Assembly (NCBI GenBank): GCA_001544655.2
Contig: FCOD02000008.1
Coordinates: forward strand, 124,001 to 188,000
DNA: 64,000 bases
Direction of reading: 5' to 3'
Origin: Caballeronia turbans
GTDB lineage: Bacteria; Pseudomonadota; Gammaproteobacteria; Burkholderiales; Burkholderiaceae
The notes below the pieces were generated by a model. That model saw nothing but the letters and a program-made list of their open reading frames with translations, was not told where the DNA came from and ran no database searches. Made by a program: the position numbers and the translations under genes. Shown here piece after piece: positions 1 through 64,000 of the stretch; position 1 is the stretch's first letter, and every line of letters starts with the position of its first letter.

Positions 1-920
1 CGAAAGCAATCCGCAAGCGTCATCTGACGGCCGCGCATGAGCGCGTGATACGTCACCTCGAGCATCGTCGGCGAATGGCTTTCGAGCGTGGCGAGCGTCG
101 TGCGCGCCCAGTCCGATTCATCCATCGCCAGCGACGCGACGATGCGCTCCACGCCGCCCGTCGCGCACGCGGTGAAATGGCGCCTGATGTGCACGCGGAT
201 ATCGTCGAGCGGCGCGTGACGTTCGATGTTCGCGGCCGGCACGAACACGCGCTTCAATTGCGTCATTGCGTCCTGCGTATCGTCCCAGCGCATGTTGTCG
301 AGGCGCTCGACGAAGCCGCGCAGCCATGTCGATGGCACGCATTCGTCGGCGAGCCCGACGCGCTTCGCATCGGCGCCCGATAGACGCGCGCCCGTCAGGC
401 CGACGTAGAGCGCGAGATCGCGCGGCAGCACGCGCAGAAAGTGCGTCGCGCCGACATCGGGCAACAGGCCGATGCGCGTCTCGGGCATCGCCATGCGCGT
501 GCGCTCGGTCGCGATGCGCAGCGCCGCGCCTTGCGCGAGCCCCATGCCGCCGCCCATCACGATGCCGTCCATCAGCGCGATCACGGGCTTCGCAAAACGA
601 TGCACCGTGAAATCGAGCCGATATTCGTCGATGAAGAATTTCAGCCACGGCGTGTCGTGATGCGGATCGCTGCGCGCCGCGTGATAGAGCTTGCGCACGT
701 CGCCGCCCGCGCAGAACGCCTTGTCGCCCGCGCCGCGCAGCACGACCGCTGCGATCGACGCGTCCCCCGCGCACTGCGCGAAGCGTTCGGTGAGGCGCGC
801 GATCATGTCGTGCGACAGCGCGTTCAACGCGTGCGGCCGGTCAAGCGTGACGATCGCCACGCGATTGACGATCTCGAAGCCGACTTCCGGCGCGTCATGC
901 AACAGTCCCTGCGTGCTCAT
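1..920 (-). CDS. 3-hydroxyisobutyryl-CoA hydrolase (enoyl-CoA hydratase/isomerase family), 3' end off the window
   Basis: The minus strand is open from an ATG at 918-920 to the left edge, so at least 306 residues are visible and the C-terminus is missing. It has the crotonase fold signatures: an oxyanion-hole segment AFCAGGDVRKLY near residue 67, DGIVMGGGMGLAQG near 120, and MPETRIGLLPDVGATHFL near 140. The Glu and Asp in that last block are the residues kept in 3-hydroxyisobutyryl-CoA hydrolases. This enzyme frees 3-hydroxyisobutyrate from its CoA ester in valine breakdown. The start overlaps the stop of the upstream hydratase by ATGA, so the two are translationally coupled. A plain enoyl-CoA hydratase is the alternative; the length and the PDVG motif favour the hydrolase. 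Confidence 0.85.
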   Translation of the reverse strand, partial: MSTQGLLHDAPEVGFEIVNRVAIVTLDRPHALNALSHDMIARLTERFAQCAGDASIAAVVLRGAGDKAFCAGGDVRKLYHAARSDPHHDTPWLKFFIDEYRLDFTVHRFAKPVIALMDGIVMGGGMGLAQGAALRIATERTRMAMPETRIGLLPDVGATHFLRVLPRDLALYVGLTGARLSGADAKRVGLADECVPSTWLRGFVERLDNMRWDDTQDAMTQLKRVFVPAANIERHAPLDDIRVHIRRHFTACATGGVERIVASLAMDESDWARTTLATLESHSPTMLEVTYHALMRGRQMTLADCF

Positions 921-1687
921 GACGCGCCCCACTGCGGCTTGCGCTTTTCGAGAAACGCGGCCACCCCTTCGCGCTGATTCGCGCCGTCGAAAAGATCGAC
1001 GAAGCGCTCGCGTTCCAGCGCCAATGCAGCGCGGCGCGGTATGCCTTCGCGCGCGGCGTGAATCAGCGGCTTCGAGTACGCGACGGCGTCCGGGCTCATC
1101 GACGCGACGCGGGCCGCGATCTTCAGCGCGGCTTCGTATGCGCCGCCGCTCGCGACCACGTCCTCGACGAGACCGATGCGCAGTGCGGTCTGCGCATCCA
1201 CACGCTCGCCCGTCAGGATGATGCGCTTCGCCCAGCCTTCGCCGACGAGCCACGGCAGCGTCTGCGTGCCGCTTCCGCACGGCAGCAGTCCGACCGACGC
1301 TTCGGGCAGCGCCATCTGCGCATGTTCCTCGGCGATGCGGAGATCGCAGGCAAGCGCGCATTCGAGCCCGCCGCCCATCGCGTAGCCGTTGATCGCGGCG
1401 ATGGTCACCGCGCGCGCGTTCTGCAACGCCTCGAATGCCGCGCCGAAGCGCTGCGCGGCGACGCGCGCGTGAGCCTTGTCGCCATCGGCGAACTGATTGA
1501 GGTCAGCGCCCGCGCTGAAGAACTTCGGGCCCGTGCCGGTCACGACGATCGCGCGCACGTGGGCATCGCGGTTGAGGCCGTCGACGGTTTCCTGCAGCGT
1601 CGCGAGACCATCGGCCGTGAATGCGTTGGCCGGCGGGCGGGCGAGACGAATCGTGACGGTCGGACCGTCGCGCGTGACTTCGATCAT
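917..1687 (-). CDS. enoyl-CoA hydratase
   Basis: This is a 256-residue crotonase-family protein, the usual length for a short-chain enoyl-CoA hydratase. The first oxyanion segment is FFSAGADLNQF near residue 56. The second is NGYAMGGGLECALACD near 100, and ALPEASVGLLP near 126 carries a candidate catalytic Glu. It would hydrate a 2-enoyl-CoA (methacrylyl-CoA if the operon degrades valine). It is the third gene of a four-gene minus-strand operon, 12 bp after the ligase and overlapping the hydrolase by 4 bp. Confidence 0.9.
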   Translation of the reverse strand: MIEVTRDGPTVTIRLARPPANAFTADGLATLQETVDGLNRDAHVRAIVVTGTGPKFFSAGADLNQFADGDKAHARVAAQRFGAAFEALQNARAVTIAAINGYAMGGGLECALACDLRIAEEHAQMALPEASVGLLPCGSGTQTLPWLVGEGWAKRIILTGERVDAQTALRIGLVEDVVASGGAYEAALKIAARVASMSPDAVAYSKPLIHAAREGIPRRAALALERERFVDLFDGANQREGVAAFLEKRKPQWGAS

Positions 1688-1699
1688 CGTGGGATTCCT

Positions 1700-3406
1700 T
1701 TAGTCGGCTTTGCTGGTCTGACGCAGTTCCGGAAAGTCCTCTTCCCAGAACTCGAACTCGCCGCGCGCGCCATCCTGCGTGCGCGCGATCTCCTGCCTGC
1801 GCAGATCGACGCGGCGGATCTTGCCGGAAATCGTCTTCGGCAATTCCGCGAATTCCAGACGCCGGATGCGCTTGTAGGGTGCGAGCCGCTCGCGCGAGAA
1901 CGCGAACACGCTCTTGGCCAGCTCCGGCCCGATGGAATAGCCGTGCCGCAGCGTGACGAACGCCTTCGGCACCGACAGCCGCAGCGGATCGGGACTCGGC
2001 ACGACGGCCGCTTCCGCGATCGCCTCGTGCTCGATCAGCACGCTTTCCAGTTCGAACGGGCTCAACCGGTAATCCGACGACTTGAACACGTCGTCCGCGC
2101 GGCCGACATAGACGAAGTAGCCATCCGCGCCGCGCGCCGCGACATCCGACGTTCGATAGAAGCCGCCGCGCATCGCGTTCCCGGTGGCTTTCGGATTGTC
2201 CGCGTAACCGGTCATCAGGCCGAGCGGCGGCGGATCGAGCACGAGCGCGATCTCGCCTTCCTCCGCCGGATGGCCGTCCGGGTCGAGCAGCGCCACGCGA
2301 TACCCCGGCAGCGGACGGCCCATCGAGCCCGGCACGAGCCGCTGGCCCGGCGTGTTCGCGATCTGCGCGGTGGTTTCGGTCTGGCCGTAGCCGTCGCGGA
2401 TCGGCACGCCCCAGGCCGCCTGCACGCGCTCGACGACTTCGGGATTGAGCGGCTCGCCCGCGCCGACGATCTCGCGCAGCTTCACTTCGTACGATGCAAG
2501 CGGTTCCTGCACGAGCATGCGCCACACGGTCGGCGGGGCGCAGAGCGTCGTCACTTCGTATCGGACGAGCACATCGAGCGCGCGGGCGGCATCGAAACGG
2601 CTGAAGTTGTAGATGAACACGCACGCCTGCGCATTCCAGGGCGCGAAGAAGCAACTCCACGCATGCTTCGCCCAGCCGGGCGAGCTGATGTTCCAGTGCA
2701 CGTCGCCGGGCTGCAGGCCGATCCAGTACATCGTCGACAGATGGCCGACCGGATAGCTCTGATGCGTATGCGCGACGAGCTTCGGCTTCGACGTCGTGCC
2801 CGACGTGAAATACAGCAGATAGGGATCGTTCGCGTTCGTTACGGCATCCGAAACAAATTCCGGCGATGCATCGTAAGCGGTCTCAAACGCAAGCCAGCCC
2901 TCTTTCGCGCCGCCCACGGCGATGCGCAATCCGGGCACGCCGATGTCATGGAACTTCGGTGTTTCCGCCGCATCGACGATCACGTGCTGCACGCCGCCGA
3001 GCGCGATGCGGTCGCGCAAATCGGCCGGCGCGAGCTGCGTGGTCGCCGGCAGGACGATAGCGCCGAGCTTCATCGCGGCGAGCATCGTGTCCCATAGCTC
3101 GACGCGGTTCGGCAGCATCAGCAGGATGCGTTCGCCGCGCTTCACGTTCAGGCCGCGCAAATGATTCGCGACGCGCGCCGAACGCTCGCTCATCTGCGCG
3201 AACGAAAGACGCGTCTCGCCGCCGCTTTCGTCGACGATATGCAGCGCGGGCGCATCGTTGCCGCGCGCCATCGGGTCGAAATAGTCGAGCGCCCAGTTGA
3301 AGCGATCGAGCGACGGCCATCTGAAGTCGCGATACGCGGTGTCGTAATCGGTGCGATGAGCAAACAGAAAGTCTCGTGCTTCGATGAAAGCGTGGGCGTC
3401 GTTCAT
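1700..3406 (-). CDS. AMP-forming acyl-CoA ligase (acetyl/medium-chain acyl-CoA synthetase family)
   Basis: This is a 568-residue adenylate-forming enzyme that activates a carboxylic acid with ATP and CoA. The P-loop-like motif YFTSGTTSKPKLV lies near residue 205, the A5 motif DGYGQTET near 335, and the C-terminal lysine motif PKTISGKIRR near 530. I placed the start at the ATG at 3404-3406 because GGAGA lies six bases upstream; an in-frame ATG at 3427 has no such site. Its place between an acyl-CoA dehydrogenase and two crotonases suggests it feeds isobutyrate or a similar acid into the pathway. The exact substrate cannot be read from the sequence. Confidence 0.9.
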   Translation of the reverse strand: MNDAHAFIEARDFLFAHRTDYDTAYRDFRWPSLDRFNWALDYFDPMARGNDAPALHIVDESGGETRLSFAQMSERSARVANHLRGLNVKRGERILLMLPNRVELWDTMLAAMKLGAIVLPATTQLAPADLRDRIALGGVQHVIVDAAETPKFHDIGVPGLRIAVGGAKEGWLAFETAYDASPEFVSDAVTNANDPYLLYFTSGTTSKPKLVAHTHQSYPVGHLSTMYWIGLQPGDVHWNISSPGWAKHAWSCFFAPWNAQACVFIYNFSRFDAARALDVLVRYEVTTLCAPPTVWRMLVQEPLASYEVKLREIVGAGEPLNPEVVERVQAAWGVPIRDGYGQTETTAQIANTPGQRLVPGSMGRPLPGYRVALLDPDGHPAEEGEIALVLDPPPLGLMTGYADNPKATGNAMRGGFYRTSDVAARGADGYFVYVGRADDVFKSSDYRLSPFELESVLIEHEAIAEAAVVPSPDPLRLSVPKAFVTLRHGYSIGPELAKSVFAFSRERLAPYKRIRRLEFAELPKTISGKIRRVDLRRQEIARTQDGARGEFEFWEEDFPELRQTSKAD

Positions 3407-3448
3407 TGCGTCTCCGGTCCGATGCAAGGCTGTTTTTTTAAGCGCGAG

Positions 3449-4585
3449 TCAAACGTTGCGTGCGATCACCATCCGCTGCACTTCGCTCGTGCCTTCGTAG
3501 ATCTGCGTGATGCGCGCATCGCGATAATGACGCTCCACCGGATAATCCTGCAGATAGCCGTATCCGCCGTGGATCTGAATCGCATCGGAACACACGCGCT
3601 CGGCCATCTCCGACGCATACAGCTTCGCCTGCGATGCCTCCGACAGGCACGGAACGCCTTCCGTGCGCATGCGCGCCGCGTGATGGATCAGGAGGCGCGC
3701 GGCGTTGATCTGCGTCTGCATGTCGGCGAGCATGTTCGCGACCGACTGATGCTCGTGGATCGGCTTGCCGAACTGCACGCGCTCTTTCGCGTAGGCGCGC
3801 GACGCATCGAAAGCCGCGCGCGCGATGCCAAGCGCCTGCGCCGCGATGCCGATGCGTCCGCCCTCCAGATTCGACAACGCGATCTTCAGGCCCTCGCCGC
3901 GCTTGCCGAGCAGGTTGGCCGCGGGAATCGCGCAATCGTCGAAGGTGATCGGACAGGTATCGGACGCGCGGATGCCGAGCTTGTGCTCCGGCGCGCCGAC
4001 GTTGAAGCCTGGCGTGTTCGTGGGCACGATGAACGCCGAGATGCCGCGCTTGCCCTGATCGGGATCGGTGACGGCGAAGACGATCGCCACGCCCGCGCGC
4101 TTGCCGTTCGTCACGAACTGCTTGCTTCCGGAGATGACCCACTTGCCGTCTTTCTCGAGGGCGCGCACGCGCAGATTGTTCGCCTCCGAGCCGGCCTGCG
4201 GCTCCGTCAGGCAAAACGCCCCGATGATCTCGCCGCTCGCCAGCTTCGGCAGCCATTCGGCCTTTTGTGCGTCGGTGCCGTAGGCGAGAATCGGACCGCA
4301 GCCGACGGAGTTGTGCACGCTCATCATCGTGGCGCAGGATGCGCAGCCGGCGGCGACCTCTTCCATCGCGAGTGCGTAGGCGGTGTAGTCGCTGAAGGTG
4401 CCGCCGAGCTCCGCGGGCACGATCATGCCGAGCAGGCCGAGCTCGCCCAGTTGCCGCACGACGGCATCGGGAATGGCGCCGTCCTTGTCCCACTGCCCCG
4501 CATTCGGCGCGAGCACTTCGGTTGCGAACTGGCGAGCGGCGTCGCGGATCATGCGCTGCTCTTCGGTGAGAAATGCGTCGATCAT
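3449..4585 (-). CDS. acyl-CoA dehydrogenase
   Basis: This is a 378-residue flavoprotein of the short/branched-chain acyl-CoA dehydrogenase family. The FAD/substrate motif [14 protein letters not shown] is near residue 125. The C-terminal signature [22 protein letters not shown] near 345 is complete, and the catalytic Glu is in YEGTSEVQR at about 367. The ATG at 4583-4585 follows a GAAAGA stretch; a longer in-frame start at 4645 would run into the promoter region. It is the first gene of the operon and divergent from the AraC-type regulator. Isobutyryl-CoA dehydrogenase is the most economical guess given the downstream hydrolase. Confidence 0.92.
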
Positions 4586-4727
4586 GTTTCGTCTTTCGGT
4601 GAATGGGGCTGGGCCGGCGCGGCGGGCTGGATCGATCGGATACACTTTCTGGCCGCCGCCGGGTCGGTCGATGAAGGGCGGATGGGCCGTCTGAGCACGA
4701 GTCTAGGCAATCGCCGGACCTTAGCCG
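4586..4727. promoter_or_regulatory. divergent promoter region of the acyl-CoA operon and its AraC-type regulator
   Basis: A 142-bp gap separates the two divergent starts, so both promoters and any AraC-type operator must lie here. I could not pick out convincing -35/-10 boxes or a repeat. Confidence 0.45.
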
Positions 4728-5792
4728 ATGCCCAAAACGATCACGCTAACTGAGCGCTTTGGCCACCTAGTGAGAACCCCAAGTCCCAAAAAGAAGATCG
4801 AGCGCGATTCGATTTCGCCGAGTCTCGTCGAAGCGGCGTTGCGATGCGCCGAGGCGCGCGGCGTCGCGCGCGAGCAATTGCTGGCCGCCGCGGGCATCGC
4901 GCCGGCGACGCTCGAATCACCGCGCGCGCGCGTGTCGCCGGTACAGTACGGCAAGCTGTGGAACGCCACCGCCGACGCGCTCGACGACGAGTTCTTCGGC
5001 CAGGATGCGCATCCGATGCGGCGCGGCAGCTTCGTGCTGCTGTGCCACGCGGCGCTGTCCTCGCGCGACGGCGCGCACGCGCTCGCACGCATCTCGAACT
5101 TCATGCGCATCGTGCTGGATGAGCTGAGGTTCGAGGTCGACATCGACGAAAGGCGGGTGCGCATCTGGCTCGAGGACACCGGCGCGCCCAAGACGATGTT
5201 CGCCTACGCGACGGGTTTCATCCTCGTGTACGGGCTGCTGTGCTGGCTGGTCGGGCGGCGCATTCCGGTGCTGGCGGCGCAGATGCGCTGCGCCGAACCC
5301 GCCGACAGCGACGAATACCGGCTGATGCTCTGCAACGATCTGCGTTTCGGCGAGACGCGCTCGTTCGTCGATCTGTCGGCCGAATGCGCGGCGCTGCCGG
5401 TCGTGCAGACGCCCGCCACGCTCAAGCGCTTCCTGCGCGACGCGCCGGCGAATTTCATCGTGAAATATCGCAATCCGGATTCGCTCGCGGCGCGCGTCAG
5501 GACGCGCCTGAAGCAAACCGCGCCGACGGACTGGCCCGAAGCCGAGAGCATCGCGGCGGCGCTCCACATGGCCGAAGCGACGCTGCGGCGCCGCCTGAAG
5601 CAGGAAGGCCTCACCTATCAGGCGATCAAGGACGCATTGAGACGCGACCTCGCGATCGCGCGCCTCGCGCACACGCAGGAGACGATTCCGCAAATCGCCG
5701 ATGCGCTCGGTTTCGCGGAACCGAGCGCGTTCCGGCGCGCGTTCAGGAAGTGGACGGGCGTGCGCCCCGCGGATTACCGCCGCGAAGGCTGA
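4728..5792 (+). CDS. AraC-family transcriptional regulator
   Basis: This is a 354-residue regulator. The N-terminal two-thirds matches the arabinose-binding-like sensing domain found in OruR/ArgR-type AraC proteins (SPVQYGKLWNATADALDDEF near residue 66; FLRDAPANFIVKYRNP near 231). The last 100 residues form the double helix-turn-helix, with IPQIADALGFAEPSAFRRAF and the closing signature WTGVRPADYR. It is transcribed away from the acyl-CoA degradation operon and is probably its local activator. An N-terminal extension of about 20 residues makes the exact start uncertain. Confidence 0.88.
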   Translation: MPKTITLTERFGHLVRTPSPKKKIERDSISPSLVEAALRCAEARGVAREQLLAAAGIAPATLESPRARVSPVQYGKLWNATADALDDEFFGQDAHPMRRGSFVLLCHAALSSRDGAHALARISNFMRIVLDELRFEVDIDERRVRIWLEDTGAPKTMFAYATGFILVYGLLCWLVGRRIPVLAAQMRCAEPADSDEYRLMLCNDLRFGETRSFVDLSAECAALPVVQTPATLKRFLRDAPANFIVKYRNPDSLAARVRTRLKQTAPTDWPEAESIAAALHMAEATLRRRLKQEGLTYQAIKDALRRDLAIARLAHTQETIPQIADALGFAEPSAFRRAFRKWTGVRPADYRREG

Positions 5793-5855
5793 CTGCGAGG
5801 GCGCATCGGGGCTGCTATATTGGATCGACGATCACTTCGCATCACGGAGCGCACC

Positions 5856-6017
5856 ATGAAGAAAGTCAGCCGGGATGAACGTTCGAAACAGGACCAGCCG
5901 AAGCCGGATAACGAAGAGGACTTGCTCGACGAAGCGCTGGAAGAAACCTTTCCCGCGAGCGACCCGATCGCCGTGCACCCCGAGCCGGACACCCCGAGGG
6001 ACGGCAGGAAGAAATAG
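5856..6017 (+). CDS. small acidic protein with the ALEETFPASDP motif
   Basis: This is a 53-residue, very hydrophilic protein with no membrane segment. Its core LLDEALEETFPASDPIAV is a motif I recognise from many short proteobacterial proteins of unknown function. The start is fixed by GGAG seven bases before the ATG at 5856. It ends one base before the stop of the convergent gene. The function is unknown. Confidence 0.7.
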   Translation: MKKVSRDERSKQDQPKPDNEEDLLDEALEETFPASDPIAVHPEPDTPRDGRKK

Positions 6018-6689
6018 TTATTCGCCCCCCTCGGGCTCGTCCGGGCTCGAAAGAAGCACAACGAGCTTCTCGACATGCTGATGTAAGAGCTTCACGTGCT
6101 TGTCGATCTGTTCGAGACGTCCGGTCAGGTCGGCCTTCGCCGCCTCGCTCATGCGATCCGACGCGATGAGTTCGTCGACCTTCGGCTGCATCCCTTCGAC
6201 CTGAAGCAGGCCGAGCTGGCGCTCCAGGCGGCGCAAATCCTGTGAAAGCAGTTCGCGATTCTTGCGAAAAAGCAGATCGCGACGGTTCATCTCGGCCTGT
6301 TGCTGGGCGAGATCGGCGACGCGGCGCGTCGCCTCGGTCTGGGAAAGCAGCGGTTCCGGGCCGCGCAGCACGGAGCGCTTCGGCGCGGGATGGGCCGTGC
6401 CGCGAAACACGGCCATCGGCGTTTCCTCGTCGATCGCGCGCAGGACGTCCGGCGGCACGTCTTCCAGCGTGCGGCGCTCGTCCATCCAGTGCGGCGGCAG
6501 GCCAGTCACGAGCTCGATACCGCGCACGAACTCCTCGTTGAAATCGCGCTGACCGGCGACGATCAGCTTCATGAACGTCGGCGAGAAGCTCATCATGCGC
6601 GCGAGGCGCGCAGCGCCTCCCGGCGAGCCGACCAGCACGTTCATATTGGCTCGCCAGACAAGGAACAGCGTTTCGTCGAAATCTTCCAT
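6018..6689 (-). CDS. putative helix-turn-helix protein with C-terminal coiled coil
   Basis: The protein has 223 residues. Residues 10-75 (GGAARLARMMSFSPTFMKLIVAGQ region, then GIELVTGLPPHWMDE) match the layout of Cro/CI-like helix-turn-helix domains, in which a short helix pair is followed by a GLPPGWLD-type sequence. This is pattern recognition, not a search result. Residues 120-215 are rich in Gln, Glu, Leu and Arg and look like a long coiled coil (QQQAEMNRRDLLFRKNREL onward). GGAG precedes the ATG at 6687-6689, which rules out the 68-residue upstream extension. The function is unknown; DNA binding is an inference. Confidence 0.6.
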   Translation of the reverse strand: MEDFDETLFLVWRANMNVLVGSPGGAARLARMMSFSPTFMKLIVAGQRDFNEEFVRGIELVTGLPPHWMDERRTLEDVPPDVLRAIDEETPMAVFRGTAHPAPKRSVLRGPEPLLSQTEATRRVADLAQQQAEMNRRDLLFRKNRELLSQDLRRLERQLGLLQVEGMQPKVDELIASDRMSEAAKADLTGRLEQIDKHVKLLHQHVEKLVVLLSSPDEPEGGE

Positions 6690-6929
6690 GAACAGGCTCC
6701 AGGCAGACCGACGCGTCCGATTGGGCGCATCGGCGTTGCGCGCACCAGATCCGCGCGCATGCATATCCGGTTCCCGAATATCGCTGCGCACCGCGACCGG
6801 TGCGCCGTCCACATACCGCATAAAACACCATACTACCGTCGTCGGCAAGCGTGGCGGATAACCGCGCGCCGCTCGATGCCACGCATGCGACACGACGCTG
6901 CATTGCCGCCGCGCGCGCCGCCCGAAAGC

Positions 6930-8225
6930 TTACGGTTCGTTGCGCAGATATCCTTCCTTGCTCGGATCGAGCATGCGCCAGGAGACGATGAGCGAAATCG
7001 CGCACATCACCGTGACGTACCAGAAGAACGTCGATTCGCTGCCCGCCGACTTGAGCCACAGCGCGACATATTCCGCCGAGCCGCCGAACACCGCGTTGGC
7101 AACCGCATAGGACAGCCCGACGCCCAGCGCGCGCACTTCCGGCGGAAACATTTCCGCCTTGATGAGACCGCTGATCGACGTATAGAAGCTGACGATCGCA
7201 AGCGCGATCACGACCAGCACGAACGCCATGACCGGGCTCGCCACCGTCGAGAGCGCGTGCAGCAACGGCACCGTGCCGATGGTCGCGAGCGCGCCGAACC
7301 AGAGCATCGATGCGCGACGGCCGATGCGATCCGACAGCGCGCCGAACGCGGGCTGCAGCAGCATATAGACGAACAGCGCGGCGGTCATCACGTTGCTGGC
7401 GGTTTTCGCGTGCATGCCCGCCGTGTTGACCAGGTACTTCTGCATGTAGGTCGTGAACGTGTAGAAAATGAGCGAGCCGCCCGCCGTGAAGCCCACGACG
7501 GTCATGAAAGCGGCCTTGTGCTGCATGAGACCCGCGAGCGTGCCGGCCTCCTTGCGATGACGCGTTTCGGCGGTCGAGGTTTCGTCGAGCGAGCGTCGCA
7601 GGTAGAGCGAAACCAGCGCCGCGCACGCGCCGATGAAGAACGGAATGCGCCAGCCCCACGCCTTCAGCTCTTCCGTCGACAGGAACTGTTGCAGCACCAC
7701 CAGCACGAGGAGCGCGGCAAGCTGCCCGCCGATCAGCGTCACGTACTGGAACGACGCGAAGAAACCGCGCCGGCCGCGCAGCGCCACTTCACTCATGTAG
7801 GTCGCGCTCGTGCCGTATTCGCCGCCCACGGACAAACCCTGGAACAGGCGCGCGATCAGGAGCAGGAACGGCGCCCACGCGCCGATCGACGCGTAAGTCG
7901 GCAGAAAGGTGATGACGAGCGAGCCGCCGCACATCATCAGCACGGAGATCATCATCGCGTTGCGGCGACCGTGCTTGTCGGCGATGCGGCCGAAAAGCCA
8001 GCCGCCGATCGGACGCATCAGGAAGCCCGCCGCGAACACGCCCGCGGTGTTCAGCAACTGGACCGTCGGGTTGCCGCCCGGGAAGAACGCCGCCGAGAAG
8101 TACAGCGCGAGGAACGAGTAGATGTAAAAGTCGAACCACTCGACGAGGTTGCCCGACGAGGCGCCGACGATTGCGAAAACGCGGCGCCGGGTGTCCTCTG
8201 CGGTATAAGCGGGAAGGTCGGTCAT
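6930..8225 (-). CDS. MFS transporter of the metabolite:H+ symporter type (alpha-ketoglutarate permease-like)
   Basis: This is a 431-residue inner-membrane protein with about 12 hydrophobic segments. The N-terminus has [16 protein letters not shown], typical of the MHS family (KgtP, ProP, ShiA). The loop motif [13 protein letters not shown] lies between helices 2 and 3, with [21 protein letters not shown] near residue 130. It probably imports a dicarboxylate or related acid with protons. The closest familiar protein is KgtP, but the substrate cannot be settled from the sequence. It stands alone on the minus strand. Confidence 0.85.
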
Positions 8226-8609
8226 GTTCTTTCTGATCTCTTGGTCACTGTCTGGATGGCGTGTGCCGGGGCTCGTGTCCCCCGGTCCGGACGCTCTTGG
8301 CGGCGTTCGGGCGCAAGTTTATACGACGGTTCGGACGAAAGCGCGCGTTCGTGGCGCGCGAAAGACGGCCGGATGGCGTCAGAAAATTCGCGCAGTCGCG
8401 CGGTCGCGCCGCGCCGCGCAATGGCGTCCGTCGCTCGCTCAGGCTTGCCGTAAAAGCATTCGCCGCCCTTGCGGCGGGTTTATGCGGCGCTTTGGATGCG
8501 TTCCGCCGATGCCTCGGCCATTCATCCTAGGTGATTACCCTGATCGAAGATTTCGCCAACTAATTATCGATAAAGTCTCGGGATCACGATTCGCATCGAC
8601 GAGGACCGC
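8226..8609. other. gene-free stretch
   Basis: A 384-bp gap lies between the divergent transporter and DUF2891 genes and should hold both promoters. A GC hairpin near 8460-8480 is not followed by a T-run. I see no convincing small gene. Confidence 0.5.
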
Positions 8610-9632
8610 ATGAACCCGCATCAACCGATTACCCTCGACGCCGCGCTTGCGTCGAAGTTCGCCCAGGTCGCGCTCGGCCATCTGACGCGCGAGTATCCGA
8701 ACAAGCTCGACCATGTCATGGCGGGCGACGCCGATGTTCAAAGCCCGCGCGCGCTGCATCCGATCTTCTACGGCAGCTTCGATTGGCATTCGTGCGTTCA
8801 CGGCTACTGGCTGATCGCGCGGCTGTACGACCGCTTTCCCGCGTTGCCGGAGGCGCCGCGCATCCGTGCGGTGATCGACGCGCATTTCACCGATGCCAAC
8901 GTCGCCGCCGAAGTCGCGTATCTGCAGCGTCCCGCAGCGCGCGGCTTCGAGCGGCCCTACGGCTGGGCGTGGCTGCTCGCGCTCGCAGCGCAGCTCCGCT
9001 CGATGCAGTCCGAGGACGGCGCGCGCTGGGCCCGCACGCTTGCCCCGCTCGCCGATGCGTTCGTCGCCCGCTTCGAAGACTTTCTGCCGAAGTCGACGTA
9101 TCCGCTTCGGGTCGGCACGCACTTCAACATGGCGTTCGCGCTGACGCTCTCGATCGGCTACGCGCGCGCCACGCACGACGCGGGCTTCGAACGCCTGCTC
9201 AGCGAGACGGCCTTGCGCTGGTTCGAGAAGGACGAAAGCTGTCAGGCGTGGGAGCCGGCGGGCGACGAATTCCTGTCGCCTTCGCTGATGGAAGCCGTGC
9301 TGATGCGCCATGTGCTGCCGGACGAGCGTTTCGTCGGCTGGTTCGACCGGTTTCTGCCGCGCATTGCCGCACGCGAACCGGCGACGCTCTTCGCGCCCGC
9401 CACCGTCACCGATCGCAGCGACGGCAAGCTCGCGCACCTCGACGGGCTGAACCTTTCCCGCGCGTGGTGCCAGCGCACGATCGCGCGGGCATTGCCTGCG
9501 GGCGACGCGCGCATCGCGGTGCTCGATGCGGCCGCGAGCGAACATCTGGCGGCGGGCATTGCGCATGTGGCGGGCGATTACATGGGCGAGCACTGGCTCG
9601 CGACATTCGCGCTGCTGGCGCTGGAGGCCTGA
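8610..9632 (+). CDS. DUF2891 family protein
   Basis: This is a 340-residue soluble protein. The N-terminal pattern is that of DUF2891: HLTREYPNKLDHVM near residue 24, then HPIFYGSFDWHSCVHGYW near 50, then RPYGWAWLLALAAQ. Conserved His, Trp and Cys residues in SFDWHSCVHGYW suggest an alpha/alpha-toroid type fold, but no activity is established for the family as far as I know. There is no signal peptide. It is a single-gene unit. Confidence 0.85.
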   Translation: MNPHQPITLDAALASKFAQVALGHLTREYPNKLDHVMAGDADVQSPRALHPIFYGSFDWHSCVHGYWLIARLYDRFPALPEAPRIRAVIDAHFTDANVAAEVAYLQRPAARGFERPYGWAWLLALAAQLRSMQSEDGARWARTLAPLADAFVARFEDFLPKSTYPLRVGTHFNMAFALTLSIGYARATHDAGFERLLSETALRWFEKDESCQAWEPAGDEFLSPSLMEAVLMRHVLPDERFVGWFDRFLPRIAAREPATLFAPATVTDRSDGKLAHLDGLNLSRAWCQRTIARALPAGDARIAVLDAAASEHLAAGIAHVAGDYMGEHWLATFALLALEA

Positions 9633-9638
9633 TCCGCG

Positions 9639-9959
9639 TCAGACGCGCGGCTGGAACGCGATCACGCCCATGCCGATGAGTGCGATCGCCCCGCCCGCGA
9701 CATCCCACGCCGTCGGCCGGATGCGCTCGACGGCCCATAGCCACGCGATCGCCACGCCGATATACACGCCGCCGTAGGCCGCATAGATGCGCCCCGCCGC
9801 GGTGTCGTGCAGCGTGAGCAGCCACGCGAACAGCGCGAGCGACAGCGCGCCGGGCACGGCGAGCCACGGCGAGCCGCCCTCCCTGAGCCATCGATACGGA
9901 AAATAACAACCGGCGATCTCGGCAATGGCCGTGACGACATAGAGCGCGAATGTTCTCAT
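9639..9959 (-). CDS. YnfA-like small multidrug-resistance-type membrane protein
   Basis: This is a 106-residue membrane protein with four hydrophobic helices, about the length of E. coli YnfA. Diagnostic pieces are [14 protein letters not shown] near residue 14 and [21 protein letters not shown] near 55. The family resembles small multidrug-resistance transporters; its substrate is not known. The ATG at 9957-9959 gives the canonical length, and another ATG lies three codons upstream. It is divergent from the MATE gene with a gap of about 55 bp. Confidence 0.85.
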
Positions 9960-10014
9960 GACGCGCATTATCGGCGCTGGCGTGAAGTTGCGTGGTCCGC
10001 GTCCGCTCCGGACA

Positions 10015-11415
10015 ATGACGCCCTTGTTACGAACCGCCAGCCCGAACACCTTGCAGACGACTCCGCAAAACGATTCGCCCGGAACCACCGCGCTGCCCGT
10101 GCACTGGCACAAGCGCGTGTTGATGCTCGCGTTTCCGATCGTCCTCGCCAATTTGACGCAACCGATTCTCGGCGCGGTCGATACGGCCGTCGCCGGGCAT
10201 TTCGACGGACCGCAGTATCTCGGCGGCGTCGCGCTCGGCGGGCTCGTGTTCAGCTTCGTGTTCTGGGGCTTCGGCTTTCTGCGCATGGGCACGACGGGGC
10301 TCGTCGCGCAGGCGTTCGGTGCACACGACGACGACGCCTTGCGCGCGAGCGTGCTGCGCGCCCTGCTGCTCGCGCTCGCGATCGGCGTGGCGGTGCTCGC
10401 GCTACAGATGCCGATCATCCGCTACGGACTCGTCGCGCTGGGCGGCAGCGCGGCCGTCCAGGACACCGCGCGCGCGTATTGTCATGCGCGCATCTGGGCC
10501 GCGCCGTTCGCGCTCGGCAACTATGTCGTGCTCGGGTATTTGCTCGGCTGCCAGCGCGTGCGGCTCGCGCTCGTCACGCAGATCTTCATCAATCTGGTGA
10601 ACATCGTCGCGGTGCTGCTGTTCGTGTATCGCTTCGACTGGGGCATCGCGGGCATCGGCGCGGCGACCGCCTTCGCGGATTTCTGCGGCTTCTCGCTCGG
10701 CGTCGCGATTCTCTGGCATTTGCGTCCGCGCGATCTCGCGCCGCTCGCGCCCCGTTCACTCTTCGACGGGCACGCGCTCAGGCGGCTGGTTGCGCTCAAC
10801 CGCGACATCTTCATCCGCACGATCTGTCTGCTCGGCTCGTATGCCTGGTTCGCGCATCTCGGCGCGCGCGAGGGCGATGCGATCCTCGCCGCCAACGCCG
10901 TCCTGCTGAACTTCCAGACCTTCATGTCCTTCGGACTCGACGGTTTCGCGCACGCGGCCGAGGCGCTCGTCGGCGCGGCGGCCGGCGCGCGCGACCGTCA
11001 CGCGTTCCGGCAGGCGGTGAAGATCACGATGCTCTGGTCCGCGATCGGCGCGGCGGGCTTTTCCATCGTCTACTGGATAAGCGGCGAATGGATCATCGGC
11101 AAGCTGACCGATCAGGCCGTCGTGCACGCGGCGGCGGCGCGCTATCTGCCGTGGGCGTCGGTTCTGCCGCTCGCATCCGTAGCGGGCTTTCAGCTCGACG
11201 GCGTGTTCATCGGCGCAACGCGCACGCACGAACTCATGAAAGCGATGGCAGTCTCGCTCACGGTGTTTCTGCTCGCCGCCTGGGCGCTCGCGGGATCGCT
11301 CGGCAATCACGGGTTGTGGCTTGCGCTCACCCTTTTCATGGTGGCGCGCGGCATCACGCTGGCGGTGCAGGTGCCTGCGATCGAGCGCGTGTCGTGCGCG
11401 CCCGATCGAAGCTGA
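10015..11415 (+). CDS. MATE family efflux transporter (DinF-like)
   Basis: The chosen frame is 466 residues with about 12 transmembrane helices. Family signatures are [19 protein letters not shown] near residue 45 and [21 protein letters not shown] near 80, as in DinF-type MATE exporters. It would expel cationic or organic compounds in exchange for H+ or Na+. The ATG at 10015 was preferred over one at 9958, which would overlap the divergent ynfA start. Its stop lies one base from the stop of the convergent hydrolase. Confidence 0.85.
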
Positions 11416-11416
11416 A

Positions 11417-12481
11417 CTACTGCGAATTCGGCTTAAGTGCGGCGAGGCCATCCAGCAGCGCCTTGTGGAACGTCGCCGGATCCTGCATCTGCGGCGCGTG
11501 GCCCAGCTCGGGAAACTCGACGAGTTTCGCGCCCTCGATGCGCTCCTTCGCCAGCTTCGCAAGATCCGGATAGCGGCCGAGCGTCGGGCGGATTTCCGGC
11601 GGCGCGAGATCCTTGCCGATCGCCGTGTTGTCCTTGTCGCCGATGAGCAACAGCGTCGGCGTCTTCAACTGATCGAATTCGTAGACGACCGGCTGCGTGT
11701 AGATCATGTCGTAGAGCAGCGCCGAGTTCCACGCGACGATGTCCTTGCCCGGCCCGCGATACATGCCCGCGAGCATCTGCACCCACGGTTCGTAATCGGC
11801 GCGCCATTGCCCTGAATAGTACGTGTTCGTCTCGTAACGGCGGATGCCATCGGCGCTCGTTTTGAGCTCGCGCGCGTACCAGTCGTCGATCGATATCGAC
11901 GGCACGCCTTTCGCCTTCCAGTCTTCGAGTCCGGTCGGATTGACGAGCACGAGCTGCTGCGTCTCGCGCGGATACATGAGCGCATAGCGCACTGCGAGCA
12001 TGCCGCCCGTCGAATGCGCGATGAGCGTCGCCTTCGATACGCCGAGCGCCGTCAGCAGCGCATGCGTGTTGCGCGCGAGTTGCTGAAAGCTGTACTGATA
12101 ACGCGCGGGCTTGGTCGACTTGCAAAAGCCGATCTGATCCGGCGCGATGACGCGATAACCCGCATCGGTCAAGGTTTCGATAGTCTGCTTCCAGGTCGCC
12201 GAACAGAAATTCTTCCCGTGCAGAAGCACCGCGGTGCGACCGTTCGGATGCAGCGGATGCACGTCCATATAGGCCATGCGCACGACCTGGCGCTGCGACG
12301 TGAGCGCGAATTGCGCAACCGGATACGGATAGTCGAAGCCTTGCAGCTCGGGGCCGTAGGCGGGGCCGTCATTGCCGGCTGCTGGCGCGGTGTCCTCGGC
12401 ATGGGCGTGAAAAGCGCAGGACATCGCGAGCGACAACACGACAGAACGAAGGACGGACGGCTTGCTACGCACTGGATTCAT
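11417..12481 (-). CDS. exported alpha/beta hydrolase
   Basis: The protein has about 354 residues. The N-terminus is a classic Sec signal (SVVLSLAMSCAFHAHAED), so the enzyme is periplasmic or secreted. The oxyanion HG motif is in AVLLHGKNFCSATW. The nucleophile elbow is AHSTGG near residue 160, a less common form of GxSxG in which Ala replaces the first Gly. The acid is likely in LLLIGDKDNTA and the His in ELGHAPQMQDP near the C-terminus. The start at 12479-12481 has GGA five bases upstream; an ATG three codons earlier is possible. The substrate is unknown. Confidence 0.82.
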   Translation of the reverse strand: MNPVRSKPSVLRSVVLSLAMSCAFHAHAEDTAPAAGNDGPAYGPELQGFDYPYPVAQFALTSQRQVVRMAYMDVHPLHPNGRTAVLLHGKNFCSATWKQTIETLTDAGYRVIAPDQIGFCKSTKPARYQYSFQQLARNTHALLTALGVSKATLIAHSTGGMLAVRYALMYPRETQQLVLVNPTGLEDWKAKGVPSISIDDWYARELKTSADGIRRYETNTYYSGQWRADYEPWVQMLAGMYRGPGKDIVAWNSALLYDMIYTQPVVYEFDQLKTPTLLLIGDKDNTAIGKDLAPPEIRPTLGRYPDLAKLAKERIEGAKLVEFPELGHAPQMQDPATFHKALLDGLAALKPNSQ

Positions 12482-12618
12482 TTTTTCCATTTCGAGATGA
12501 CGTCGGCCGACGCATTCTAGCGCGCTTGAAAGTTCACGCGCCCACGCGCTGCCCGCCCCGCGCCCTGTCTGCAGCGCTTATACTTGCGGCCCCGATCGTC
12601 GTCTGGATCTTTACAAGC

Positions 12619-13377
12619 ATGTCATTCCGTATCAAGGCATTCGCCGCCGCGCTCTTCGCATTCGTCAGTATCGGCGCATCCGCGAGCGACTGCCCGCAGT
12701 TCAGTCCCAACGGCCGCGCGCCGGTCGTCGTCAATTCTAAGATGCGCGCGGAGACGCAGGAAGTCTGCTACACCGACTTCGCGCTGCTTCACTCCGGCAT
12801 CACCAAAGGACCGCTCTGGTCGGCGGAACATCTGACCGCCAACAGTGTCGATCAGGCAAAGAACAACACGCGCACCAATCGCTTCTTCGTCGAAAAGCGC
12901 TTGCCGCCCGGTGAGAGCGCGCAGCTTTCCGATTACAAGAAGAGCGGTTACGACCGCGGCCATATGAGCCCCGCGGGCGATCGCGCGAGCAAGCAAGGCA
13001 TGGCCGAATCGTTTTCGCTTGCGAACATCGTGCCGCAGGATCCCTCGAACAACCGGCGCATCTGGTCGCGCATCGAGGAAGCGGTGCGCAGGCTGACGGA
13101 GGAATCGGGCGAAGCGTTCGTCGTCACCGGCCCGCTCTTTTCCGGCCGTCAGTTGCAGACGATCGGCGAATCGCGCGTGTTCGTGCCGACGCAACTGTAC
13201 AAGGTGGTCTATTTGCCACAGCGGCAGATTGCGTTCGCGGTGGTGGTTGAAAATACGCCGACGGACACGTACACGATGAAAACCGTGCGCGAGCTGGAAG
13301 CGATGAGCGGTCTCGCGTTTCCCGGCATACCGGACGGACTGAAGGACAAACGAATTGGAGGGTTGCGAGGTGTTTAA
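12619..13377 (+). CDS. secreted DNA/RNA non-specific endonuclease
   Basis: The protein has 252 residues from the ATG at 12619. That start gives a clean signal peptide (AFAAALFAFVSIGASAS), so I prefer it to the in-frame ATG at 12526. The beta-beta-alpha-metal nuclease motif DRGHMSPAGDRA is present, with its catalytic His, and further downstream comes the Asn-containing block LANIVPQDPSNNRRIW that ligates Mg2+. The family degrades DNA and RNA without sequence preference; a nutritional or defensive role outside the cytoplasm is likely. Its last codons overlap the next small gene. Confidence 0.9.
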   Translation: MSFRIKAFAAALFAFVSIGASASDCPQFSPNGRAPVVVNSKMRAETQEVCYTDFALLHSGITKGPLWSAEHLTANSVDQAKNNTRTNRFFVEKRLPPGESAQLSDYKKSGYDRGHMSPAGDRASKQGMAESFSLANIVPQDPSNNRRIWSRIEEAVRRLTEESGEAFVVTGPLFSGRQLQTIGESRVFVPTQLYKVVYLPQRQIAFAVVVENTPTDTYTMKTVRELEAMSGLAFPGIPDGLKDKRIGGLRGV

Positions 13378-13630
13378 ACCATTTGCGAACGATACGGACG
13401 TGATGAACATCGCGGGCGACGCGATCAACATCGAAAACGGCGTGAAGCGACTGACGATCAGCGGCGATCTGACGATTGCCCGCGACAAGGCGGGACTTGC
13501 CAACGCGCTCGCGCTTCAGAAGGCGCTCGGTGCGATCATCGAAGCATTGCAGAGCGAGGCCTCGCTGCCCGCGAAGTTGCCCGACGAACCGGCCGCGCCG
13601 TCAGGCACCGCTGACAACCCGTTTATCTGA
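13370..13630 (+). CDS. small conserved protein coupled to the nuclease gene
   Basis: This is an 86-residue protein that starts with GTG at 13370, behind GGAGGG. The start sits inside the last codons of the endonuclease gene, so translation is coupled. Features seen are DAINIENGVKRLTISGDL, then a helical stretch KAGLANALALQKALGAIIEAL and a Pro/Ala-rich tail. There is no signal peptide. I do not recognise a family. Tight coupling to an exported nuclease could mean an accessory or inhibitor role, but that is only inference. Confidence 0.65.
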   Translation: MFKPFANDTDVMNIAGDAINIENGVKRLTISGDLTIARDKAGLANALALQKALGAIIEALQSEASLPAKLPDEPAAPSGTADNPFI

Positions 13631-13666
13631 AGCGGCGATCGGAGACAGCCGCGCGGAGAAATCGAA

Positions 13667-14182
13667 GTGATCGAATGCCATGTCGGCCCGAGTCCGCTTG
13701 GGCACATCCTGTATCGCGCCGAAGACGACTGCTTGACCGGGCTCTTCTTTCTCGGGCAGAAGCACTTTCCCGCCGGGTTGCCGGAGCCGACGCTGTCCGA
13801 GACGCCGCCCGCATCGCGCGTAATCGGCGAGGCGCGCGAGCAGATCGGCGAATACTTCTCTGGCGTGCGCAAGGCGTTTTCGATCCCGTTGACGCTCAAC
13901 GGCACAGCGTTTCAGCGGCAGGTCTGGGATGCACTGCGGCAGATCCCTTTCGGCGAAGCATGGACCTACGGCGATCTCGCGCGCCGACTGGGCTTGCCCG
14001 CGGGCGCATCGCGGGCGGTCGGCGGCGCGAACGGCCGCAATCCGATTGCGATCATCGTGCCGTGTCACCGCGTGATCGGCGGCGACGGAGAATTGACCGG
14101 CTACGCCGGCGGCGTGGAACGCAAGCGTCACTTGCTCACGCTGGAGGGCGGCCCGGGTCGCGAGCAACTCGCGCTCTTCTGA
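13667..14182 (+). CDS. ogt: methylated-DNA--protein-cysteine S-methyltransferase
   Basis: This is a 171-residue O6-alkylguanine-DNA alkyltransferase of the Ogt type. It directly removes O6-alkyl groups from guanine by transfer to its own cysteine. The active-site block IIVPCHRVIGGDGELTGYAG carries the acceptor Cys, and GTAFQRQVWDALRQIPFG is the DNA-binding part. The start is a GTG at 13667 preceded by CGGAGAAA. It lies 36 bp after the small gene on the same strand and ends at a strong terminator. Confidence 0.93.
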   Translation: MIECHVGPSPLGHILYRAEDDCLTGLFFLGQKHFPAGLPEPTLSETPPASRVIGEAREQIGEYFSGVRKAFSIPLTLNGTAFQRQVWDALRQIPFGEAWTYGDLARRLGLPAGASRAVGGANGRNPIAIIVPCHRVIGGDGELTGYAGGVERKRHLLTLEGGPGREQLALF

Positions 14183-14210
14183 ACCGGCCGTCCTCGGCGC
14201 AAAGATAAGA

Positions 14211-14245
14211 AAGCCCGCGAACCGAAATGGTTCGCGGGCTTTTTC
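14211..14245. terminator. bidirectional rho-independent terminator
   Basis: A perfect 13-bp stem (AAGCCCGCGAACC and its complement at 14229-14241) encloses a 5-base loop, followed by T residues on the plus strand and preceded by A residues. It sits between the convergent alkyltransferase and OmpA-type genes and can serve both. Confidence 0.9.
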
Positions 14246-14267
14246 GTGAGCGACGTACTTCGCCGTT

Positions 14268-14987
14268 TTACGGCGTGAGCGTGACTTCCACGCGACGATT
14301 CTCCGCACGACCGACGCTCGTAGCGTTCGACGCGATCGGGTTCGCCTTACCGAATCCCTTCACCGAGTAATTGTCGGCATGCAGGCCGCGTTCTTTCAGA
14401 TACGTGAGCACGGCCTGCGCGCGACGCTGGGACAGACTGACGTTATAGGCATTCGGCCCGGTCGAATCCGTATAGCCCTCGACCGTCACGGAGGCGAAGT
14501 TCGCACCCTGTGACTCGGCGACGAGCTGATTCAGAATGCCCTTGGCCTTCGGCGTTAGCACGGCGCTATCGAAGGCGAAGTTCGTCTTCTCGTCCAGCAA
14601 GATCTTGCGCGGCGCGGGGGCCGCTGCCTTGACGGGAGCCGGCTGCGGCTCGGGCGCCGGCGTGCTGGTCACGGGCGCAACCGGCGCCGCCTGCACCGGC
14701 GTCGCGCAATTGAAGATCACGTTGCGGGGATCGTTCGGCGTCTGAGTACCGGCGAGCGTCTGGAGCACATTCAACGGTTGATTGCCGCACATCTTCTGAG
14801 CGGCGGCCATACAGGCGCTGCCGTTCTCGAAAACACCGTAGCATTCGGCGCGGTAAGCCTTTTGACCATCCGACGTCTGAATTTGGCTGATATTGAACGC
14901 CGGTCCCGTGGTGGACGAGCAACCCGCAAGTGCAGCAGCGGCGATAAGACTAACGGCAAGGGTTTTCGTGAGCAATTTGGTGTACAT
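14268..14987 (-). CDS. OmpA-family peptidoglycan-binding lipoprotein
   Basis: The protein has 239 residues. A lipoprotein signal is present (SLIAAAALAGCSS, lipobox LAGC), so the mature protein is probably anchored in the outer membrane. Residues 35-85 contain four Cys around MAAAQKMCGNQP. A Pro/Ala linker follows near 95-115. The last 115 residues form an OmpA C-terminal domain with NFAFDSAVLTPKAKGIL, VEGYTDSTGPNAYN and the closing R in SVGRAENRRVEV, the residues that hold diaminopimelate. It stabilises the envelope. Confidence 0.9.
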   Translation of the reverse strand: MYTKLLTKTLAVSLIAAAALAGCSSTTGPAFNISQIQTSDGQKAYRAECYGVFENGSACMAAAQKMCGNQPLNVLQTLAGTQTPNDPRNVIFNCATPVQAAPVAPVTSTPAPEPQPAPVKAAAPAPRKILLDEKTNFAFDSAVLTPKAKGILNQLVAESQGANFASVTVEGYTDSTGPNAYNVSLSQRRAQAVLTYLKERGLHADNYSVKGFGKANPIASNATSVGRAENRRVEVTLTP

Positions 14988-16367
14988 GCGAGTCAATTTG
15001 AAAGCGCGAAGCCGCCGAAAGCGCGCCTCATTTCCAGGCCTGGGCTCATGCCAGAGGCGGCAGGCGGATTCATGGGTCATTCGGATGCGCTCGACTTTCG
15101 ATGAGCACTCCAAAAGCTGCGGGATTGTAGCCCGACGATTTGCGCGGCTTAAGCGGACAACTCCCAAATTGAAGACGCCTCTCATGCGTATTTCAAAGCG
15201 CCTATTTGACCGGCGCGGGGAGATCGCCATCGGACTGCGTTTGCAGTTCCTGCACGCGGGTCTGCCGCGGTTGAAGCTGCGCCTGCGCGGCGGCCCGTCC
15301 GGTGCGCAATTCGCGGATCGCGTTCTGCTGCTCCGGCTGACAAGCCGTCGCCTGGCTTTGCGGCGCGCGAGCAATATCGAGATCGGCTTCTAGCCGCTCG
15401 GCGCGCTCACACTGCGCGCAGATTTGCCTGTCGGCAGCTTGATACGCTTGATTCCCGCATCGGCGAGTGATCGATGTTTTAGCGAAATCGGAATAAACGG
15501 GTTCGGCGCGCCCGTCATTTTGTGTTTTGGTCACGCGCCATATTTTTCTTTTCTGAAGCGCAACGTAATAAGCCCAGCGCTGCATTGCGATTCTTCCGTA
15601 ACGGCAAAGCACATCACTCGAAAAGAATTGGCGCTGTGAAGCCGCCGATTCCAGACGCCTGAATCGCTTTGAAACGCGCGGATTTAAATCGACGGCTGGC
15701 GCCGGGAACCGTCTTGCTGCAATCGCGGCTCGCTCGCGCTGCGCAAGGTTTCGACCGGTTTGAGAATGCGAGAATCGCCCGGTAGGCCTGGCATGCGCGA
15801 GAAAATGTCATGGTCTGCGCGGAAGTCGAACGGCGCGGCCGACAGAATGCCCGCGTCGGGCAAAGGCTGGACCGCGTGAACCGGCCCGGCGGCCGCGGCA
15901 AAAAGCGCGAAAAAGCTGGCAATGAGCGCGAGAGCGCCCGGGATCGGGTGCGAACGGTGCATGGCAAGGAAAAGGCAATGAGGGCGCGCGAGCGCCGGAA
16001 TGGAGCAGCCGGAGGAAACACGGCGTCCGTGTACTGCATGGTTCGTTATTTCAACAGTCGCCGCGCCTTCTGCCCATGAGAGAGTTCTCAAAGACTTCTT
16101 GCCCGGCGGCAGCCTTTCTCATCCGCCACGGGGATCGGGTGTGAAAAATGCGTGCCGCCGGCGTTCATGTGTGCGCGCACGCGCGGCCGGCGCATGGTTC
16201 GAGGACCATAGCGGAAGCGCAAAAAGCGCCCTGGAAACACAAGGCACCGCCCACGGAAGGCAGGGCGGCGGCGATCATCAGCACGGCAGGCGGCCACAGC
16301 TTGCCAAGACTCGGCCATAATGCGCCATCGCAAAAATGCCGGATCGCCAAGTAAAAACGAAAATGCC
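14988..16367. other. mostly gene-free 1.4-kb stretch with weak small frames
   Basis: Apart from the possible exported protein at 15684-15962, I find no gene I trust. A minus-strand frame ending near 15202 has a Gln-rich helical tail (ICAQCERAERLEADLD) that could be the end of a coiled-coil protein, but its start and N-terminal half look random. A Cys-rich frame at 16165-16350 lacks a ribosome site. Confidence 0.4.
15684..15962 (-). CDS. possible small exported protein
   Basis: This is a 92-residue frame. Residues 1-33 form a plausible signal peptide: basic start MHRSHPIP, a hydrophobic core LALIASFFALFAAAAG and a cleavage-like PVHA. The mature part is a short polar stretch without recognisable motifs. 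The ribosome-binding site is weak and no family is recognised. The hydrophobic core in a stretch without other genes is the only support. Confidence 0.38.
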   Translation of the reverse strand: MHRSHPIPGALALIASFFALFAAAAGPVHAVQPLPDAGILSAAPFDFRADHDIFSRMPGLPGDSRILKPVETLRSASEPRLQQDGSRRQPSI

Positions 16368-17879
16368 ATGAATCAAGACGACAAGCACTCGACCGATCGA
16401 ACCAGACAGTCCGGCCCCATCGACGGCAACGTCACGACCGGCGTCGTGGGCCTGGACGAGATTCTGGGCGGCGGCCTCGTCGAAGGCGGCCTGTATCTGA
16501 TCGAAGGGATGGCGGGCGCGGGCAAGACGATCCTCTCGTCGCAAATCGGCTTTCATCGCGTCGCGCAGGGTGACATGGTGCTGTACATCACCCTGATCGC
16601 CGAATCGCATACCAAGCTTCTGTCCCATCTGAAGGGACTCTCGTTCTACAACGCCGACGCCATCTCCGACCGGATGCTCTTCGTCTCCGGCTATCACGAA
16701 CTGATGCGCGACGGCCTGTCCGGTTTTCTCGCGCTGATCGCCTCGACCATCAAGACGAGCCGGCCGCGCTTCATGGTCATCGACGGATTCCGCAGTGCAC
16801 GCGAATTCAGCTCGACGGAACTCGAACTTTCGCAGTTCATCCACGAACTGTCGGCATTCGTGAGCGCCGCGCGCTGCACGACGCTGATCCTCGCGCCGCT
16901 GTCGGGCAACGAGCCGCATCCGGAGCACACGCTCGTCGACGGGCTCATCGAGCTGAACCGCTACAACACCGGCATGCGGCGCGCCCGCGAGATCGAGGTC
17001 CACAAGCTGCGCGCCCGCGATCACCTGCTCGGCAAGCACTTCTTCAAGATCACCGAGCACGGCCTCGAGACGTTTCCGCGCATCGAGGCGTCGCCCGCGA
17101 ACGATCAAGGGCCGCCCGATTTCAAGAGCAGGCTCGGCTTCGCGTTTCCCGATTTCGACCAGATGCTCGGCGGCGGCGTCGTGCGCGGCTCGACGACCAC
17201 GCTCGTCGGGCCGTCGGGCGTCGGCAAGACGCTCGTGTCGCTCAAGTTCCTGCAGGCCGGCGTGGAGCGCGGCGAGCGCTGCGTCTATTTCGGCCTCTAC
17301 GAGTCGCCCGAACGGCTGCTGGCGAAAGCGCAGGAGGTCGGCATCGATCTCGTGCCGGCCGTCCAGGACGGACGCCTCGTGATTCACTGGCATCCGGCCG
17401 TCGAACTGGCGATCGACGAGCTCGCCGTCGAGTTGATGAACGCGGTCAGAAACGCGAATGCGTCGCGGCTCGTCGTCGACGGTATCGACGGATTTTTCCA
17501 GTCCGCGAACCGCACCGAGCGCTTCGGGCTCTTTCTCAACGCGCTCATGCACCGCCTGCGCAACGCGGGCGTGACCACCATCGTCACCGAGGAGATGCCG
17601 CTCTACGGCGAGGTGAGGCTGCCCACGACGCTGCGCGCGTCCGCGATGACGGAGAACATCGTGCTCATGCGCTATGTGGAGGCGAATTCCGCGCTGTATC
17701 GCATGGTGTCGATCGTCAAGCAGCGCGAAGGCTCGCACGATTCGGCGATTCGCCGTCTCACGATCGACTCGCGCGGCCTGCATATGAGCGAAGGCTTCAT
17801 CGGCCCGACGGGTCTGCTGTCCGGACACCCGTCGATCGCGCCCGCGCTCTCCGTGTCGGACCCCGGCGCGCGCGCATGA
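16368..17879 (+). CDS. tandem KaiC-domain ATPase
   Basis: The protein has 503 residues with two RecA/KaiC ATPase domains. Walker A motifs are GMAGAGKT near residue 47 and GPSGVGKT near 282. Walker B strands are RFMVIDG and RLVVDGID. Like circadian KaiC it opens each domain with TGVVGLDEILGGGL-type sequence. The Glu pair after the second beta strand in KaiC is only partly kept (LIAESHTK, LYESPERLL). Related non-circadian KaiC proteins act in signalling or stress responses. It overlaps the following receiver-domain gene by ATGA, so the two are probably one signalling unit. Confidence 0.9.
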   Translation: MNQDDKHSTDRTRQSGPIDGNVTTGVVGLDEILGGGLVEGGLYLIEGMAGAGKTILSSQIGFHRVAQGDMVLYITLIAESHTKLLSHLKGLSFYNADAISDRMLFVSGYHELMRDGLSGFLALIASTIKTSRPRFMVIDGFRSAREFSSTELELSQFIHELSAFVSAARCTTLILAPLSGNEPHPEHTLVDGLIELNRYNTGMRRAREIEVHKLRARDHLLGKHFFKITEHGLETFPRIEASPANDQGPPDFKSRLGFAFPDFDQMLGGGVVRGSTTTLVGPSGVGKTLVSLKFLQAGVERGERCVYFGLYESPERLLAKAQEVGIDLVPAVQDGRLVIHWHPAVELAIDELAVELMNAVRNANASRLVVDGIDGFFQSANRTERFGLFLNALMHRLRNAGVTTIVTEEMPLYGEVRLPTTLRASAMTENIVLMRYVEANSALYRMVSIVKQREGSHDSAIRRLTIDSRGLHMSEGFIGPTGLLSGHPSIAPALSVSDPGARA

Positions 17880-18232
17880 AAAAGATCCTCGTCGTCGACG
17901 ATGAATTCGACATTCTGACCACGTGGCGGCTCGTGCTCGAAATGGAGGGCTACGAGGTCTCGACCGCGTCCAACGGGCGCATCGCGCTCGACGCGGCGCG
18001 CTCGAATCCGCCCGCGCTCGTCATTACCGACTGGATGATGCCGCACATGGACGGCGTCGAGCTGGTCAGGCAACTGGCGGCAAGCGACGGGCTCGCGCGC
18101 GTGCCCGTGATTCTGATGAGCGCGGCCGCCAATGCGCCGGCGCTCGAGCATCCGCACGCGCAGTTTCGCCGCAAGCCGTTTTCGATCGACGATCTGATCG
18201 ACACCGTCCAAAGCCTGATCGGGCCGGCGTGA
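17876..18232 (+). CDS. stand-alone response-regulator receiver protein
   Basis: This is a 118-residue CheY-like protein with no output domain. Acidic pocket D8-D9, phospho-acceptor D52 (VITDWMMPHMDG), Ser in ILMSA and Lys in RRKPF are all in place, so it should be phosphorylatable. No histidine kinase lies nearby. The 4-bp overlap with the double-KaiC gene suggests the ATPase is its partner. Confidence 0.92.
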   Translation: MKKILVVDDEFDILTTWRLVLEMEGYEVSTASNGRIALDAARSNPPALVITDWMMPHMDGVELVRQLAASDGLARVPVILMSAAANAPALEHPHAQFRRKPFSIDDLIDTVQSLIGPA

Positions 18233-18318
18233 GCGGACGTAGGCACGCGGCGTGCTGCACTGGTGCGTTCCGGCAAATCCGGACTCAGGAAGAAACCGCT
18301 CAACCAAAGGGAGGCACC

Positions 18319-18573
18319 ATGGTGCAGGATCAAGTGGAAGGCGTGGCGCAAAAAGTCGTCGGCAAGGTGCAGGACACGGTCGGCGCACTGACGGGCGACG
18401 AAGCGACGCAAGCCGAGGGCAAAGTGCGGCAGGCGTACGGCAACTTGCAGCAGAGCTACGGGCAGACTGTCGACAACGTGCGCCTCGCGGTGGCGAATCA
18501 GCCGATTCAGGGCGTGCTGATCGCCGCGGCGGTGGGCTTCATGCTGGGCGCGTTGTGGAACCGCGATCGTTGA
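18319..18573 (+). CDS. CsbD-like stress protein with C-terminal membrane helix
   Basis: The protein has 84 residues. Residues 1-45 are CsbD-like (VEGVAQKVVGKVQDTVGAL, EATQAEGKVRQAYG). Residues 60-84 form one hydrophobic helix ending in WNRDR (GVLIAAAVGFMLGALWNRD), the tail seen in ElaB/YqjD-type ribosome- or membrane-associated proteins. The ribosome site AAAGGGAGG is strong. The fusion suggests a membrane-tethered general stress protein. Confidence 0.85.
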   Translation: MVQDQVEGVAQKVVGKVQDTVGALTGDEATQAEGKVRQAYGNLQQSYGQTVDNVRLAVANQPIQGVLIAAAVGFMLGALWNRDR

Positions 18574-18643
18574 TGCGCGGATTGCCGTGCGCGTGACACA
18601 TCGAGACCAGGGCCGGCGCGGGACACTGCGCCGGCCTTGTCGT

Positions 18644-19336
18644 TCATGGTGCCTCGCGCACGATGCCGACGAGCGCCGCCGACCGCGCGCAGCCGATCGC
18701 GATCCCGACAGCCGCCACGGCGAGCGCGCCATGCGTGCCGTCGATCGCCGCCGCAAGGGCGAGGCCGCCCGCGGCCGCTGCGCTCATCAGGCTCGCCGCA
18801 GGTGCGCCCGCCGCGCCGCCCATCGCGAGCGACAAATGCGCGCCGATGAGCGCGACCATCGCAATGACCGACACCACGGCGAGCGCGCCCGGTTGCGCGC
18901 CGAGCCCATAGGCGAGCGCCGCGCACGCGCCGGCACAGGCGAGATGCAGCGGCTGGAGGATCAGGTTCTCGCGCTTCGTCCGCGCAAAGATCAGATGACC
19001 CAGCGCCGCAATCGCGCCGCCCGCCAACACCCCACACGTGCCATTCAGGCCCGGCAGCACCCATGCGACGAAAGCGATCGTGGCGAGCAACGCGTGCGTC
19101 GATGCACTGGACGCGCCCCCGTCGAATCGATATCCGGCCAAGCCCGCGAAAGCCGCAAGCAGGAGCGCCGCGGCCAGCGGCGCGATGGCAGCCGGCCCGC
19201 CGCTCGCGCAAGCAGCGGCGACGATCACCGCGCCGGCCACCGCCCACGCGCGCAAACGCGCCGCGCCCATGCGCATCGACGAACCCGCCGACAGCGCCGC
19301 GAGCACGCAAAGCGCCCCGGCGAGAGCATCGGACAT
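18644..19336 (-). CDS. polytopic membrane protein resembling the transhydrogenase PntB membrane domain
   Basis: This is a 230-residue, extremely Ala-rich protein with about eight hydrophobic helices. Segment VALIGAHLSLAMGGA near residue 165, with its spacing to later helices, resembles the PntB region that reads GGADMP in true transhydrogenases; here that motif is degenerate (GGAAGAP). The soluble NADP-binding domain of PntB is absent. The ATG at 19334-19336 has AAGGAG upstream. It is the last gene of the oxalate operon, 11 bp after the fumarylacetoacetase-family gene. The family call is tentative and proton translocation with NADP is unlikely. Confidence 0.6.
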   Translation of the reverse strand: MSDALAGALCVLAALSAGSSMRMGAARLRAWAVAGAVIVAAACASGGPAAIAPLAAALLLAAFAGLAGYRFDGGASSASTHALLATIAFVAWVLPGLNGTCGVLAGGAIAALGHLIFARTKRENLILQPLHLACAGACAALAYGLGAQPGALAVVSVIAMVALIGAHLSLAMGGAAGAPAASLMSAAAAGGLALAAAIDGTHGALAVAAVGIAIGCARSAALVGIVREAP

Positions 19337-19347
19337 GCGTCGCTCCT

Positions 19348-20136
19348 TCAGGCGGCCAGCACGTTCGACAGCGTGCCGATGCCCGCGATCGACACATCCA
19401 CGCGCGCGCCGTCCTTGATCGAGCCGACGCCGATCGACGTGCCGCACGCGATCACATCGCCGGGCACGAGCGTCATGTCTTGCGACAACATGCTCACTTG
19501 CTCGGCGGGCGAGAAGATCATGTCGTCGAGAGGATAATTCTGGCGCTCGACGCCTTCGACCGTCGTGACGACGCTCGATGCGCGCCAGTCGAAGCCGTTG
19601 CCCGGCGTGACGATCGCGGGCCCGAGACAGGTGAACGTGTCGAAGCCTTTCGAGCGGCACCACTGCGCGAAGTTGGGATCTTCCTGCAACAGCTCGATCG
19701 CGGTGACGTCGTTCACGCACGTGAAGCCGAAGATCGCCGCCTGCGCCTCCTCGACCGACGCCCCGCTCACCGTCTTGCCGATCACGATGCCCAGTTCGCC
19801 CTCATACGCGATCTTGCCGTGATAGCTCTTCGGCCGGCGGATCGACTCGTTTGGCCCGATCACCGACATCGGCGGCTTGATGAGAAAGAGCGGATGCTGC
19901 GGCGGCGCCTTGTCGAGCTTCTGCGACAGCGCGTAGTAGTTGTTCCACAGCGCGATGACCTTGCTTGGCTGGCACGGCGCGAGCAGCGCGAGGTCGGCGG
20001 CGGCAAAGGAGATGTCGGTCGGGCGCGGGCGGTCGAACATCGCGCCTTCGTGCTGCACGACGCGGCCCGAGTGCTGATCGAGCGTGCCGAAACCGATGCT
20101 GCCGCCCGCATCGCGAAAACGAATCCAGTGTGTCAA
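19348..20136 (-). CDS. fumarylacetoacetate hydrolase family protein
   Basis: This is a 262-residue protein with a complete FAH-type C-terminal domain. Metal-binding positions lie in the block YEGELGIVIGK near residue 110, then FGFTCVNDVTAIELLQ near 136 and the closing VIACGTSIGVGSIKDG. Relatives hydrolyse or decarboxylate beta-keto or 2-oxo acids. It starts with TTG at 20134-20136, supported by AAGGGAGG eight bases upstream; no ATG fits. It is the fourth gene of the oxalate operon; its substrate there is unknown (perhaps oxaloacetate-like acids). Confidence 0.85.
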   Translation of the reverse strand: MTHWIRFRDAGGSIGFGTLDQHSGRVVQHEGAMFDRPRPTDISFAAADLALLAPCQPSKVIALWNNYYALSQKLDKAPPQHPLFLIKPPMSVIGPNESIRRPKSYHGKIAYEGELGIVIGKTVSGASVEEAQAAIFGFTCVNDVTAIELLQEDPNFAQWCRSKGFDTFTCLGPAIVTPGNGFDWRASSVVTTVEGVERQNYPLDDMIFSPAEQVSMLSQDMTLVPGDVIACGTSIGVGSIKDGARVDVSIAGIGTLSNVLAA

Positions 20137-20200
20137 GTTTGCCTCCCTTGTGAGGAGCGCGGGCGTACATGGCCCGCGCTCTCGTCCCCTCCTCCTTACA

Positions 20201-22408
20201 TCAGATCAAACCCGCGCCGCGCGCCCACTTGTATTTCGCGCCGAGCACCGCGACGGGCAGTTCCGTCGAGTAGGCGTAAGCAGGCACGCCATGCTCGTAA
20301 AGATACTCCGCCGCTTCCTCGACCTGCACGTCGCCCGCCAGCGACGCGACGATCGGCTTCTCGATGCCGAGCGCTTTCATCTCCTCCTTCACTTCAATCA
20401 CGAGCTTCGCGAAGACCATCGGCGGCGTGATGATCGTGTGCCAGTAGCCGAGGATGATCGAATGGATGCGATCGTCTTCCAGCCCGAGGCGGATCGTGTT
20501 CTTGTACGTCGTCGGCGGCTCGCCTCCGGTGATGTCGACGGGATTGCCGGCCGCGCCGAACGGCGGGATGAACTTGCGGAACGCGGCGTCGAGATCGTCG
20601 GGCATCGTCATCAGCGACAGGTTGTTGTCGACGCACGCATCCGAGAGGAGCACGCCCGAGCCGCCCGCCCCCGTGATGATGACGACGTTCTCGCCCTTGG
20701 GCGTCGGCAGCTTCGGAATGCCGCGCGCGAATTCAAGCAGATCGCGCAGGGAGCGCGCGCGGATCACGCCGCATTGCTGGAACACGTCTTCGTAGATCTT
20801 GTCGTTGCCCGCGAGCGCGCCGGTGTGCGAGCTCGCCGCGCGCGCGCCGAGGCTCGTGCGGCCCGCCTTCAGAACCACGACCGGCTTCTTCTTCGACACG
20901 CGCTTCGCGGCCTCGGCGAACGCACGTCCATCCTTCAGGTCCTCGCAATGCTGCGCGATGATCTCGGTGTTGTCGTCCTGTTCGAAGAACGTGAGCAGAT
21001 CGTCTTCATCGACATCGCTCTTGTTGCCGAGGCCCACGATCGCCGACACGCCCATTTTCGCCGAGCGCGAAAAGCCGATGATCGCCATGCCGATGCCGCC
21101 CGATTGCGACGACAGCGCGGCCTTGCCTTTCACGTCATATGGCGTGCAGAACGTCGCGCACAGGTTCTTCGGCGTGTAGTAGAAGCCGTAAATGTTCGGG
21201 CCCATCATGCGGATGTCGTACTGGCGCGCGATCCTGACGATCTCCTCCTGGCCTTCGTGATTGCCGGTCTCGGCAAAGCCGGAAGGAATCAGCACGGCGC
21301 CCGGAATCTGCTTCTCGCCCACTTCGACGAGCGCCTGCGCGACGAACTTCGCCGGAATCGCAAAAACGGCCACATCGATCACGCCGGGCACGTCCTTCAC
21401 GCTCTTGTAGGCCTTGCGGCCCATGATCTCGTCGGCTTTCGGATGGATCGGATAGATCGTGCCCTGATAGCCGCCGTTGATGAGGTTCTTCATCACCGAA
21501 TTGCCGATCTTCCCGTCCTCGTTCGACGCGCCGATCACCGCGACCGCATCGGGCTTCATGATGCGGTTCATCTGCTTGACGATCTGCTCCTGCGTCGGCC
21601 GGTAGCGCGGCGCCGCCGGCTCGAAGTCCATCACGATGCGCACGTCCGCCGCCACCGCTCCGTTCGGGCTCGCGAAGACCGGGTTCAGGTCCATCTCCGA
21701 AATTTGCGGGAAGTCATCGACGAGACGCGACACGCGCTCGATCAGCGTGATGAGCGCCTCGCGATTCACCGGCTCCGAGCCGCGCACGCCGCGCAGCACT
21801 TCGGCGGCCTGGATGCCGTCGAGCATCGATGCGGCTTCGTCGCGCGTCACGGGCGCGAGGCGGAAGGTCACGTCTTTCAGCACTTCGACGAGCACGCCGC
21901 CGAGACCGAACGCGATCAGCTTGCCGAACGACGGATCGGTCACCGCGCCGATGATCACTTCCTGCCCGGCGCCGACCATCTGCTGGACCTGGACGCCGAC
22001 GAGCGTCGCGTTCGGGTCGTATTTCTTCGCATTCGAAATGATCGTGTCGAAGCCGGCCCGCACGTCGGCTTCGTTCTTCACGCCGACCAGCACGCCGCCC
22101 GCTTCGGTCTTGTGCAGGATTTCGGGCGATACGATCTTCAGCACCACCGGAAAGCCGATGAACGACGCGAGCTTCGCGGCATCGTCCGCAGACTTCGCGA
22201 CGCCTTCCTGCGGCACCGCGATGCCGTATGCATCGCAGACGAGCTTGCCTTCGGGCGCCGTGAGCGAGGTGCGGCCTTCGGCCTTCACGCGATCGAATAC
22301 TTCGGCGACGCGGCGCTTCGCGTCGGGTGCGTGCAGCGGCACGACCGGCGCCGCGTGCGTGGATGAGTTGGCTGCTTCGCTGCGTTCCTGGACAACCGTG
22401 CTGTTCAT
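20201..22408 (-). CDS. NDP-forming acyl-CoA synthetase with N-terminal ATP-grasp domain
   Basis: The protein has 735 residues. Residues 30-245 form an ATP-grasp domain (FPVVLKIVSPEILHKTEAGGV; MDLNPVFA). Residues 265-735 hold the CoA-binding Rossmann part (PDAVAVIGASNEDGKIGNSV), followed by the phosphohistidine region SSHTGALAGND and FGAAGNPVDITGG. The usual fused acetate-CoA ligase (ADP-forming) has the CoA-binding part first, so the order is swapped. The start at 22406-22408 follows GGAGATACGC. Next to frc it could activate oxalate, formate or a related acid with CoA, bypassing or priming CoA transfer. That role is inferred. Confidence 0.85.
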   Translation of the reverse strand: MNSTVVQERSEAANSSTHAAPVVPLHAPDAKRRVAEVFDRVKAEGRTSLTAPEGKLVCDAYGIAVPQEGVAKSADDAAKLASFIGFPVVLKIVSPEILHKTEAGGVLVGVKNEADVRAGFDTIISNAKKYDPNATLVGVQVQQMVGAGQEVIIGAVTDPSFGKLIAFGLGGVLVEVLKDVTFRLAPVTRDEAASMLDGIQAAEVLRGVRGSEPVNREALITLIERVSRLVDDFPQISEMDLNPVFASPNGAVAADVRIVMDFEPAAPRYRPTQEQIVKQMNRIMKPDAVAVIGASNEDGKIGNSVMKNLINGGYQGTIYPIHPKADEIMGRKAYKSVKDVPGVIDVAVFAIPAKFVAQALVEVGEKQIPGAVLIPSGFAETGNHEGQEEIVRIARQYDIRMMGPNIYGFYYTPKNLCATFCTPYDVKGKAALSSQSGGIGMAIIGFSRSAKMGVSAIVGLGNKSDVDEDDLLTFFEQDDNTEIIAQHCEDLKDGRAFAEAAKRVSKKKPVVVLKAGRTSLGARAASSHTGALAGNDKIYEDVFQQCGVIRARSLRDLLEFARGIPKLPTPKGENVVIITGAGGSGVLLSDACVDNNLSLMTMPDDLDAAFRKFIPPFGAAGNPVDITGGEPPTTYKNTIRLGLEDDRIHSIILGYWHTIITPPMVFAKLVIEVKEEMKALGIEKPIVASLAGDVQVEEAAEYLYEHGVPAYAYSTELPVAVLGAKYKWARGAGLI

Positions 22409-22497
22409 GTCGCGTATCTCCGATTTATATGGGCGTGCCGGGTCCGCGCCGCCTTCTCTCGAAGGCGGCGGGAGGCAAAGCAACTGCGTGGATGCGC

Positions 22498-23760
22498 TCA
22501 GATCGCGCCGAGGCTTCTCAGCGTGGCGACCTGGTCAGGCGTGTAGCCGAGCTCGGCCATGACTTCGTCCGTGTGCTCGCCGAGCAGCGGCGAGCGCACG
22601 ACGTCCGTCGGGCTGTCGGACAATTTGATCGGATTGCCGACCGTGAGGTATTTGCCGCGCACCGGATGATCCACTTCGACCACGGTCCCGGTCTTGCGCA
22701 GCGACGGTTCTTCGGCGATCTCCTTCATCGAGAGAATGGGGCCGCACGGGATGTCGTGCTTGTTGAGGATTTCCATCGCCTGGAACTTGGTCTTCGACAT
22801 CGTCCAGCGCTCGATCTCCGCGAAGATGTCCTTCAGATGCGGCAGCCGCGCGTTCGGCGTCTTGTAGTCCGGATGGTCGATCCATTCCTCCTTGCCGATC
22901 ACCTTGCAGATTTCACCCCATACCGGCGCCTGCGTGATGAAGTAGATGTACGCGTTCGGATCGGTTTCCCAGCCCTTGCACTTCAGGATCCAGCCGGGCT
23001 GGCCGCCGCCCGATGCGTTGCCCGCGCGCGGCACCGCTTCGCCGAACGTGCCGTTCGGGTATTGCGGATACTCCTTCATTACGCCGGTGCGTTCCAGCCG
23101 TTGCTGGTCGCGCAGCTTCACGCGGCAGAGGTTGAGCACGCCGTCCTGCATGGCGGCGAGCACTTTCTGGCCGCGTCCGGTCGAGTTGCGCTGATAGAGC
23201 GCCGTGACGATGCCGAGCGCGAGATGCAGACCGGTGCCGGAATCGCCGATCTGCGCGCCGGTCACCGTCGGCGGGCCGTCGTCGAAACCGGTCGTCGAGG
23301 CCGCGCCGCCTGCGCATTGCGCGACGTTTTCGTAGACCTTGCAGTCCTCGTACGGTCCGGGTCCGAAGCCTTTCACCGACGCGACGATCATCCGCGGATT
23401 CAGTTCCTGGATGCGCTCCCACGTGAAGCCCATGCGATCGAGCGCGCCCGGCGCGAAGTTCTCGACGAGCACGTCGCATTTCTTCACGAGCGTCTCGAGC
23501 ACCTTCTTCCCTTCGGGATTCTTGGTGTCGATGGTGATCGAGCGCTTGTTGTGATTGAGCATCGTGAAGTAGAGGCTGTCGGCGTCGGGGATGTCGCGCA
23601 GTTGCTCCCGCGTGATGTCGCCCGCGCCCGCGCGTTCCACCTTGATGACGTCCGCGCCGAACCACGCGAGCAGCTGCGTGCAGGTCGGCCCCGATTGAAC
23701 GTGCGTGAAATCCAGGATTCGCACGCCGTCCAGCGCCTTGCCAGATGTGTTCACCGTCAT
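22498..23760 (-). CDS. frc: formyl-CoA:oxalate CoA-transferase
   Basis: This is a 420-residue class III CoA-transferase that moves CoA from formyl-CoA to oxalate. It matches what I know of Oxalobacter formigenes Frc in long blocks: [58 protein letters not shown] and [11 protein letters not shown]. The catalytic Asp is D173 in QIGDSGTG, and the mobile glycine loop is [13 protein letters not shown] precedes the ATG. It lies between the TPP enzyme (45 bp upstream) and the NDP-forming synthetase, in the order expected for an oxalate operon. Confidence 0.95.
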
Positions 23761-23804
23761 GGCTTGTCTCCCAACTCTTTCGTTCGACGTTTATAGGTTC
23801 ACAT

Positions 23805-25571
23805 TTATTTGTACATCGTCTGCGCCATCGTGCCCGGCGCGTAGACAGTCGGATCGACCCAGATGTTGATGACCGCGCTTTTGCCCGTCTTCGCCACCGA
23901 TTCGCGCGCCCGCTGCAGCGCGCCTGCGATCTTCGAGGCTTCGCGCACTTCCTCGCCGTAGCCGCCGAGCATTTCGGCGAAGCGGCCGTACGGCACATCC
24001 GAAAGCAGATTGCCGACATTGCCGCGCTCTTCGCCGTATTTCGCGAGCTGGCCGTAGCGGATCTGGTTCATCGCGGAGTTGTTGCCGATCACCGCGATAT
24101 ACGGCACACCGAAGCGGTTCGCGGTTTCCATGTCGAAGGACGTCATGGAGAACGCGCCATCGCCGTAGTAACAGAGTACTTCTTTCTCGGGGTTGGCGAG
24201 GCCCGCCGCAATCGCGAAACCCGTGCCGACGCCGAGCGAGCCGAGCGCGCCCGGGTCCATCCACTGGCCGGGGCGGCGCGGGCGAACGGCCTGCGCGGAG
24301 ATCGTCACGACATCGCCGCCGTCGCCGATATAGATCGTGTCGTCGGAGAGGAACTGGTTGATTTCGTGCGCGACGCGGTACGGATGGATCGGGCTCGCAT
24401 CGGAGGTGAAGAGCGGCATCAGCTTGGCGGTCGCGGTTTCCTCAAGCGCGGCGAGCTCGCGCATCCACGCCTGGCGCGCCTGACGCTTGTCGTTCTTCAG
24501 GCGTCCCGTCGACGCTTGCAGGACTGCGCCGAGAATCGCGCCCGGATCGCCGACGAGACCGAGATCGATATCGCGGTTCTTGCCGACCGTGCGGTAATCC
24601 ATGTCGATCTGCACGAGCTTCAGGTCGCGGCTGATGCGCTTGCCGTAGCCCATGCGGAAGTCGAACGGCGTGCCGACGATCACGATCAGATCCGCCTTCG
24701 CGAAAGCCTGCGAGCGCGTGCGGTCGAAGTGATGCGGGTCGCCCGGCGGCAGCAGGCCCCGGCTCGCGCCGTTGAAGTAGCCTGGAACGTCGAGGCCGCG
24801 CAGCAAGGCGATCGCTTCTTCGTGGCCGCGCGCCGTCCACACTTGCTGGCCGAAGAGAATCGCGGGACGTTCGGAGTTGACGAGCAGATCCGCGAGCTGC
24901 TCGATCGACTGCGGATCGCCGACCGATTTCGTCGACGCGCGATAGCGGCCGGGCTGCGGAATCACGGCCTTCGACACGTCGATTTCACGGTCGAGCACAT
25001 CGCGCGGAATCTCGAGATACGCCGGGCCGGGCGCGCCGTTGAAGGCTTCGCGCGCGGCCATCGACACCATGTCGGCGACGCGCTCGGTGCTCGGCACGGT
25101 GGCGGCGAACTTGGTGATCGGCGCCATCATGTCGACGTGCGGCAGATCCTGCAGCGAACCCATCTTGTGCTGGGTCAGGGCGCCCTGCCCGCCGATATGA
25201 AGGATCGGGCTTTCCGAGCGGAACGCCGTGGCGACGGCCGTCACCGCGTTGGTGCAGCCCGGTCCGGCGGTCGTCACGACGCAGCCGAGCTTGCCGGTCT
25301 GACGGGCGTAGCCGTCGGCGGCGTGGGCGGCGACCTGCTCGTGGCGCACGTCGATGATGCGGATGCCTTCATCGACGCAACCGTCATAGATATCGATGAT
25401 GTGGCCGCCGCACAGCGTGAAGATCGTGTCGACGCCTTCGTTCTTCAAAGCACGGGCGACCAGATGGCCGCCCGAAATGACGCCTGCGCCGCGGGTCTTC
25501 TGCTTCAGCGTGTCATCGGCGGTGGTGGTGGCTGGAGCGACTTCAGGGCGGCTGCTGACGACTTCGGACAT
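23805..25571 (-). CDS. thiamine-diphosphate enzyme in the oxalyl-CoA decarboxylase position
   Basis: The protein has 588 residues with the three-domain fold of acetolactate synthase and oxalyl-CoA decarboxylase. The catalytic Glu is E78 (DVRHEQVAAHAADGY). The TPP-Mg motif GDGAFSMTSFDMETANRFG ends about 28 residues later with GNN. It lacks the sequence feel of canonical Oxc (for example YGVVGIP is FTLCGGHI here) and looks closer to the 2-hydroxyacyl-CoA lyase/acetolactate-synthase-like clade. Its place directly before frc argues for oxalyl-CoA decarboxylation or a related glyoxylate reaction. AGGAGGAG precedes the ATG at 25569-25571. It is the first gene of a five-gene operon. Confidence 0.8.
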   Translation of the reverse strand: MSEVVSSRPEVAPATTTADDTLKQKTRGAGVISGGHLVARALKNEGVDTIFTLCGGHIIDIYDGCVDEGIRIIDVRHEQVAAHAADGYARQTGKLGCVVTTAGPGCTNAVTAVATAFRSESPILHIGGQGALTQHKMGSLQDLPHVDMMAPITKFAATVPSTERVADMVSMAAREAFNGAPGPAYLEIPRDVLDREIDVSKAVIPQPGRYRASTKSVGDPQSIEQLADLLVNSERPAILFGQQVWTARGHEEAIALLRGLDVPGYFNGASRGLLPPGDPHHFDRTRSQAFAKADLIVIVGTPFDFRMGYGKRISRDLKLVQIDMDYRTVGKNRDIDLGLVGDPGAILGAVLQASTGRLKNDKRQARQAWMRELAALEETATAKLMPLFTSDASPIHPYRVAHEINQFLSDDTIYIGDGGDVVTISAQAVRPRRPGQWMDPGALGSLGVGTGFAIAAGLANPEKEVLCYYGDGAFSMTSFDMETANRFGVPYIAVIGNNSAMNQIRYGQLAKYGEERGNVGNLLSDVPYGRFAEMLGGYGEEVREASKIAGALQRARESVAKTGKSAVINIWVDPTVYAPGTMAQTMYK

Positions 25572-25638
25572 TGTTGTCTCCTCCTCGATGGGGTGGTGTG
25601 CGGGGCTCCCGTGACGTCGTCCTGCCGTCCGGTTCCTG

Positions 25639-25647
25639 TGATATACA
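25639..25647 (+). promoter_or_regulatory. putative GntR operator, site 1
   Basis: TGATATACA lies 68 bp before the start of the TPP-enzyme operon. GTATT occurs about 20 bp further on. The sequence matches the TATAC-centred operators common for FCD-type GntR regulators. Confidence 0.55.
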
Positions 25648-25857
25648 ATATTCCACACACAGTATTAGTCAACTATAGTCCGATCGGCGAAAACCCTGTG
25701 ATGCACTGCAAGATCGTCGTGGCGGCCGGTTTGGCGTGCTTTTCGACGTGCTCAACGCTGCAGTGCATCAATCGCTGTATGCCTTCCATGCGCGTTAAGA
25801 AGTTGCTGAACACCGGACCGCATGCCTCGATAAAAGTGTTTTGACCGCCGTGAAATC

Positions 25858-25866
25858 TGATATACA
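25858..25866 (+). promoter_or_regulatory. putative GntR operator, site 2
   Basis: TGATATACA lies 72 bp before sucC. It is embedded in CTGATATACAG and flanked symmetrically by TGAAAT (25851-25856) and ATTTCA (25869-25874), giving a nested inverted repeat centred near 25862. Confidence 0.6.
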
Positions 25867-25937
25867 GTATTTCAGCGCGCCCTTGGATACGCGTTTGTGG
25901 CCGCGCGCATTCCCATCAGAGGACATCAGGAGACGCA

Positions 25938-27137
25938 ATGAACATCCACGAATATCAGGCGAAGACGCTGCTGCGGAAGTACGGCGTCGCGGTTCCAGCG
26001 GGCCGCGTCGCCTTTTCCGCGCAGGAAGCCGCCGACGCGGCGAGCGCGCTCGGCGGGCCGGTCTGGGTCGTGAAATCGCAGATTCACGCGGGCGGCCGCG
26101 GCGCGGGACGCTTTTCGAATGATCCGGACGGCAAAGGCGGCGTGCGCGTCGTGAAATCGGTGGACGAGGTACGCGAGAACGCGCAGAAGATGCTCGCATC
26201 GGTGCTCGTGACGAAGCAGACCGGGCCGGCGGGCAAGGAAGTGAAGCGTCTCTATATCGAGGAAGGCTGCGATATCGCGCGCGAGCTGTATCTCGGCATG
26301 CTGGTCGATCGCGCCACGTCGCGCATCACGATCATGGCGTCGACCGAAGGCGGCATGGAGATCGAGGAAGTGGCGCACCGCACGCCCGAGAAGATCCTCA
26401 AGGTCGCGATCGATCCGGCGACCGGGCTTCAACCCTTTCACACGCGCCAGATCGCATTCGGACTCGGCCTGAGCGGCAAGCAGGTCAGCGCGGCATCGAA
26501 GTTCATCACGGCGCTGTATCAGGCGTTCGTCGATCTCGACGCGTCCATCGTCGAAGTGAATCCGCTCGTCGTGACCGGTTCCGGCGACGTGATGGCGCTC
26601 GACGCCAAAATCAATTTCGACGACAACGCGCTCTATCGCCATCCCGACATCGAAAAGCTGCGCGACGAAGACGAGGAAGATCCCGCCGAAATCGAAGCGG
26701 CGAAACACGGGCTGAACTACGTGAAGCTCGACGGCAACATCGGCTGCATGGTGAACGGTGCCGGCCTCGCGATGGCCACGATGGACATCATCAAGCTCTA
26801 TGGCGGCGAGCCGGCAAACTTTCTCGACGTCGGCGGCGGCGCGACGCAAGAACGCGTGTCCAGCGCGTTCAAGCTGATCCTGCGCGACCCGAAGGTGCAG
26901 GGAATCCTCGTCAACATCTTCGGCGGCATCATGCGTTGCGACGTGATCGCGCAAGGCGTGGTCGCGGCGGCGCGCGAAGTCGACCTGCGCGTGCCGCTCG
27001 TCGTGCGCCTCGCCGGAACGAATGTCGATGCCGGCCGCGAAATCCTGCGCACGTCCGGTCTCACGATCATCCCCGCCGAAAACCTCGCCGATGCCGCCGA
27101 CAAGATCGTCAGCGCCGTCGCCGCTGCCCAACACTAA
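25938..27137 (+). CDS. sucC: succinyl-CoA ligase (ADP-forming) beta subunit, second copy type
   Basis: This is a 399-residue ATP-grasp subunit. It opens with [17 protein letters not shown], and the Gly-rich loops [13 protein letters not shown] and [18 protein letters not shown] are present. The segment [16 protein letters not shown] is the usual phosphohistidine-contacting part. CAGGAGACGC precedes the ATG. Housekeeping sucCD normally sits elsewhere in Burkholderiaceae, so this looks like a pathway-specific paralogue, either to make succinyl-CoA for priming Frc or as a malate-CoA ligase. The sequence cannot separate these. Confidence 0.88.
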
Positions 27138-27150
27138 CGAGGAAGCCGAC

Positions 27151-28023
<873 letters not shown>

Positions 28024-28120
28024 TGGTTCGTCCGTTTCATCGTTCAGTCGACGCGTCGTTGCTTGCGACGACGCCCGGGCAAGCGTTGGCACTATCGGTT
28101 CTGTCATTCGGAAAGCAAAA

Positions 28121-28153
28121 AAGGCTGCGCGGCAAACGCCGCGCAGCCTTTTT
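28121..28153. terminator. bidirectional rho-independent terminator
   Basis: A 13-bp perfect stem (AAGGCTGCGCGGC with its complement at 28138-28150) closes a 4-base loop, with A-run before and T-run after. It separates the convergent sucD and gntR genes. Confidence 0.92.
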
Positions 28154-28176
28154 CATTATTGAACCTCAAACCGCCA

Positions 28177-28920
28177 TCAATCCAGAAAGTCGCAATTCGC
28201 CTCGACGAACGCCGCCAGATCCAGCGAGTGCTGCTTCACGAGCCGCTCGACCAGCTCGGTATCGCGCTTTTCCAGCGCCTCGATGATGCGCATGTGATCG
28301 ACGATCGAGCGCGACGCCCGGTCGCTCTGCGAGATCGTCATCTTACGGATGGCGCGCACATGCACGAAGATGTTCTTGATCGTATCGAAGATGATTTCCG
28401 ACTTCGACAGCCGCACGATCGCAGAATGGAAAGCGATATTCGCTTCCGAATACTCGTCGATGTGCTCGGCGGGCGTCGAGTCACGGAAATTGTCGAACAT
28501 GTGGCGCAAGTGGGCGATTTCCTCGTCCGTTGCGCGCTGCGTCGCGAGCCGCGCCGCCATGCTTTCCAGCGCCGCCCACATATGGATCATCTCGACGATC
28601 TCGCGCTTGGTCTTGCGCAAGATGTAGACGCCGCGGCGCGGCACCGTTCGCAGGAACCCTTCCTGCTCGAGCAGCGTCATGGCCTCGCGGATCGGGGTGC
28701 GCGAGACGCCGAGCGCCTCGGTCAGCTCTTTCTCGTCGAGACGGATTTCTTCCCGCGAGCGGTAGATGTCCGCCTCGGCGATCGCCTGCCGCAGCTTCGC
28801 GTACGCCTGGTCGCGCAGCGAAACCGTGGCATTGATCGGCTCCAGCGAAAGTGTGAGCCCTGACGGACGAACGTCGGGGCGAACTTCCGGCCTGTCTACG
28901 GATTGAGTATCAGATGGCAT
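28177..28920 (-). CDS. GntR-family (FCD domain) transcriptional regulator
   Basis: The protein has 247 residues. The winged helix is near residues 35-100 (LRQAIAEADIYRSREEIRL, ALGVSRTPIREAMTLLEQEG, RRGVYILR). The FCD effector domain follows, with metal-ligand-like residues in EANIAFHSAIVRLS and SRSIVDHMRIIEALEKRD. It is FadR/FCD subfamily and usually senses organic acids. Its start overlaps the end of a small membrane-protein gene by 11 bp. Copies of TGATATACA lie upstream of this unit and three others, so it is the best candidate for the oxalate regulator. Confidence 0.9.
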   Translation of the reverse strand: MPSDTQSVDRPEVRPDVRPSGLTLSLEPINATVSLRDQAYAKLRQAIAEADIYRSREEIRLDEKELTEALGVSRTPIREAMTLLEQEGFLRTVPRRGVYILRKTKREIVEMIHMWAALESMAARLATQRATDEEIAHLRHMFDNFRDSTPAEHIDEYSEANIAFHSAIVRLSKSEIIFDTIKNIFVHVRAIRKMTISQSDRASRSIVDHMRIIEALEKRDTELVERLVKQHSLDLAAFVEANCDFLD

Positions 28921-29131
28921 TGATGGCTTGATTTCCCAAGTGCGGACGGCCAGCGTCGACACGCTTGCCCGAACCGCCGTTCTGGTCCTCCGCCGCAAGA
29001 CCGGCGAATCGACCGTGATCCTGTGCGCGCTGCAGCATGTTCTGCGGCACCGCCGACGCAATCATAAACGTAACACCCATACCCACGGCAACCAGCGCGA
29101 ATCCGACAACAACCAACAGGGCGATGCTCAT
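28910..29131 (-). CDS. small single-helix membrane protein coupled to gntR
   Basis: The protein has 73 residues. Residues 2-30 form one strong hydrophobic helix (LLVVVGFALVAVGMGVTFMIA), followed by a polar tail of about 40 residues. GGAGCCTGAG precedes the ATG, and the gene ends 11 bp inside gntR. No family is recognised. If real, it is co-translated with the regulator. The tail overlaps no other coding frame except the first codons of gntR. Confidence 0.6.
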   Translation of the reverse strand: MSIALLVVVGFALVAVGMGVTFMIASAVPQNMLQRAQDHGRFAGLAAEDQNGGSGKRVDAGRPHLGNQAINAI

Positions 29132-29173
29132 CTCAGGCTCCGGTTAAATCACTCAAGAGCCCTCAGTATATGC

Positions 29174-29193
29174 TGCATCGCAACAGCGATGCA
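29174..29193. repeat. inverted repeat in the gntR promoter region
   Basis: TGCATCG, six bases, then CGATGCA forms a perfect 7-bp inverted repeat 43-62 bp before the small membrane-protein gene. It could be an operator half-site pair or part of an mRNA leader hairpin. Confidence 0.45.
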
Positions 29194-29208
29194 ACATATT
29201 TTGCATCT

Positions 29209-29217
29209 TGTATATCA
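29209..29217 (-). promoter_or_regulatory. putative GntR operator, site 3
   Basis: On the minus strand this reads TGATATACA. The surrounding 12-mer CTGATATACAAG is identical to that at site 4. It lies 78 bp before the small membrane-protein/gntR unit, consistent with autoregulation. Confidence 0.6.
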
Positions 29218-29246
29218 GAAACAACGTTGGTGCCTTTGTCTGCAGT

Positions 29247-30260
29247 TTAGGCGGCTTTTTGCGATTGCGGGAGCGGCAGCGGCTTCGCCGTGCCCTGGTT
29301 CACGCCCTCACGCAGTTTGATCAATGCGAGGACCGCATCAAGCATCGGCGTGCCTACGTGAACCAGCCGGCCGATTTCCTGCACGACCGTCATCAGCGGG
29401 TCGATCTCCATCGGGCGTCCGGCCTCGCAATCCATCAGCATCGACGTCTTGTGCGCGCCGACCGCGCCCGCGCCGTTGATGCGCCGCTCCACATCGACGC
29501 GGAAGTTCACGCCGATCTTGTCGCCGATGGCCTTCGCCTCCAGCATCATCGCCTTCGAGAGCGCGCGGGTGCCGGGATCGCTCGTCAATACGTCGAGCGT
29601 CGCGCCGGTCAGCGCGCTGATCGGGTTGAAACACAGGTTGCCCCAAAGTTTCAGCCAGATTTCGTCGCGGATGTTGTCGCGCATCGGCGCCTCCATGTCC
29701 GCCTTGGCCATCATGTCGTGCAGCGCCTGAAGACGCGGCGTGATTTCACCGCTCGGCTCGCCGATCGGAAACTTCTTCCCGTAGTGATGCTCGATGACGC
29801 CCGGCTCCGCGATCTCCGCCGCCGGCAGCAGCACGCAGCCGATCGCGCGTTCCGGTCCGAACACGTCCCATTGCCGCCCGCCGGGGTCGACGCTCTGCAA
29901 CTTCGTGCCTTCCAGCTCGCCGCCGTGCTTGTAGAAGTACCAGTAAGGCAGTCCGTTGACGGCCGTGACGATCGCGGTCTCCGGGCCGAGCAGCGGCGGA
30001 ATCAGGTCGACGACCCCAGGAATCGAATGCGCCTTGAGCGCGATGATCACGTAATCCTGCGGACCGAGTTCGGCGGGATTGTTCGTGCAGCGCACCTTGA
30101 CGACATGCTCCTCGCCATCGATCCGCAGCTTGACGCCGTTCGCCTGCATCGCCGCGAGATGCGGTCCGCGGGCGACGAAACTGACGTCCGCACCGGCGCG
30201 CGCCAGTTGCGCACCCATATAGCCGCCGATCGCGCCGGCGCCGTACACGCAGATTTTCAT
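29247..30260 (-). CDS. 2-dehydropantoate 2-reductase (PanE/ApbA) family oxidoreductase, candidate oxalyl-CoA reductase
   Basis: This is a 337-residue NADPH-dependent reductase. The Rossmann motif VYGAGAIGGYMGAQLARAG starts at residue 4. The family Lys/Asn region VIIALKAHSIPGV and the C-terminal block WLKLWGNLCFNPISALTG, with its conserved Asn, are present. CAGGAGACG precedes the ATG. In Methylobacterium extorquens a PanE-like protein (PanE2) reduces oxalyl-CoA to glyoxylate. The position of this gene in an oxalate island, with the shared operator in front, suggests the same role. True pantothenate synthesis is the alternative. Confidence 0.82.
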   Translation of the reverse strand: MKICVYGAGAIGGYMGAQLARAGADVSFVARGPHLAAMQANGVKLRIDGEEHVVKVRCTNNPAELGPQDYVIIALKAHSIPGVVDLIPPLLGPETAIVTAVNGLPYWYFYKHGGELEGTKLQSVDPGGRQWDVFGPERAIGCVLLPAAEIAEPGVIEHHYGKKFPIGEPSGEITPRLQALHDMMAKADMEAPMRDNIRDEIWLKLWGNLCFNPISALTGATLDVLTSDPGTRALSKAMMLEAKAIGDKIGVNFRVDVERRINGAGAVGAHKTSMLMDCEAGRPMEIDPLMTVVQEIGRLVHVGTPMLDAVLALIKLREGVNQGTAKPLPLPQSQKAA

Positions 30261-30296
30261 GGTTCGTCTCCTGAGGGTTGTAGCCTTATAGCCTTC

Positions 30297-30305
30297 TGAT
30301 ATACA
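30297..30305 (+). promoter_or_regulatory. putative GntR operator, site 4
   Basis: TGATATACA lies 37 bp before the PanE-like gene (read on the opposite strand), inside CTGATATACAAG. The spacing fits direct repression over the promoter. Confidence 0.6.
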
Positions 30306-30419
30306 AGATACTACATTCCGTATTGAGCAAGAACAAGGCGAATCGTGCGCTCGCAAACGAGCGGAAACCCGCATGCGCAAGAGGCGCCGCGGGTGCGGAT
30401 GAAGAAGGGAAAGCGCCGG

Positions 30420-31358
30420 TCAGGCGCCGACAGCCTGACCCGAGATGAGAGTATGCGACGAGGACGCGACGATGTGTGACCACACACTGGCCGCGCTCGC
30501 GCGCAATGCGCGGCTCTTGCGCCGCACGAGCATGATCGTGCGCGACGCGTTTGGCACGAGCGGGATGAAGCGCGTCTGCGCGCTGTCGCATGCGGCGCGC
30601 GCGTGCATCGGCAGAATGCCGACGCCAAGCCCCGCTTCGGCCATGCGCGCGACCGCCGCCGGCTGCGTGAGTTTCTGACGCACCGCGCCGGTCACGCCGT
30701 GCAGCGCGAGCGCGGCTTCGATGGCGCGAAGGCTGCCGGTATCGTCATCGAGAAGAAGCAGCGGGGTGCCGCGCAGTTGCTGCCAGTCGATGCGCGCCGC
30801 GCCGCTCAACCGATGCGATACACCGACGACCGCCGCGAGGCCGTCGGCGAAAAGCGGTTCGGCGGCGAGCTCGTCGAGATTCTCCGGCGCGGCGACGAGG
30901 CCCAGTTCCGCCTCGCCCGAGCGCACGAGTTGCAGCACGGCGTTCTGCGGCCGATCCATCATCACGATCGTGATATCCGGCAAGCGCTCGTGACAGGACG
31001 CGAGCATGGCGGGCACGACGCTCGCCGTGAGACCGCAACTGCTCGCGAGATTCACGACACGCGGCTCGCCGCCCTCCTGCGCGCGCGGCCGTAGCGTCGC
31101 TTCCAGTTCTTCGACGAGCGGCGCGATGCGCGCGAGCAGCCTGCGTCCGGTGTCGGTGAGCGCGACCTGGCGCGTGGTGCGATCGAAGAGCCGCAGTGCG
31201 ATTTCGTCTTCGAGTTCTCTGATGCTGCGGCTGACTGCCGATTGCGTGATGCCGAATTCGTCGCCCGCGCGCGTGAAACTGCGATGCCGCGCGAGCGTGA
31301 CGAACAATCTCAGCTGATGCAGCGATACGCTGAGCGGCGGAGATTGTTCGCGCGTCAT
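30420..31358 (-). CDS. LysR-family transcriptional regulator
   Basis: The protein has 312 residues. The helix-turn-helix is at residues 20-80 (RHRSFTRAGDEFGITQSAVSRSIRELEDEI), with the rest a periplasmic-binding-protein-like effector domain (SCGLTASVVPAMLASCHERL). It starts 12 bp after the transporter gene on the same strand, so the two are probably co-transcribed and the regulator may respond to the transported acid. The ATG is at 31356-31358. Confidence 0.88.
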   Translation of the reverse strand: MTREQSPPLSVSLHQLRLFVTLARHRSFTRAGDEFGITQSAVSRSIRELEDEIALRLFDRTTRQVALTDTGRRLLARIAPLVEELEATLRPRAQEGGEPRVVNLASSCGLTASVVPAMLASCHERLPDITIVMMDRPQNAVLQLVRSGEAELGLVAAPENLDELAAEPLFADGLAAVVGVSHRLSGAARIDWQQLRGTPLLLLDDDTGSLRAIEAALALHGVTGAVRQKLTQPAAVARMAEAGLGVGILPMHARAACDSAQTRFIPLVPNASRTIMLVRRKSRALRASAASVWSHIVASSSHTLISGQAVGA

Positions 31359-31369
31359 GCCTCGACGCC

Positions 31370-32716
31370 TTACTGAACCGTATTGCGCGAGGCGTCCCAG
31401 CCCGTCTGGAACGACGCGTTGATCGACGATTCCGCCGACGTTTCCGCGAGCGTGTTTTCGATCCAGCGCTTGCGCATCGGCGCAAGGACGAACTTCGCGC
31501 ACAGTCCCGCCGCGATCGACGTCACGGCCGCCGTGATGAACACCGCGTTCCAGGAGCCGATCGACGCGAGCACCGACGCAAGCGGCACCAGCATCGACGC
31601 CGTGCCCTTCGCGGTGTACAGCGTGCCCGCGTTGGCGGCGGCGTATTTGCTGCCGAAGGTATCGGCGCAGGTCGCAGGAAAGATCGAGAAGATCTCGCCC
31701 CAGCAGAGGAACGTCATCGCCGCGAACAGCATGAAGAGATACGGATTGTGTCCGAACTCCATCAGCCCGAGCAGCGCGACGCCTTCGCCCAGGAAGATGA
31801 TGAACATCGTGTTCTCGCGGCCGATCTTGTCCGAGATGAAACCGCACAGCGGGCGCGTGAAGCCGTTGCACAGGTTATCGATGGACAGGGTCATCGCGAG
31901 CAGCGGCAGCGTCACGCCGAGAAGATTCACCGGCATCTTGGCGAAGCCGTACTCCTTCGCGATCGGCCCGAACTGCGCGGTCGCGATCACGCCGCCCGCC
32001 GCGACGAACACGAACATCAGATACAGCACCCAGAAGAGCGGCGAGCGCACCATCTGTCCTGTCGTGTAGTCGATCTTCGTCGACACGATGCGCTTGGCCG
32101 GCACGATGCCCTTCGGCGGATTCGGCCGCACGAGCATCAGCGCGAGCACGAAGATACACACGCCCTGCAGAATGCCGAAGAACATGAACGCGTGCTCGTA
32201 GCCCGAGCTCTGGATCATGTTGGAGATCGGAATCACGGTGACGGCCGCGCCCGCGCCGAAACCGGCCGCCGTCATGCCCGCCGCGAGACCGCGCTTGTCC
32301 GGGAACCACTTGAGCGCCGTGCCGACGCACGTGCCGTACACGCAGCCCGCGCCGATGCCCGCGACCACCGCCCCGATGTAGAGATGGATGAGACTCGTCG
32401 CGTGCGCGTCGATGATCCAGCCGAGCGCCGCGCAGATCGAGCCGCCGATGACGACCGGCCGCGGCCCGAACTTGTCGACGAGCCAGCCCTCGACGGGCAC
32501 GAGCCATGTTTCGGTGACGATGAAGATAGTGAAGGCTGTCTGAATCGCCGCTTGTCCCCAATGGTGTTTCGCATCCATCGGAACGACGAATAGGGTCCAT
32601 GCGTATTGCAGGTTGGCGACCAGCCCCATGCATATGATGCCGATCACTAGCTGGAACCATCTGTTGTGGTGACGCCCGTGCGATTGCCCGGACACAACCG
32701 TGTCTGCGCTTGCCAT
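31370..32716 (-). CDS. oxlT: oxalate:formate antiporter family MFS transporter (OxlT type)
   Basis: This is a 448-residue, 12-helix major-facilitator protein. It follows OxlT block by block: GLVANLQYAWTLFVVPM in helix 1, AAIQTAFTIF in helix 2, WFPDKRGLAAGMTAAGFGAG in the central region. The two charged residues that bind oxalate in Oxalobacter OxlT are kept: Arg at 288 (NGFTRPLCGF) and Lys at 370 (YTAKGTAS). It should import oxalate in exchange for formate, or take up oxalate. It heads a two-gene unit with a LysR gene. Confidence 0.88.
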   Translation of the reverse strand: MASADTVVSGQSHGRHHNRWFQLVIGIICMGLVANLQYAWTLFVVPMDAKHHWGQAAIQTAFTIFIVTETWLVPVEGWLVDKFGPRPVVIGGSICAALGWIIDAHATSLIHLYIGAVVAGIGAGCVYGTCVGTALKWFPDKRGLAAGMTAAGFGAGAAVTVIPISNMIQSSGYEHAFMFFGILQGVCIFVLALMLVRPNPPKGIVPAKRIVSTKIDYTTGQMVRSPLFWVLYLMFVFVAAGGVIATAQFGPIAKEYGFAKMPVNLLGVTLPLLAMTLSIDNLCNGFTRPLCGFISDKIGRENTMFIIFLGEGVALLGLMEFGHNPYLFMLFAAMTFLCWGEIFSIFPATCADTFGSKYAAANAGTLYTAKGTASMLVPLASVLASIGSWNAVFITAAVTSIAAGLCAKFVLAPMRKRWIENTLAETSAESSINASFQTGWDASRNTVQ

Positions 32717-33180
32717 GTCTGTCTCCGTTATGTGTCATAGCGCTCGTGCGGCGCTTGATGTGCTGCGAGAAACCGGCGCAGTGCGTCGGCGGCGGGCGGT
32801 CGGTCAGGGAACGTGCTCGGTCCGGGCGGCGTGGGCGTGAAGCCGCTTGTCGCGCAAGTCGCGCGTATTGAAATGGGCGATCGATTCGCACATCTGGCAA
32901 ACATCCGCGTCAGGCGATCGAAGATACATTTCGAGCGATTCCCAATAAGGTCCGGATGGTTGATACAGCCTTTGCAGGCTTTGCGTGCTGATCAGTTCTT
33001 CTCGTGTTGCCGCGCGGCGCTTGCCGATGCTCGGGGTTTAGCATGGCCGTCCGTGCTCACCGCGACTGTCCGCCTTACAACTATGGGGACGTGAAAGCAT
33101 CGTGGGGGAGAAAAACGATTAAGGAAAGTTAGAAAAAATTATTGTATAAATTAGATATCGTTAATGGATGAAGGATTGTC
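32717..33180. promoter_or_regulatory. divergent promoter region between the oxalate transporter and a LysR gene
   Basis: This is a 464-bp gap. The last 60 bp before the LysR gene are A/T-rich (TTAGAAAAAATTATTG and following) and could hold its promoter and a T-N11-A LysR box. The TGATATACA motif is absent, so the transporter may be under different control from the other oxalate units. No small gene was found. Confidence 0.5.
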
Positions 33181-34128
33181 GTGCTTCGCAACGCCACCCT
33201 GCGTCAATTGAAGATCTTCGAGACCGTTGCACGTCGACTGAGCTTTTCCCGCGCCGCCGAGGAACTGTATCTCACCCAGCCCGCGGTCTCGACGCAGGTG
33301 AAACAACTGGAGGAGCACGCCGGTCTGCCGCTCTTCGAGCAACTCGGCAAGAGAATCTACCTCACGCCGGCCGGGAATGAAATGCTCCATTACAGCCGGG
33401 CGATCCTCGAACAATTCCGCGAAGCCGACGACGCCATGGCGCGGCTCAAGGGCATTTCGGGTGGAACGCTCAACGTCGCGGTGATCAGCGCGGGCGATTA
33501 CTTCTTCCCGCGGCTGCTTGCAGCGTTCACGCAGCGTAATACCGATGTCAGGCTCAATCTTGCGGTGCACAATCGCGAAGAACTGCTGCATCAGCTTTCT
33601 GACAACCTCACCGACCTCGCCGTGATGGTGCGTCCACCGCGCGATATGGATACGGCCAATGTGTCATTCGCGCCGCATCCGTATGTGATCGTTGCGCCGC
33701 CCGATCATCCGCTCGTCGGACGGAGGAACATGCCGCTCGAAGCGCTGGCCGACGAGCCGTTCATCGTCCGTGAGCGCGGTTCGGATACATGGAATTCGAT
33801 GGAGGAAGGTTTCGCCGGCAGGCTTTCGAACCTGAACGTCGCGATGGAAATCACGAGCACGGAGACGATCAAGCAGGCTGTGATCGCCGGCATGGGTCTG
33901 AGCTTTCTATCCGCGCATACGATCAGCATGGAACTGCAGGTCGGGAAGCTGGCGGTGCTCGATATCGAGGGTTTTCCCGTGATGCTCAACTGGTTCGTCG
34001 TGCATCGGAACAATAAGCGTCTGCCGCCGGTGGCGCTCGCGTTCAAACAGTTTCTTATCGAGGAAGGCGCTGCGCAGATCGAAGCCATCACCCAGATCGT
34101 CGCGAAAACCGGCAAGCCCAACTCATAA
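33181..34128 (+). CDS. LysR-family regulator of the CbbR type
   Basis: The protein has 315 residues. The helix-turn-helix at 5-65 (RRLSFSRAAEELYLTQPAVSTQVKQLEEHAG) and the sensing domain (SGGTLNVAVISAGDYFFPRLL, RERGSDTW, GMGLSFLSAHT) are of the CbbR/RbcR group. It begins with GTG at 33181 after TGAAGGAT. Divergent from the oxalate transporter, it is a candidate regulator of that gene; CbbR-type proteins often respond to reducing power or C1 status. Confidence 0.88.
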   Translation: MLRNATLRQLKIFETVARRLSFSRAAEELYLTQPAVSTQVKQLEEHAGLPLFEQLGKRIYLTPAGNEMLHYSRAILEQFREADDAMARLKGISGGTLNVAVISAGDYFFPRLLAAFTQRNTDVRLNLAVHNREELLHQLSDNLTDLAVMVRPPRDMDTANVSFAPHPYVIVAPPDHPLVGRRNMPLEALADEPFIVRERGSDTWNSMEEGFAGRLSNLNVAMEITSTETIKQAVIAGMGLSFLSAHTISMELQVGKLAVLDIEGFPVMLNWFVVHRNNKRLPPVALAFKQFLIEEGAAQIEAITQIVAKTGKPNS

Positions 34129-34225
34129 CGTTCAATGAATAGATAAGCGAAAAAAGTTTAACTGTCGTATATGGATCATGTTTTCTATCCTGCATTCATG
34201 CCCCACGGCCATACAGGAGACGATC

Positions 34226-34564
34226 ATGAGCCATGCAACGTACAGCGATGACCGCGAAATTCAGGCGCAGGTCTGCGCATTCAATACCGCTTTCGAAGAA
34301 CTCGACCTGATGTTCCGTTGGGATGCGCAGACTTATCTCTCGCTCGCATCGGCCGACAGCGACTACGGGAAAATTGCGCAATACATCGAGACCCACTCTC
34401 CGCATCTCTTGAAGGCGTATAGCGCGGAGTTTCTCTGCCAGGCGATCGTCGAGCGGAAAAATTCGACCATTGAGGCGTGCCGGCAAAACACGGTTCAGTA
34501 TGAAGACAGCACGCAACGGGCGCGGCTTTGGAGAGCGCGCGACGAGGCAACGGCGCGCGTCTGA
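34226..34564 (+). CDS. hypothetical protein
   Basis: This is a 112-residue soluble, mostly helical protein that I do not recognise. It is rich in Gln, Glu and Ala, with several aromatics (LMFRWDAQTYLSLASADS). There is no signal peptide or membrane helix. CAGGAGACG gives a good ribosome site for the ATG at 34226. A strong terminator follows 19 bp after the stop. It has about 100 bp of its own upstream region. Confidence 0.75.
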   Translation: MSHATYSDDREIQAQVCAFNTAFEELDLMFRWDAQTYLSLASADSDYGKIAQYIETHSPHLLKAYSAEFLCQAIVERKNSTIEACRQNTVQYEDSTQRARLWRARDEATARV

Positions 34565-34582
34565 AGGCGCTTCAATATCAAT

Positions 34583-34616
34583 AAAGGCGGCCCGGGAAAT
34601 CCCGGACCGCCTTTTT
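34583..34616. terminator. rho-independent terminator
   Basis: AAAGGCGG and CCGGG arms pair with CCCGG and CCGCCTTT (one internal C-A mismatch) and are followed by TTT. It sits between the convergent hypothetical gene and aldehyde dehydrogenase and has A/T runs on both sides. Confidence 0.85.
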
Positions 34617-34668
34617 GCGCTTTGTGCATTTTTACGCCTCGCCGCGGTTGCCCGCGGCGGCCTCGATC

Positions 34669-36120
34669 TTACGGCGTCAGCGCAACCCAGACCGCCTTCG
34701 GCTCGGTGAAGTTCTCGATGGCGACGTCGCCATGCTCGCGGCCGAAGCCGGAATCGCCGCCGCCGCCCCAAGGCAGGCGCACGTCCGTGAAGCCGTAGGT
34801 ATTCACCCAGACCGTGCCCGCCTTGAGTTCGGCAGCCAGGCGATGCACGCGGCCGATATCCGCGCTCCACACGCCCGCGGCGAGGCTGTATGCGGTGCCG
34901 TTGGCGATGCGCAGCGCGTCGGCTTCGTCGTCGAAGGGGATGACGCTCGCGACCGGACCGAAGATTTCTTCCTGCGAGATACGCATTTCGTGCTCGACCT
35001 TCGCGAACACCGTCGGCTCGACGAAATAGCCGCGCTCGCCTGAGCGCCTGCCGCCCGTCACGAGCGATGCGCCCTCCCCTTTGCCGATGTCCACATAGTC
35101 CAGCACGCTCTTCATCTGCTTGGCGGAGATGAGCGGGCCCATATTGGTTTCCCGCTTCGACGGATCGCCGAGTTTGATCGTCCGCGCGCGCTCCGCGAGC
35201 CGCTCGACGACTTCGTCGTAGACCGCGCGCTGGGCGAGAATCCGCGAGCCGGCGGAGCAGACTTGTCCGGCGTTGAAGAAGATGCCGGAGGCCGCCGCGC
35301 GCACGGCGCCATCGAGATTCGCGTCCGCGAAAATCACGTTGGCGGACTTGCCGCCGAGTTCGAGCGTGACACGCTTGAAGTTGCCTGCCGCGCCCTGCAA
35401 AATGCCGCGCCCGACCGATGGCGATCCGGTGAACGTCACTTTGTCGACGCCCGGATGCGCGACGAGCGCGTCGCCGACGACCGAGCCTTTACCGGTCACG
35501 ATATTGAGCACGCCCGGCGGCAAGCCGGCTTCCAGCGCGAGCCGCCCTACCATCAGCGCGGAAAGCGGCGTGATTTCGGCGGGCTTGACGATCAGCGTGC
35601 AGCCGCACGCGAGCGCGGGCGCGATTTTCCACATGCCGATCATGAGCGGGAAATTCCACGGCACGATCGCCGCGACGACGCCGACGGGTTCGCGCACGGT
35701 GTAAGTCAGCGCGTCGGGGCGCGCAGGCACGACCTGGCCGTTGATCTTGTCGCACCAGCCGGCGTAATACGCGAGCGTATCGATGGCGGCGGGCACGTCC
35801 TGGCGCTGCACGCCCGCGATCGGCTTGCCTGCGTCGAGACTTTCGAGCGCCGCGAGTTCTTCCTGATTCTCGCGCAGCAATTCGGCGAGCTTCATCAGGA
35901 TCCGGCCGCGCTCGGCGGCACGGATCGCGTTCCACGGTTTGAGGGCGGCGCGCGCGGCCTGCACGGCGCGGTCGACATCGGCGGACGTACCCTGTGCCAC
36001 GCGGGAAATCGGGTTCTCGGTGGCCGGATCGAGGTTCGTCGAGTACTCGCCTCCGCTCGGTGGAACGAATTCGCCGTTGATCAGCAATTCGTAGCGCTTC
36101 AGTTCCGTGGTGCTGTCCAT
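34669..36120 (-). CDS. NAD(P)-dependent aldehyde dehydrogenase
   Basis: This is a 483-residue enzyme, the usual length. The catalytic Cys is C288 (NAGQVCSAGSR), and the general-base Glu E254 lies in LELGGKSANVIF. Cofactor region IVPWNFPLMIGMWKIAPAL and FTGSPSVGRG are intact. It belongs to the broad phenylacetaldehyde/betaine-aldehyde dehydrogenase group; the substrate is uncertain. CGGAGCGAG precedes the ATG at 36118-36120. It is a single-gene unit between the oxalate island and yjdM. Confidence 0.9.
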   Translation of the reverse strand: MDSTTELKRYELLINGEFVPPSGGEYSTNLDPATENPISRVAQGTSADVDRAVQAARAALKPWNAIRAAERGRILMKLAELLRENQEELAALESLDAGKPIAGVQRQDVPAAIDTLAYYAGWCDKINGQVVPARPDALTYTVREPVGVVAAIVPWNFPLMIGMWKIAPALACGCTLIVKPAEITPLSALMVGRLALEAGLPPGVLNIVTGKGSVVGDALVAHPGVDKVTFTGSPSVGRGILQGAAGNFKRVTLELGGKSANVIFADANLDGAVRAAASGIFFNAGQVCSAGSRILAQRAVYDEVVERLAERARTIKLGDPSKRETNMGPLISAKQMKSVLDYVDIGKGEGASLVTGGRRSGERGYFVEPTVFAKVEHEMRISQEEIFGPVASVIPFDDEADALRIANGTAYSLAAGVWSADIGRVHRLAAELKAGTVWVNTYGFTDVRLPWGGGGDSGFGREHGDVAIENFTEPKAVWVALTP

Positions 36121-36381
36121 GTCTCGCTCCGTGTGTTTTTCCGAATCACTTTATGTTGAAGCAGAAAAACCATCCATGAAAGCAAAACATTTTTATTGTT
36201 TATATAGGCCGGAATGTATGGACGGATATAGCGGCGGCCGGTTCGATCCCGGCGCAACGAGTCATCTCCTCGCCTCCTTCGACAGGCGAAGCGATACGAG
36301 CGACTCGTCGCATGGCTTCGGACATCGGGCGGCGCTATACTTGCCAGCCTTTCGTTTTTCTCGAGTCTTCAAGCAATACAT

Positions 36382-36723
36382 ATGAACGCACTACCTCCCT
36401 GCCCCAAGTGCCATTCCGCATTCACTTATGAAGATGCGGGCATGTATATCTGCCCCGAATGCGCGCACGAGTGGTCTGCGCAGACGGACACCGCATTGGA
36501 GCCCGCCGCGAAGATTTATCGGGATTGCGCTGGAAACGTCCTTCACGATGGCGACACCGTCACTGTCATCAAGGATCTGAAGCTCAAAGGCGGTGGCGGC
36601 GTCGTCAAGATGGGCACGAAAGTCAAAAACATTCGCCTCGTCGATGCCGATCACGACATCGACTGCAAGATCGACGGCTTCGGCGCCATGAGCCTCAAGA
36701 CGGAATTCGTCAAAAAGGCTTGA
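36382..36723 (+). CDS. yjdM: YjdM/PhnA family zinc-ribbon protein
   Basis: This is a 113-residue protein. The N-terminal zinc ribbon has CPKCHSAF and CPECAHEW. The C-terminal PhnA domain carries [19 protein letters not shown] and [18 protein letters not shown]. It was historically linked to phosphonate use by name only; the actual function is unclear. Confidence 0.93.
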
Positions 36724-36769
36724 CGCACGCTTCCTTCACTGTTCGTTTGCATTCCGTATAGATCGAGAT

Positions 36770-37201
36770 TCAACGCGAGACGCGCGCGGGCGGCCGATAT
36801 CCCGGAATCTGACGCAACGCGCGGTCGCACGCCGCCGAAAGCGCGGCAAGCCGCTCGACGTTCGCGCGCATGTCGAGCTGCGTGCGCGCGATAGTCTCGC
36901 GAATCTCTTCAAGCCGGGGCAAGATGCGCTCCGCGATCACGCCGCCCTCGTCCTTTTGTTCGAGACACGCTTGTGCATCCTCGCGTGCTTCGTGCAGTTC
37001 CATCACCGAAACCTTGTTCTGCGCGAGAAGACGCGCATAGGTTTGCGCCAGTTCGCCGAGACCCATCGATTGCATTCGCGCGACGAAATCCCGCGTCGAT
37101 CGATAAGCGAGCTCGCCCGCGTCATAGGCCATGAATTGAGCGTCGAGGATGGAAAGCGAGAGGCGCCCTTCGGGTGTTGCGAATTCGAGCTTGGTCGGCA
37201 T
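36770..37201 (-). CDS. hypothetical protein
   Basis: This is a 143-residue soluble, largely helical protein that I do not recognise. It starts MPTKLEFATPEGRLSLSILD; the middle contains ELHEAREDAQACLEQKDEGG and the C-terminus is basic. No membrane segment is visible. An in-frame ATG 17 codons upstream is possible. It is convergent with yjdM and divergent from the nap operon, so no functional context. Confidence 0.7.
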   Translation of the reverse strand: MPTKLEFATPEGRLSLSILDAQFMAYDAGELAYRSTRDFVARMQSMGLGELAQTYARLLAQNKVSVMELHEAREDAQACLEQKDEGGVIAERILPRLEEIRETIARTQLDMRANVERLAALSAACDRALRQIPGYRPPARVSR

Positions 37202-37521
37202 GATGCGGCGGCAGGTTTTGATGTACCCGAATTCTATAAAGCCGACCGGCATGCGCTTTTCGGACGACGCCGAAAGTCACTGCGAAAGCGCGCAATGCAT
37301 CGTTGCGGACCAAACGCCGAATATTCAACATCCCGAAACGATGACTTTCCATTGAGCCATATTTCGATATGCACCGCCCGATCGGATTTAATCTAACCGT
37401 TACACGAGCCGCATCTCGACCACCACCATTTCCGGCTTGAAAAGATGTATTTCCTGTATCAATAATGGATGCGTCTTTCGCGCTGGCCTTTCCACGATGC
37501 CAACCGAGATCCGTCGTGCCC
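37202..37521. promoter_or_regulatory. promoter region of the nap-ccm operon
   Basis: A 320-bp gap ahead of napE should hold the main promoter of the whole respiratory operon. I looked for an FNR box (TTGAT-N4-ATCAA) and found only TTGAAAAG and TATCAATA near 37435-37465 with wrong spacing, so I do not call one. Confidence 0.45.
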
Positions 37522-37680
37522 ATGGATGAGAACAACGAAATACGCAAGTCCGAAGAGTTGCGCAGCTTTCTGTTTCTGACCGTCGTCATGGTTCCCGTGC
37601 TCACGGTCATGATCATTGCCGCCTATGGCTTCATGGTCTGGTTCTACCAGATGCTGATCGGCGGCCCTCCGCATCATTAA
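37522..37680 (+). CDS. napE: periplasmic nitrate reductase accessory membrane protein NapE
   Basis: This is a 52-residue protein with one transmembrane helix (FLFLTVVMVPVLTVMIIAAY), then GFMVWFYQMLIGGPP, the pattern of NapE/TorE proteins. The ATG at 37522 gives the family length; a start 19 codons upstream is less likely. It heads the nap operon. Its role in nitrate respiration is not well defined. Confidence 0.85.
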   Translation: MDENNEIRKSEELRSFLFLTVVMVPVLTVMIIAAYGFMVWFYQMLIGGPPHH

Positions 37681-37705
37681 CGAGCGTCGCGACTATTTCA
37701 ATCAA

Positions 37706-38053
37706 ATGGATCTCGAGCCCGTCGATAGCAATGATCGTTTCGCCGATAAGACGGATGAGTCTTGCGAATATCACATCGCCGGCGTCGTTGTATACGCACG
37801 AATAGAAGCATTGCCGAGCGTCACGCAGGCGCTCACCGCATTACCCGGTGCACAGGTTCACGGATCGAGCACCGACGGCAGGATCGTGCTCACGCTCGAA
37901 GCGGACCGTTCGTCCTGTGTCGCCGACCAGTTGCACGCGGCGCAATCGATACCCGATGTGGTAAGCATCGCGCTCGTCTACCAGCATCACGAACACGCCG
38001 ATTCGCTGAACGAGGATATCGCCGATGAAACTGACTCGTCGCGCGTTCATTAA
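37706..38053 (+). CDS. napD: NapA signal-peptide chaperone NapD
   Basis: The protein has 115 residues. The ferredoxin-like NapD core runs from [19 protein letters not shown] to [12 protein letters not shown]. NapD binds the Tat signal of NapA and holds back export until the molybdenum cofactor and cluster are in place. An N-terminal tail of about 20 residues precedes the core. The end overlaps napA by 29 bp. Confidence 0.9.
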
Positions 38054-40508
38054 GCAGACGGCCGCCGCCACGGCCGCCGCGTCCGCGGGCATCACGCTGC
38101 CCGGCATGGAGGCCGTCGCCGAGAGCGACGACATCGCGTGGTCCAAGGCGCCGTGCCGGTTCTGCGGCACGGGATGCGGCGTGCTCGTCGGCGTGAAGGG
38201 CAATCAGGTGGTCGCGACACAGGCGGACCCGCAAGCCGAGGTCAATCGCGGGCTCAACTGCGTGAAGGGCTACTTCCTCTCGAAGATCATGTACGGCCAG
38301 GATCGCCTGACGACACCGCTCATGCGCATGAAGGACGGCAAGTTCGACAAGAACGGCGAGTTCCTGCCCGTCTCCTGGGACGTCGCGTTCAATGTGATGG
38401 CCGAGCAGTTCAAGCGCGTGCTGAAGGAAAAAGGGCCGACTGCCATCGGCATGTTCGGCTCGGGGCAATGGACCGTGTGGGAAGGCTATGCGGCCGTCAA
38501 GCTCATGAAAGCGGGCTTTCGAAGCAACAACATCGACCCCAACGCGCGGCACTGCATGGCCTCGGCCGTGACGGGCTTCATGCGCACCTTCGGCATGGAC
38601 GAGCCGATGGGCTGCTACGACGATATCGAGGCAACCGATGCCTTCGTGCTCTGGGGCTCCAACATGGCCGAGATGCATCCGGTGCTATGGACGCGCGTGA
38701 CGGCGCGGCGGCTGTCGAACCAGAACGTGCGCGTCGTCGCCCTCTCGACATTCGAGCATCGTTCGTTCGATCTCGCCGACGAGACCATCGTCTTCACGCC
38801 GCAATCCGATCTCGCGATCATGAATTACATCGCGAACTACATCATCAGGAATGGCAAGGTGAACCGGGCGTTCGTCGACAAGCACACGAATTTCAGGAAG
38901 GGCAATACGGATATCGGCTATGGCTTGCGGCCGGACGATCCGCTGCAAAAGGCGGCGAAGAACGCCGGCGACCCGAACGGCTCGCAGCCCATCGGCTTCG
39001 AAGAATTCGCGCGGTTCGTCTCGCGCTATGACGCAGCCTATGTGACGAAGCTCTCGGGCGTGCCGAAGAACAAGCTCGACCAGTTGGCGCAGCTATACGC
39101 CGATCCGAAGACCAAAGTCGTGTCTTTCTGGACGATGGGCTTCAACCAGCACACGCGCGGCACATGGGCCAACAACATGGTCTACAACCTGCACCTGCTG
39201 ACGGGCAAGATTTCGACGCCGGGCAACAGCCCGTTCTCGCTCACGGGACAGCCTTCGGCGTGCGGCACGGCGCGTGAAGTCGGCACGTTCTCGCATCGGC
39301 TGCCCGCCGACATGGTCGTGACCAACCCGAAGCATCGCGAGGAAGCCGAGCACATCTGGAAGCTGCCGAGCGGAACCATTCCCGACAAGCCGGGCTTTCA
39401 CGCCGTCCAGCAGAACCGCATGCTGCACGACGGCAAGATCAACGCCTATTGGGTGATGGTCAACAACAACATGCAGGCCGCCGCGAACATCAACAACGAG
39501 GCGCTGCCGGGGTATCGCAAGGATTCGAATTTTGTCGTCGTGTCGGAGGTTTATCCGACGGTCACGGCCGTCGCCGCCGATCTGATCCTGCCGTCGGCGA
39601 TGTGGGTCGAGAAAGAAGGCGCATATGGCAACGCGGAGCGGCGCACGCAGTTCTGGCATCAGCTGGTGCAGGCGCCCGGGGGCGCGCATTCGGATCTCTG
39701 GCAACTCGTCGAATTCTCCAAGCGCTTCAAGGTCGAGGAAGTCTGGCCCGCCGAACTGATCGCGAAGAAGCCGGAGTACAAGGGCAAGACGCTCTACGAC
39801 ATCCTTTATCGAAACGGCCAGGTCGACAAGTTTCCCGCATCGCAAGTGGACGCGAAGTATCGCAACAACGAAGCCGCGGCGTTCGGCTTCTACATCCAGA
39901 AGGGGCTCTTCGAGGAGTACGCGAGTTTCGGGCGCGGACATGGTCATGATCTCGCGCCGTTCGACATGTATCACCAGGCGCGCGGCATCCGCTGGCCGGT
40001 CGTCGACGGCAAGGAAACGCGCTGGCGCTACAAGGAAGGATCCGATCCCTATGTGAAGGCCGGCGCCGACTGGCAGTTCTACGGCAATCCGGACGGCCGC
40101 GCGGTGATCTACGCGCTGCCCTACGAGCCGCCCGCCGAATCGCCGGACAAGGAATATCCGTTCTGGCTCGCGACCGGCCGTGTGCTCGAACACTGGCATT
40201 CCGGTTCGATGACGCGCCGCGTGCCCGAGCTCTATCGCGCGTTTCCGAACGCCGTGTGCTTCATGCATCCCGATGACGCGAAGGCACTCGGCATCCGGCG
40301 CGGCGTGGAAGTGCGCGTGATATCCCGGCGCGGCGAGATGCGCACGCGCGTGGAGACGCGCGGCCGCGACAAGCCGCCGCGCGGGCTCGTGTTCGTGCCG
40401 TGGTTCGATGCGAGCCAGCTCATCAACAAGGTGACGCTCGACGCGACCGATCCGATCTCCTTCCAGACCGACTACAAGAAGTGCGCGGTCAGGATCGTGC
40501 GGGTCTAG
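38025..40508 (+). CDS. napA: periplasmic nitrate reductase catalytic subunit
   Basis: This is an 827-residue molybdo-bis-MGD enzyme that reduces nitrate to nitrite in the periplasm. A Tat signal (TRRAFIKQ, then an Ala-rich core) is present. The 4Fe-4S ligands are C44, C47, C51 and C79. The Mo-ligand Cys is in [12 protein letters not shown]. The cofactor-binding C-terminal blocks ([18 protein letters not shown]) are intact. Length and motifs show a functional enzyme. It overlaps napD and sits 9 bp before napB. Confidence 0.97.
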
Positions 40509-40517
40509 GAGCACGAC

Positions 40518-41003
40518 ATGCGCACGCTGATCGCTCTCGTCATCGCATCGCTGCTCGCTCTTGCCGTCATCGCGATCGCGCAGCCCACGGTCCCGAATCT
40601 GCCGTTCCACGACTCGCTGCGCGGCCTGACGCCGATCGGCGAAGAGACCCGGGCCCCGCTCATGGCGCCCACCGAAAACAAGGACGTGATACGCGGCCTC
40701 AACTACGCGCAGCAGCCGCCGACGATCCCGCACAAGATCGACAACTATCAGCTCGACAAGAACGCGAACCGCTGTCTCGCGTGTCATGCGCGCAGCCGTG
40801 TCGAAGAGAGCGGCGCCGTGCCCGTCGCGGTTTCGCATTACATGGACCGCGAGGGCGTGGTGTCCGGGCATCTGTCGCCGCGCCGCTATTTCTGCACGCA
40901 GTGCCACGTTCCGCAGGCGGACGCGAAGCCGCTCGTCGGGAATACGTTCGTCGCGATCGAAGACATCAGGCGGCAGCCGGCATCCAAGAACCAGAAACGA
41001 TGA
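40518..41003 (+). CDS. napB: diheme cytochrome c subunit of periplasmic nitrate reductase
   Basis: The protein has 161 residues. Signal sequence LIALVIASLLALAVIAIA. There are two heme c sites, CLACH at 86-90 and CTQCH at 126-130, plus distal His residues (YMDREGVVSGHLSP). It passes electrons from NapC to NapA in the periplasm. Confidence 0.95.
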   Translation: MRTLIALVIASLLALAVIAIAQPTVPNLPFHDSLRGLTPIGEETRAPLMAPTENKDVIRGLNYAQQPPTIPHKIDNYQLDKNANRCLACHARSRVEESGAVPVAVSHYMDREGVVSGHLSPRRYFCTQCHVPQADAKPLVGNTFVAIEDIRRQPASKNQKR

Positions 41004-41012
41004 GCGATCGAC

Positions 41013-41618
41013 ATGTGGGCACTGATCAAGCGCTACTGGGTCACCATTCGACGGCCGAGCCTGTACTACAGCCTCGGCTTTCTGACATTGGGCGGCTTCG
41101 TCGCGGGCGTGATCTTCTGGGGCGCCTTCAATACGGCGATGGAACTGACCAACACCGAAGTGTTCTGCACCGGCTGTCACGAAATGCGCGACAACACCTT
41201 TGCCGAACTCAAGAACACGATCCACTTCAGCAACCGCTCGGGCGTGCATGCCAAGTGCTCCGACTGCCACGTGCCGCACAACTGGACGGACAAGATCGCG
41301 CGCAAAATGCAGGCGTCGAAGGAAGTGTGGGCCAAGGTATTCGGCACCGTGAACACGCGCGAGAAATTCCTCGACAAGCGGCTCGAACTCGCCGAGCACG
41401 AATGGGCGCGCTTCAAGGCCAACGATTCGCTCGAATGCCGCAACTGCCACTCGTTCCAGTACATGGACTTCACGCGCCAGAGCCCGCGCGCGCAGGAGGC
41501 GCATCAGCGTTTCCTCGAGACGGGCGAGAAGACGTGCATCGATTGCCACAAGGGCATCGCGCATGAATTGCCGAACATGACGAAGGCGCAGGAGATCGAG
41601 AACCGAAAGAAGCAGTGA
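41013..41618 (+). CDS. napC: membrane-anchored tetraheme cytochrome NapC
   Basis: This is a 201-residue NapC/NirT quinol dehydrogenase. There is one N-terminal membrane helix ([17 protein letters not shown]) and four CxxCH sites (CTGCH, CSDCH, CRNCH, CIDCH). It oxidises quinol and reduces NapB. It lies 9 bp after napB. The absence of napF, napG and napH means quinol entry depends on NapC alone. Confidence 0.95.
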
Positions 41619-41660
41619 GCGCGGCTCAAGGGTCTGGTCACAACGAGAGAGGAAACATCG

Positions 41661-42284
41661 ATGCTCAGCGCCCGGCAACTCGACGTGATGCGCGGCGGCC
41701 GCACCATCGTGGCCGGCGCGGATTTTCACGTCGATGCCGGCGCGGCGCTGCTCATCCACGGCGCGAACGGCAGCGGCAAGAGCTCGCTGATCGCCACCCT
41801 CGCGGGCTTGCTGCCGCCCGCGGCGGGAAGCGTGTCGTGGCGCGGCGTGGACGTGCGCGAGCATCCTGCGCGCTTTCGCCATGACCTTGCCTGGCTCGGC
41901 CATGCCGACGGTTTCAACGGAGAACTGACCGTCGACGAGAATCTTCGTTTCGCCGCGCTGCTCGGCGCGAGCATGGCATACCGGAGCGAGTGCGATGTGC
42001 TCGAGCGCGCGGGCGTGCGGCCGCTCCTGCACACGCGCCTCAACCGTCTGTCGCAGGGGCAAAGACGGCGCGTCGCGCTCGCGCGCCTCGTGCTTTCGGC
42101 CAGGCGGCTCTGGCTGCTCGACGAACCCACCGACGCCATCGACGAAAGCGGCGCGCGCTGGTTTGCCGAATGCGTCGACGCGCATCTGCATGAAGGCGGC
42201 ACGCTCGTCGCGACGACGCATCGCCCGTTGCCCGTCGATGCCGCGCGCACGCGGCACCTGCATCTGGAGCGAGGCGCGGCATGA
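41661..42284 (+). CDS. ccmA: heme exporter ATP-binding subunit CcmA
   Basis: This is a 207-residue ABC ATPase. Walker A HGANGSGKSSL, signature LSQGQRRRVALARL, Walker B LWLLDEPTDAID and the H-loop TTHRPL are all present. With CcmB it powers release of holo-CcmE in cytochrome c maturation. It starts 42 bp after napC, so ccm continues the nap operon. Confidence 0.95.
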   Translation: MLSARQLDVMRGGRTIVAGADFHVDAGAALLIHGANGSGKSSLIATLAGLLPPAAGSVSWRGVDVREHPARFRHDLAWLGHADGFNGELTVDENLRFAALLGASMAYRSECDVLERAGVRPLLHTRLNRLSQGQRRRVALARLVLSARRLWLLDEPTDAIDESGARWFAECVDAHLHEGGTLVATTHRPLPVDAARTRHLHLERGAA

Positions 42285-42949
42285 TCGGGCTGACGCTTCA
42301 GGTCATTCGCCGCGAACTGCGCCTGAACTGGCGCTCCCGCACCGTGACGCTTTCCGTGCTGCTGTTCTTCATCCTGGCGTCGAGCCTGTTTCCGCTCGGC
42401 ATCGGTTCCGATCCGAAGCTATTGCAGGCGATTGCGCCGGGCGTGCTGTGGGTCACGGCATTGTTCGCGGCCTTGCTGTCGGCGGGCCAGCTCTTCAGCA
42501 ACGATTTCGCGAGCGGTGCACTCGAGCAGATGCTGCTTTCGCCGCAGCCGCTCGCGGGCATCGTGCTCGGCAAAATCGCCGCGCACTGGCTCACGACGGG
42601 TCTCGCGCTCGTCGTGCTCGCGCCGGTCGTCGCGCTCGAATACGGGCTGGACGCACGCACGATTCTCATGCTGATGGTTTCGCTTCTGATCGGCACGCCG
42701 CTGCTCTCGCTGATCGGCTCGATGGGCGCGGCGCTCACGCTCGGCGTGCGCGGCGGCAGCGTCGTGCTCGCACTTCTGATCCTGCCGCTTTACGTGCCGG
42801 TGCTCGTGTTCGGCGTCGGCGTGGCCGATCCGGCCGCGAGCAGCGCGTGGTCGAACGCGAACGTCTCGCTGCTCGCGGCGGCCCTCTGTCTTGCGCTCTG
42901 GCTATGTCCGTGGGCGAGCGCCGCGGCCCTGCGCATCTCGATGGAATAG
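42281..42949 (+). CDS. ccmB: heme exporter membrane subunit CcmB
   Basis: This is a 222-residue, six-helix membrane protein with the CcmB opening REL-RLNWRSR and the internal LLSPQPLAGIVLGKIAAHW. It overlaps ccmA by ATGA. It is the membrane partner of CcmA in the heme-handling ABC complex. Confidence 0.95.
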   Translation: MIGLTLQVIRRELRLNWRSRTVTLSVLLFFILASSLFPLGIGSDPKLLQAIAPGVLWVTALFAALLSAGQLFSNDFASGALEQMLLSPQPLAGIVLGKIAAHWLTTGLALVVLAPVVALEYGLDARTILMLMVSLLIGTPLLSLIGSMGAALTLGVRGGSVVLALLILPLYVPVLVFGVGVADPAASSAWSNANVSLLAAALCLALWLCPWASAAALRISME

Positions 42950-42954
42950 CGCCC

Positions 42955-43698
42955 ATGAACTGCTTTCGCTATGCGTCCCCGCGCAACTTCGAACGCTTCG
43001 CCGCACGCGCGACGCCGTGGTTCGGCATCGCGTGCATCGCGTTGATCGCGGCGGGGCTCGTGATCGGCCTCGTTATCGCGCCCGCCGATGCGCTGCAGCG
43101 CGACATCTACCGCATCATGTTCGTGCATGTTCCCGCCGCGTGGATGTCGATGTTCATCTATCTCGTGATGGCCGCATACAGCGCGCTGCATCTCGCGATG
43201 AACGCGCGCCTCTCAGCGATGATGGCGCGCGCGCTCGCCCCGACCGGCGCCCTCTTCACCGCGATCGCGCTGATTACCGGCGCGCTGTGGGGCAAGCCGA
43301 CCTGGGGCACGTGGTGGGTCTGGGACGCGCGGCTCACGTCAGAACTGATCCTCTTCTTCCTGTACGTCGGCTTTCTTGCGCTGCATGCCGCGATCGACGG
43401 CACGCGCCGCGCGGACCGCGCGTGCTCGGTGCTCGCGCTGATCGGCGTCGTCAACATTCCGATCATCTATTTTTCCGTGCAGTGGTGGTACACGCTGCAC
43501 CAGGGGCCATCGCTCGGCTTCGGCAGCGGCGTGTCGATGACCGCATCGATGGCATGGGGCATCGTCGTGATGAGCGCCGGATTCTGGTCGTATGCGATCG
43601 CGGTATCGCTCGCGCGCGTGCGCGTCATCATGCGCGCGGCAGATCGCATGCCGGCGGGCGACGAAGCTCCCGCGCGAATCCGGGAGCATGCAGCATGA
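42955..43698 (+). CDS. ccmC: heme-handling membrane protein CcmC
   Basis: This is a 247-residue, six-helix protein. The tryptophan-rich heme motif WGTWWVWDARLTSELIL is near residue 120 and the flanking His residues lie in FVHVPAAWM and YTLHQGPS. CcmC loads heme onto CcmE. It starts at 42955, 5 bp after ccmB. Confidence 0.95.
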   Translation: MNCFRYASPRNFERFAARATPWFGIACIALIAAGLVIGLVIAPADALQRDIYRIMFVHVPAAWMSMFIYLVMAAYSALHLAMNARLSAMMARALAPTGALFTAIALITGALWGKPTWGTWWVWDARLTSELILFFLYVGFLALHAAIDGTRRADRACSVLALIGVVNIPIIYFSVQWWYTLHQGPSLGFGSGVSMTASMAWGIVVMSAGFWSYAIAVSLARVRVIMRAADRMPAGDEAPARIREHAA

Positions 43699-43835
43699 AC
43701 ATGGTCGAGTCCGTCATCGCGATGCTCGCCGCGAACCCGATCCTCTCGGCCGCGTTCGCGATCACCTTTTCGCTGATGGGCGCGCAAGCGTGGCTCGTGC
43801 TCCGCGCGCTGCGCGAACCGGAGTCGCGCCGATGA
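43695..43835 (+). CDS. ccmD: heme exporter small subunit CcmD
   Basis: This is a 46-residue protein with one hydrophobic helix (FAITFSLMGAQAWLVLRALR) and an Arg-rich end, as in CcmD. It overlaps ccmC and ccmE by ATGA on both sides. It helps release holo-CcmE. Confidence 0.85.
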   Translation: MNMVESVIAMLAANPILSAAFAITFSLMGAQAWLVLRALREPESRR

Positions 43836-44287
43836 GGGCGCGGCATCGCCGGTTCGCGTTCATCGCGTTCGGCGTTGCGAGCGCCGGGCTCGCGTGCGCG
43901 CTCGTGCTCAATGCGTTTCGCGCCAACGTCATGTTCTTCGTGAGCCCGAGCCAGATCGCCTCGCACGACGCGTCGCGCACGCAGCGCTTCCGGCTCGGCG
44001 GGCTCGTCGAGCGCGGCTCGCTCGTGCGCGATGACGGTGGCCGCGCCGTCCGCTTCGTCGTCACGGACGAACGCGCATCGGTGACGGTCACGTACGCGGG
44101 CGCGCTGCCCGATCTCTTGCGCGAAGGCAGCGGCGTCGTTGCACAAGGCACGCTCGGCGCCGATGGCCGCTTTCACGCCGACGAAGTCCTCGCGAAGCAC
44201 GACGAGAAGTACATGCCGCCGCAAGTCGAACGCGCGCTGCGCGAAGTGCGCGCTGCGGCGGACGCGAACCCGGCCACGCGCCGATGA
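43832..44287 (+). CDS. ccmE: periplasmic heme chaperone CcmE
   Basis: This is a 151-residue protein. The N-terminal membrane anchor is followed by an OB-fold domain. The heme-attaching His is in VLAKHDEKYMPP. FRLGGLVERGSLVR is the family strand. It carries heme from CcmC to CcmF/H. Confidence 0.95.
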   Translation: MRARHRRFAFIAFGVASAGLACALVLNAFRANVMFFVSPSQIASHDASRTQRFRLGGLVERGSLVRDDGGRAVRFVVTDERASVTVTYAGALPDLLREGSGVVAQGTLGADGRFHADEVLAKHDEKYMPPQVERALREVRAAADANPATRR

Positions 44288-46254
44288 TTCCCGAGCTCGG
44301 CCACTTCGCGCTGATTCTGGCGATGCTGCTCGCGCTCATCGCGGGCATCGTGCCGATGCTCGGCGCGCGCTTCGGGATCCCGCAATGGATGCGCGTCGCC
44401 GCGCCCGCCGCGTGCGGGCAATTCGGCTTCATCGCGATCGCGTTCGGCTGTCTCGCGGCGTCCTTTCTCGGCGATGATTTCTCGGTGATCTACGTCGTCG
44501 AGAATTCCAATTCGGCGCTTCCGGCGATCTATCGATTCACCGCCGTCTGGGGCGGCCACGAAGGCTCGCTGCTGCTCTGGACGCTTCTGTTGACGCTCTG
44601 GATGACGGCCGTCGCCGCGTTCGGCCGCCGGCTTGCCCAGCCGTTCGCCGCGCGCGTGCTCGGCGTGATGAGCTGGCTCGATGCGGGCTTTCTGCTGTTC
44701 ATGCTGCTGACGTCGAATCCGTTCACGCGCATCATGCCGCCCGCGATGAACGGCCGCGATCTGAATCCGCTCCTGCAAGACCCGGGCATGGTGATCCATC
44801 CGCCCTTGCTGTACATGGGCTACGTCGGATTCTCGGTCGCGTTTGCGTTTGCAATCGCGGCCCTGCTCGACGGCAAGCTCGATGCCGCGTGGGCGCGCGC
44901 ATCGCGTGCCTGGACCCTCGCCGCATGGATGTTCCTGACGCTCGGCATCATGCTTGGCAGCGGCTGGGCGTATTACGAGCTCGGCTGGGGCGGATGGTGG
45001 TTCTGGGACCCGGTCGAGAACGCGTCGTTCATGCCGTGGCTCGTCGGCACCGCGCTGGTTCATTCACTCGCCGCCACCGCGAAGCGCGGCGCATTTCGCG
45101 CGTGGAGCGCGCTGCTCGCGATCTGCGCGTTCTCGCTTTCGCTGCTCGGCACTTTCCTCGTGCGCTCCGGCGTCGTGACGTCGGTGCACGGATTCGCGTC
45201 CGATCCGGCGCGCGGCGTCTTCATCCTCGCGCTGCTCGCCCTCTTTTCGGGCTGCGGCCTCGCGCTCTTCGCCTGGCGGGCGCCGCGCGCGGCATCGTCG
45301 GCGGTGGGCTTCGAGCCGGTGTCCCGCGAAGCGCTGTTGCTGTCGAACAATCTGCTGATGCTGGTCGCCGCCGCTTCGGTGATGCTCGGCACGCTCTATC
45401 CGATGATCCTCGACGCACTCGGCCTCGACAAGATTTCCGTCGGCGCGCCGTATTTCGACAGCGTATTCGTCCCGCTGATGGCGCCGGCCGTCTTTCTGAT
45501 GGGCGTCGCGCCGCTCGCACGCTGGAAGGCCGCCCGCCTGCCAGAGATCGCCGTACGCCTGCGCTGGGCGGCGCTCGTGAGCGTCGCGTCGGCGTTCGTG
45601 CCCGGCGTGTCGCGCCCGCTCGTGAGCCTGGGCTTTCTCCTCGCGGCGTGGACGTTCGCCACGATCGCGACGAGCGTGTACCAGCGCATCGTCAGCGCGA
45701 GACAGCGGGTGCGGCTCGCGACAGTCGGCATGTGGCTCGCGCATGCGGGCGTCGGCGTGTTCGTCGTCGGCGTGACAATGGTGAAGGGCTTTCCCGTCGA
45801 ACACGATGCGCGGCTCGCGCCCGGCGAACATATCGATGTCGGCGGCTATCGCTTCCGTCTCGACGATGTACGCGAAAACAACGGCCCGAACTATCGTGCG
45901 ATGCGCGCGACGATCAGCGTGACGCGCGACGGCCGCGCTATCGCCACGCTCGATCCGGAGAAGCGCGAGTTCCTCGTCTCGAACACGCAGACGACCGAAG
46001 CGGCCATCGATCATGGGGTGCTGCGCGACCTCTACGTCGCGCTCGATCAGCCGGCCGGCGGCAACGCGTGGACCGTGCGCATCCAGATCAAGCCGTTCGT
46101 GCGCTGGATCTGGGGCGGCTGCATTCTGATGGCGCTCGGCGGCCTGCTCGCCGCGGCGGACCGGCGTTACATGAGACAGCGTGCGCCGCAGTCCCGGCGC
46201 GCGCCGGCGCCGGCTGCTGAAACACCGCCGCCCCTCGGCGAAACCGGACGATGA
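44284..46254 (+). CDS. ccmF: cytochrome c heme lyase subunit CcmF
   Basis: This is a 656-residue polytopic protein. The WWD motif WGGWWFWDPVENASFMPW is near residue 238. His-bearing loops HPPLLYMGYVGFSVAF and GGHEGSLLLW are kept. It joins heme to apocytochromes with CcmH. It overlaps ccmE and ccmG by 4 bp. Confidence 0.96.
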   Translation: MIPELGHFALILAMLLALIAGIVPMLGARFGIPQWMRVAAPAACGQFGFIAIAFGCLAASFLGDDFSVIYVVENSNSALPAIYRFTAVWGGHEGSLLLWTLLLTLWMTAVAAFGRRLAQPFAARVLGVMSWLDAGFLLFMLLTSNPFTRIMPPAMNGRDLNPLLQDPGMVIHPPLLYMGYVGFSVAFAFAIAALLDGKLDAAWARASRAWTLAAWMFLTLGIMLGSGWAYYELGWGGWWFWDPVENASFMPWLVGTALVHSLAATAKRGAFRAWSALLAICAFSLSLLGTFLVRSGVVTSVHGFASDPARGVFILALLALFSGCGLALFAWRAPRAASSAVGFEPVSREALLLSNNLLMLVAAASVMLGTLYPMILDALGLDKISVGAPYFDSVFVPLMAPAVFLMGVAPLARWKAARLPEIAVRLRWAALVSVASAFVPGVSRPLVSLGFLLAAWTFATIATSVYQRIVSARQRVRLATVGMWLAHAGVGVFVVGVTMVKGFPVEHDARLAPGEHIDVGGYRFRLDDVRENNGPNYRAMRATISVTRDGRAIATLDPEKREFLVSNTQTTEAAIDHGVLRDLYVALDQPAGGNAWTVRIQIKPFVRWIWGGCILMALGGLLAAADRRYMRQRAPQSRRAPAPAAETPPPLGETGR

Positions 46255-46790
46255 AGCGCTTCCTGATCCCGCTCGCGGTGCTGGCGCTGTTGACCGCGGT
46301 GCTGGCGGCCGGCCTGAGACACGATCCGCGCCGCCTGCCTTCGGCCCTGATCGGCAAGCCCGCGCCCGCGTTCGATCTGCCGCGCCTCGATGCGTCCGGC
46401 GAGCGGGTGTCGTCGGACGCGCTGCGCGGTCAGGTGTGGATACTGAACGTGTGGGCGTCGTGGTGCGAGGCGTGCCGCGACGAGCATCCGGTCCTGATGA
46501 ACGTCGCGGCCAGCGGGGCCGTGCCGGTGTACGGCCTGAACTACAAGGACGAGCGCGAGCCCGCGCTGCAGTGGCTCGACACGGCCGGCAATCCGTATGT
46601 GGCTTCGCTGGTGGATCGCGACGGGCGCACGGGCATCGACTATGGCGTGTATGGCGTGCCCGAAACGTTCGTGATCGATCGGGCGGGCGTCGTGCGATAC
46701 CGGCAGGCCGGACCGATTACCCGCGCGTCGCTGGAGCGCGTGATTCTGCCGCTCGTCGGCGTCCTGCGGCAGGAGAACGGCCGTGATTAG
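46251..46790 (+). CDS. ccmG: thiol:disulfide interchange protein CcmG/DsbE
   Basis: This is a 179-residue membrane-anchored thioredoxin-like protein. Active site WCEAC is near residue 73, and the cis-Pro is in YGVPETFVID. It reduces apocytochrome CxxCH thiols before heme attachment. Confidence 0.95.
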   Translation: MKRFLIPLAVLALLTAVLAAGLRHDPRRLPSALIGKPAPAFDLPRLDASGERVSSDALRGQVWILNVWASWCEACRDEHPVLMNVAASGAVPVYGLNYKDEREPALQWLDTAGNPYVASLVDRDGRTGIDYGVYGVPETFVIDRAGVVRYRQAGPITRASLERVILPLVGVLRQENGRD

Positions 46791-47175
46791 ACGCATCGCG
46801 TCGATTCTCCTCATGCTCGTGTCGTGCGCTCACGCGCAGGAATCGCCCGACGACGAGCGCGCGCGCCGACTCGCCGAGCATTTTCGCTGCGTCGTGTGCC
46901 AGAACCAGAGCCTTGCCGATTCGAACGCGAGTCTCGCCGCCGATCTTCGCGCGCGTATTCGCGAACAGGTGGAACACGGCGCGAGCGATGACGAGATCCG
47001 GTCCTACATGGTGCGCCGCTATGGCGACTTCATCCTGTACCGGCCGCCTGTGAAGCCCGTCACATGGGCGCTGTGGTTCGGACCGTTCGCGGTGCTCGCG
47101 GCCGGCGCGGTCGCGATGGCACGGCATATCCGGCGCGCGCGAAACGCCCGGCGCCAGAGGAGCCCGTCTCCATGA
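46783..47175 (+). CDS. ccmH: cytochrome c maturation protein CcmH
   Basis: This is a 130-residue protein with a signal peptide, the redox motif RCVVCQNQSLADSNA near residue 36 and one C-terminal membrane helix (LWFGPFAVLAAGAVAM). It is the short CcmH type; the TPR part is encoded separately as ccmI. It overlaps ccmG by 8 bp. Confidence 0.95.
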   Translation: MIRRIASILLMLVSCAHAQESPDDERARRLAEHFRCVVCQNQSLADSNASLAADLRARIREQVEHGASDDEIRSYMVRRYGDFILYRPPVKPVTWALWFGPFAVLAAGAVAMARHIRRARNARRQRSPSP

Positions 47176-48197
47176 TGGCGTTCTGGCTGATCGTTGCCGC
47201 GATGATGACGGGCGCGCTCGCGTGCGTCGTGCTGCCACTGCTTTACGCGCACACAGCCGGACGCGGCACGGCGCACGCGGCGCTCGCAGGCTTGCTGATC
47301 GCGCTCGTGCCGGCGTCGGCGCTCACGCTGTACATGCGCATCGGCGATCCGACGGCGCTCGCGATAGAGACTGCGCCCCGCGCAACGACGCAGGGACATG
47401 CGGACACGCCTGCGTCGATGGAAGCGGCGGTCAGTCTGTTGGCCGCGCGTCTGCAGCGCGATCCGAACGACGCGCAGGGCTGGTCGATGCTCGCGCGTTC
47501 CTACATGGTGCTCGACCGCCCGGACGACGCGACCGCGGCGTACCTTCGCGCGGTCGCGCTGAACCCGCGCGACGCGGAACTGCGCGCGGATTACGCCGAC
47601 GCCTTGGCGAGCGCAAACGACGGCAATCTGAACGACGCGGCGTTGAAGGTCGTCGAGTCCGCCCTCGCCATGGACGCGAATCAGCCGAAAGCGCTGGCGC
47701 TGGCCGCGTCGGCCGCGTTCGACCGGCGCGATTACGCGAACGCGATTCAGTTCTGGCAGCGATTGAAGAACGTGCCGGACGTGGCGCCGGAGATTGCGCA
47801 GCAGGCGCAAAGGAATATCGACGAAACGCGCGCGCTCGCCACGGTGAAAGGGGCGGCCGTGCAAGTGCGCGTGAGTTTGAGCCCGGGGTTCGAGAAGCGC
47901 GTTCGTCCGACCGACACGGTGTTCGTCTACGCGCTCGCCGACGATGGCTCGCGCATGCCGCTCGCGGTACAGCGCCTGAAGGCGGGTCAGTTGCCCGCTA
48001 CCGTGCGTCTCGACGATTCGATGTCGATGACGCCGGGCCGCCGTCTCTCGGATTTCTCGCGCGTCAGCGTCGATGCGCGCGTGTCGGCATCGGGACAGGC
48101 GCGGCCGGCGCCGGGCGACATGACGGGGTCGAGCGGAGTTGTGTCTTCGAACGGGGCAGGTGTTATCGAGTTGAGGATCGGTGATGTCGTGCGTTGA
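47172..48197 (+). CDS. ccmI: TPR apocytochrome chaperone CcmI
   Basis: This is a 341-residue protein. There are two N-terminal membrane helices. A tetratricopeptide region lies at 80-215 (DPNDAQGWSMLARSYMVLDR, NPRDAELRADYADAL). A C-terminal beta domain follows (VQVRVSLSPGFEKRVRPTDTVFVYA). It presents apocytochrome c to the lyase. It is the last gene of the nap-ccm operon; I see no obvious terminator before the convergent tssF. Confidence 0.9.
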   Translation: MMAFWLIVAAMMTGALACVVLPLLYAHTAGRGTAHAALAGLLIALVPASALTLYMRIGDPTALAIETAPRATTQGHADTPASMEAAVSLLAARLQRDPNDAQGWSMLARSYMVLDRPDDATAAYLRAVALNPRDAELRADYADALASANDGNLNDAALKVVESALAMDANQPKALALAASAAFDRRDYANAIQFWQRLKNVPDVAPEIAQQAQRNIDETRALATVKGAAVQVRVSLSPGFEKRVRPTDTVFVYALADDGSRMPLAVQRLKAGQLPATVRLDDSMSMTPGRRLSDFSRVSVDARVSASGQARPAPGDMTGSSGVVSSNGAGVIELRIGDVVR

Positions 48198-48273
48198 GTG
48201 CGTTTGTGCTTAGCGGGACAAGCCACCTTTGTTTATTCGCGCCAGGCACTTTTTCGCAAGCTCCATTCCGCCG

Positions 48274-50133
48274 TCAAAAAGGCGCGTCCTCGAATTCCAT
48301 GAGCGGATAAACGGTCTGGCTCCCGTCGATGCTCAGCACCAGCCGCACCGCGTGGTGGAAGCTCGCATAGCGCCCCACGAACCGGCCAAGCACATCGCCG
48401 AAGAGCATCGCGTCGCCATGCCCGTCGAAGGCGGTCGTGTCGAGCCCCACATGAACACGAATCTCGAACCGCATATGCCCTTTCCCTACCGTCTGATGCT
48501 CGGTCAAGCGGACATCGTCGATGGCATCAATGCGTCGCTCGATGCCATCGCCGGGTAACCAATCGTAGAGTTCCAGGGCAGCGCGAAACGCCGACGCGCC
48601 AGCCATCCCGATCATGTTCAATTCGTTCGCGGCGCCCGCCGCAAAATGCCCCAGCACGCGCCAGTCGTATTCAGGGTGATGGCGTGGCGGATACAGCGGC
48701 AGGGTCGGCGCGGTCAGATTGCGCACCGACGCGATCCCGGTGAAGCCCGACACTGTCTGGGTGATCGTCGCCTCGGCGAGCGCCATGCGCGGCAGGCGGC
48801 CGTTGTTCGCGAGCGCGCGCACGGTCAGGTGCCGGTCCGGTGGCGGACGATTCTTATCGTGCCGCGCCTCGCGTCGAAAGCCTTCCCATAGCTGGCCCGC
48901 GAGCGTCAGCCAGAGCTCGCGCCCCGTCACGCCGAAGCGCTTCGAGCTATGGAAATACCGTTCCGGCTTCTCATAGCGCAGCGTCCAGCCGCGATGCCGG
49001 AAACTCGTGAACGCCTGATAGGCATGGCGCGCGCTGTCTTCCGGGTCGGCTGCAGTCACCGCAAGCACGTCATACGGCTCGATGTGATCGTCCACGCCCG
49101 GCTGCACGAGAACGCGATGTTCGCGATCATGCCAGTCTGTGGGACGCAGCGGCAGCGCATCCACTTCGAACAGGTTGATCACAGGCGTGCAGAAAAGACG
49201 GAAGCTCTCGCGGCTTACCGAATAATCACCCGGCACACGCCCGTCCAGTTCGATCTCGAAGGTCATGTGCGACTCGCCCGCCGGCAGCACCGAGGCGTCG
49301 AAGCCGCACAGATCGACGAAGTGGAATTTTTGAGGGAACACGAAATATTCCAGCAGCGTCTGTTCGCGGTCGAGCATGCGGTCGCGTTCCGGCTCCGTGA
49401 CCGGCCAAAGCCGCGTGGACGGACCGAAGCCCGCCGCTTCGAAGCGCACGCCATCGAGCGGCTGCAACTCGCCGTTGCGCACCGAAGGCAGGCGCAGACC
49501 GATCGAGGCGACCTGGCGCGTCAGCGCCGCATAAAGCGCGGCTGCAGCGGGCCGCGCGCCGTGCAGATACAGACGAATGCGCGACAGATCCGTCGCCTCG
49601 CGCTGCTCGCCCAGCCACAGCCGGAACGTGAGGCGAATGGCGGTACGTCCGCCATCGCGCACCGCAACGTCGGCATCCTCGACCGAGAGCGGCAGCAGTT
49701 GCACTGCCTGCGTCGTCCGATAAAGACACTGCACCCGATCGGGACCGACAGGCGCCGAGCGCACCACGGCACCTGCCGGAATTTGCGCTGCGCTCGCGGC
49801 CCCGCGTCCGAGCGGCGTGCATTCGATGATCGACAGCGACGGGATCGCCCGCGCAGCATGCTCGTACAAGTTGTCGATGAGCGCCTCGGTGAACTCCGGG
49901 TTGCCATCATCGAGCTTCATGCGCAGGCGCGCCATGAGCAGCGCAAAGCCTTCAAAGGTCGCGCGCACGCTGTCGCCCTGCTCGCCGTACCGCATTCCCA
50001 TGCGGCGCGCAGCGTCCGGCTGGGCTTTGGCAAACTCGGCCGACGCCGCACGCAGATAGCGCATTTCGGAGTCGAAATATTTGAGGAACGGGTTCTCGTG
50101 TTCCAGCGCGACGTGCTTCCATGGGGCGGTCAT
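48274..50133 (-). CDS. tssF: type VI secretion baseplate subunit TssF
   Basis: This is a 619-residue protein, the expected length. N-terminal NPFLKYFDSEMRYLRAAS and FEGFALLMARLRMKLDDG are typical of TssF/VasA. The C-terminal half includes VSGFTGIASVRNLTAPTLP. GGAG precedes the ATG at 50131-50133, which overlaps the tssM remnant by ATGA, so the coupling of an old operon survives. The partner genes tssG, tssE, tssK and others are absent here. An intact baseplate gene in a decayed locus may act with a T6SS elsewhere or be on the way out. Confidence 0.85.
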   Translation of the reverse strand: MTAPWKHVALEHENPFLKYFDSEMRYLRAASAEFAKAQPDAARRMGMRYGEQGDSVRATFEGFALLMARLRMKLDDGNPEFTEALIDNLYEHAARAIPSLSIIECTPLGRGAASAAQIPAGAVVRSAPVGPDRVQCLYRTTQAVQLLPLSVEDADVAVRDGGRTAIRLTFRLWLGEQREATDLSRIRLYLHGARPAAAALYAALTRQVASIGLRLPSVRNGELQPLDGVRFEAAGFGPSTRLWPVTEPERDRMLDREQTLLEYFVFPQKFHFVDLCGFDASVLPAGESHMTFEIELDGRVPGDYSVSRESFRLFCTPVINLFEVDALPLRPTDWHDREHRVLVQPGVDDHIEPYDVLAVTAADPEDSARHAYQAFTSFRHRGWTLRYEKPERYFHSSKRFGVTGRELWLTLAGQLWEGFRREARHDKNRPPPDRHLTVRALANNGRLPRMALAEATITQTVSGFTGIASVRNLTAPTLPLYPPRHHPEYDWRVLGHFAAGAANELNMIGMAGASAFRAALELYDWLPGDGIERRIDAIDDVRLTEHQTVGKGHMRFEIRVHVGLDTTAFDGHGDAMLFGDVLGRFVGRYASFHHAVRLVLSIDGSQTVYPLMEFEDAPF

Positions 50134-51041
50134 GGTTGCATCTCCGGTGGCAACGGCGGCAGGGACGCGACTCCAGCAAGCGCGCCGCCCTTGCCAACCA
50201 TGAAGATGCGCTGCGGCAACTTGAAGCCGCGCAGCTTCAGCAAATCGAGCGGTCCCGCGCCGACCTGCGTCTTGAGGTCGTAGTGCAGAGGAACGCCGTT
50301 GCCCTGATTGAAGGTCAGCGCATAGGTCGTGCTGTCGAGCGGTTTGACCTGAGCCGTGCCGAGCAAACGCAATAGCGCCCAATCGCCATTCGCGGCGAAC
50401 GCCATGCGCATGCCCGCATCGAGCGATTCCCACGTCAGTTGGACACGGCCGTTCTGGCCGTTGCCAGGCCATACGATCGATGTGTACGCCTCCAGTTGAT
50501 TGAAGTACTCGATCTTCGTGCCGTCGATGCTCAGAATGCTGCGCGTCACCTCGGGCGTCGGATGCGGCATGATCTGGAATCGGTAGCTGGCATCGCCCTG
50601 CGCATACATCTGCGCGCCGAGCGTCGACAACTGGCGCAGCGCCGCGAGAAACGCAGGATCGAATTGCAACGCTTGTGGCGCGAGTTCGTTCGGCGCCCAG
50701 GCGTTGCCTTGAGGCTGGAGCATGCCCGCGAGTTGCGTCGTCACGAAACGCGCGATCAGCCCGGAATCGGGTTTGATGTAGCGGCCCAACTCGACGAAAG
50801 ACGCGTCAGCGGTTGTGTCCGAGAAGGGATAATGGCCATCGAAAGTACTGGTGAAGGGGGCGGCGACCGATAAGCGCCACGCCTCGTTCAAGCTCGCTGC
50901 CGCGGGTTGCAGGATGGTCTGCCACGCCACATCGAGCGGGTGGGCGAACAGCGCATTGCCGAAGCCCGACCATTGCGAGCCGAGGCTCGCGGCGGTGAGG
51001 GCCGCGTCGTCGCGCGCCTGTGTGAGTTCGGAGAGCTTGCC
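50130..51041 (-). pseudogene. tssM: 5'-truncated tssM (IcmF), C-terminal ~300 codons only
   Basis: The frame is open for 304 codons and matches the extreme C-terminus of TssM: HYPFSDTTADASFVELGRY and TWESLDAGMRMAF. Full TssM proteins exceed 1,000 residues with N-terminal membrane helices and an ATPase domain, all missing. The frame runs upstream, without shift, into a metalloprotease gene, separated only by a TAG at 51042-51044. Confidence 0.85.
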
Positions 51042-51695
51042 CTATTTCGGGTTGCAGTAATTCATGACCGACGCGAGATCCCACGGGCCGACCATCGTGT
51101 CGCCATTGGTGCCCTGTGCAGGCTCGTTACACGACGATGGCGTATCCGGCCGATTTTGCTCATGCGCGAAGCCCAGCGCATGGCCGAATTCGTGCGCGGC
51201 GACCCGACGAATGCAATATTCCTCGCGCCCCTGACAACTCGGGGTCCAGTTCTTGAAAGTGAAATTCAGCGCCATTCCGCCTTGAGCATTGTTCAGCATC
51301 GCACCCAACCCCCGCGTGTGCGGGCCGCTGTCCTCGACCGTAATCCGAATACCGTAGTAGTTCGGATTACTGACGCACTGCTGCCAGCCCATAAACTGTA
51401 CGCCGGAATATTTCTCCCACGTTTCTTCGATCGCGGAGCGAGTCCAGCTACGCTCTGCGGAATATAGCGCGAAATCGGCATTGTTCATGTCCCAGCACAC
51501 GCCGATAGGAACATGATCCCAAATAACAGTCGACAACGCGTATCCCTTCACCGTCGCCTTCTCCTGCGCCGTCCACTGCGCGGCAGAACTCCTGCTCGCG
51601 GAAGTCAGAGCTTCGCTGCCTCCATCGCTTCCGCCGCACCCACTGATTAGCATTCCTGATAATATCGCCAGCGCCAAATCCCTTAGCCCCTTCAT
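51042..51695 (-). CDS. metzincin metalloprotease lipoprotein, truncated at its C-terminus
   Basis: The protein has 217 residues. Lipoprotein signal SGMLISGCGGS. The zinc motif HEFGHALGFAHEQNRPD is followed by the Met-turn SVMNYCN, as in astacin-like proteases, so the active site is complete. It stops three residues after the Met-turn. Relatives usually continue 20-40 residues more, and here the reading frame passes straight into tssM sequence beyond a TAG. The gene therefore probably lost its end in the deletion that also removed most of tssM. Whether it is still active is uncertain. Confidence 0.8.
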   Translation of the reverse strand: MKGLRDLALAILSGMLISGCGGSDGGSEALTSASRSSAAQWTAQEKATVKGYALSTVIWDHVPIGVCWDMNNADFALYSAERSWTRSAIEETWEKYSGVQFMGWQQCVSNPNYYGIRITVEDSGPHTRGLGAMLNNAQGGMALNFTFKNWTPSCQGREEYCIRRVAAHEFGHALGFAHEQNRPDTPSSCNEPAQGTNGDTMVGPWDLASVMNYCNPK

Positions 51696-52290
51696 CTTTT
51701 TATCCGTTATGACAATCCACGCGTCCTCACGCATGGCATAAGAAGTATATTTTTAGCGCGCGATCAAACTGTCTCGTTCATTACAGAATATTTCCAAACG
51801 CTTCGCGTTTATGAATAAAATTGAAATCTACTGCTTTCAAGCAATCGAATGGCGGCAAGTCCCGCGCGATGAAAGCCACCTTCCGGCGGGCCAAAAAAAC
51901 GGCACGCCATGACATATTCGTCGCACTCAACTGCCCATTGTCGTTCCGATCCGGATTGCAAGAATCCGTGATCGATTAGCTGTTCGCGGTGGCCGCAAAG
52001 GTGGAGCGCGGCACATCGCCTGAATTTCCACAAGCAGGTCCGGCCCCGCCTGGCTTGTGAAGATGACCATCGTCATGAAGGCGGCAGACGCGGCAAACCG
52101 CTGTTCCCTTGTGATAAGCGCGGTGCTCGCGCGTACTCCCGTCGGCCGCAATTATTTTTGGATTATCGGCGTGCTGCCCACAAGGCGTGGGCGAACCGCA
52201 AGGGATGCGGAGTAGAAGCGCGCATACGCGGGCGGGGCAAGGCAAGAGTCCGAAGGCCCGAGTGGTGACGTGACCCACCCGCGGCCCTGA

Positions 52291-52306
52291 ACTGTCCCCG
52301 GAGTGT
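52291..52306. repeat. direct repeat ACTGTCCCCGGAGTGT, copy 1
   Basis: A 16-bp sequence is repeated exactly at 52466-52481, 175 bp downstream. The two copies bracket the tRNA 3'-end remnant. Confidence 0.7.
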
Positions 52307-52351
52307 CCCTGAAAGCCCTCGTCAGGAACTGTTACTTTTTTATGTAAATAC

Positions 52352-52378
52352 TGGTGGGCCGGGTGGGACTCGAACCCT
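52352..52378 (-). other. tRNA 3'-end remnant, probable integration (att) site
   Basis: On the minus strand this reads as a T-loop (GGTTCGAGTCCCAC), then an acceptor strand CCGGCCC and ACCA. No D-arm, anticodon arm or matching 5' acceptor (GGGCCGG) lies upstream. A bare tRNA 3' half is the usual att core left by an integrase-type island. Confidence 0.7.
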
Positions 52379-52465
52379 GTGAACGGGGCATGGAGGGAAT
52401 ACAGGGGCACCAAGTCTTTCATAAACAGAGGGGTCAAATCTATTCGTGCGCCTGGATGCCCCTCG

Positions 52466-52481
52466 ACTGTCCCCGGAGTGT
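52466..52481. repeat. direct repeat ACTGTCCCCGGAGTGT, copy 2
   Basis: This is the exact second copy of the 16-bp repeat at 52291-52306, on the other side of the tRNA remnant. It may be integrase arm-type sites. Confidence 0.7.
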
Positions 52482-52724
52482 TCCCGACGACTTTCGGATC
52501 ACGCCGACTGGCCGATTTGGCACCATTCGGCGGCGCTTGCACGTCACGATGACAGTGGCTGCCGCGACCGTACGTGCCTGACGCACTTGCCAGTCCCGCG
52601 CTGGCGCCTCGTGACGTTCGAGCGTGACGCTAGCGGCCTCCTCTACTGGGGCGGCGCGGTCGCGCACCGTTTGTTTCTTCCGTGATGGCGACGACAGTAG
52701 GGGTGACCGATGTCTTGAATTTTC

Positions 52725-53164
52725 TCAGAACTGCGCGGTCATCTGAAAACTAAGCGTCACGCGCGAAGTTTCAAGTGCGGAAGGTTTGTAGATCGGCGTG
52801 CCGGCGAACAGGTCGTAACTGAAACCCGCGTACTTCGAGGGCACACCGCCGCGAATGCCGATCACCGCACCGACGAGTTGCGTCCCTGCAAGGAAGGCCG
52901 TATTTGGTCCGAACACGCGCCCGTAGTCGATGCCCGCGTAAAGCGTCTGTCCGGTCTTGCCAATCGGCGCCTGCAATTCGTTGCGCCAGAAGAAGCCCTT
53001 CTCGCCCGCCAGCATCTGCTCACCGTCGAAGCCGCGCACGGTATATCGGCTGCCGATAGTCAGATCGTCGATGTAGAACAGCGTGTCGTTGGTGTATTGA
53101 CCATGAAACGTGGTCACATACCGCAGCGGCTGCGACGCAATCGCGAACGGCACCGACAGGTTCA
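52725..53164 (-). pseudogene. C-terminal fragment of a two-partner-secretion transporter (TpsB/FhaC/ShlB type)
   Basis: About 147 codons are open, beginning right at the CRISPR array and ending at a normal stop. The translation has the FhaC-family barrel end: LNLSVPFAIASQPLRYV, SRYTVRGFDGEQML, FWRNELQAPIG and YAGIDYGRVFGPNT (the VRGFDGE motif is diagnostic), closing in SFQMTAQF. POTRA domains and the first half of the barrel are missing. A middle piece, apparently of the same gene, lies at 61681-61884 on the other strand. Confidence 0.85.
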
Positions 53165-53673
53165 GTTCGCTGCCGCGTAGGCAGCTGAGAAGAGCACGAG
53201 CTTGTAGGCGGCGGCTTGCACCGTGTTCGCTGCCGCGTAGGCAGCTGAGAAGATGATCCGCTCCGCGCTCACGCTGGAGGCGTTGTTCGCTGCCGCGTAG
53301 GCAGCTGAGAAGGTCTGAATCGAAAGTGCCAGACATTCATCATGGTTCGCTGCCTCGTAGGCAGCTGAGAAGGATTCCCGAACGAGCTCGAGGCGGTCAA
53401 GCGTGTTCGCTGCCGCGTAGGCAGCTGAGAAGCATATGGGAAGGTCTTACGCCTTAATCGCAATGTTCGCTGCCGCGTAGGCAGCTGAGAAGCGAAGCAC
53501 CCGCGTCGAGCATGGCGAGCAAAGGTTCGCTGCCGCGTAGGCAGCTGAGAAGTTTCAGAGCTTCGCGCAGCGCGGCGATCTCGGGTTCGCTGCCGCGTAG
53601 GCAGCTGAGAAAGTCGCCCCGTCGCACTGGAGTGGATGAAGCTGTGTTCGCTGCCGCGTAGGCAGCTGAGAAG
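53165..53673 (+). CRISPR. type I-F CRISPR array, nine repeats, eight spacers
   Basis: The 28-bp repeat begins GTTCGCTGCC and ends GGCAGCTGAGAAG, with a CTGCC/GGCAG hairpin as in I-F (Csy4-cleaved) repeats. Repeats start at 53165, 53225, 53285, 53345, 53405, 53465, 53525, 53585 and 53646. Spacers are 32 bp, the last 33. Repeat 4 has one G-to-T change and repeat 8 ends AA. By I-F convention the leader should lie left of 53165, but that side is tpsB coding sequence, so the leader is lost. After the last repeat about 26 bp of a partial spacer meet an IS481-like scrap. Confidence 0.97.
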
Positions 53674-53699
53674 ATGCATGCCGGTTGTGCATGTACGCA

Positions 53700-53745
53700 C
53701 GGATGACCTTCTGTTCCTGAGTCATGGCGGACTCCTTGCTGTTCG
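53700..53745 (-). mobile_element. possible IS481-type transposase start, remnant
   Basis: On the minus strand AAGGAGTCCGCC is followed by ATG and codons for MTQEQKVIRA. I recognise this as the N-terminus of IS481-group transposases from Burkholderia. The match stops there and runs into CRISPR sequence. It is too short for certainty. Confidence 0.4.
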
Positions 53746-54440
53746 CGGCGCGCATTGCGCTACCGGCTACGCCCTCCGCGCCACTGCGCGCCAGCATGAG
53801 AAACCAACCACTGTCAGATTCAGTCTAGTCCACCGCATGTAAGCCAAAGCATCTGCTGATCACTATCTCGACTCGGTCTGCGATCAAGCACCGCCCCAAA
53901 AGGATCGCTTGGGTCACATCACGCCGTAACCGTTGCGCCAACCGGGCGTGAGTCCCGATCCTTTTCTGCAGCCTTGGCAACGAAAAGATCTGACCGGTCC
54001 TATAACGAATGCTGTCGCTGCACCCTGCATACCTCACGCCATCCACCCCGTAAGTGAATCGCCAGACCACGCTCCAGGTTGTTGTTCCTTGCCGGTCCGC
54101 GAATCCACGGCGCCCGAAGTAATCGCCGCTTCGACCGGATTCCAGTACGGTTCGGCATTGGACAGGGCGATTGCCTCTCCGGTATTGCTATTGAACATCC
54201 ACCCCATGAACGTCGGCCATCCGATAAAAAAGCGATGGCTTCTTCACGCGCTCGAACCCCGATGCACGAACGCGTCTACGGCAGGATTGGGCGTGGGCAT
54301 ACAGCAACACACCTTGACGCGAGCGGCTTCCGTCACCGTGTCACCGTCACGAAATTGGTATGGCTTCATCGTCATTTCAGTCGTAAATCATTGCTAGTCG
54401 ATCAACGCACGCGACCATGTCATCAGCCCGCGCGTTGCCC
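53746..54440. other. gene-free stretch
   Basis: About 700 bp with only scattered short frames and no motif I can name. It lies between the end of the CRISPR array and the zinc-ribbon gene and may be decayed mobile DNA. Confidence 0.45.
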
Positions 54441-55028
54441 TCACCCTTCAAAATCATATTTCCGTCGTTTGACATGCTTCTTCGAACGCGCCAGGTTCGC
54501 GCATAGCGGACACCAGCTTCCTCTGAGCAGGCCCTGCGGCTGCGCTGTCCAGCGATGCCCCAAGTGGCACTCCCATTGCAGCGGATGGAACGTCGAAACA
54601 TACACCTCCGACAGGCAACGCCCGCCTCGGCTGGCTGCGAGCTCGTGCATCTTCTCGATACCCAGCCGACGCCGCTCCCGGTAACAGCGCATGCACCAGT
54701 GCTGCTTGGCGACAATCGCCGGCGACTCCCATTCGTGCCCCTGTTTGCAGCGCCAGCGCAATGGCTGCATCTGGTTCTCGTAGGTCTCGGACAGACACTT
54801 GCCCCCATGGCTTTCCGCGAGCGCTCGCATCTTATCGATTCCATCGCGAGAGCGCTCGCAATAGCACTGCCAGCACCAGCTTCCGCCCTGTATATATTTA
54901 TACGCGGTATGCCAGCGATGGCCCGCCGCGCATTCGAACAACAGCGGCGTATCCACGTTTACGTACTCCGTCGACAGGCACCGCCCACCTTTTTTCTCAA
55001 CCGCACGCTGAATGTCCGCCAGGCGCAA
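54441..55028 (-). CDS. protein of three tandem zinc-ribbon repeats
   Basis: The protein has 195 residues. Three repeats of about 60 residues each have GG-x-CLS, then C-x3-GH-x-W, then WC-x2-C: LFECAAGHRWHTA/GSWCWQC, LRWRCKQGHEWES/HWCMRC, LQWECHLGHRWTA/GSWCPLC. The layout resembles DUF4379-like probable zinc-ribbon domains and suggests nucleic-acid binding. The start is unsure (TTG at 55026-55028 is the furthest I can support). A decayed paralogue lies directly upstream on the same strand, ending in the same K-R-x-Y-x-FEG tail. Confidence 0.72.
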   Translation of the reverse strand: MRLADIQRAVEKKGGRCLSTEYVNVDTPLLFECAAGHRWHTAYKYIQGGSWCWQCYCERSRDGIDKMRALAESHGGKCLSETYENQMQPLRWRCKQGHEWESPAIVAKQHWCMRCYRERRRLGIEKMHELAASRGGRCLSEVYVSTFHPLQWECHLGHRWTAQPQGLLRGSWCPLCANLARSKKHVKRRKYDFEG

Positions 55029-55168
55029 ACGCCTACTGTCTACCGCGCACGTTGTCCAGATAAGGGTTGGTTGGCATGGCGCTCATATTGATCTGAGAAG
55101 CCCCGCAGAATCAGATTCCCAAACGGATTTCCTCGTTGAAACGATTACCCATGGAACGTCACGCGCAC

Positions 55169-55740
55169 TCATCCCTCGAAGCCGTAACGCTTACGCTTGT
55201 TCCGATTCTTCGTGCGCTCAAGCCGCGCGCAATCCGGGCACCATCGTCCCTTCTTGATGTTGTGCGGAAGCGCCTGCCAGACATGTCCGAGGTGGCACTT
55301 CCATCTGAGCTTGGCGGTGCGGATCAGGATCGCTTGTGACAAGCACTGTCCGCCTGGCGATGCTGCGATCTCCTGCATTTGCTCCTTGGCCGATCACGCT
55401 TCCGAGCGTCTCCCACTCATGGCTTTGCGTGCAACGCAAGCGATAACGTTCGTTTCGCCCCGTGAAGGTGTCAAGCAGCACACCCCCGCGTTGAGCGACG
55501 CATGCCGGCCAACGCGCCTTGATATCGTCAGCCCGGTATTGTTCACATCGAGGGGCATTACGCTTGTTGTGGAGGAAAAATTCCCGTGTCGTTCCAAACG
55601 GTGCCCCTTTGCGCACTCGAAGTCGTCGCGAATGCGATCACCCAGCCGTTCCTGCGAGCGGCAACGCCAACCAGGCTCGGCCGCTCGTGCGTGCAGTTTG
55701 GCGAGATGGGATTGGTTTGCATAGATTTCGTGCGTCTGTT
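55169..55740 (-). pseudogene. decayed paralogue of the zinc-ribbon repeat protein
   Basis: Three frames must be joined to restore the repeat pattern. There is DDFECAKGH in one frame, RLRCTQSHEWETLGSVI in a second, and CLSQAILIRTAKLRWKCHLGHVW with GRWCPDC in a third, ending KRKRYGFEG. At least two frameshifts are therefore present. It appears to be an older tandem copy of the gene at 54441-55028. Confidence 0.7.
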
Positions 55741-55866
55741 CGCGCTGTATCTTTAATACCGGTTTGCCTGCGTGCTCATGATCGCGTCAAGCGATTATTC
55801 GACAGCCACTATCGCTCGCTCGCCCCTTCACGCTGCGCCCGCATGAGCACGCCTTGGCGATGTCTT

Positions 55867-56291
55867 TCAGTTGGACTCCATTCCGGGCGATGAGCGCGGC
55901 GCGGCCTGAATGTCGCGCGTATTCTTCTGCACTGCGATGGCGCCGAACAGCGCAAGAACAAACGACATCGCATAAAAGCCCTTCTCGCTCAACGCCAGCG
56001 TCGCGTTGATGAGACCCACCACCAGCAGCACGACGGCGAGCGTGAGCGAAGTCCAGCTCAGACCGTAGTAGATCGTCGTAACCGGAATGCCTTCAACGCG
56101 GTCGCGCACGCTCTTTTGCAAGGAAATAGCCGCGTAAAGCCCGAAGACGAGCACCGTGAAGTAATAGCCCTTTTCATTGAGTTGCATACCCGCGTTCCAG
56201 AGTCCGGCAAGGTACGCGCAAAGACCCGCGATCAATGCGCCCACGAAGCGACGACGAAGGCCAACGACGGTTGTTGAAGGGATCGACTCAT
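55867..56291 (-). pseudogene. yiaA: yiaA-like inner-membrane gene with a one-base frameshift
   Basis: The main frame matches YiaA: two copies of the two-helix YiaAB domain, [20 protein letters not shown] and [17 protein letters not shown], ending in AVQKNTRD. The natural start appears to be the ATG at 56289-56291, behind AGGAAG, encoding [18 protein letters not shown]. That frame hits TGA near 56233 while the main frame carries on, so one base is missing near 56238. A start further upstream in the main frame would avoid the frameshift but gives an unrelated N-terminus. Confidence 0.75.
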
Positions 56292-56391
56292 GATTCTGAC
56301 TTCCTGTTGATTGAATATAAAGGTAGGGATCGGCGACGCGAGCCCCGCCATCTCTGGAGGCCGCGGCATCGAATGAAATCAATCTGTTGCG

Positions 56392-57114
56392 TCAATGCGA
56401 AAGCAGCCCGGCTGCACTCTTTGAAAGCCCAGCCGCGCTCGCCTTCGCGCTCGTGAGCGCATCGGCGGCCGAGCTGATGTTTTGCGCTGCCGCCTTGCTA
56501 GCGGCTGAGGCAGTCGACACGCTCGACGCTGCCGATGCAGCCACGGCCGTTGCGGACTGTTGAGGTGCATCGTGCTTGACAGGTTTCGGGTTCGCCCCCG
56601 CCATCGCAAGCAGGTTGCCTTGCACACTGATATTGACCGGATCCGTATCCTTCCACTGCTTCTTCGCAATCAGCAGCTTCCACACGCCGTCGCTGCTGGG
56701 CGCGCGGAAGAACGCCACTACGCCGACATATTCCGCGTCCTTATTCATCGGCTCGCTGATGCTGGCGGCAGCACCCGGGCGCAGCACGACATCTTTCGTC
56801 GCGACGAGGTCCGCCTTGAGCAACTCGAGATCGTTGTTCTGCAACTGCGCGTATTCGAGTTGCGCGAAGGTTTTCGAATCCTTGAGCTGATAGAACCTCA
56901 CCACCGTCGAGAGCGACTGGCCGGTGGCGTTGCCGTTCAACGCGGCGCGCCCGTTGAGTTCGACGTTCATCGTCTTGACTTGCGTCGTGAAGAGCCACTC
57001 TGCGGCGTCCACCGTGCTGTCTTTGGTGGCCTGCCACGCGCCGCATCCGGCCACGCCAAGTGCGCTTAAGCACCACCCTGAACGCCCTCCAACGCCGTCG
57101 CCAGCATGATCCAA
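56392..57114 (-). CDS. tssJ: type VI secretion lipoprotein TssJ-like, start possibly damaged
   Basis: The frame is 240 codons. Lipobox GVAGCGA near residue 24 and the TssJ-like core DAAEWLFTTQVKTMNVEL, VVRFYQLKDSKTFAQLEY and VGVVAFFRAP point to TssJ, the outer-membrane anchor of the T6SS membrane complex. A Ser/Ala-rich tail of about 60 residues extends past the usual end. The sequence before the lipobox is a poor signal peptide and overlaps the end of the upstream pseudogene, so the 5' end may have been replaced by rearrangement. Confidence 0.75.
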   Translation of the reverse strand: MDHAGDGVGGRSGWCLSALGVAGCGAWQATKDSTVDAAEWLFTTQVKTMNVELNGRAALNGNATGQSLSTVVRFYQLKDSKTFAQLEYAQLQNNDLELLKADLVATKDVVLRPGAAASISEPMNKDAEYVGVVAFFRAPSSDGVWKLLIAKKQWKDTDPVNISVQGNLLAMAGANPKPVKHDAPQQSATAVAASAASSVSTASAASKAAAQNISSAADALTSAKASAAGLSKSAAGLLSH

Positions 57115-58175
57115 CCGGTCGTCGGACTTGCAAGGCCAACGGCGTGGTCAAACGAGCGCTCGATCAAGCGTTGTTGGGGATCACCTTTGATCGCAGATAG
57201 CAGCGCAGCGCTCAATTCGGTGTCGCAGCCTGTATGCCGCAAATGCGTGGGATGTCTTGAAGCGGTTTGCATCTCCGCCATCTGGGCGATTTCCGCTTCG
57301 AGCTTGTCCGTTGTCGACGGCATCGGACGCAAGATGCGGCTCGTTTGCGCGTCGTCCAAGGGGCCGTGGATCTTTTGGCAAACGTGCCGGCCTTAACCGT
57401 TTCCCTCGGCTCCAACAGAATCGCTGCCACGCCCTCGGAGAATTCGTGAGGCAAGTCGTCTTCGGGCCAGATCTGGGCGGCAACGATCAGTTTGACGGCA
57501 CCGTCGCGCTCGCCCACCTGGTTGACGATCCACGGCGCATTCCCTGACCGGCTCGCACGTCACGGTAAATCGCACGCCCGGCGCGGCTTTCTACAGCGCG
57601 CCCTTCAATTCACTCTCGAACCCAGCTATCTTGGCTGGTATTTCGCCATGAAGCAGCGTGACCGCAATCTCGCGTCTATTTTCTATCGCCGGCTTTAGGC
57701 TGTCGGCAAGCTCGGACAGAACGTTGCCGTATTGTTCTTTTCCTGCTTTAACAGCCTTCCGCTCCAATCCTTTCGCGTGGTCTTTGTTCACAGGTAGGTC
57801 GCCGACTGCATCACCAAAGCTAACCGTAGGTACCGGGGTGATCGCAACCGCAGCCGCGACGCGCAGATGCCGTTGACACTACGATCGCCACAAAGCAACC
57901 AGGCGATCCTGTTCATTCTCTTGCTCTTCTGCCTGGACTTTCGCGCTTTCCCAACAATCGAGGGCTACGCCAAAAACGAGACAACACGCGACCAGTGGCG
58001 CGCCGATCAGCAAAACCCAAAATGTCGCGGTGTTTATTGATTTATTGTGAGGCCATAGCAGCAAAACGGCGCCGACCGCGCTCGATGCAATAGCGACCAG
58101 CGTCGGCAGCCAAGCGCGCCACGAAATGGACTTGGGGTGCTCCGTCTTGAGCATCGTCGGGATGGGCCACAGCAT
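57066..58175 (-). pseudogene. decayed T6SS-associated membrane protein gene
   Basis: The piece at 57879-58175 encodes two membrane helices (LPTLVAIASSAVGAVLLLW; FWVLLIGAPLVACCLVFGVA) and ends at a TAG. The same frame continues past it (CQRHLRVAAAVAI, then GLERKAVKAGKEQYG) to a second TAG at 57591-57593 and on to RFTVTCEPVRE. Shifts to other frames then carry WIVNQVGERDGAVKLIV, WPEDDLPHEFSEGV and LSAALLSAIKGDPQQR to the end. I recognise the pattern as a membrane gene often found beside vgrG/effector modules in Burkholderia; its role is unknown. At least two nonsense and two frameshift changes make it dead. Confidence 0.75.
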
Positions 58176-58348
58176 GGAGAAATGTCAGGAAAACGGAATA
58201 CGCGCTTCGCGGGCGGATACGTCCGCACCAGCGCGCAACGTCGACGGGCACAATGAGGATTCGTGCCGCAAGGCAGTGCTAACGACAACGCGAAACGGCT
58301 GAGTCAGGACGGCCCGCGCTAATGCGGGCCATCCTCTTATGAAGAAGC

Positions 58349-59341
58349 TTAGTCCACGCGGGTCGGACCACCGTCTTCACGGCTCAGGACGATCCATGTG
58401 ACTGGACCCTCCTTGCCATCGCGACCAATTCCAGACGGCAGCGTATCGCCCGCTTTGAACATCCGCTCTTGCAGCATCGTATCGGGCGATTCCTGCACAC
58501 CCCAGCGCCCAGCGTGAGGACAGGCTTCACCCGTGCAGGCCGAAATGTGCGCTTTTTCCTGCTCGGTTTGCGGCTTCGCTCGCTGCTGCCGTGCGAATTC
58601 CACCATGTCCTTCGGATAGAACGGCATGTCACGATAGACACTGTCGTCGATGTTCCACAGCAGCGTCACCAGCCCCGCTTCGAACGCCCAATAGCCGAAG
58701 AAGAAGGCGTGCAATCGCTTGTGGCGATCGTGCCAGTAGCAATTCTTCATGCCCGAATACCATGTCTTCAGGTATTTCGTCATAGCCTTCTGCTGATCTG
58801 CGCTGGTCGTCTCCGTCGCCTGGAGCAAAGCAGCGTAGGGCCTTTCGTGAACTAACGATTCACCCGGCATCGAGATGCCGAAGCGTTCGAATAGGCGGCG
58901 CACTAACACGTCTTGGCCGTCATCTTCCTTCGTGCTGATCCAGCTAGCGATCTGCGGGACGTATTCTTTCAGGTCCAGCATGACCGCCAACGACAAAAGC
59001 CACATCACATACTGATAGGCGTCTGGCTCCCAGAGTAACAGTTTATCGTCTGCTACAAACCGCTCACGATACGTTCTGAATGTATCGAAGGTTCGCATAG
59101 CATGTGGACGAAGCGAAGCTATATCATCTCCGGCAGAGTAGCGAGCAATCAAAAGATGCAACGCAATTCCTACCTTCTCCCAATAAAGACGCTTCTTGTG
59201 GTCCTCGTCTTTCTCTGGGTCGTTCAGCATTTGTGCAACCTTGTCACTCACCAATCTCGATTCGAAGAACTCGATCTTCTCCTGATAATGACTCTCTGGC
59301 AAAAGCGATTCACGCTTACGTTCGTCAAATATTTCGGTCAT
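58349..59341 (-). CDS. PoNi-type immunity protein (DUF1910/DUF1911)
   Basis: The protein has 330 residues. The DUF1911 core is clear: YLKTWYSGMKNCYWHD, then FFFGYWAFEAGLVTLLWNIDD and FYPKDMVEFAR. Such proteins are known immunity partners of PoNe DNase effectors. A C-terminal extension with a Cys pair (CTGEACPHAGRW, then FKAGDTLPSG) is seen in other T6SS-linked immunity proteins. AAGGAAACC precedes the ATG. It is the gene after the putative toxin, 16 bp away, as expected for an effector-immunity pair. Confidence 0.8.
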   Translation of the reverse strand: MTEIFDERKRESLLPESHYQEKIEFFESRLVSDKVAQMLNDPEKDEDHKKRLYWEKVGIALHLLIARYSAGDDIASLRPHAMRTFDTFRTYRERFVADDKLLLWEPDAYQYVMWLLSLAVMLDLKEYVPQIASWISTKEDDGQDVLVRRLFERFGISMPGESLVHERPYAALLQATETTSADQQKAMTKYLKTWYSGMKNCYWHDRHKRLHAFFFGYWAFEAGLVTLLWNIDDSVYRDMPFYPKDMVEFARQQRAKPQTEQEKAHISACTGEACPHAGRWGVQESPDTMLQERMFKAGDTLPSGIGRDGKEGPVTWIVLSREDGGPTRVD

Positions 59342-59357
59342 CTTTGGTTTCCTTACA

Positions 59358-60779
59358 CTACAGCGTTATCGCACCAATCGAATTTGCGTTCGCGTCTAGC
59401 TTGGTTATGCTTATCACTTCGCCGGATTCGTCGACGACCATCAGCCATTTCTCGAAACGCTCGTCAAGGATGTCGACGGCGCGCTCATCACCGACGGCAT
59501 CAGGAAGCCTATACTCAACCCACTTGTCGCTCATCTGCTTGGCGCTTGGGTAATTTTTTGACCCCTTCGTAGGCTTCAAGTCTTTATCGGTAAATTTCCC
59601 ACCAGTCCGATACTTCGTCTCGGTGACAACATACGGAGGAGGCAGTTCGCCCGGCGGCTTCTTGTACACGCCATCGATACCCCGACCGATCGGCACATCT
59701 TCAAGCGAGCGCGGCGGCTGGCGGTCCTTGAGCATAACATTCTCATAGCCCTTGCCCCCCATGTACTGATCGCTGACGATCTCGCCATAGATGCCCTTCT
59801 TCGCCGTGGTCAACTTCTTCACATCGACCGGCTCGCCCTCATGGACATTCGCGCTCGTCGGCGCCTTCTCGACCGGCTGCGGCAAGGATCCACCACCCCT
59901 TGCCGCACCACCGGCGGCCTCCGCCCCATCACGGAACACGGGCAGCACCCTCGGCGGCACGCCAATCCCTGAACTCACCCGGATCCTGTCCGCGGCAGCC
60001 ATCTCCGGCTTGGCCGCGGACACGGCTGCATAAGCAGGTTGGCGAACCGGCGGCATCACCTGCTTGAGCATGTCCTGAAGCGCCTGGTCCAACTGGCTGA
60101 GCGCCTTGGGTACTTCTTGCGCCAAACGCGTCTGCAACGCATAGAAGCTCTTCTCCATGCGCTCGAGTTGGACAATCATCCCTCGGGCACGCTCGAAGTA
60201 TTCGAGGCGACTGAGCTGCGCCTTCGCCTTCGTGATGAGGCTCAGCGTGCTCTCAATGAAGCCCTTGAGCTTGCTCACCAGCAGCTCAGCGTAGTCGGCA
60301 AAGCGCACCATCTTCAGTAGCTTGACGACGTTGCCCTTGGTGAAACTCTCCAGAAACCCCACCACATCGACCAGAATCGCGCCGCCTTTCTTGACCAGCA
60401 TCAGACACAGCGCGCGCAGAATAGCCGCCGCTTCGTCGCCAACGAGTGCACCGACCAAAGCGCCAGTTGCCGCACAGATCACTGGACCGAACACACCCAG
60501 CGCCGACGCAATCAGGATGACCCACTCCTCCCATTCGGGGTGCGCGGCATTCTGCTGGGCTGTGCTCGTCCCGGCGTAGCGATGTCCGAGTCGCAAACAC
60601 ACCGCTGCGAGATCGCGCGCACTGGTGACGATCACCGCGCCGGGCACGGTCATGGCCACCAGCATGTCGGTGACGATCACACTCGTTGGACGGTCCTCGG
60701 CAAACTCGCCCAGCGTCAACGACTTCAGCCATTCATACGCGCCAATGGCCTCGTCCCATACCTTTCCAAGCCCGCTCAT
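59358..60779 (-). CDS. putative T6SS effector with C-terminal PoNe-like DNase domain
   Basis: The protein has 473 residues. Residues 33-55 and 87-130 are hydrophobic (possible membrane-insertion region). Residues 160-240 are helical, possibly coiled coil. Residues 255-315 are a Pro/Ala/Gly linker. Residues 325-450 look like a PD-(D/E)xK nuclease: GIYGE with E333, GRGIDGVY with D369, and VVTETKY with E387 and K389, followed by QMSDKW. It overlaps the vgrG fragment by ATGA and precedes a PoNi-type gene, so it should be a VgrG-delivered antibacterial DNase. The N-terminal domain is not one I recognise. Confidence 0.78.
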   Translation of the reverse strand: MSGLGKVWDEAIGAYEWLKSLTLGEFAEDRPTSVIVTDMLVAMTVPGAVIVTSARDLAAVCLRLGHRYAGTSTAQQNAAHPEWEEWVILIASALGVFGPVICAATGALVGALVGDEAAAILRALCLMLVKKGGAILVDVVGFLESFTKGNVVKLLKMVRFADYAELLVSKLKGFIESTLSLITKAKAQLSRLEYFERARGMIVQLERMEKSFYALQTRLAQEVPKALSQLDQALQDMLKQVMPPVRQPAYAAVSAAKPEMAAADRIRVSSGIGVPPRVLPVFRDGAEAAGGAARGGGSLPQPVEKAPTSANVHEGEPVDVKKLTTAKKGIYGEIVSDQYMGGKGYENVMLKDRQPPRSLEDVPIGRGIDGVYKKPPGELPPPYVVTETKYRTGGKFTDKDLKPTKGSKNYPSAKQMSDKWVEYRLPDAVGDERAVDILDERFEKWLMVVDESGEVISITKLDANANSIGAITL

Positions 60780-61680
60780 GCCTGTTCTCCTTCATTGTTT
60801 TGAGGCATGACGTCGTTCATGTCCGAATCGTGCTCGGCCGTGATGCTCGCTTTGTGTGGATTGGGGTCATCCAGATAGCGGATGCGTGCTCCCATGCCCG
60901 TGGGCAGGCCCGTTAGGCGGACGTAGCCTTCGGCATTGAGTGTGCCGCTGCGTGTAGTACCGTCATCGAGTGTGGCGATGTACTGACATCCCGCGACGGG
61001 AGAACCGTCCGCATAGATGCGCCGAAACTCGAGATCGGTGGCGCCGGGCGCCGGATAGGGCAGAGCAGGCATCGGCGTGTTTTGCGAGGCCTGACCCTGC
61101 TTCTGGATCGTGATGACCTTGAAGAACAGATCGGCAGGGCCGCCCAGTGTGATGTTGCCGTCCTTCAGTTGAACGAACGCGCCGTCGCATTCGAGAATCA
61201 GTTCCTTGGCTGCCGCAACCGTCACTTTGCCGTTGACGCTGGTGATCGTCATGTCCTTATCGGACGCCAGCGTCATCGCATCGGTCTGCGCCTGAACCTC
61301 CACCGGCCCCTTGGCGGCGAAGAGTTTCAATCCCATCTTCTGCGCAAAGATCGACACCAGTTCGCCCGCAGCCACGGTAAAGCGCTTCACCACGCTGAAG
61401 TCCGCGTTCTTGCCCACCACCGCGGAGATGTTCTCCTGCGCGCTCACGTGAACGCCTCGACCCGATACGACGCCGATCGAGCCCGGCGCGCTCGCGAGAA
61501 GCCCCCGCTGCTTCAGACCGTCGAGTTCGTCCTTGACCTGTTGCTGCGCGTCGGTGTCCGCAGGAACCGCCTTGGCCGCGCGGGACGAGTCGGCCAGCGA
61601 CTTGGCCAGTGTCAATGCGCTTTCAAGCTCCGCGATCGTCTGCTGCATATCGAGTTGCTTGCCCGATGCAGCGGGCTGGT
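60776..61680 (-). pseudogene. vgrG: C-terminal fragment of vgrG
   Basis: About 300 codons remain. ASGKQLDMQQTIAELESAL opens a DUF2345 domain (ASAPGSIGVVSGRGVHVSAQ; VTVAAAKELILECDG). Then comes an extension of about 100 residues (ATDLEFRRIYADGSPVAGC) that probably binds the effector. The gp27/gp5-like needle part is gone: the frame is cut at about 61680, where tpsB sequence on the other strand begins. Confidence 0.85.
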
Positions 61681-61884
61681 CATCGCCTCGGTCGACAACT
61701 CGGGCAGTCGCGCAACGGGCAAACTGCAAGGCAATTTGAGTCTAGGCATCGACAATCCGCTCGGCTTGAACGACATCTTTACCGTCGGCGCAAATCAGGA
61801 CCTTGAGTTTGGTGACAAGGGACTCGGCTCGCATGGCTTCAACGGCTCGTATTCCGTGCCATGGGGTTTCTGGACGGCGAACCG
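61681..61884 (+). pseudogene. middle fragment of a two-partner-secretion transporter (TpsB)
   Basis: About 68 codons read SVDNSGSRATGKLQGNL, LGIDNPLGLNDIFTVG and GSHGFNGSYSVPWGFW, the standard FhaC/ShlB barrel sequence. Both ends are cut: vgrG on the left, cas1 on the right. In intact relatives about 110 residues separate SVPWGYW from the LNLSVPF that opens the fragment at 52725-53164, so this is probably another piece of that gene. Confidence 0.82.
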
Positions 61885-62222
61885 ATGCTGCCAACCGTTT
61901 TCTCGACCACGGAAACTATCTTGCCTATGGCCTGGGTGCGACGGCCACCTGGGTCTTGGGCTTGCCTCATGGGCTGGCCGTACTGCACGGCAAAACGCGA
62001 CGCGGCGGCCTGGTATTCGACGCGGCCGATCTGATCAAGGACGCGGTTATCCTTCCGCAAGCCTTCCTGTCGGCCATGCGCGGCGACGACGAACAACAAT
62101 TTCGACGGCACTGTATCGAGGCGATGACGCGCGACGAGTCGCTGGACTTCATCATCGACACGCTCAAGGTCATCGCCGTCGAGACCGCGCGCCTTGCGCA
62201 AGCATCGAATGCACGGTCGTGA
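61885..62222 (+). pseudogene. cas1: 5'-truncated cas1 (type I-F), C-terminal ~112 codons
   Basis: The translation TDAANRFLDHGNYLAYG, ATWVLGLPHGLAVLHGKTRR and VFDAADLIKDAVILPQAF is the C-terminal part of I-F Cas1. About 200 N-terminal residues are missing, including part of the integrase active site, so it cannot integrate spacers. It is fused directly after tpsB sequence. Its TGA overlaps the GTG start of cas3. Confidence 0.88.
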
Positions 62223-63328
62223 ACGTCCTGTTCGTCTCCCAATGCACCAAACGCGCGCTGAGCGAAACGCGGCGTATTCTCGACCAGTTCGCCGAGCGGC
62301 GCGGCGAGCGCACCTGGCAGACGCCTATCACCCATGCCGGGCTGGATACGGTACGCAAGCTATTGCGGCAGAGCGCGAGAAAGAACACTGCTGTCGCCTG
62401 CCACTGGATACGCGGGCGCGATCACAGCGAGTTGATGTGGATCGTCGGGGATGCGCGGCAGTTCAATGAAGAGGGCGCCGTACCGACGAATACGACGGTG
62501 AATGACGTGCTGCGCGTCGAAGATGAAAGCACGTGGCACCGGCTACCGGAAGTGTCGTCACTGAGCGCGCTGGCCGCGCTGTTGCATGATCTGGGCAAGG
62601 CGACGCAAGCATTTCAGGAACGGCTGCGCGAGCCTCGCGCACAGGAGCGTAACCATTATCGCCACGAATGGGTGTCGGTGCGCTTGTTTCAGGCATTCGT
62701 TGGCGATACTCACGACGACGCGGACTGGTTGAACCGCCTCGCATCCTGCACGGATCCGCAGATCGACGCGAAGGCGTTCGAGGCGCAGTGGCTCGATCAT
62801 CGAGAAGGCCGCCTCGTGCGGGACGGCCTGGACAGAACAGAAGCCCAAGATGGCTTACCGTTCGCGACGTTGCCGCCGCTGGCGCAGACCGTGGCCTGGC
62901 TCATCTTGACGCATCATCGGATGCCTTGCATGCCCGTGCCGCAGGCGCTCGGAAGCTCGGACGACGATATCGAACACCCGCGAGATCGTTGGCGCCGTTT
63001 CGGCGCCCATATCAACAGTGTCAATCGACATCACCTGCGCGACTTGCTTGCGCAGATCACCGCGGACTGGAACGAGCCGCGCGAAGCAGCGGACCGTGCC
63101 ACGGTGGCGCGGCATTGGCGCTTTCCGTGCGGCTTGCCAGTCGCTACCGTTTCCTGGCGCAAGCAAGCCGCGCGGTATGCACGCAAGCTACTGGAGATAC
63201 CTGGCGCGACGACAACCCCAGCCGCATTGGACGATCCGTTCGTGATGCACGTATCGCGGCTATGTCTGATGCTGGCCGATCATCACTACTCCAGCATTGA
63301 AGATGAGGCGCGTCGTGCGACATTCTAG
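62219..63328 (+). pseudogene. cas3: 3'-truncated cas2-cas3 fusion (type I-F), N-terminal ~369 codons
   Basis: It starts with GTG at 62219 (GTGA overlap with cas1). Residues 1-100 are the Cas2-like N-terminus (NVLFVSQCTKRALSETRRI). The HD nuclease follows, with HD in LAALLHDLGKATQAFQERL and more His residues in HHRMPCMPVPQ. The frame ends at a TAG soon after LMLADHHYSS, where IS3 sequence begins. The SF2 helicase and C-terminal domains (about 700 residues) are absent, so target degradation should be lost. Confidence 0.88.
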
Positions 63329-63770
63329 AAAAGGCCGCCGAGTACTTTGCGAACGGACTACGGCAAGGTACGCGTTCATGCAAGCCCATGTCAAAGACCA
63401 TTGTCTGCGCACGATGTGCCGGATACTCGGCGCTCATCGCAGCGGCCATTACGCGCCTTGCAGCGTCAGTTGGGCAATGCGCGCAAGCGCGAGAATGAGC
63501 GGCTGCTGGGTCTGATCAAGCATCACAGACTGGCCAGGGGAGGCGTCTACGGTTACCGCAAAGTCACGATAGATTTGCGGGAAATCGGGCGAGACGGGCG
63601 GCCGCCACCGCGTATTCCAACTATTACGAAGCGAAGGCCTGTGCGCGGAGGTTGGCTACGGTGGCAAGCCGGGATATCACGGTGGTCTGCTCGGTGCTGT
63701 TGCCAATCTATGAACCGGACCTTCACGCCTGATGCTGCCACTCCAATGCCGTGGCAGAGAGATTTTTCAT
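63320..63770 (+). mobile_element. decayed IS3-family insertion sequence remnant
   Basis: DILEKAAEYFA (end of OrfA) at 63320 is followed, across frameshifts, by AFMQAHVKDHCLRTMCRILGA, then ERLLGLIKHHRLARGGVYGYRK and EVGYGGKPGYHGG, the N-terminal part of an IS3-group OrfB. The DDE core and both terminal repeats are missing. It sits where cas3 is cut and is the probable cause. Confidence 0.78.
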
Positions 63771-63871
63771 GCGCTGAATAAAGGACGAGTCGAATGCACT
63801 GACCGATTCCTGTCCTTGCGTTTCCGAGCGGTGTGTACCGTGCAAAGTCAATTTTATAGTGAGGAAATGGA

Positions 63872-64000
63872 ATGGAGAAATCGAATATAAAAGAACAACA
63901 TTCAAGCTTCCGTGCGGCAATCGATGCATTCCTGAGGGACCGCCTGCAGACGAAGCTCGACAAACTCGATGTCGAAGATCCCAAGCGACCAGAGCTCATC
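63872..64000 (+). CDS. cas8f: type I-F Cascade large subunit Cas8f (Csy1), N-terminus only in window
   Basis: Forty-three codons are visible from the ATG at 63872, behind GAGGAAATGG. EQHSSFRAAIDAFLRDRLQ and the following KLDKL segment match the Csy1 start. In I-F loci cas8f follows cas3, as here. The frame is open to the right edge. An intact ribosome site and start suggest that the crRNA-binding complex genes may still be expressed. Confidence 0.85.
   Translation, partial: MEKSNIKEQHSSFRAAIDAFLRDRLQTKLDKLDVEDPKRPELI

Follow-up and report, generated by a model that had tools for sequence, protein, structure and literature searches.

We analyzed a 64,000-nt stretch of the genome of Caballeronia turbans (GCA_001544655.2, contig FCOD02000008.1, positions 124,001-188,000), which we will call the window; all coordinates are within it. 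The host is a soil bacterium, and the window holds what looks like a gene set for living on oxalate:

18644-19336, minus strand: predicted protein of 230 amino acids, without a Pfam or NCBIfam family
19348-20136, minus strand: FAA-hydrolase-family protein (PF01557, 195 bits)
20201-22408, minus strand: NDP-forming acyl-CoA ligase with fused alpha and beta parts (Ligase_CoA_2, ATP-grasp_5, and CoA-binding domains)
22498-23760, minus strand: frc, Frc-type CoA-transferase (TIGR03253, 738 bits, cut-off 504.2; PDB 1pqy, YfdW, 630 bits; also the Frc tree and a loop)
23805-25571, minus strand: ThDP enzyme of its own sharply bounded family, proposed as a non-orthologous oxalyl-CoA decarboxylase (TIGR03254, 236 bits, cut-off 739.4)
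25938-27137, plus strand: sucC paralogue, succinyl-CoA synthetase beta (NF001913, 595 bits, cut-off 370)
27151-28023, plus strand: sucD paralogue, succinyl-CoA synthetase alpha (NF004230, 472 bits, cut-off 336; start checked)
28177-28920, minus strand: GntR/FCD regulator (PF00392, PF07729)
29247-30260, minus strand: PanE/ApbA-family reductase, proposed as an NADPH-dependent oxalyl-CoA reductase (PF02558, PF08546)
30420-31358, minus strand: LysR regulator (PF00126, PF03466)
31370-32716, minus strand: oxlT, oxalate:formate-type MFS antiporter (TIGR04259, 636 bits, cut-off 335)
33181-34128, plus strand: second LysR regulator (PF00126, PF03466; the nearest model is CbbR, NF045990, 261 bits against a cut-off of 450)
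34178-34564, plus strand: small conserved protein of 128 amino acids, without a Pfam or NCBIfam match
34669-36120, minus strand: aldehyde dehydrogenase at the island edge (PF00171, 606 bits)

The ThDP enzyme is the protein that an earlier note on this DNA had called a TPP enzyme. It was found where that note placed it, as were the NDP-forming ligase, sucC, sucD, the PanE-like gene, and the FAA-family gene. The frc call also holds: the protein scores well above the family cut-off, and its catalytic Asp (which we take to be Asp169) is present in the I/LGDS motif, as IGDS, in an alignment with PDB 1pqy. The antiporter was said to carry both charged oxalate-binding residues, presumably Arg272 and Lys355, and both are conserved relative to PDB 8hpj. 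A PntB-like membrane protein (NAD(P) transhydrogenase beta) had been claimed at 18644-19336; we dropped this label, as the protein has no Pfam match at E ≤ 0.1 and no NCBIfam match at 0.001. Among the fetched loci, it occurs only in those of the same genus, and it is probably outside the pathway. At the other end, the island reaches beyond OxlT: the second LysR regulator, the 128-residue protein (with relatives in 58 fetched loci, some genomes being counted twice), and the aldehyde dehydrogenase hold their positions across the genus.

To see how often these genes travel together, we used the 52 ThDP-enzyme loci of which 19 kb or more could be inspected, with flanks trimmed to 10-12 kb. Among these loci, frc was present in 49, the NDP ligase in 27, sucC in 25, panE in 26, the FAA gene in 26, and oxlT in 27. 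The whole set was together in 11 loci from three genera (seven from Caballeronia or close kin, two from Cupriavidus, and two from Phyllobacterium). Thus, the co-occurrence check that the earlier note had suggested succeeds in part: the ThDP enzyme pairs with frc in 49 of 52 loci, but the complete set is present in only 11 of 52. That note's statement that known oxalate operons rarely combine all of these genes is fair outside of loci of the Caballeronia, Cupriavidus, or Phyllobacterium type, but the parts recur widely. The GntR/FCD regulator is near 56 of 86 ThDP loci, and the FAA gene is in 9 of 26 Oxc loci and in the majority of the ThDP loci in the same comparison. The NDP ligase is in 25 of the 31 genomes with the ThDP enzyme, and in four others, among 249 Burkholderiaceae genomes. 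None of the 26 Oxc loci showed sucCD or the NDP ligase, but this apparent rule does not hold up. Six of the 26 spanned just 4.7 kb, and searches of whole genomes found both sucCD and the ligase roughly 3-6 kb away from Oxc in three genomes of Cupriavidus type; sucCD is beside Oxc in seven Cupriavidus-like loci.

Because much of the set recurs in other genera with its order kept, the grouping is more than chance. This already contradicts the idea that the window holds an ordinary oxc-frc operon with unrelated neighbors, which we consider very improbable. Although frc and oxlT are standard for such an operon (oxlT-oxc-frc being, we assume, the O. formigenes type), the ThDP enzyme falls outside the Oxc family.

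Instead, we think it probable that the island gives oxalate two fates. OxlT would import oxalate, and the Frc-type transferase would transfer CoA to it, giving oxalyl-CoA. In branch (a), the ThDP enzyme would act as a decarboxylase that is not orthologous to Oxc and yield formyl-CoA and CO2; formyl-CoA would hand its CoA to the next oxalate via Frc, and formate would be oxidized by formate dehydrogenase for energy. In branch (b), the PanE-like enzyme would reduce oxalyl-CoA to glyoxylate, which would enter the glycerate pathway via glyoxylate carboligase. As branch (b) would consume the CoA donor, the dedicated SucCD would use ATP to make succinyl-CoA, an alternative CoA donor for Frc, and the NDP-forming ligase would be a second source of CoA donor. 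The relay of SucCD, Frc, and PanE would thus convert oxalate to glyoxylate at the expense of ATP and NADPH. The sequences themselves show the gene content, family membership, conservation, and loss pattern, whereas we infer all of the enzyme activities, succinyl-CoA as the donor, what the NDP ligase acts on, and what the FAA protein and the aldehyde dehydrogenase do. The earlier note's view that one island covers oxalate uptake and activation as well as decarboxylation and reduction fits this reading, but its TPP enzyme lies outside the Oxc family and its PntB call fails.

What is the ThDP enzyme? Its score against the curated cut-off of the Oxc model rules out membership in that family. Three Oxc motifs (QQGDYEE, NN-G-Y, and ESGR), to which we presume that each of the Oxc active-site residues can be assigned, are missing from the ThDP-family consensus (25 ThDP-family versus 15 Oxc sequences), so the substrate is not fixed by sequence, which counts against our proposal. 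The active-site residues are Tyr120-Glu121, Tyr483, and Ser553 in OfOXC numbering (PMC8760513). Membership in the 2-hydroxyacyl-CoA lyases is also ruled out: the enzyme is under the cut-off of the AcHACL-type model (NF058623, 359 bits, cut-off 600), and the catalytic Glu is missing. In the HMMER alignment, the position of the acid/base Glu493 of AcHACL corresponds to Ile504 in the window, and Ile is found in 23 of 23 aligned family members. The chemistry of OXC is described as requiring no residue like this Glu (PMC8760513). AcHACL is nonetheless the closest solved relative by sequence and the best fold match (32% identity in the best fold alignment, for a predicted structure of medium quality, mean pLDDT 72), and Gln at AcHACL position 128 is common to both. 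Among the matches listed, eight plasmid records are 64-97% identical to the ThDP enzyme, and then identity falls to 37%. Judged by similarity, it belongs to a bounded family whose nearest relative is the actinobacterial 2-hydroxyacyl-CoA lyase. The available text of four oxalate-gene papers (PMC12927642, PMC6994688, PMC5986945, PMC12542777) and of a paper on the HACL family (PMC11271303) does not mention this family.

Across the 249 Burkholderiaceae genomes, the ThDP enzyme is in 31, Oxc is in 114 (112 over the cut-off), and both are in 3, versus about 14 expected (Fisher P = 5.8e-6, with kinship ignored). The exclusion is not strict, as three genomes have both and many have neither, which counts against our proposal. 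The C. turbans genome has no Oxc above the TIGR03254 cut-off. The Frc tree places the 17 Oxc-adjacent rows together, without exception, on a 0.83 branch (100/100). Two ThDP-adjacent rows (L041 and L132) fall inside this group, so that in two genomes the ThDP enzyme is beside an Oxc-type Frc. Also, nine genomes of the same genus have the island sucC and lack the ThDP gene. In all nine, the remaining genes are in the same order and the aldehyde dehydrogenase keeps its position; in six, 42-283 bp of the 3' part of the ThDP gene is left beside frc. Oxc above the cut-off is found in seven of the nine; of the other two, one has a partial Oxc and one has neither enzyme. The scars in six genomes (five with Oxc) show that the ThDP gene was lost by deletion, with frc, sucC, and panE retained. 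However, the 5' breakpoint is nearly shared, so this loss may be a single event, and in genome G061 the island is kept although neither the ThDP enzyme nor Oxc was found; both points count against our proposal. Overall, an enzyme of another family seems to have taken the place of the usual oxalate-decarboxylating enzyme.

This pattern also bears on whether the ThDP enzyme could be a carboligase, joining the C1 unit of oxalyl-CoA or formyl-CoA to glyoxylate to give tartronyl-CoA, which would be reduced or hydrolyzed to C3 compounds. The nearest solved enzymes are 2-hydroxyacyl-CoA lyases/synthases, the conserved residues match neither those lyases nor Oxc, and the PanE next door would supply glyoxylate. 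We consider this quite improbable, given that the ThDP enzyme stands in for Oxc both in genome content and beside Oxc-type Frc. Furthermore, a formyltransferase, formate-THF ligase, or formate dehydrogenase gene is near 34 of 86 ThDP loci elsewhere, as our proposal of decarboxylation would have it, and only 6 of these 34 have PanE.

The island SucC shares 61% identity with a further copy encoded in the genome, which we take to be the TCA one. SucC and SucD exceed their family cut-offs with the conserved motifs intact, including the phospho-His. Malate-CoA ligase is ruled out for SucCD, as SucC scores 566 bits against PRK14046 (cut-off 604). A comparison of island with TCA copies, in which one L160 copy presumed to be TCA stayed on the island side, gave 3 differing positions in SucC and 33 in SucD, none of them tied to the substrate pocket. 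The loops of the neighboring SucC or SucD are different in other lineages, where succinate may not be the valid substrate. The 33 SucD differences and these loops count against our proposal.

Another possibility is that SucCD and/or the NDP ligase join CoA directly to oxalate or formate with ATP, as an ADP-forming oxalate- or formate-CoA ligase, so that Frc would not need succinyl-CoA. The class III transferases YfdE and UctC yielded no product when given succinyl-CoA and oxalate (PMC3720670), which also counts against our proposal; several lineages have the altered loops in the nearby SucC; and the NDP ligase, which follows frc in many loci, matched no NCBIfam model above its cut-off. Nevertheless, we find direct ligation rather unlikely, as the SucC and SucD of the window retain the succinyl-CoA synthetase motifs and score above the cut-offs of its models, and transfer from succinyl-CoA to oxalate was assayed in P. 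fluorescens extracts (PMC2752808).

For the PanE-like protein, we propose the oxalyl-CoA reductase activity from its membership in the PanE/ApbA family and its oxalate context. A PanE-family gene is near frc and oxc in Cupriavidus-like loci, like apbA2 of C. necator. In C. necator H16, deletion of frc-oxc and deletion of apbA2 (a PanE homologue) each affect growth on oxalate, so, as described there, the double fate of formate and glyoxylate is already known in the Burkholderiaceae (PMC7486775). The C. turbans genome encodes glyoxylate carboligase (Gcl, 1196 bits, cut-off 711) and formate dehydrogenase (942 bits, cut-off 666), as both branches would require. Also in favor, glycerate-pathway genes and a second oxalate cluster, of which just an antiporter and a formyl-CoA transferase are named, went up in B. 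terrae BS001 near a fungus (PMC5209427). On the other side, no ligase is seen in 9 of the 26 PanE loci that span 19 kb or more.

Could the island run mainly in reverse? PanE would oxidize glyoxylate to oxalyl-CoA, Frc and SucCD would harvest the thioester as ATP, and oxalate (for metal tolerance) or formate would be released. P. fluorescens under aluminum stress has been proposed to work in this direction (PMC2752808), and frc-oxc supports glycolate growth of C. necator with the glycerate pathway deleted (PMC7486775). It seems unlikely here, as OxlT within the island points to oxalate as the input and the PanE homologue matters for the growth of C. necator on oxalate (PMC7486775).

Beyond the window, we suggest tentatively, as a claim that could well fail, that Pseudomonadota, Actinomycetota, and some other phyla have a second, independently specialized oxalyl-CoA decarboxylase, annotated at most as "thiamine pyrophosphate-binding protein"; that it works in a module in which a dedicated SucCD uses ATP to remake succinyl-CoA, which primes oxalate for its reduction to glyoxylate; and that the reductive part can persist without either decarboxylase (as in G061). 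At least 576 pattern-matched stretches in a species-representative collection encode a relative of the ThDP enzyme. Oxalate degraders are often surveyed by counting oxc and frc, and if this family equals Oxc in function, then surveys based on the Oxc family overlook a class of oxalate users. The family would also bring an unexplored branch to the ThDP enzymes that one-carbon engineering draws on. The SucCD-Frc-PanE cluster would account for how the cost of oxalate reduction to glyoxylate is covered, and would give genes to the succinyl-CoA-driven oxalate activation known from cell extracts. Among the matches listed in the open PMC literature (titles and starts of abstracts), neither a non-Oxc oxalyl-CoA decarboxylase of the ThDP family nor a sucCD-linked oxalate cluster was named.

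Three known systems come close. The oxlT-oxc-frc operon of P. phytofirmans PsJN (Bphyt_6739-6741) likewise has an oxalate antiporter, a formyl-CoA transferase, and a ThDP enzyme at the decarboxylase position (PMC3886118). Relative to its published description, the window differs in having a ThDP enzyme outside the Oxc family, together with sucCD, the NDP ligase, PanE, and FAA. C. necator H16, with frc-oxc and apbA2 (CoA-acylating glyoxylate dehydrogenase), has oxidation and glyoxylate formation side by side, as seen from gene deletions (PMC7486775), but its decarboxylase is annotated as oxc. Finally, P. fluorescens has a triad of AGODH, oxalate CoA-transferase (OCT), and SCS, assayed in extracts, with the three roles that we propose for PanE, Frc, and SucCD (PMC2752808). 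That triad was run towards oxalate and ATP, and the main text of that paper nowhere contains the word stem "sequenc". By analogy, our best reading is that the SucCD-Frc-PanE relay would be the gene-level counterpart of the enzyme triad measured in Pseudomonas extracts.

Judged by its genes, the window holds a conserved oxalate island in which the decarboxylase slot is occupied by an enzyme of a different family from oxalyl-CoA decarboxylase (Oxc, TIGR03254). The island, in a genome of 7.35 Mb, is laid out as follows:

From 19348, minus strand: FAA-hydrolase-family gene (FAA), then NDP-forming acyl-CoA ligase
22498-23760, minus strand: frc
23805-25571, minus strand: ThDP enzyme
After the ThDP gene, plus strand: sucC, then sucD
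After sucD, minus strand, ending at 32716: GntR, panE-like gene, LysR, oxlT
Beyond oxlT, up to 36120: second LysR, small conserved protein, aldehyde dehydrogenase

Both Frc (formyl-CoA:oxalate CoA-transferase) and OxlT (the oxalate antiporter) passed curated models in a profile search, and both charged residues of OxlT are conserved in an alignment with PDB 8hpj. The earlier note had suggested a possibly complete oxalate island, with a PntB-like protein, that combined decarboxylation with reduction. The conserved island stands, but its decarboxylase slot is filled from outside the Oxc family, and the PntB label must be dropped: this protein had no family match in Pfam and NCBIfam profile searches. 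The small protein (34178-34564, 128 aa, no known family) keeps near the second LysR in both ThDP-type and Oxc-type islands and has relatives at 58 fetched loci besides the window (some are the same genome counted twice). Close to the opposite edge of the island lies a gene (16320-17879) for an ATPase of the KaiC family that contains two KaiC stretches. Apart from the island, 38025-46254 encodes a putative NapA-like molybdopterin oxidoreductase (827 aa), then ABC, CcmB, CcmE, and CcmF.

Membership of the ThDP enzyme in the Oxc family is ruled out by its score of 236 bits, against a cut-off of 739. Its two best models also fell below their cut-offs (445 of 587 bits and 359 of 600 bits). The counterparts in Caballeronia glebae and C. 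ptereochthonis are 99% identical, and the one in C. metallidurans CH34 is 86% identical. Plasmid records hold 8 matches at 64-97% identity and 1624 under 60%, with the next among the matches listed at 37%. A scan of species-representative genomes matched at least 587 stretches, of which at least 576 encode a relative; the best 80 matches were fetched as loci. The closest solved sequence is the 2-hydroxyacyl-CoA lyase AcHACL (272 bits), followed by lyase/synthase (HACL/S) kin at up to 260 bits, some of which carry the Oxc name in the PDB. Oxc entries scored 195 (7ayg), 185 (2q27), and 169 bits (2c31). A fold search with a medium-quality predicted model agrees with this ranking, as AcHACL was first and E. 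coli Oxc was 46th.

Across genomes, the ThDP enzyme behaves like a replacement for Oxc. Among 249 Burkholderiaceae genomes, we found the ThDP enzyme (E ≤ 1e-100) in 31 (one match is partial) and Oxc (E ≤ 1e-150) in 114 (112 exceed the cut-off). The two occur together in 3 genomes (G146, G020, and G128) versus 14.2 expected under independence (P = 5.8e-6, Fisher test, kinship ignored). Within 31 genomes of the genus that the window comes from, 14 have the ThDP enzyme, 13 have Oxc, and 1 has both (P = 4e-4, kinship again ignored). In a phylum-level sample of 397 genomes the numbers are too small for statistics (ThDP 4, Oxc 31 with 30 over the cut-off, both 1). We consider it likely that the ThDP enzyme functions as an Oxc. 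Two genomes have two copies each (G404:C1:2351699 and 2368108; G072:C1:1730739 and 2095739); in G072, one copy belongs to an island that also contains panE, frc, FAA, and oxlT; the other adjoins an Oxc-type Frc.

Nine genomes of the window's genus (loci L141-L149) carry a sucC that is at least 90% identical to the island's but have no ThDP enzyme. All nine retain the aldehyde dehydrogenase, second LysR, oxlT, panE, GntR, sucC, frc, and FAA in unchanged order (on the maps, sucD is unlabelled in L146 and the first LysR is labelled in only some). The sucC-frc interval aligns with the window until 61-68 bp before the ThDP start, and this nearly common 5' breakpoint allows for a single loss of the gene in this group. 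Remnants of the ThDP 3' end in L141-L146 span 50, 42, 283, 124, 52, and 76 bp, respectively (half of the 50 bp in L141 depends on a weak 25-bp match); the aligned interval has no ThDP remnant in L147-L149. Ends of the ligase gene persist in L141, L143, L144, and L146, and L145 retains it complete. Judging from the remnants around frc, the ancestral order ran sucC, ThDP, frc, ligase, FAA; the genes on both sides of frc were then lost, and frc itself was retained. Of the nine genomes, 7 have Oxc over the cut-off, one (G203) has a partial Oxc at 652 bits, and one (G061) lacks both enzymes; Oxc is present in 5 of the 6 genomes with ThDP scars.

In a tree of Frc (96 of 165 rows kept, midpoint root, bootstrap not fully settled), the 17 Oxc-adjacent sequences form one group on a long branch with full support. 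The glycine loop agrees with this grouping: it is GGGGQ in 17 of the 19 rows of the group and SGGGQ in all 77 remaining rows. Two ThDP-adjacent Frc (L041 and L132) are nested inside the group, so at those loci the ThDP enzyme adjoins an Oxc-type Frc.

Of the 249 Burkholderiaceae genomes, 29 have the NDP ligase; 25 of these belong to the 31 with the ThDP enzyme, and the other 4 have Oxc. The idea that the island's genes keep company with frc is borne out for parts of the set: at 52 ThDP loci where 19 kb or more is in view (the closest relatives, a non-random sample rich in Burkholderiaceae), frc is present at 49, ligase at 27, sucC at 25, panE at 26, FAA at 26, and oxlT at 27, but the complete set is together at only 11. 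Oxc loci of Cupriavidus (g3) that were selected for sucC close to Oxc (L150-L156) have panE, GntR, frc, FAA, oxc, a second frc, sucCD, and oxlT, with a third frc in 5 of the 7 and the NDP ligase at L150-L152; sucCD is absent from the maps of other Oxc loci (L157-L159). On a Phyllobacterium plasmid (L011), distinct sucCD pairs (5107-7223 and 15182-17250) flank a single ThDP-frc pair; one pair has unusual SucC and SucD loops, and a regulator annotated as BhcR adjoins. Three Actinomycetota loci (L012, L013, and L014; Streptomyces and Nonomuraea) have a tight ThDP-frc-NDP ligase row, and SucCD of L013 is divergent and unusual. A partial match to the NDP ligase at G173:C433:6575-8131 contains one TGA stop.

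There is a second architecture. Among 86 ThDP loci, oxlT is in 29 and a Tct transporter gene is in 27, with both in only one. A gene for formyltransferase, formate-THF ligase, or FDH is nearby in 34 of the 86 (24 of these have Tct, 3 have oxlT, and 6 have panE). A methionyl-tRNA-formyltransferase-like gene occurs at L076:13039-13995 and 25 other loci of L009-L094, and overlaps frc in some. In 25 of these 26 loci it adjoins frc, sharing its strand and lying no more than 315 bp away. This arrangement points to formyl-CoA or formate as the product of the ThDP-Frc pair. The formyltransferase-like enzyme might pass the formyl group of formyl-CoA directly to folate.

We propose two branches. In the first, Frc would convert oxalate and formyl-CoA to oxalyl-CoA and formate, and the ThDP enzyme, by its presumed activity, would convert oxalyl-CoA to formyl-CoA and CO2. 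In the second, PanE would reduce oxalyl-CoA with NADPH to glyoxylate; given its family, its place, and the apbA2 deletion studied in C. necator (PMC7486775), PanE is very probably an oxalyl-CoA reductase. (Gcl and FDH are both encoded in the genome, according to a profile search.) The second branch would drain the CoA donor. SucCD, whose motifs are intact, could regenerate succinyl-CoA, and use of succinyl-CoA by Frc would close the balance; we put supply of succinyl-CoA to Frc by SucCD at an even chance. Early work by Quayle on Pseudomonas oxalaticus reportedly described succinyl-CoA:oxalate transfer. Against this donor, succinyl-CoA and oxalate yielded no product with YfdE or UctC (PMC3720670). 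An enzyme triad that matches the roles of PanE, Frc, and SucCD was assayed in P. fluorescens in a paper whose main text lacks the word stem "sequenc" (PMC2752808).

The active site of Oxc contains Tyr483, Ser553, and Glu121, and proton transfer by a residue like Glu493 of AcHACL is described as unnecessary for Oxc chemistry (PMC8760513). A consensus comparison of ThDP-family and Oxc sequences found no Oxc motifs in the ThDP family. Reading residue pairs from a HMMER alignment (numbering shifted by 11, a value derived from the mutant rows), we find that the ThDP enzyme and AcHACL have in common the equivalent of Gln128 (Gln141 in the ThDP enzyme, invariant across the 23 members), but that the catalytic Glu493 of AcHACL is replaced by Ile504, which is likewise invariant (23 of 23).
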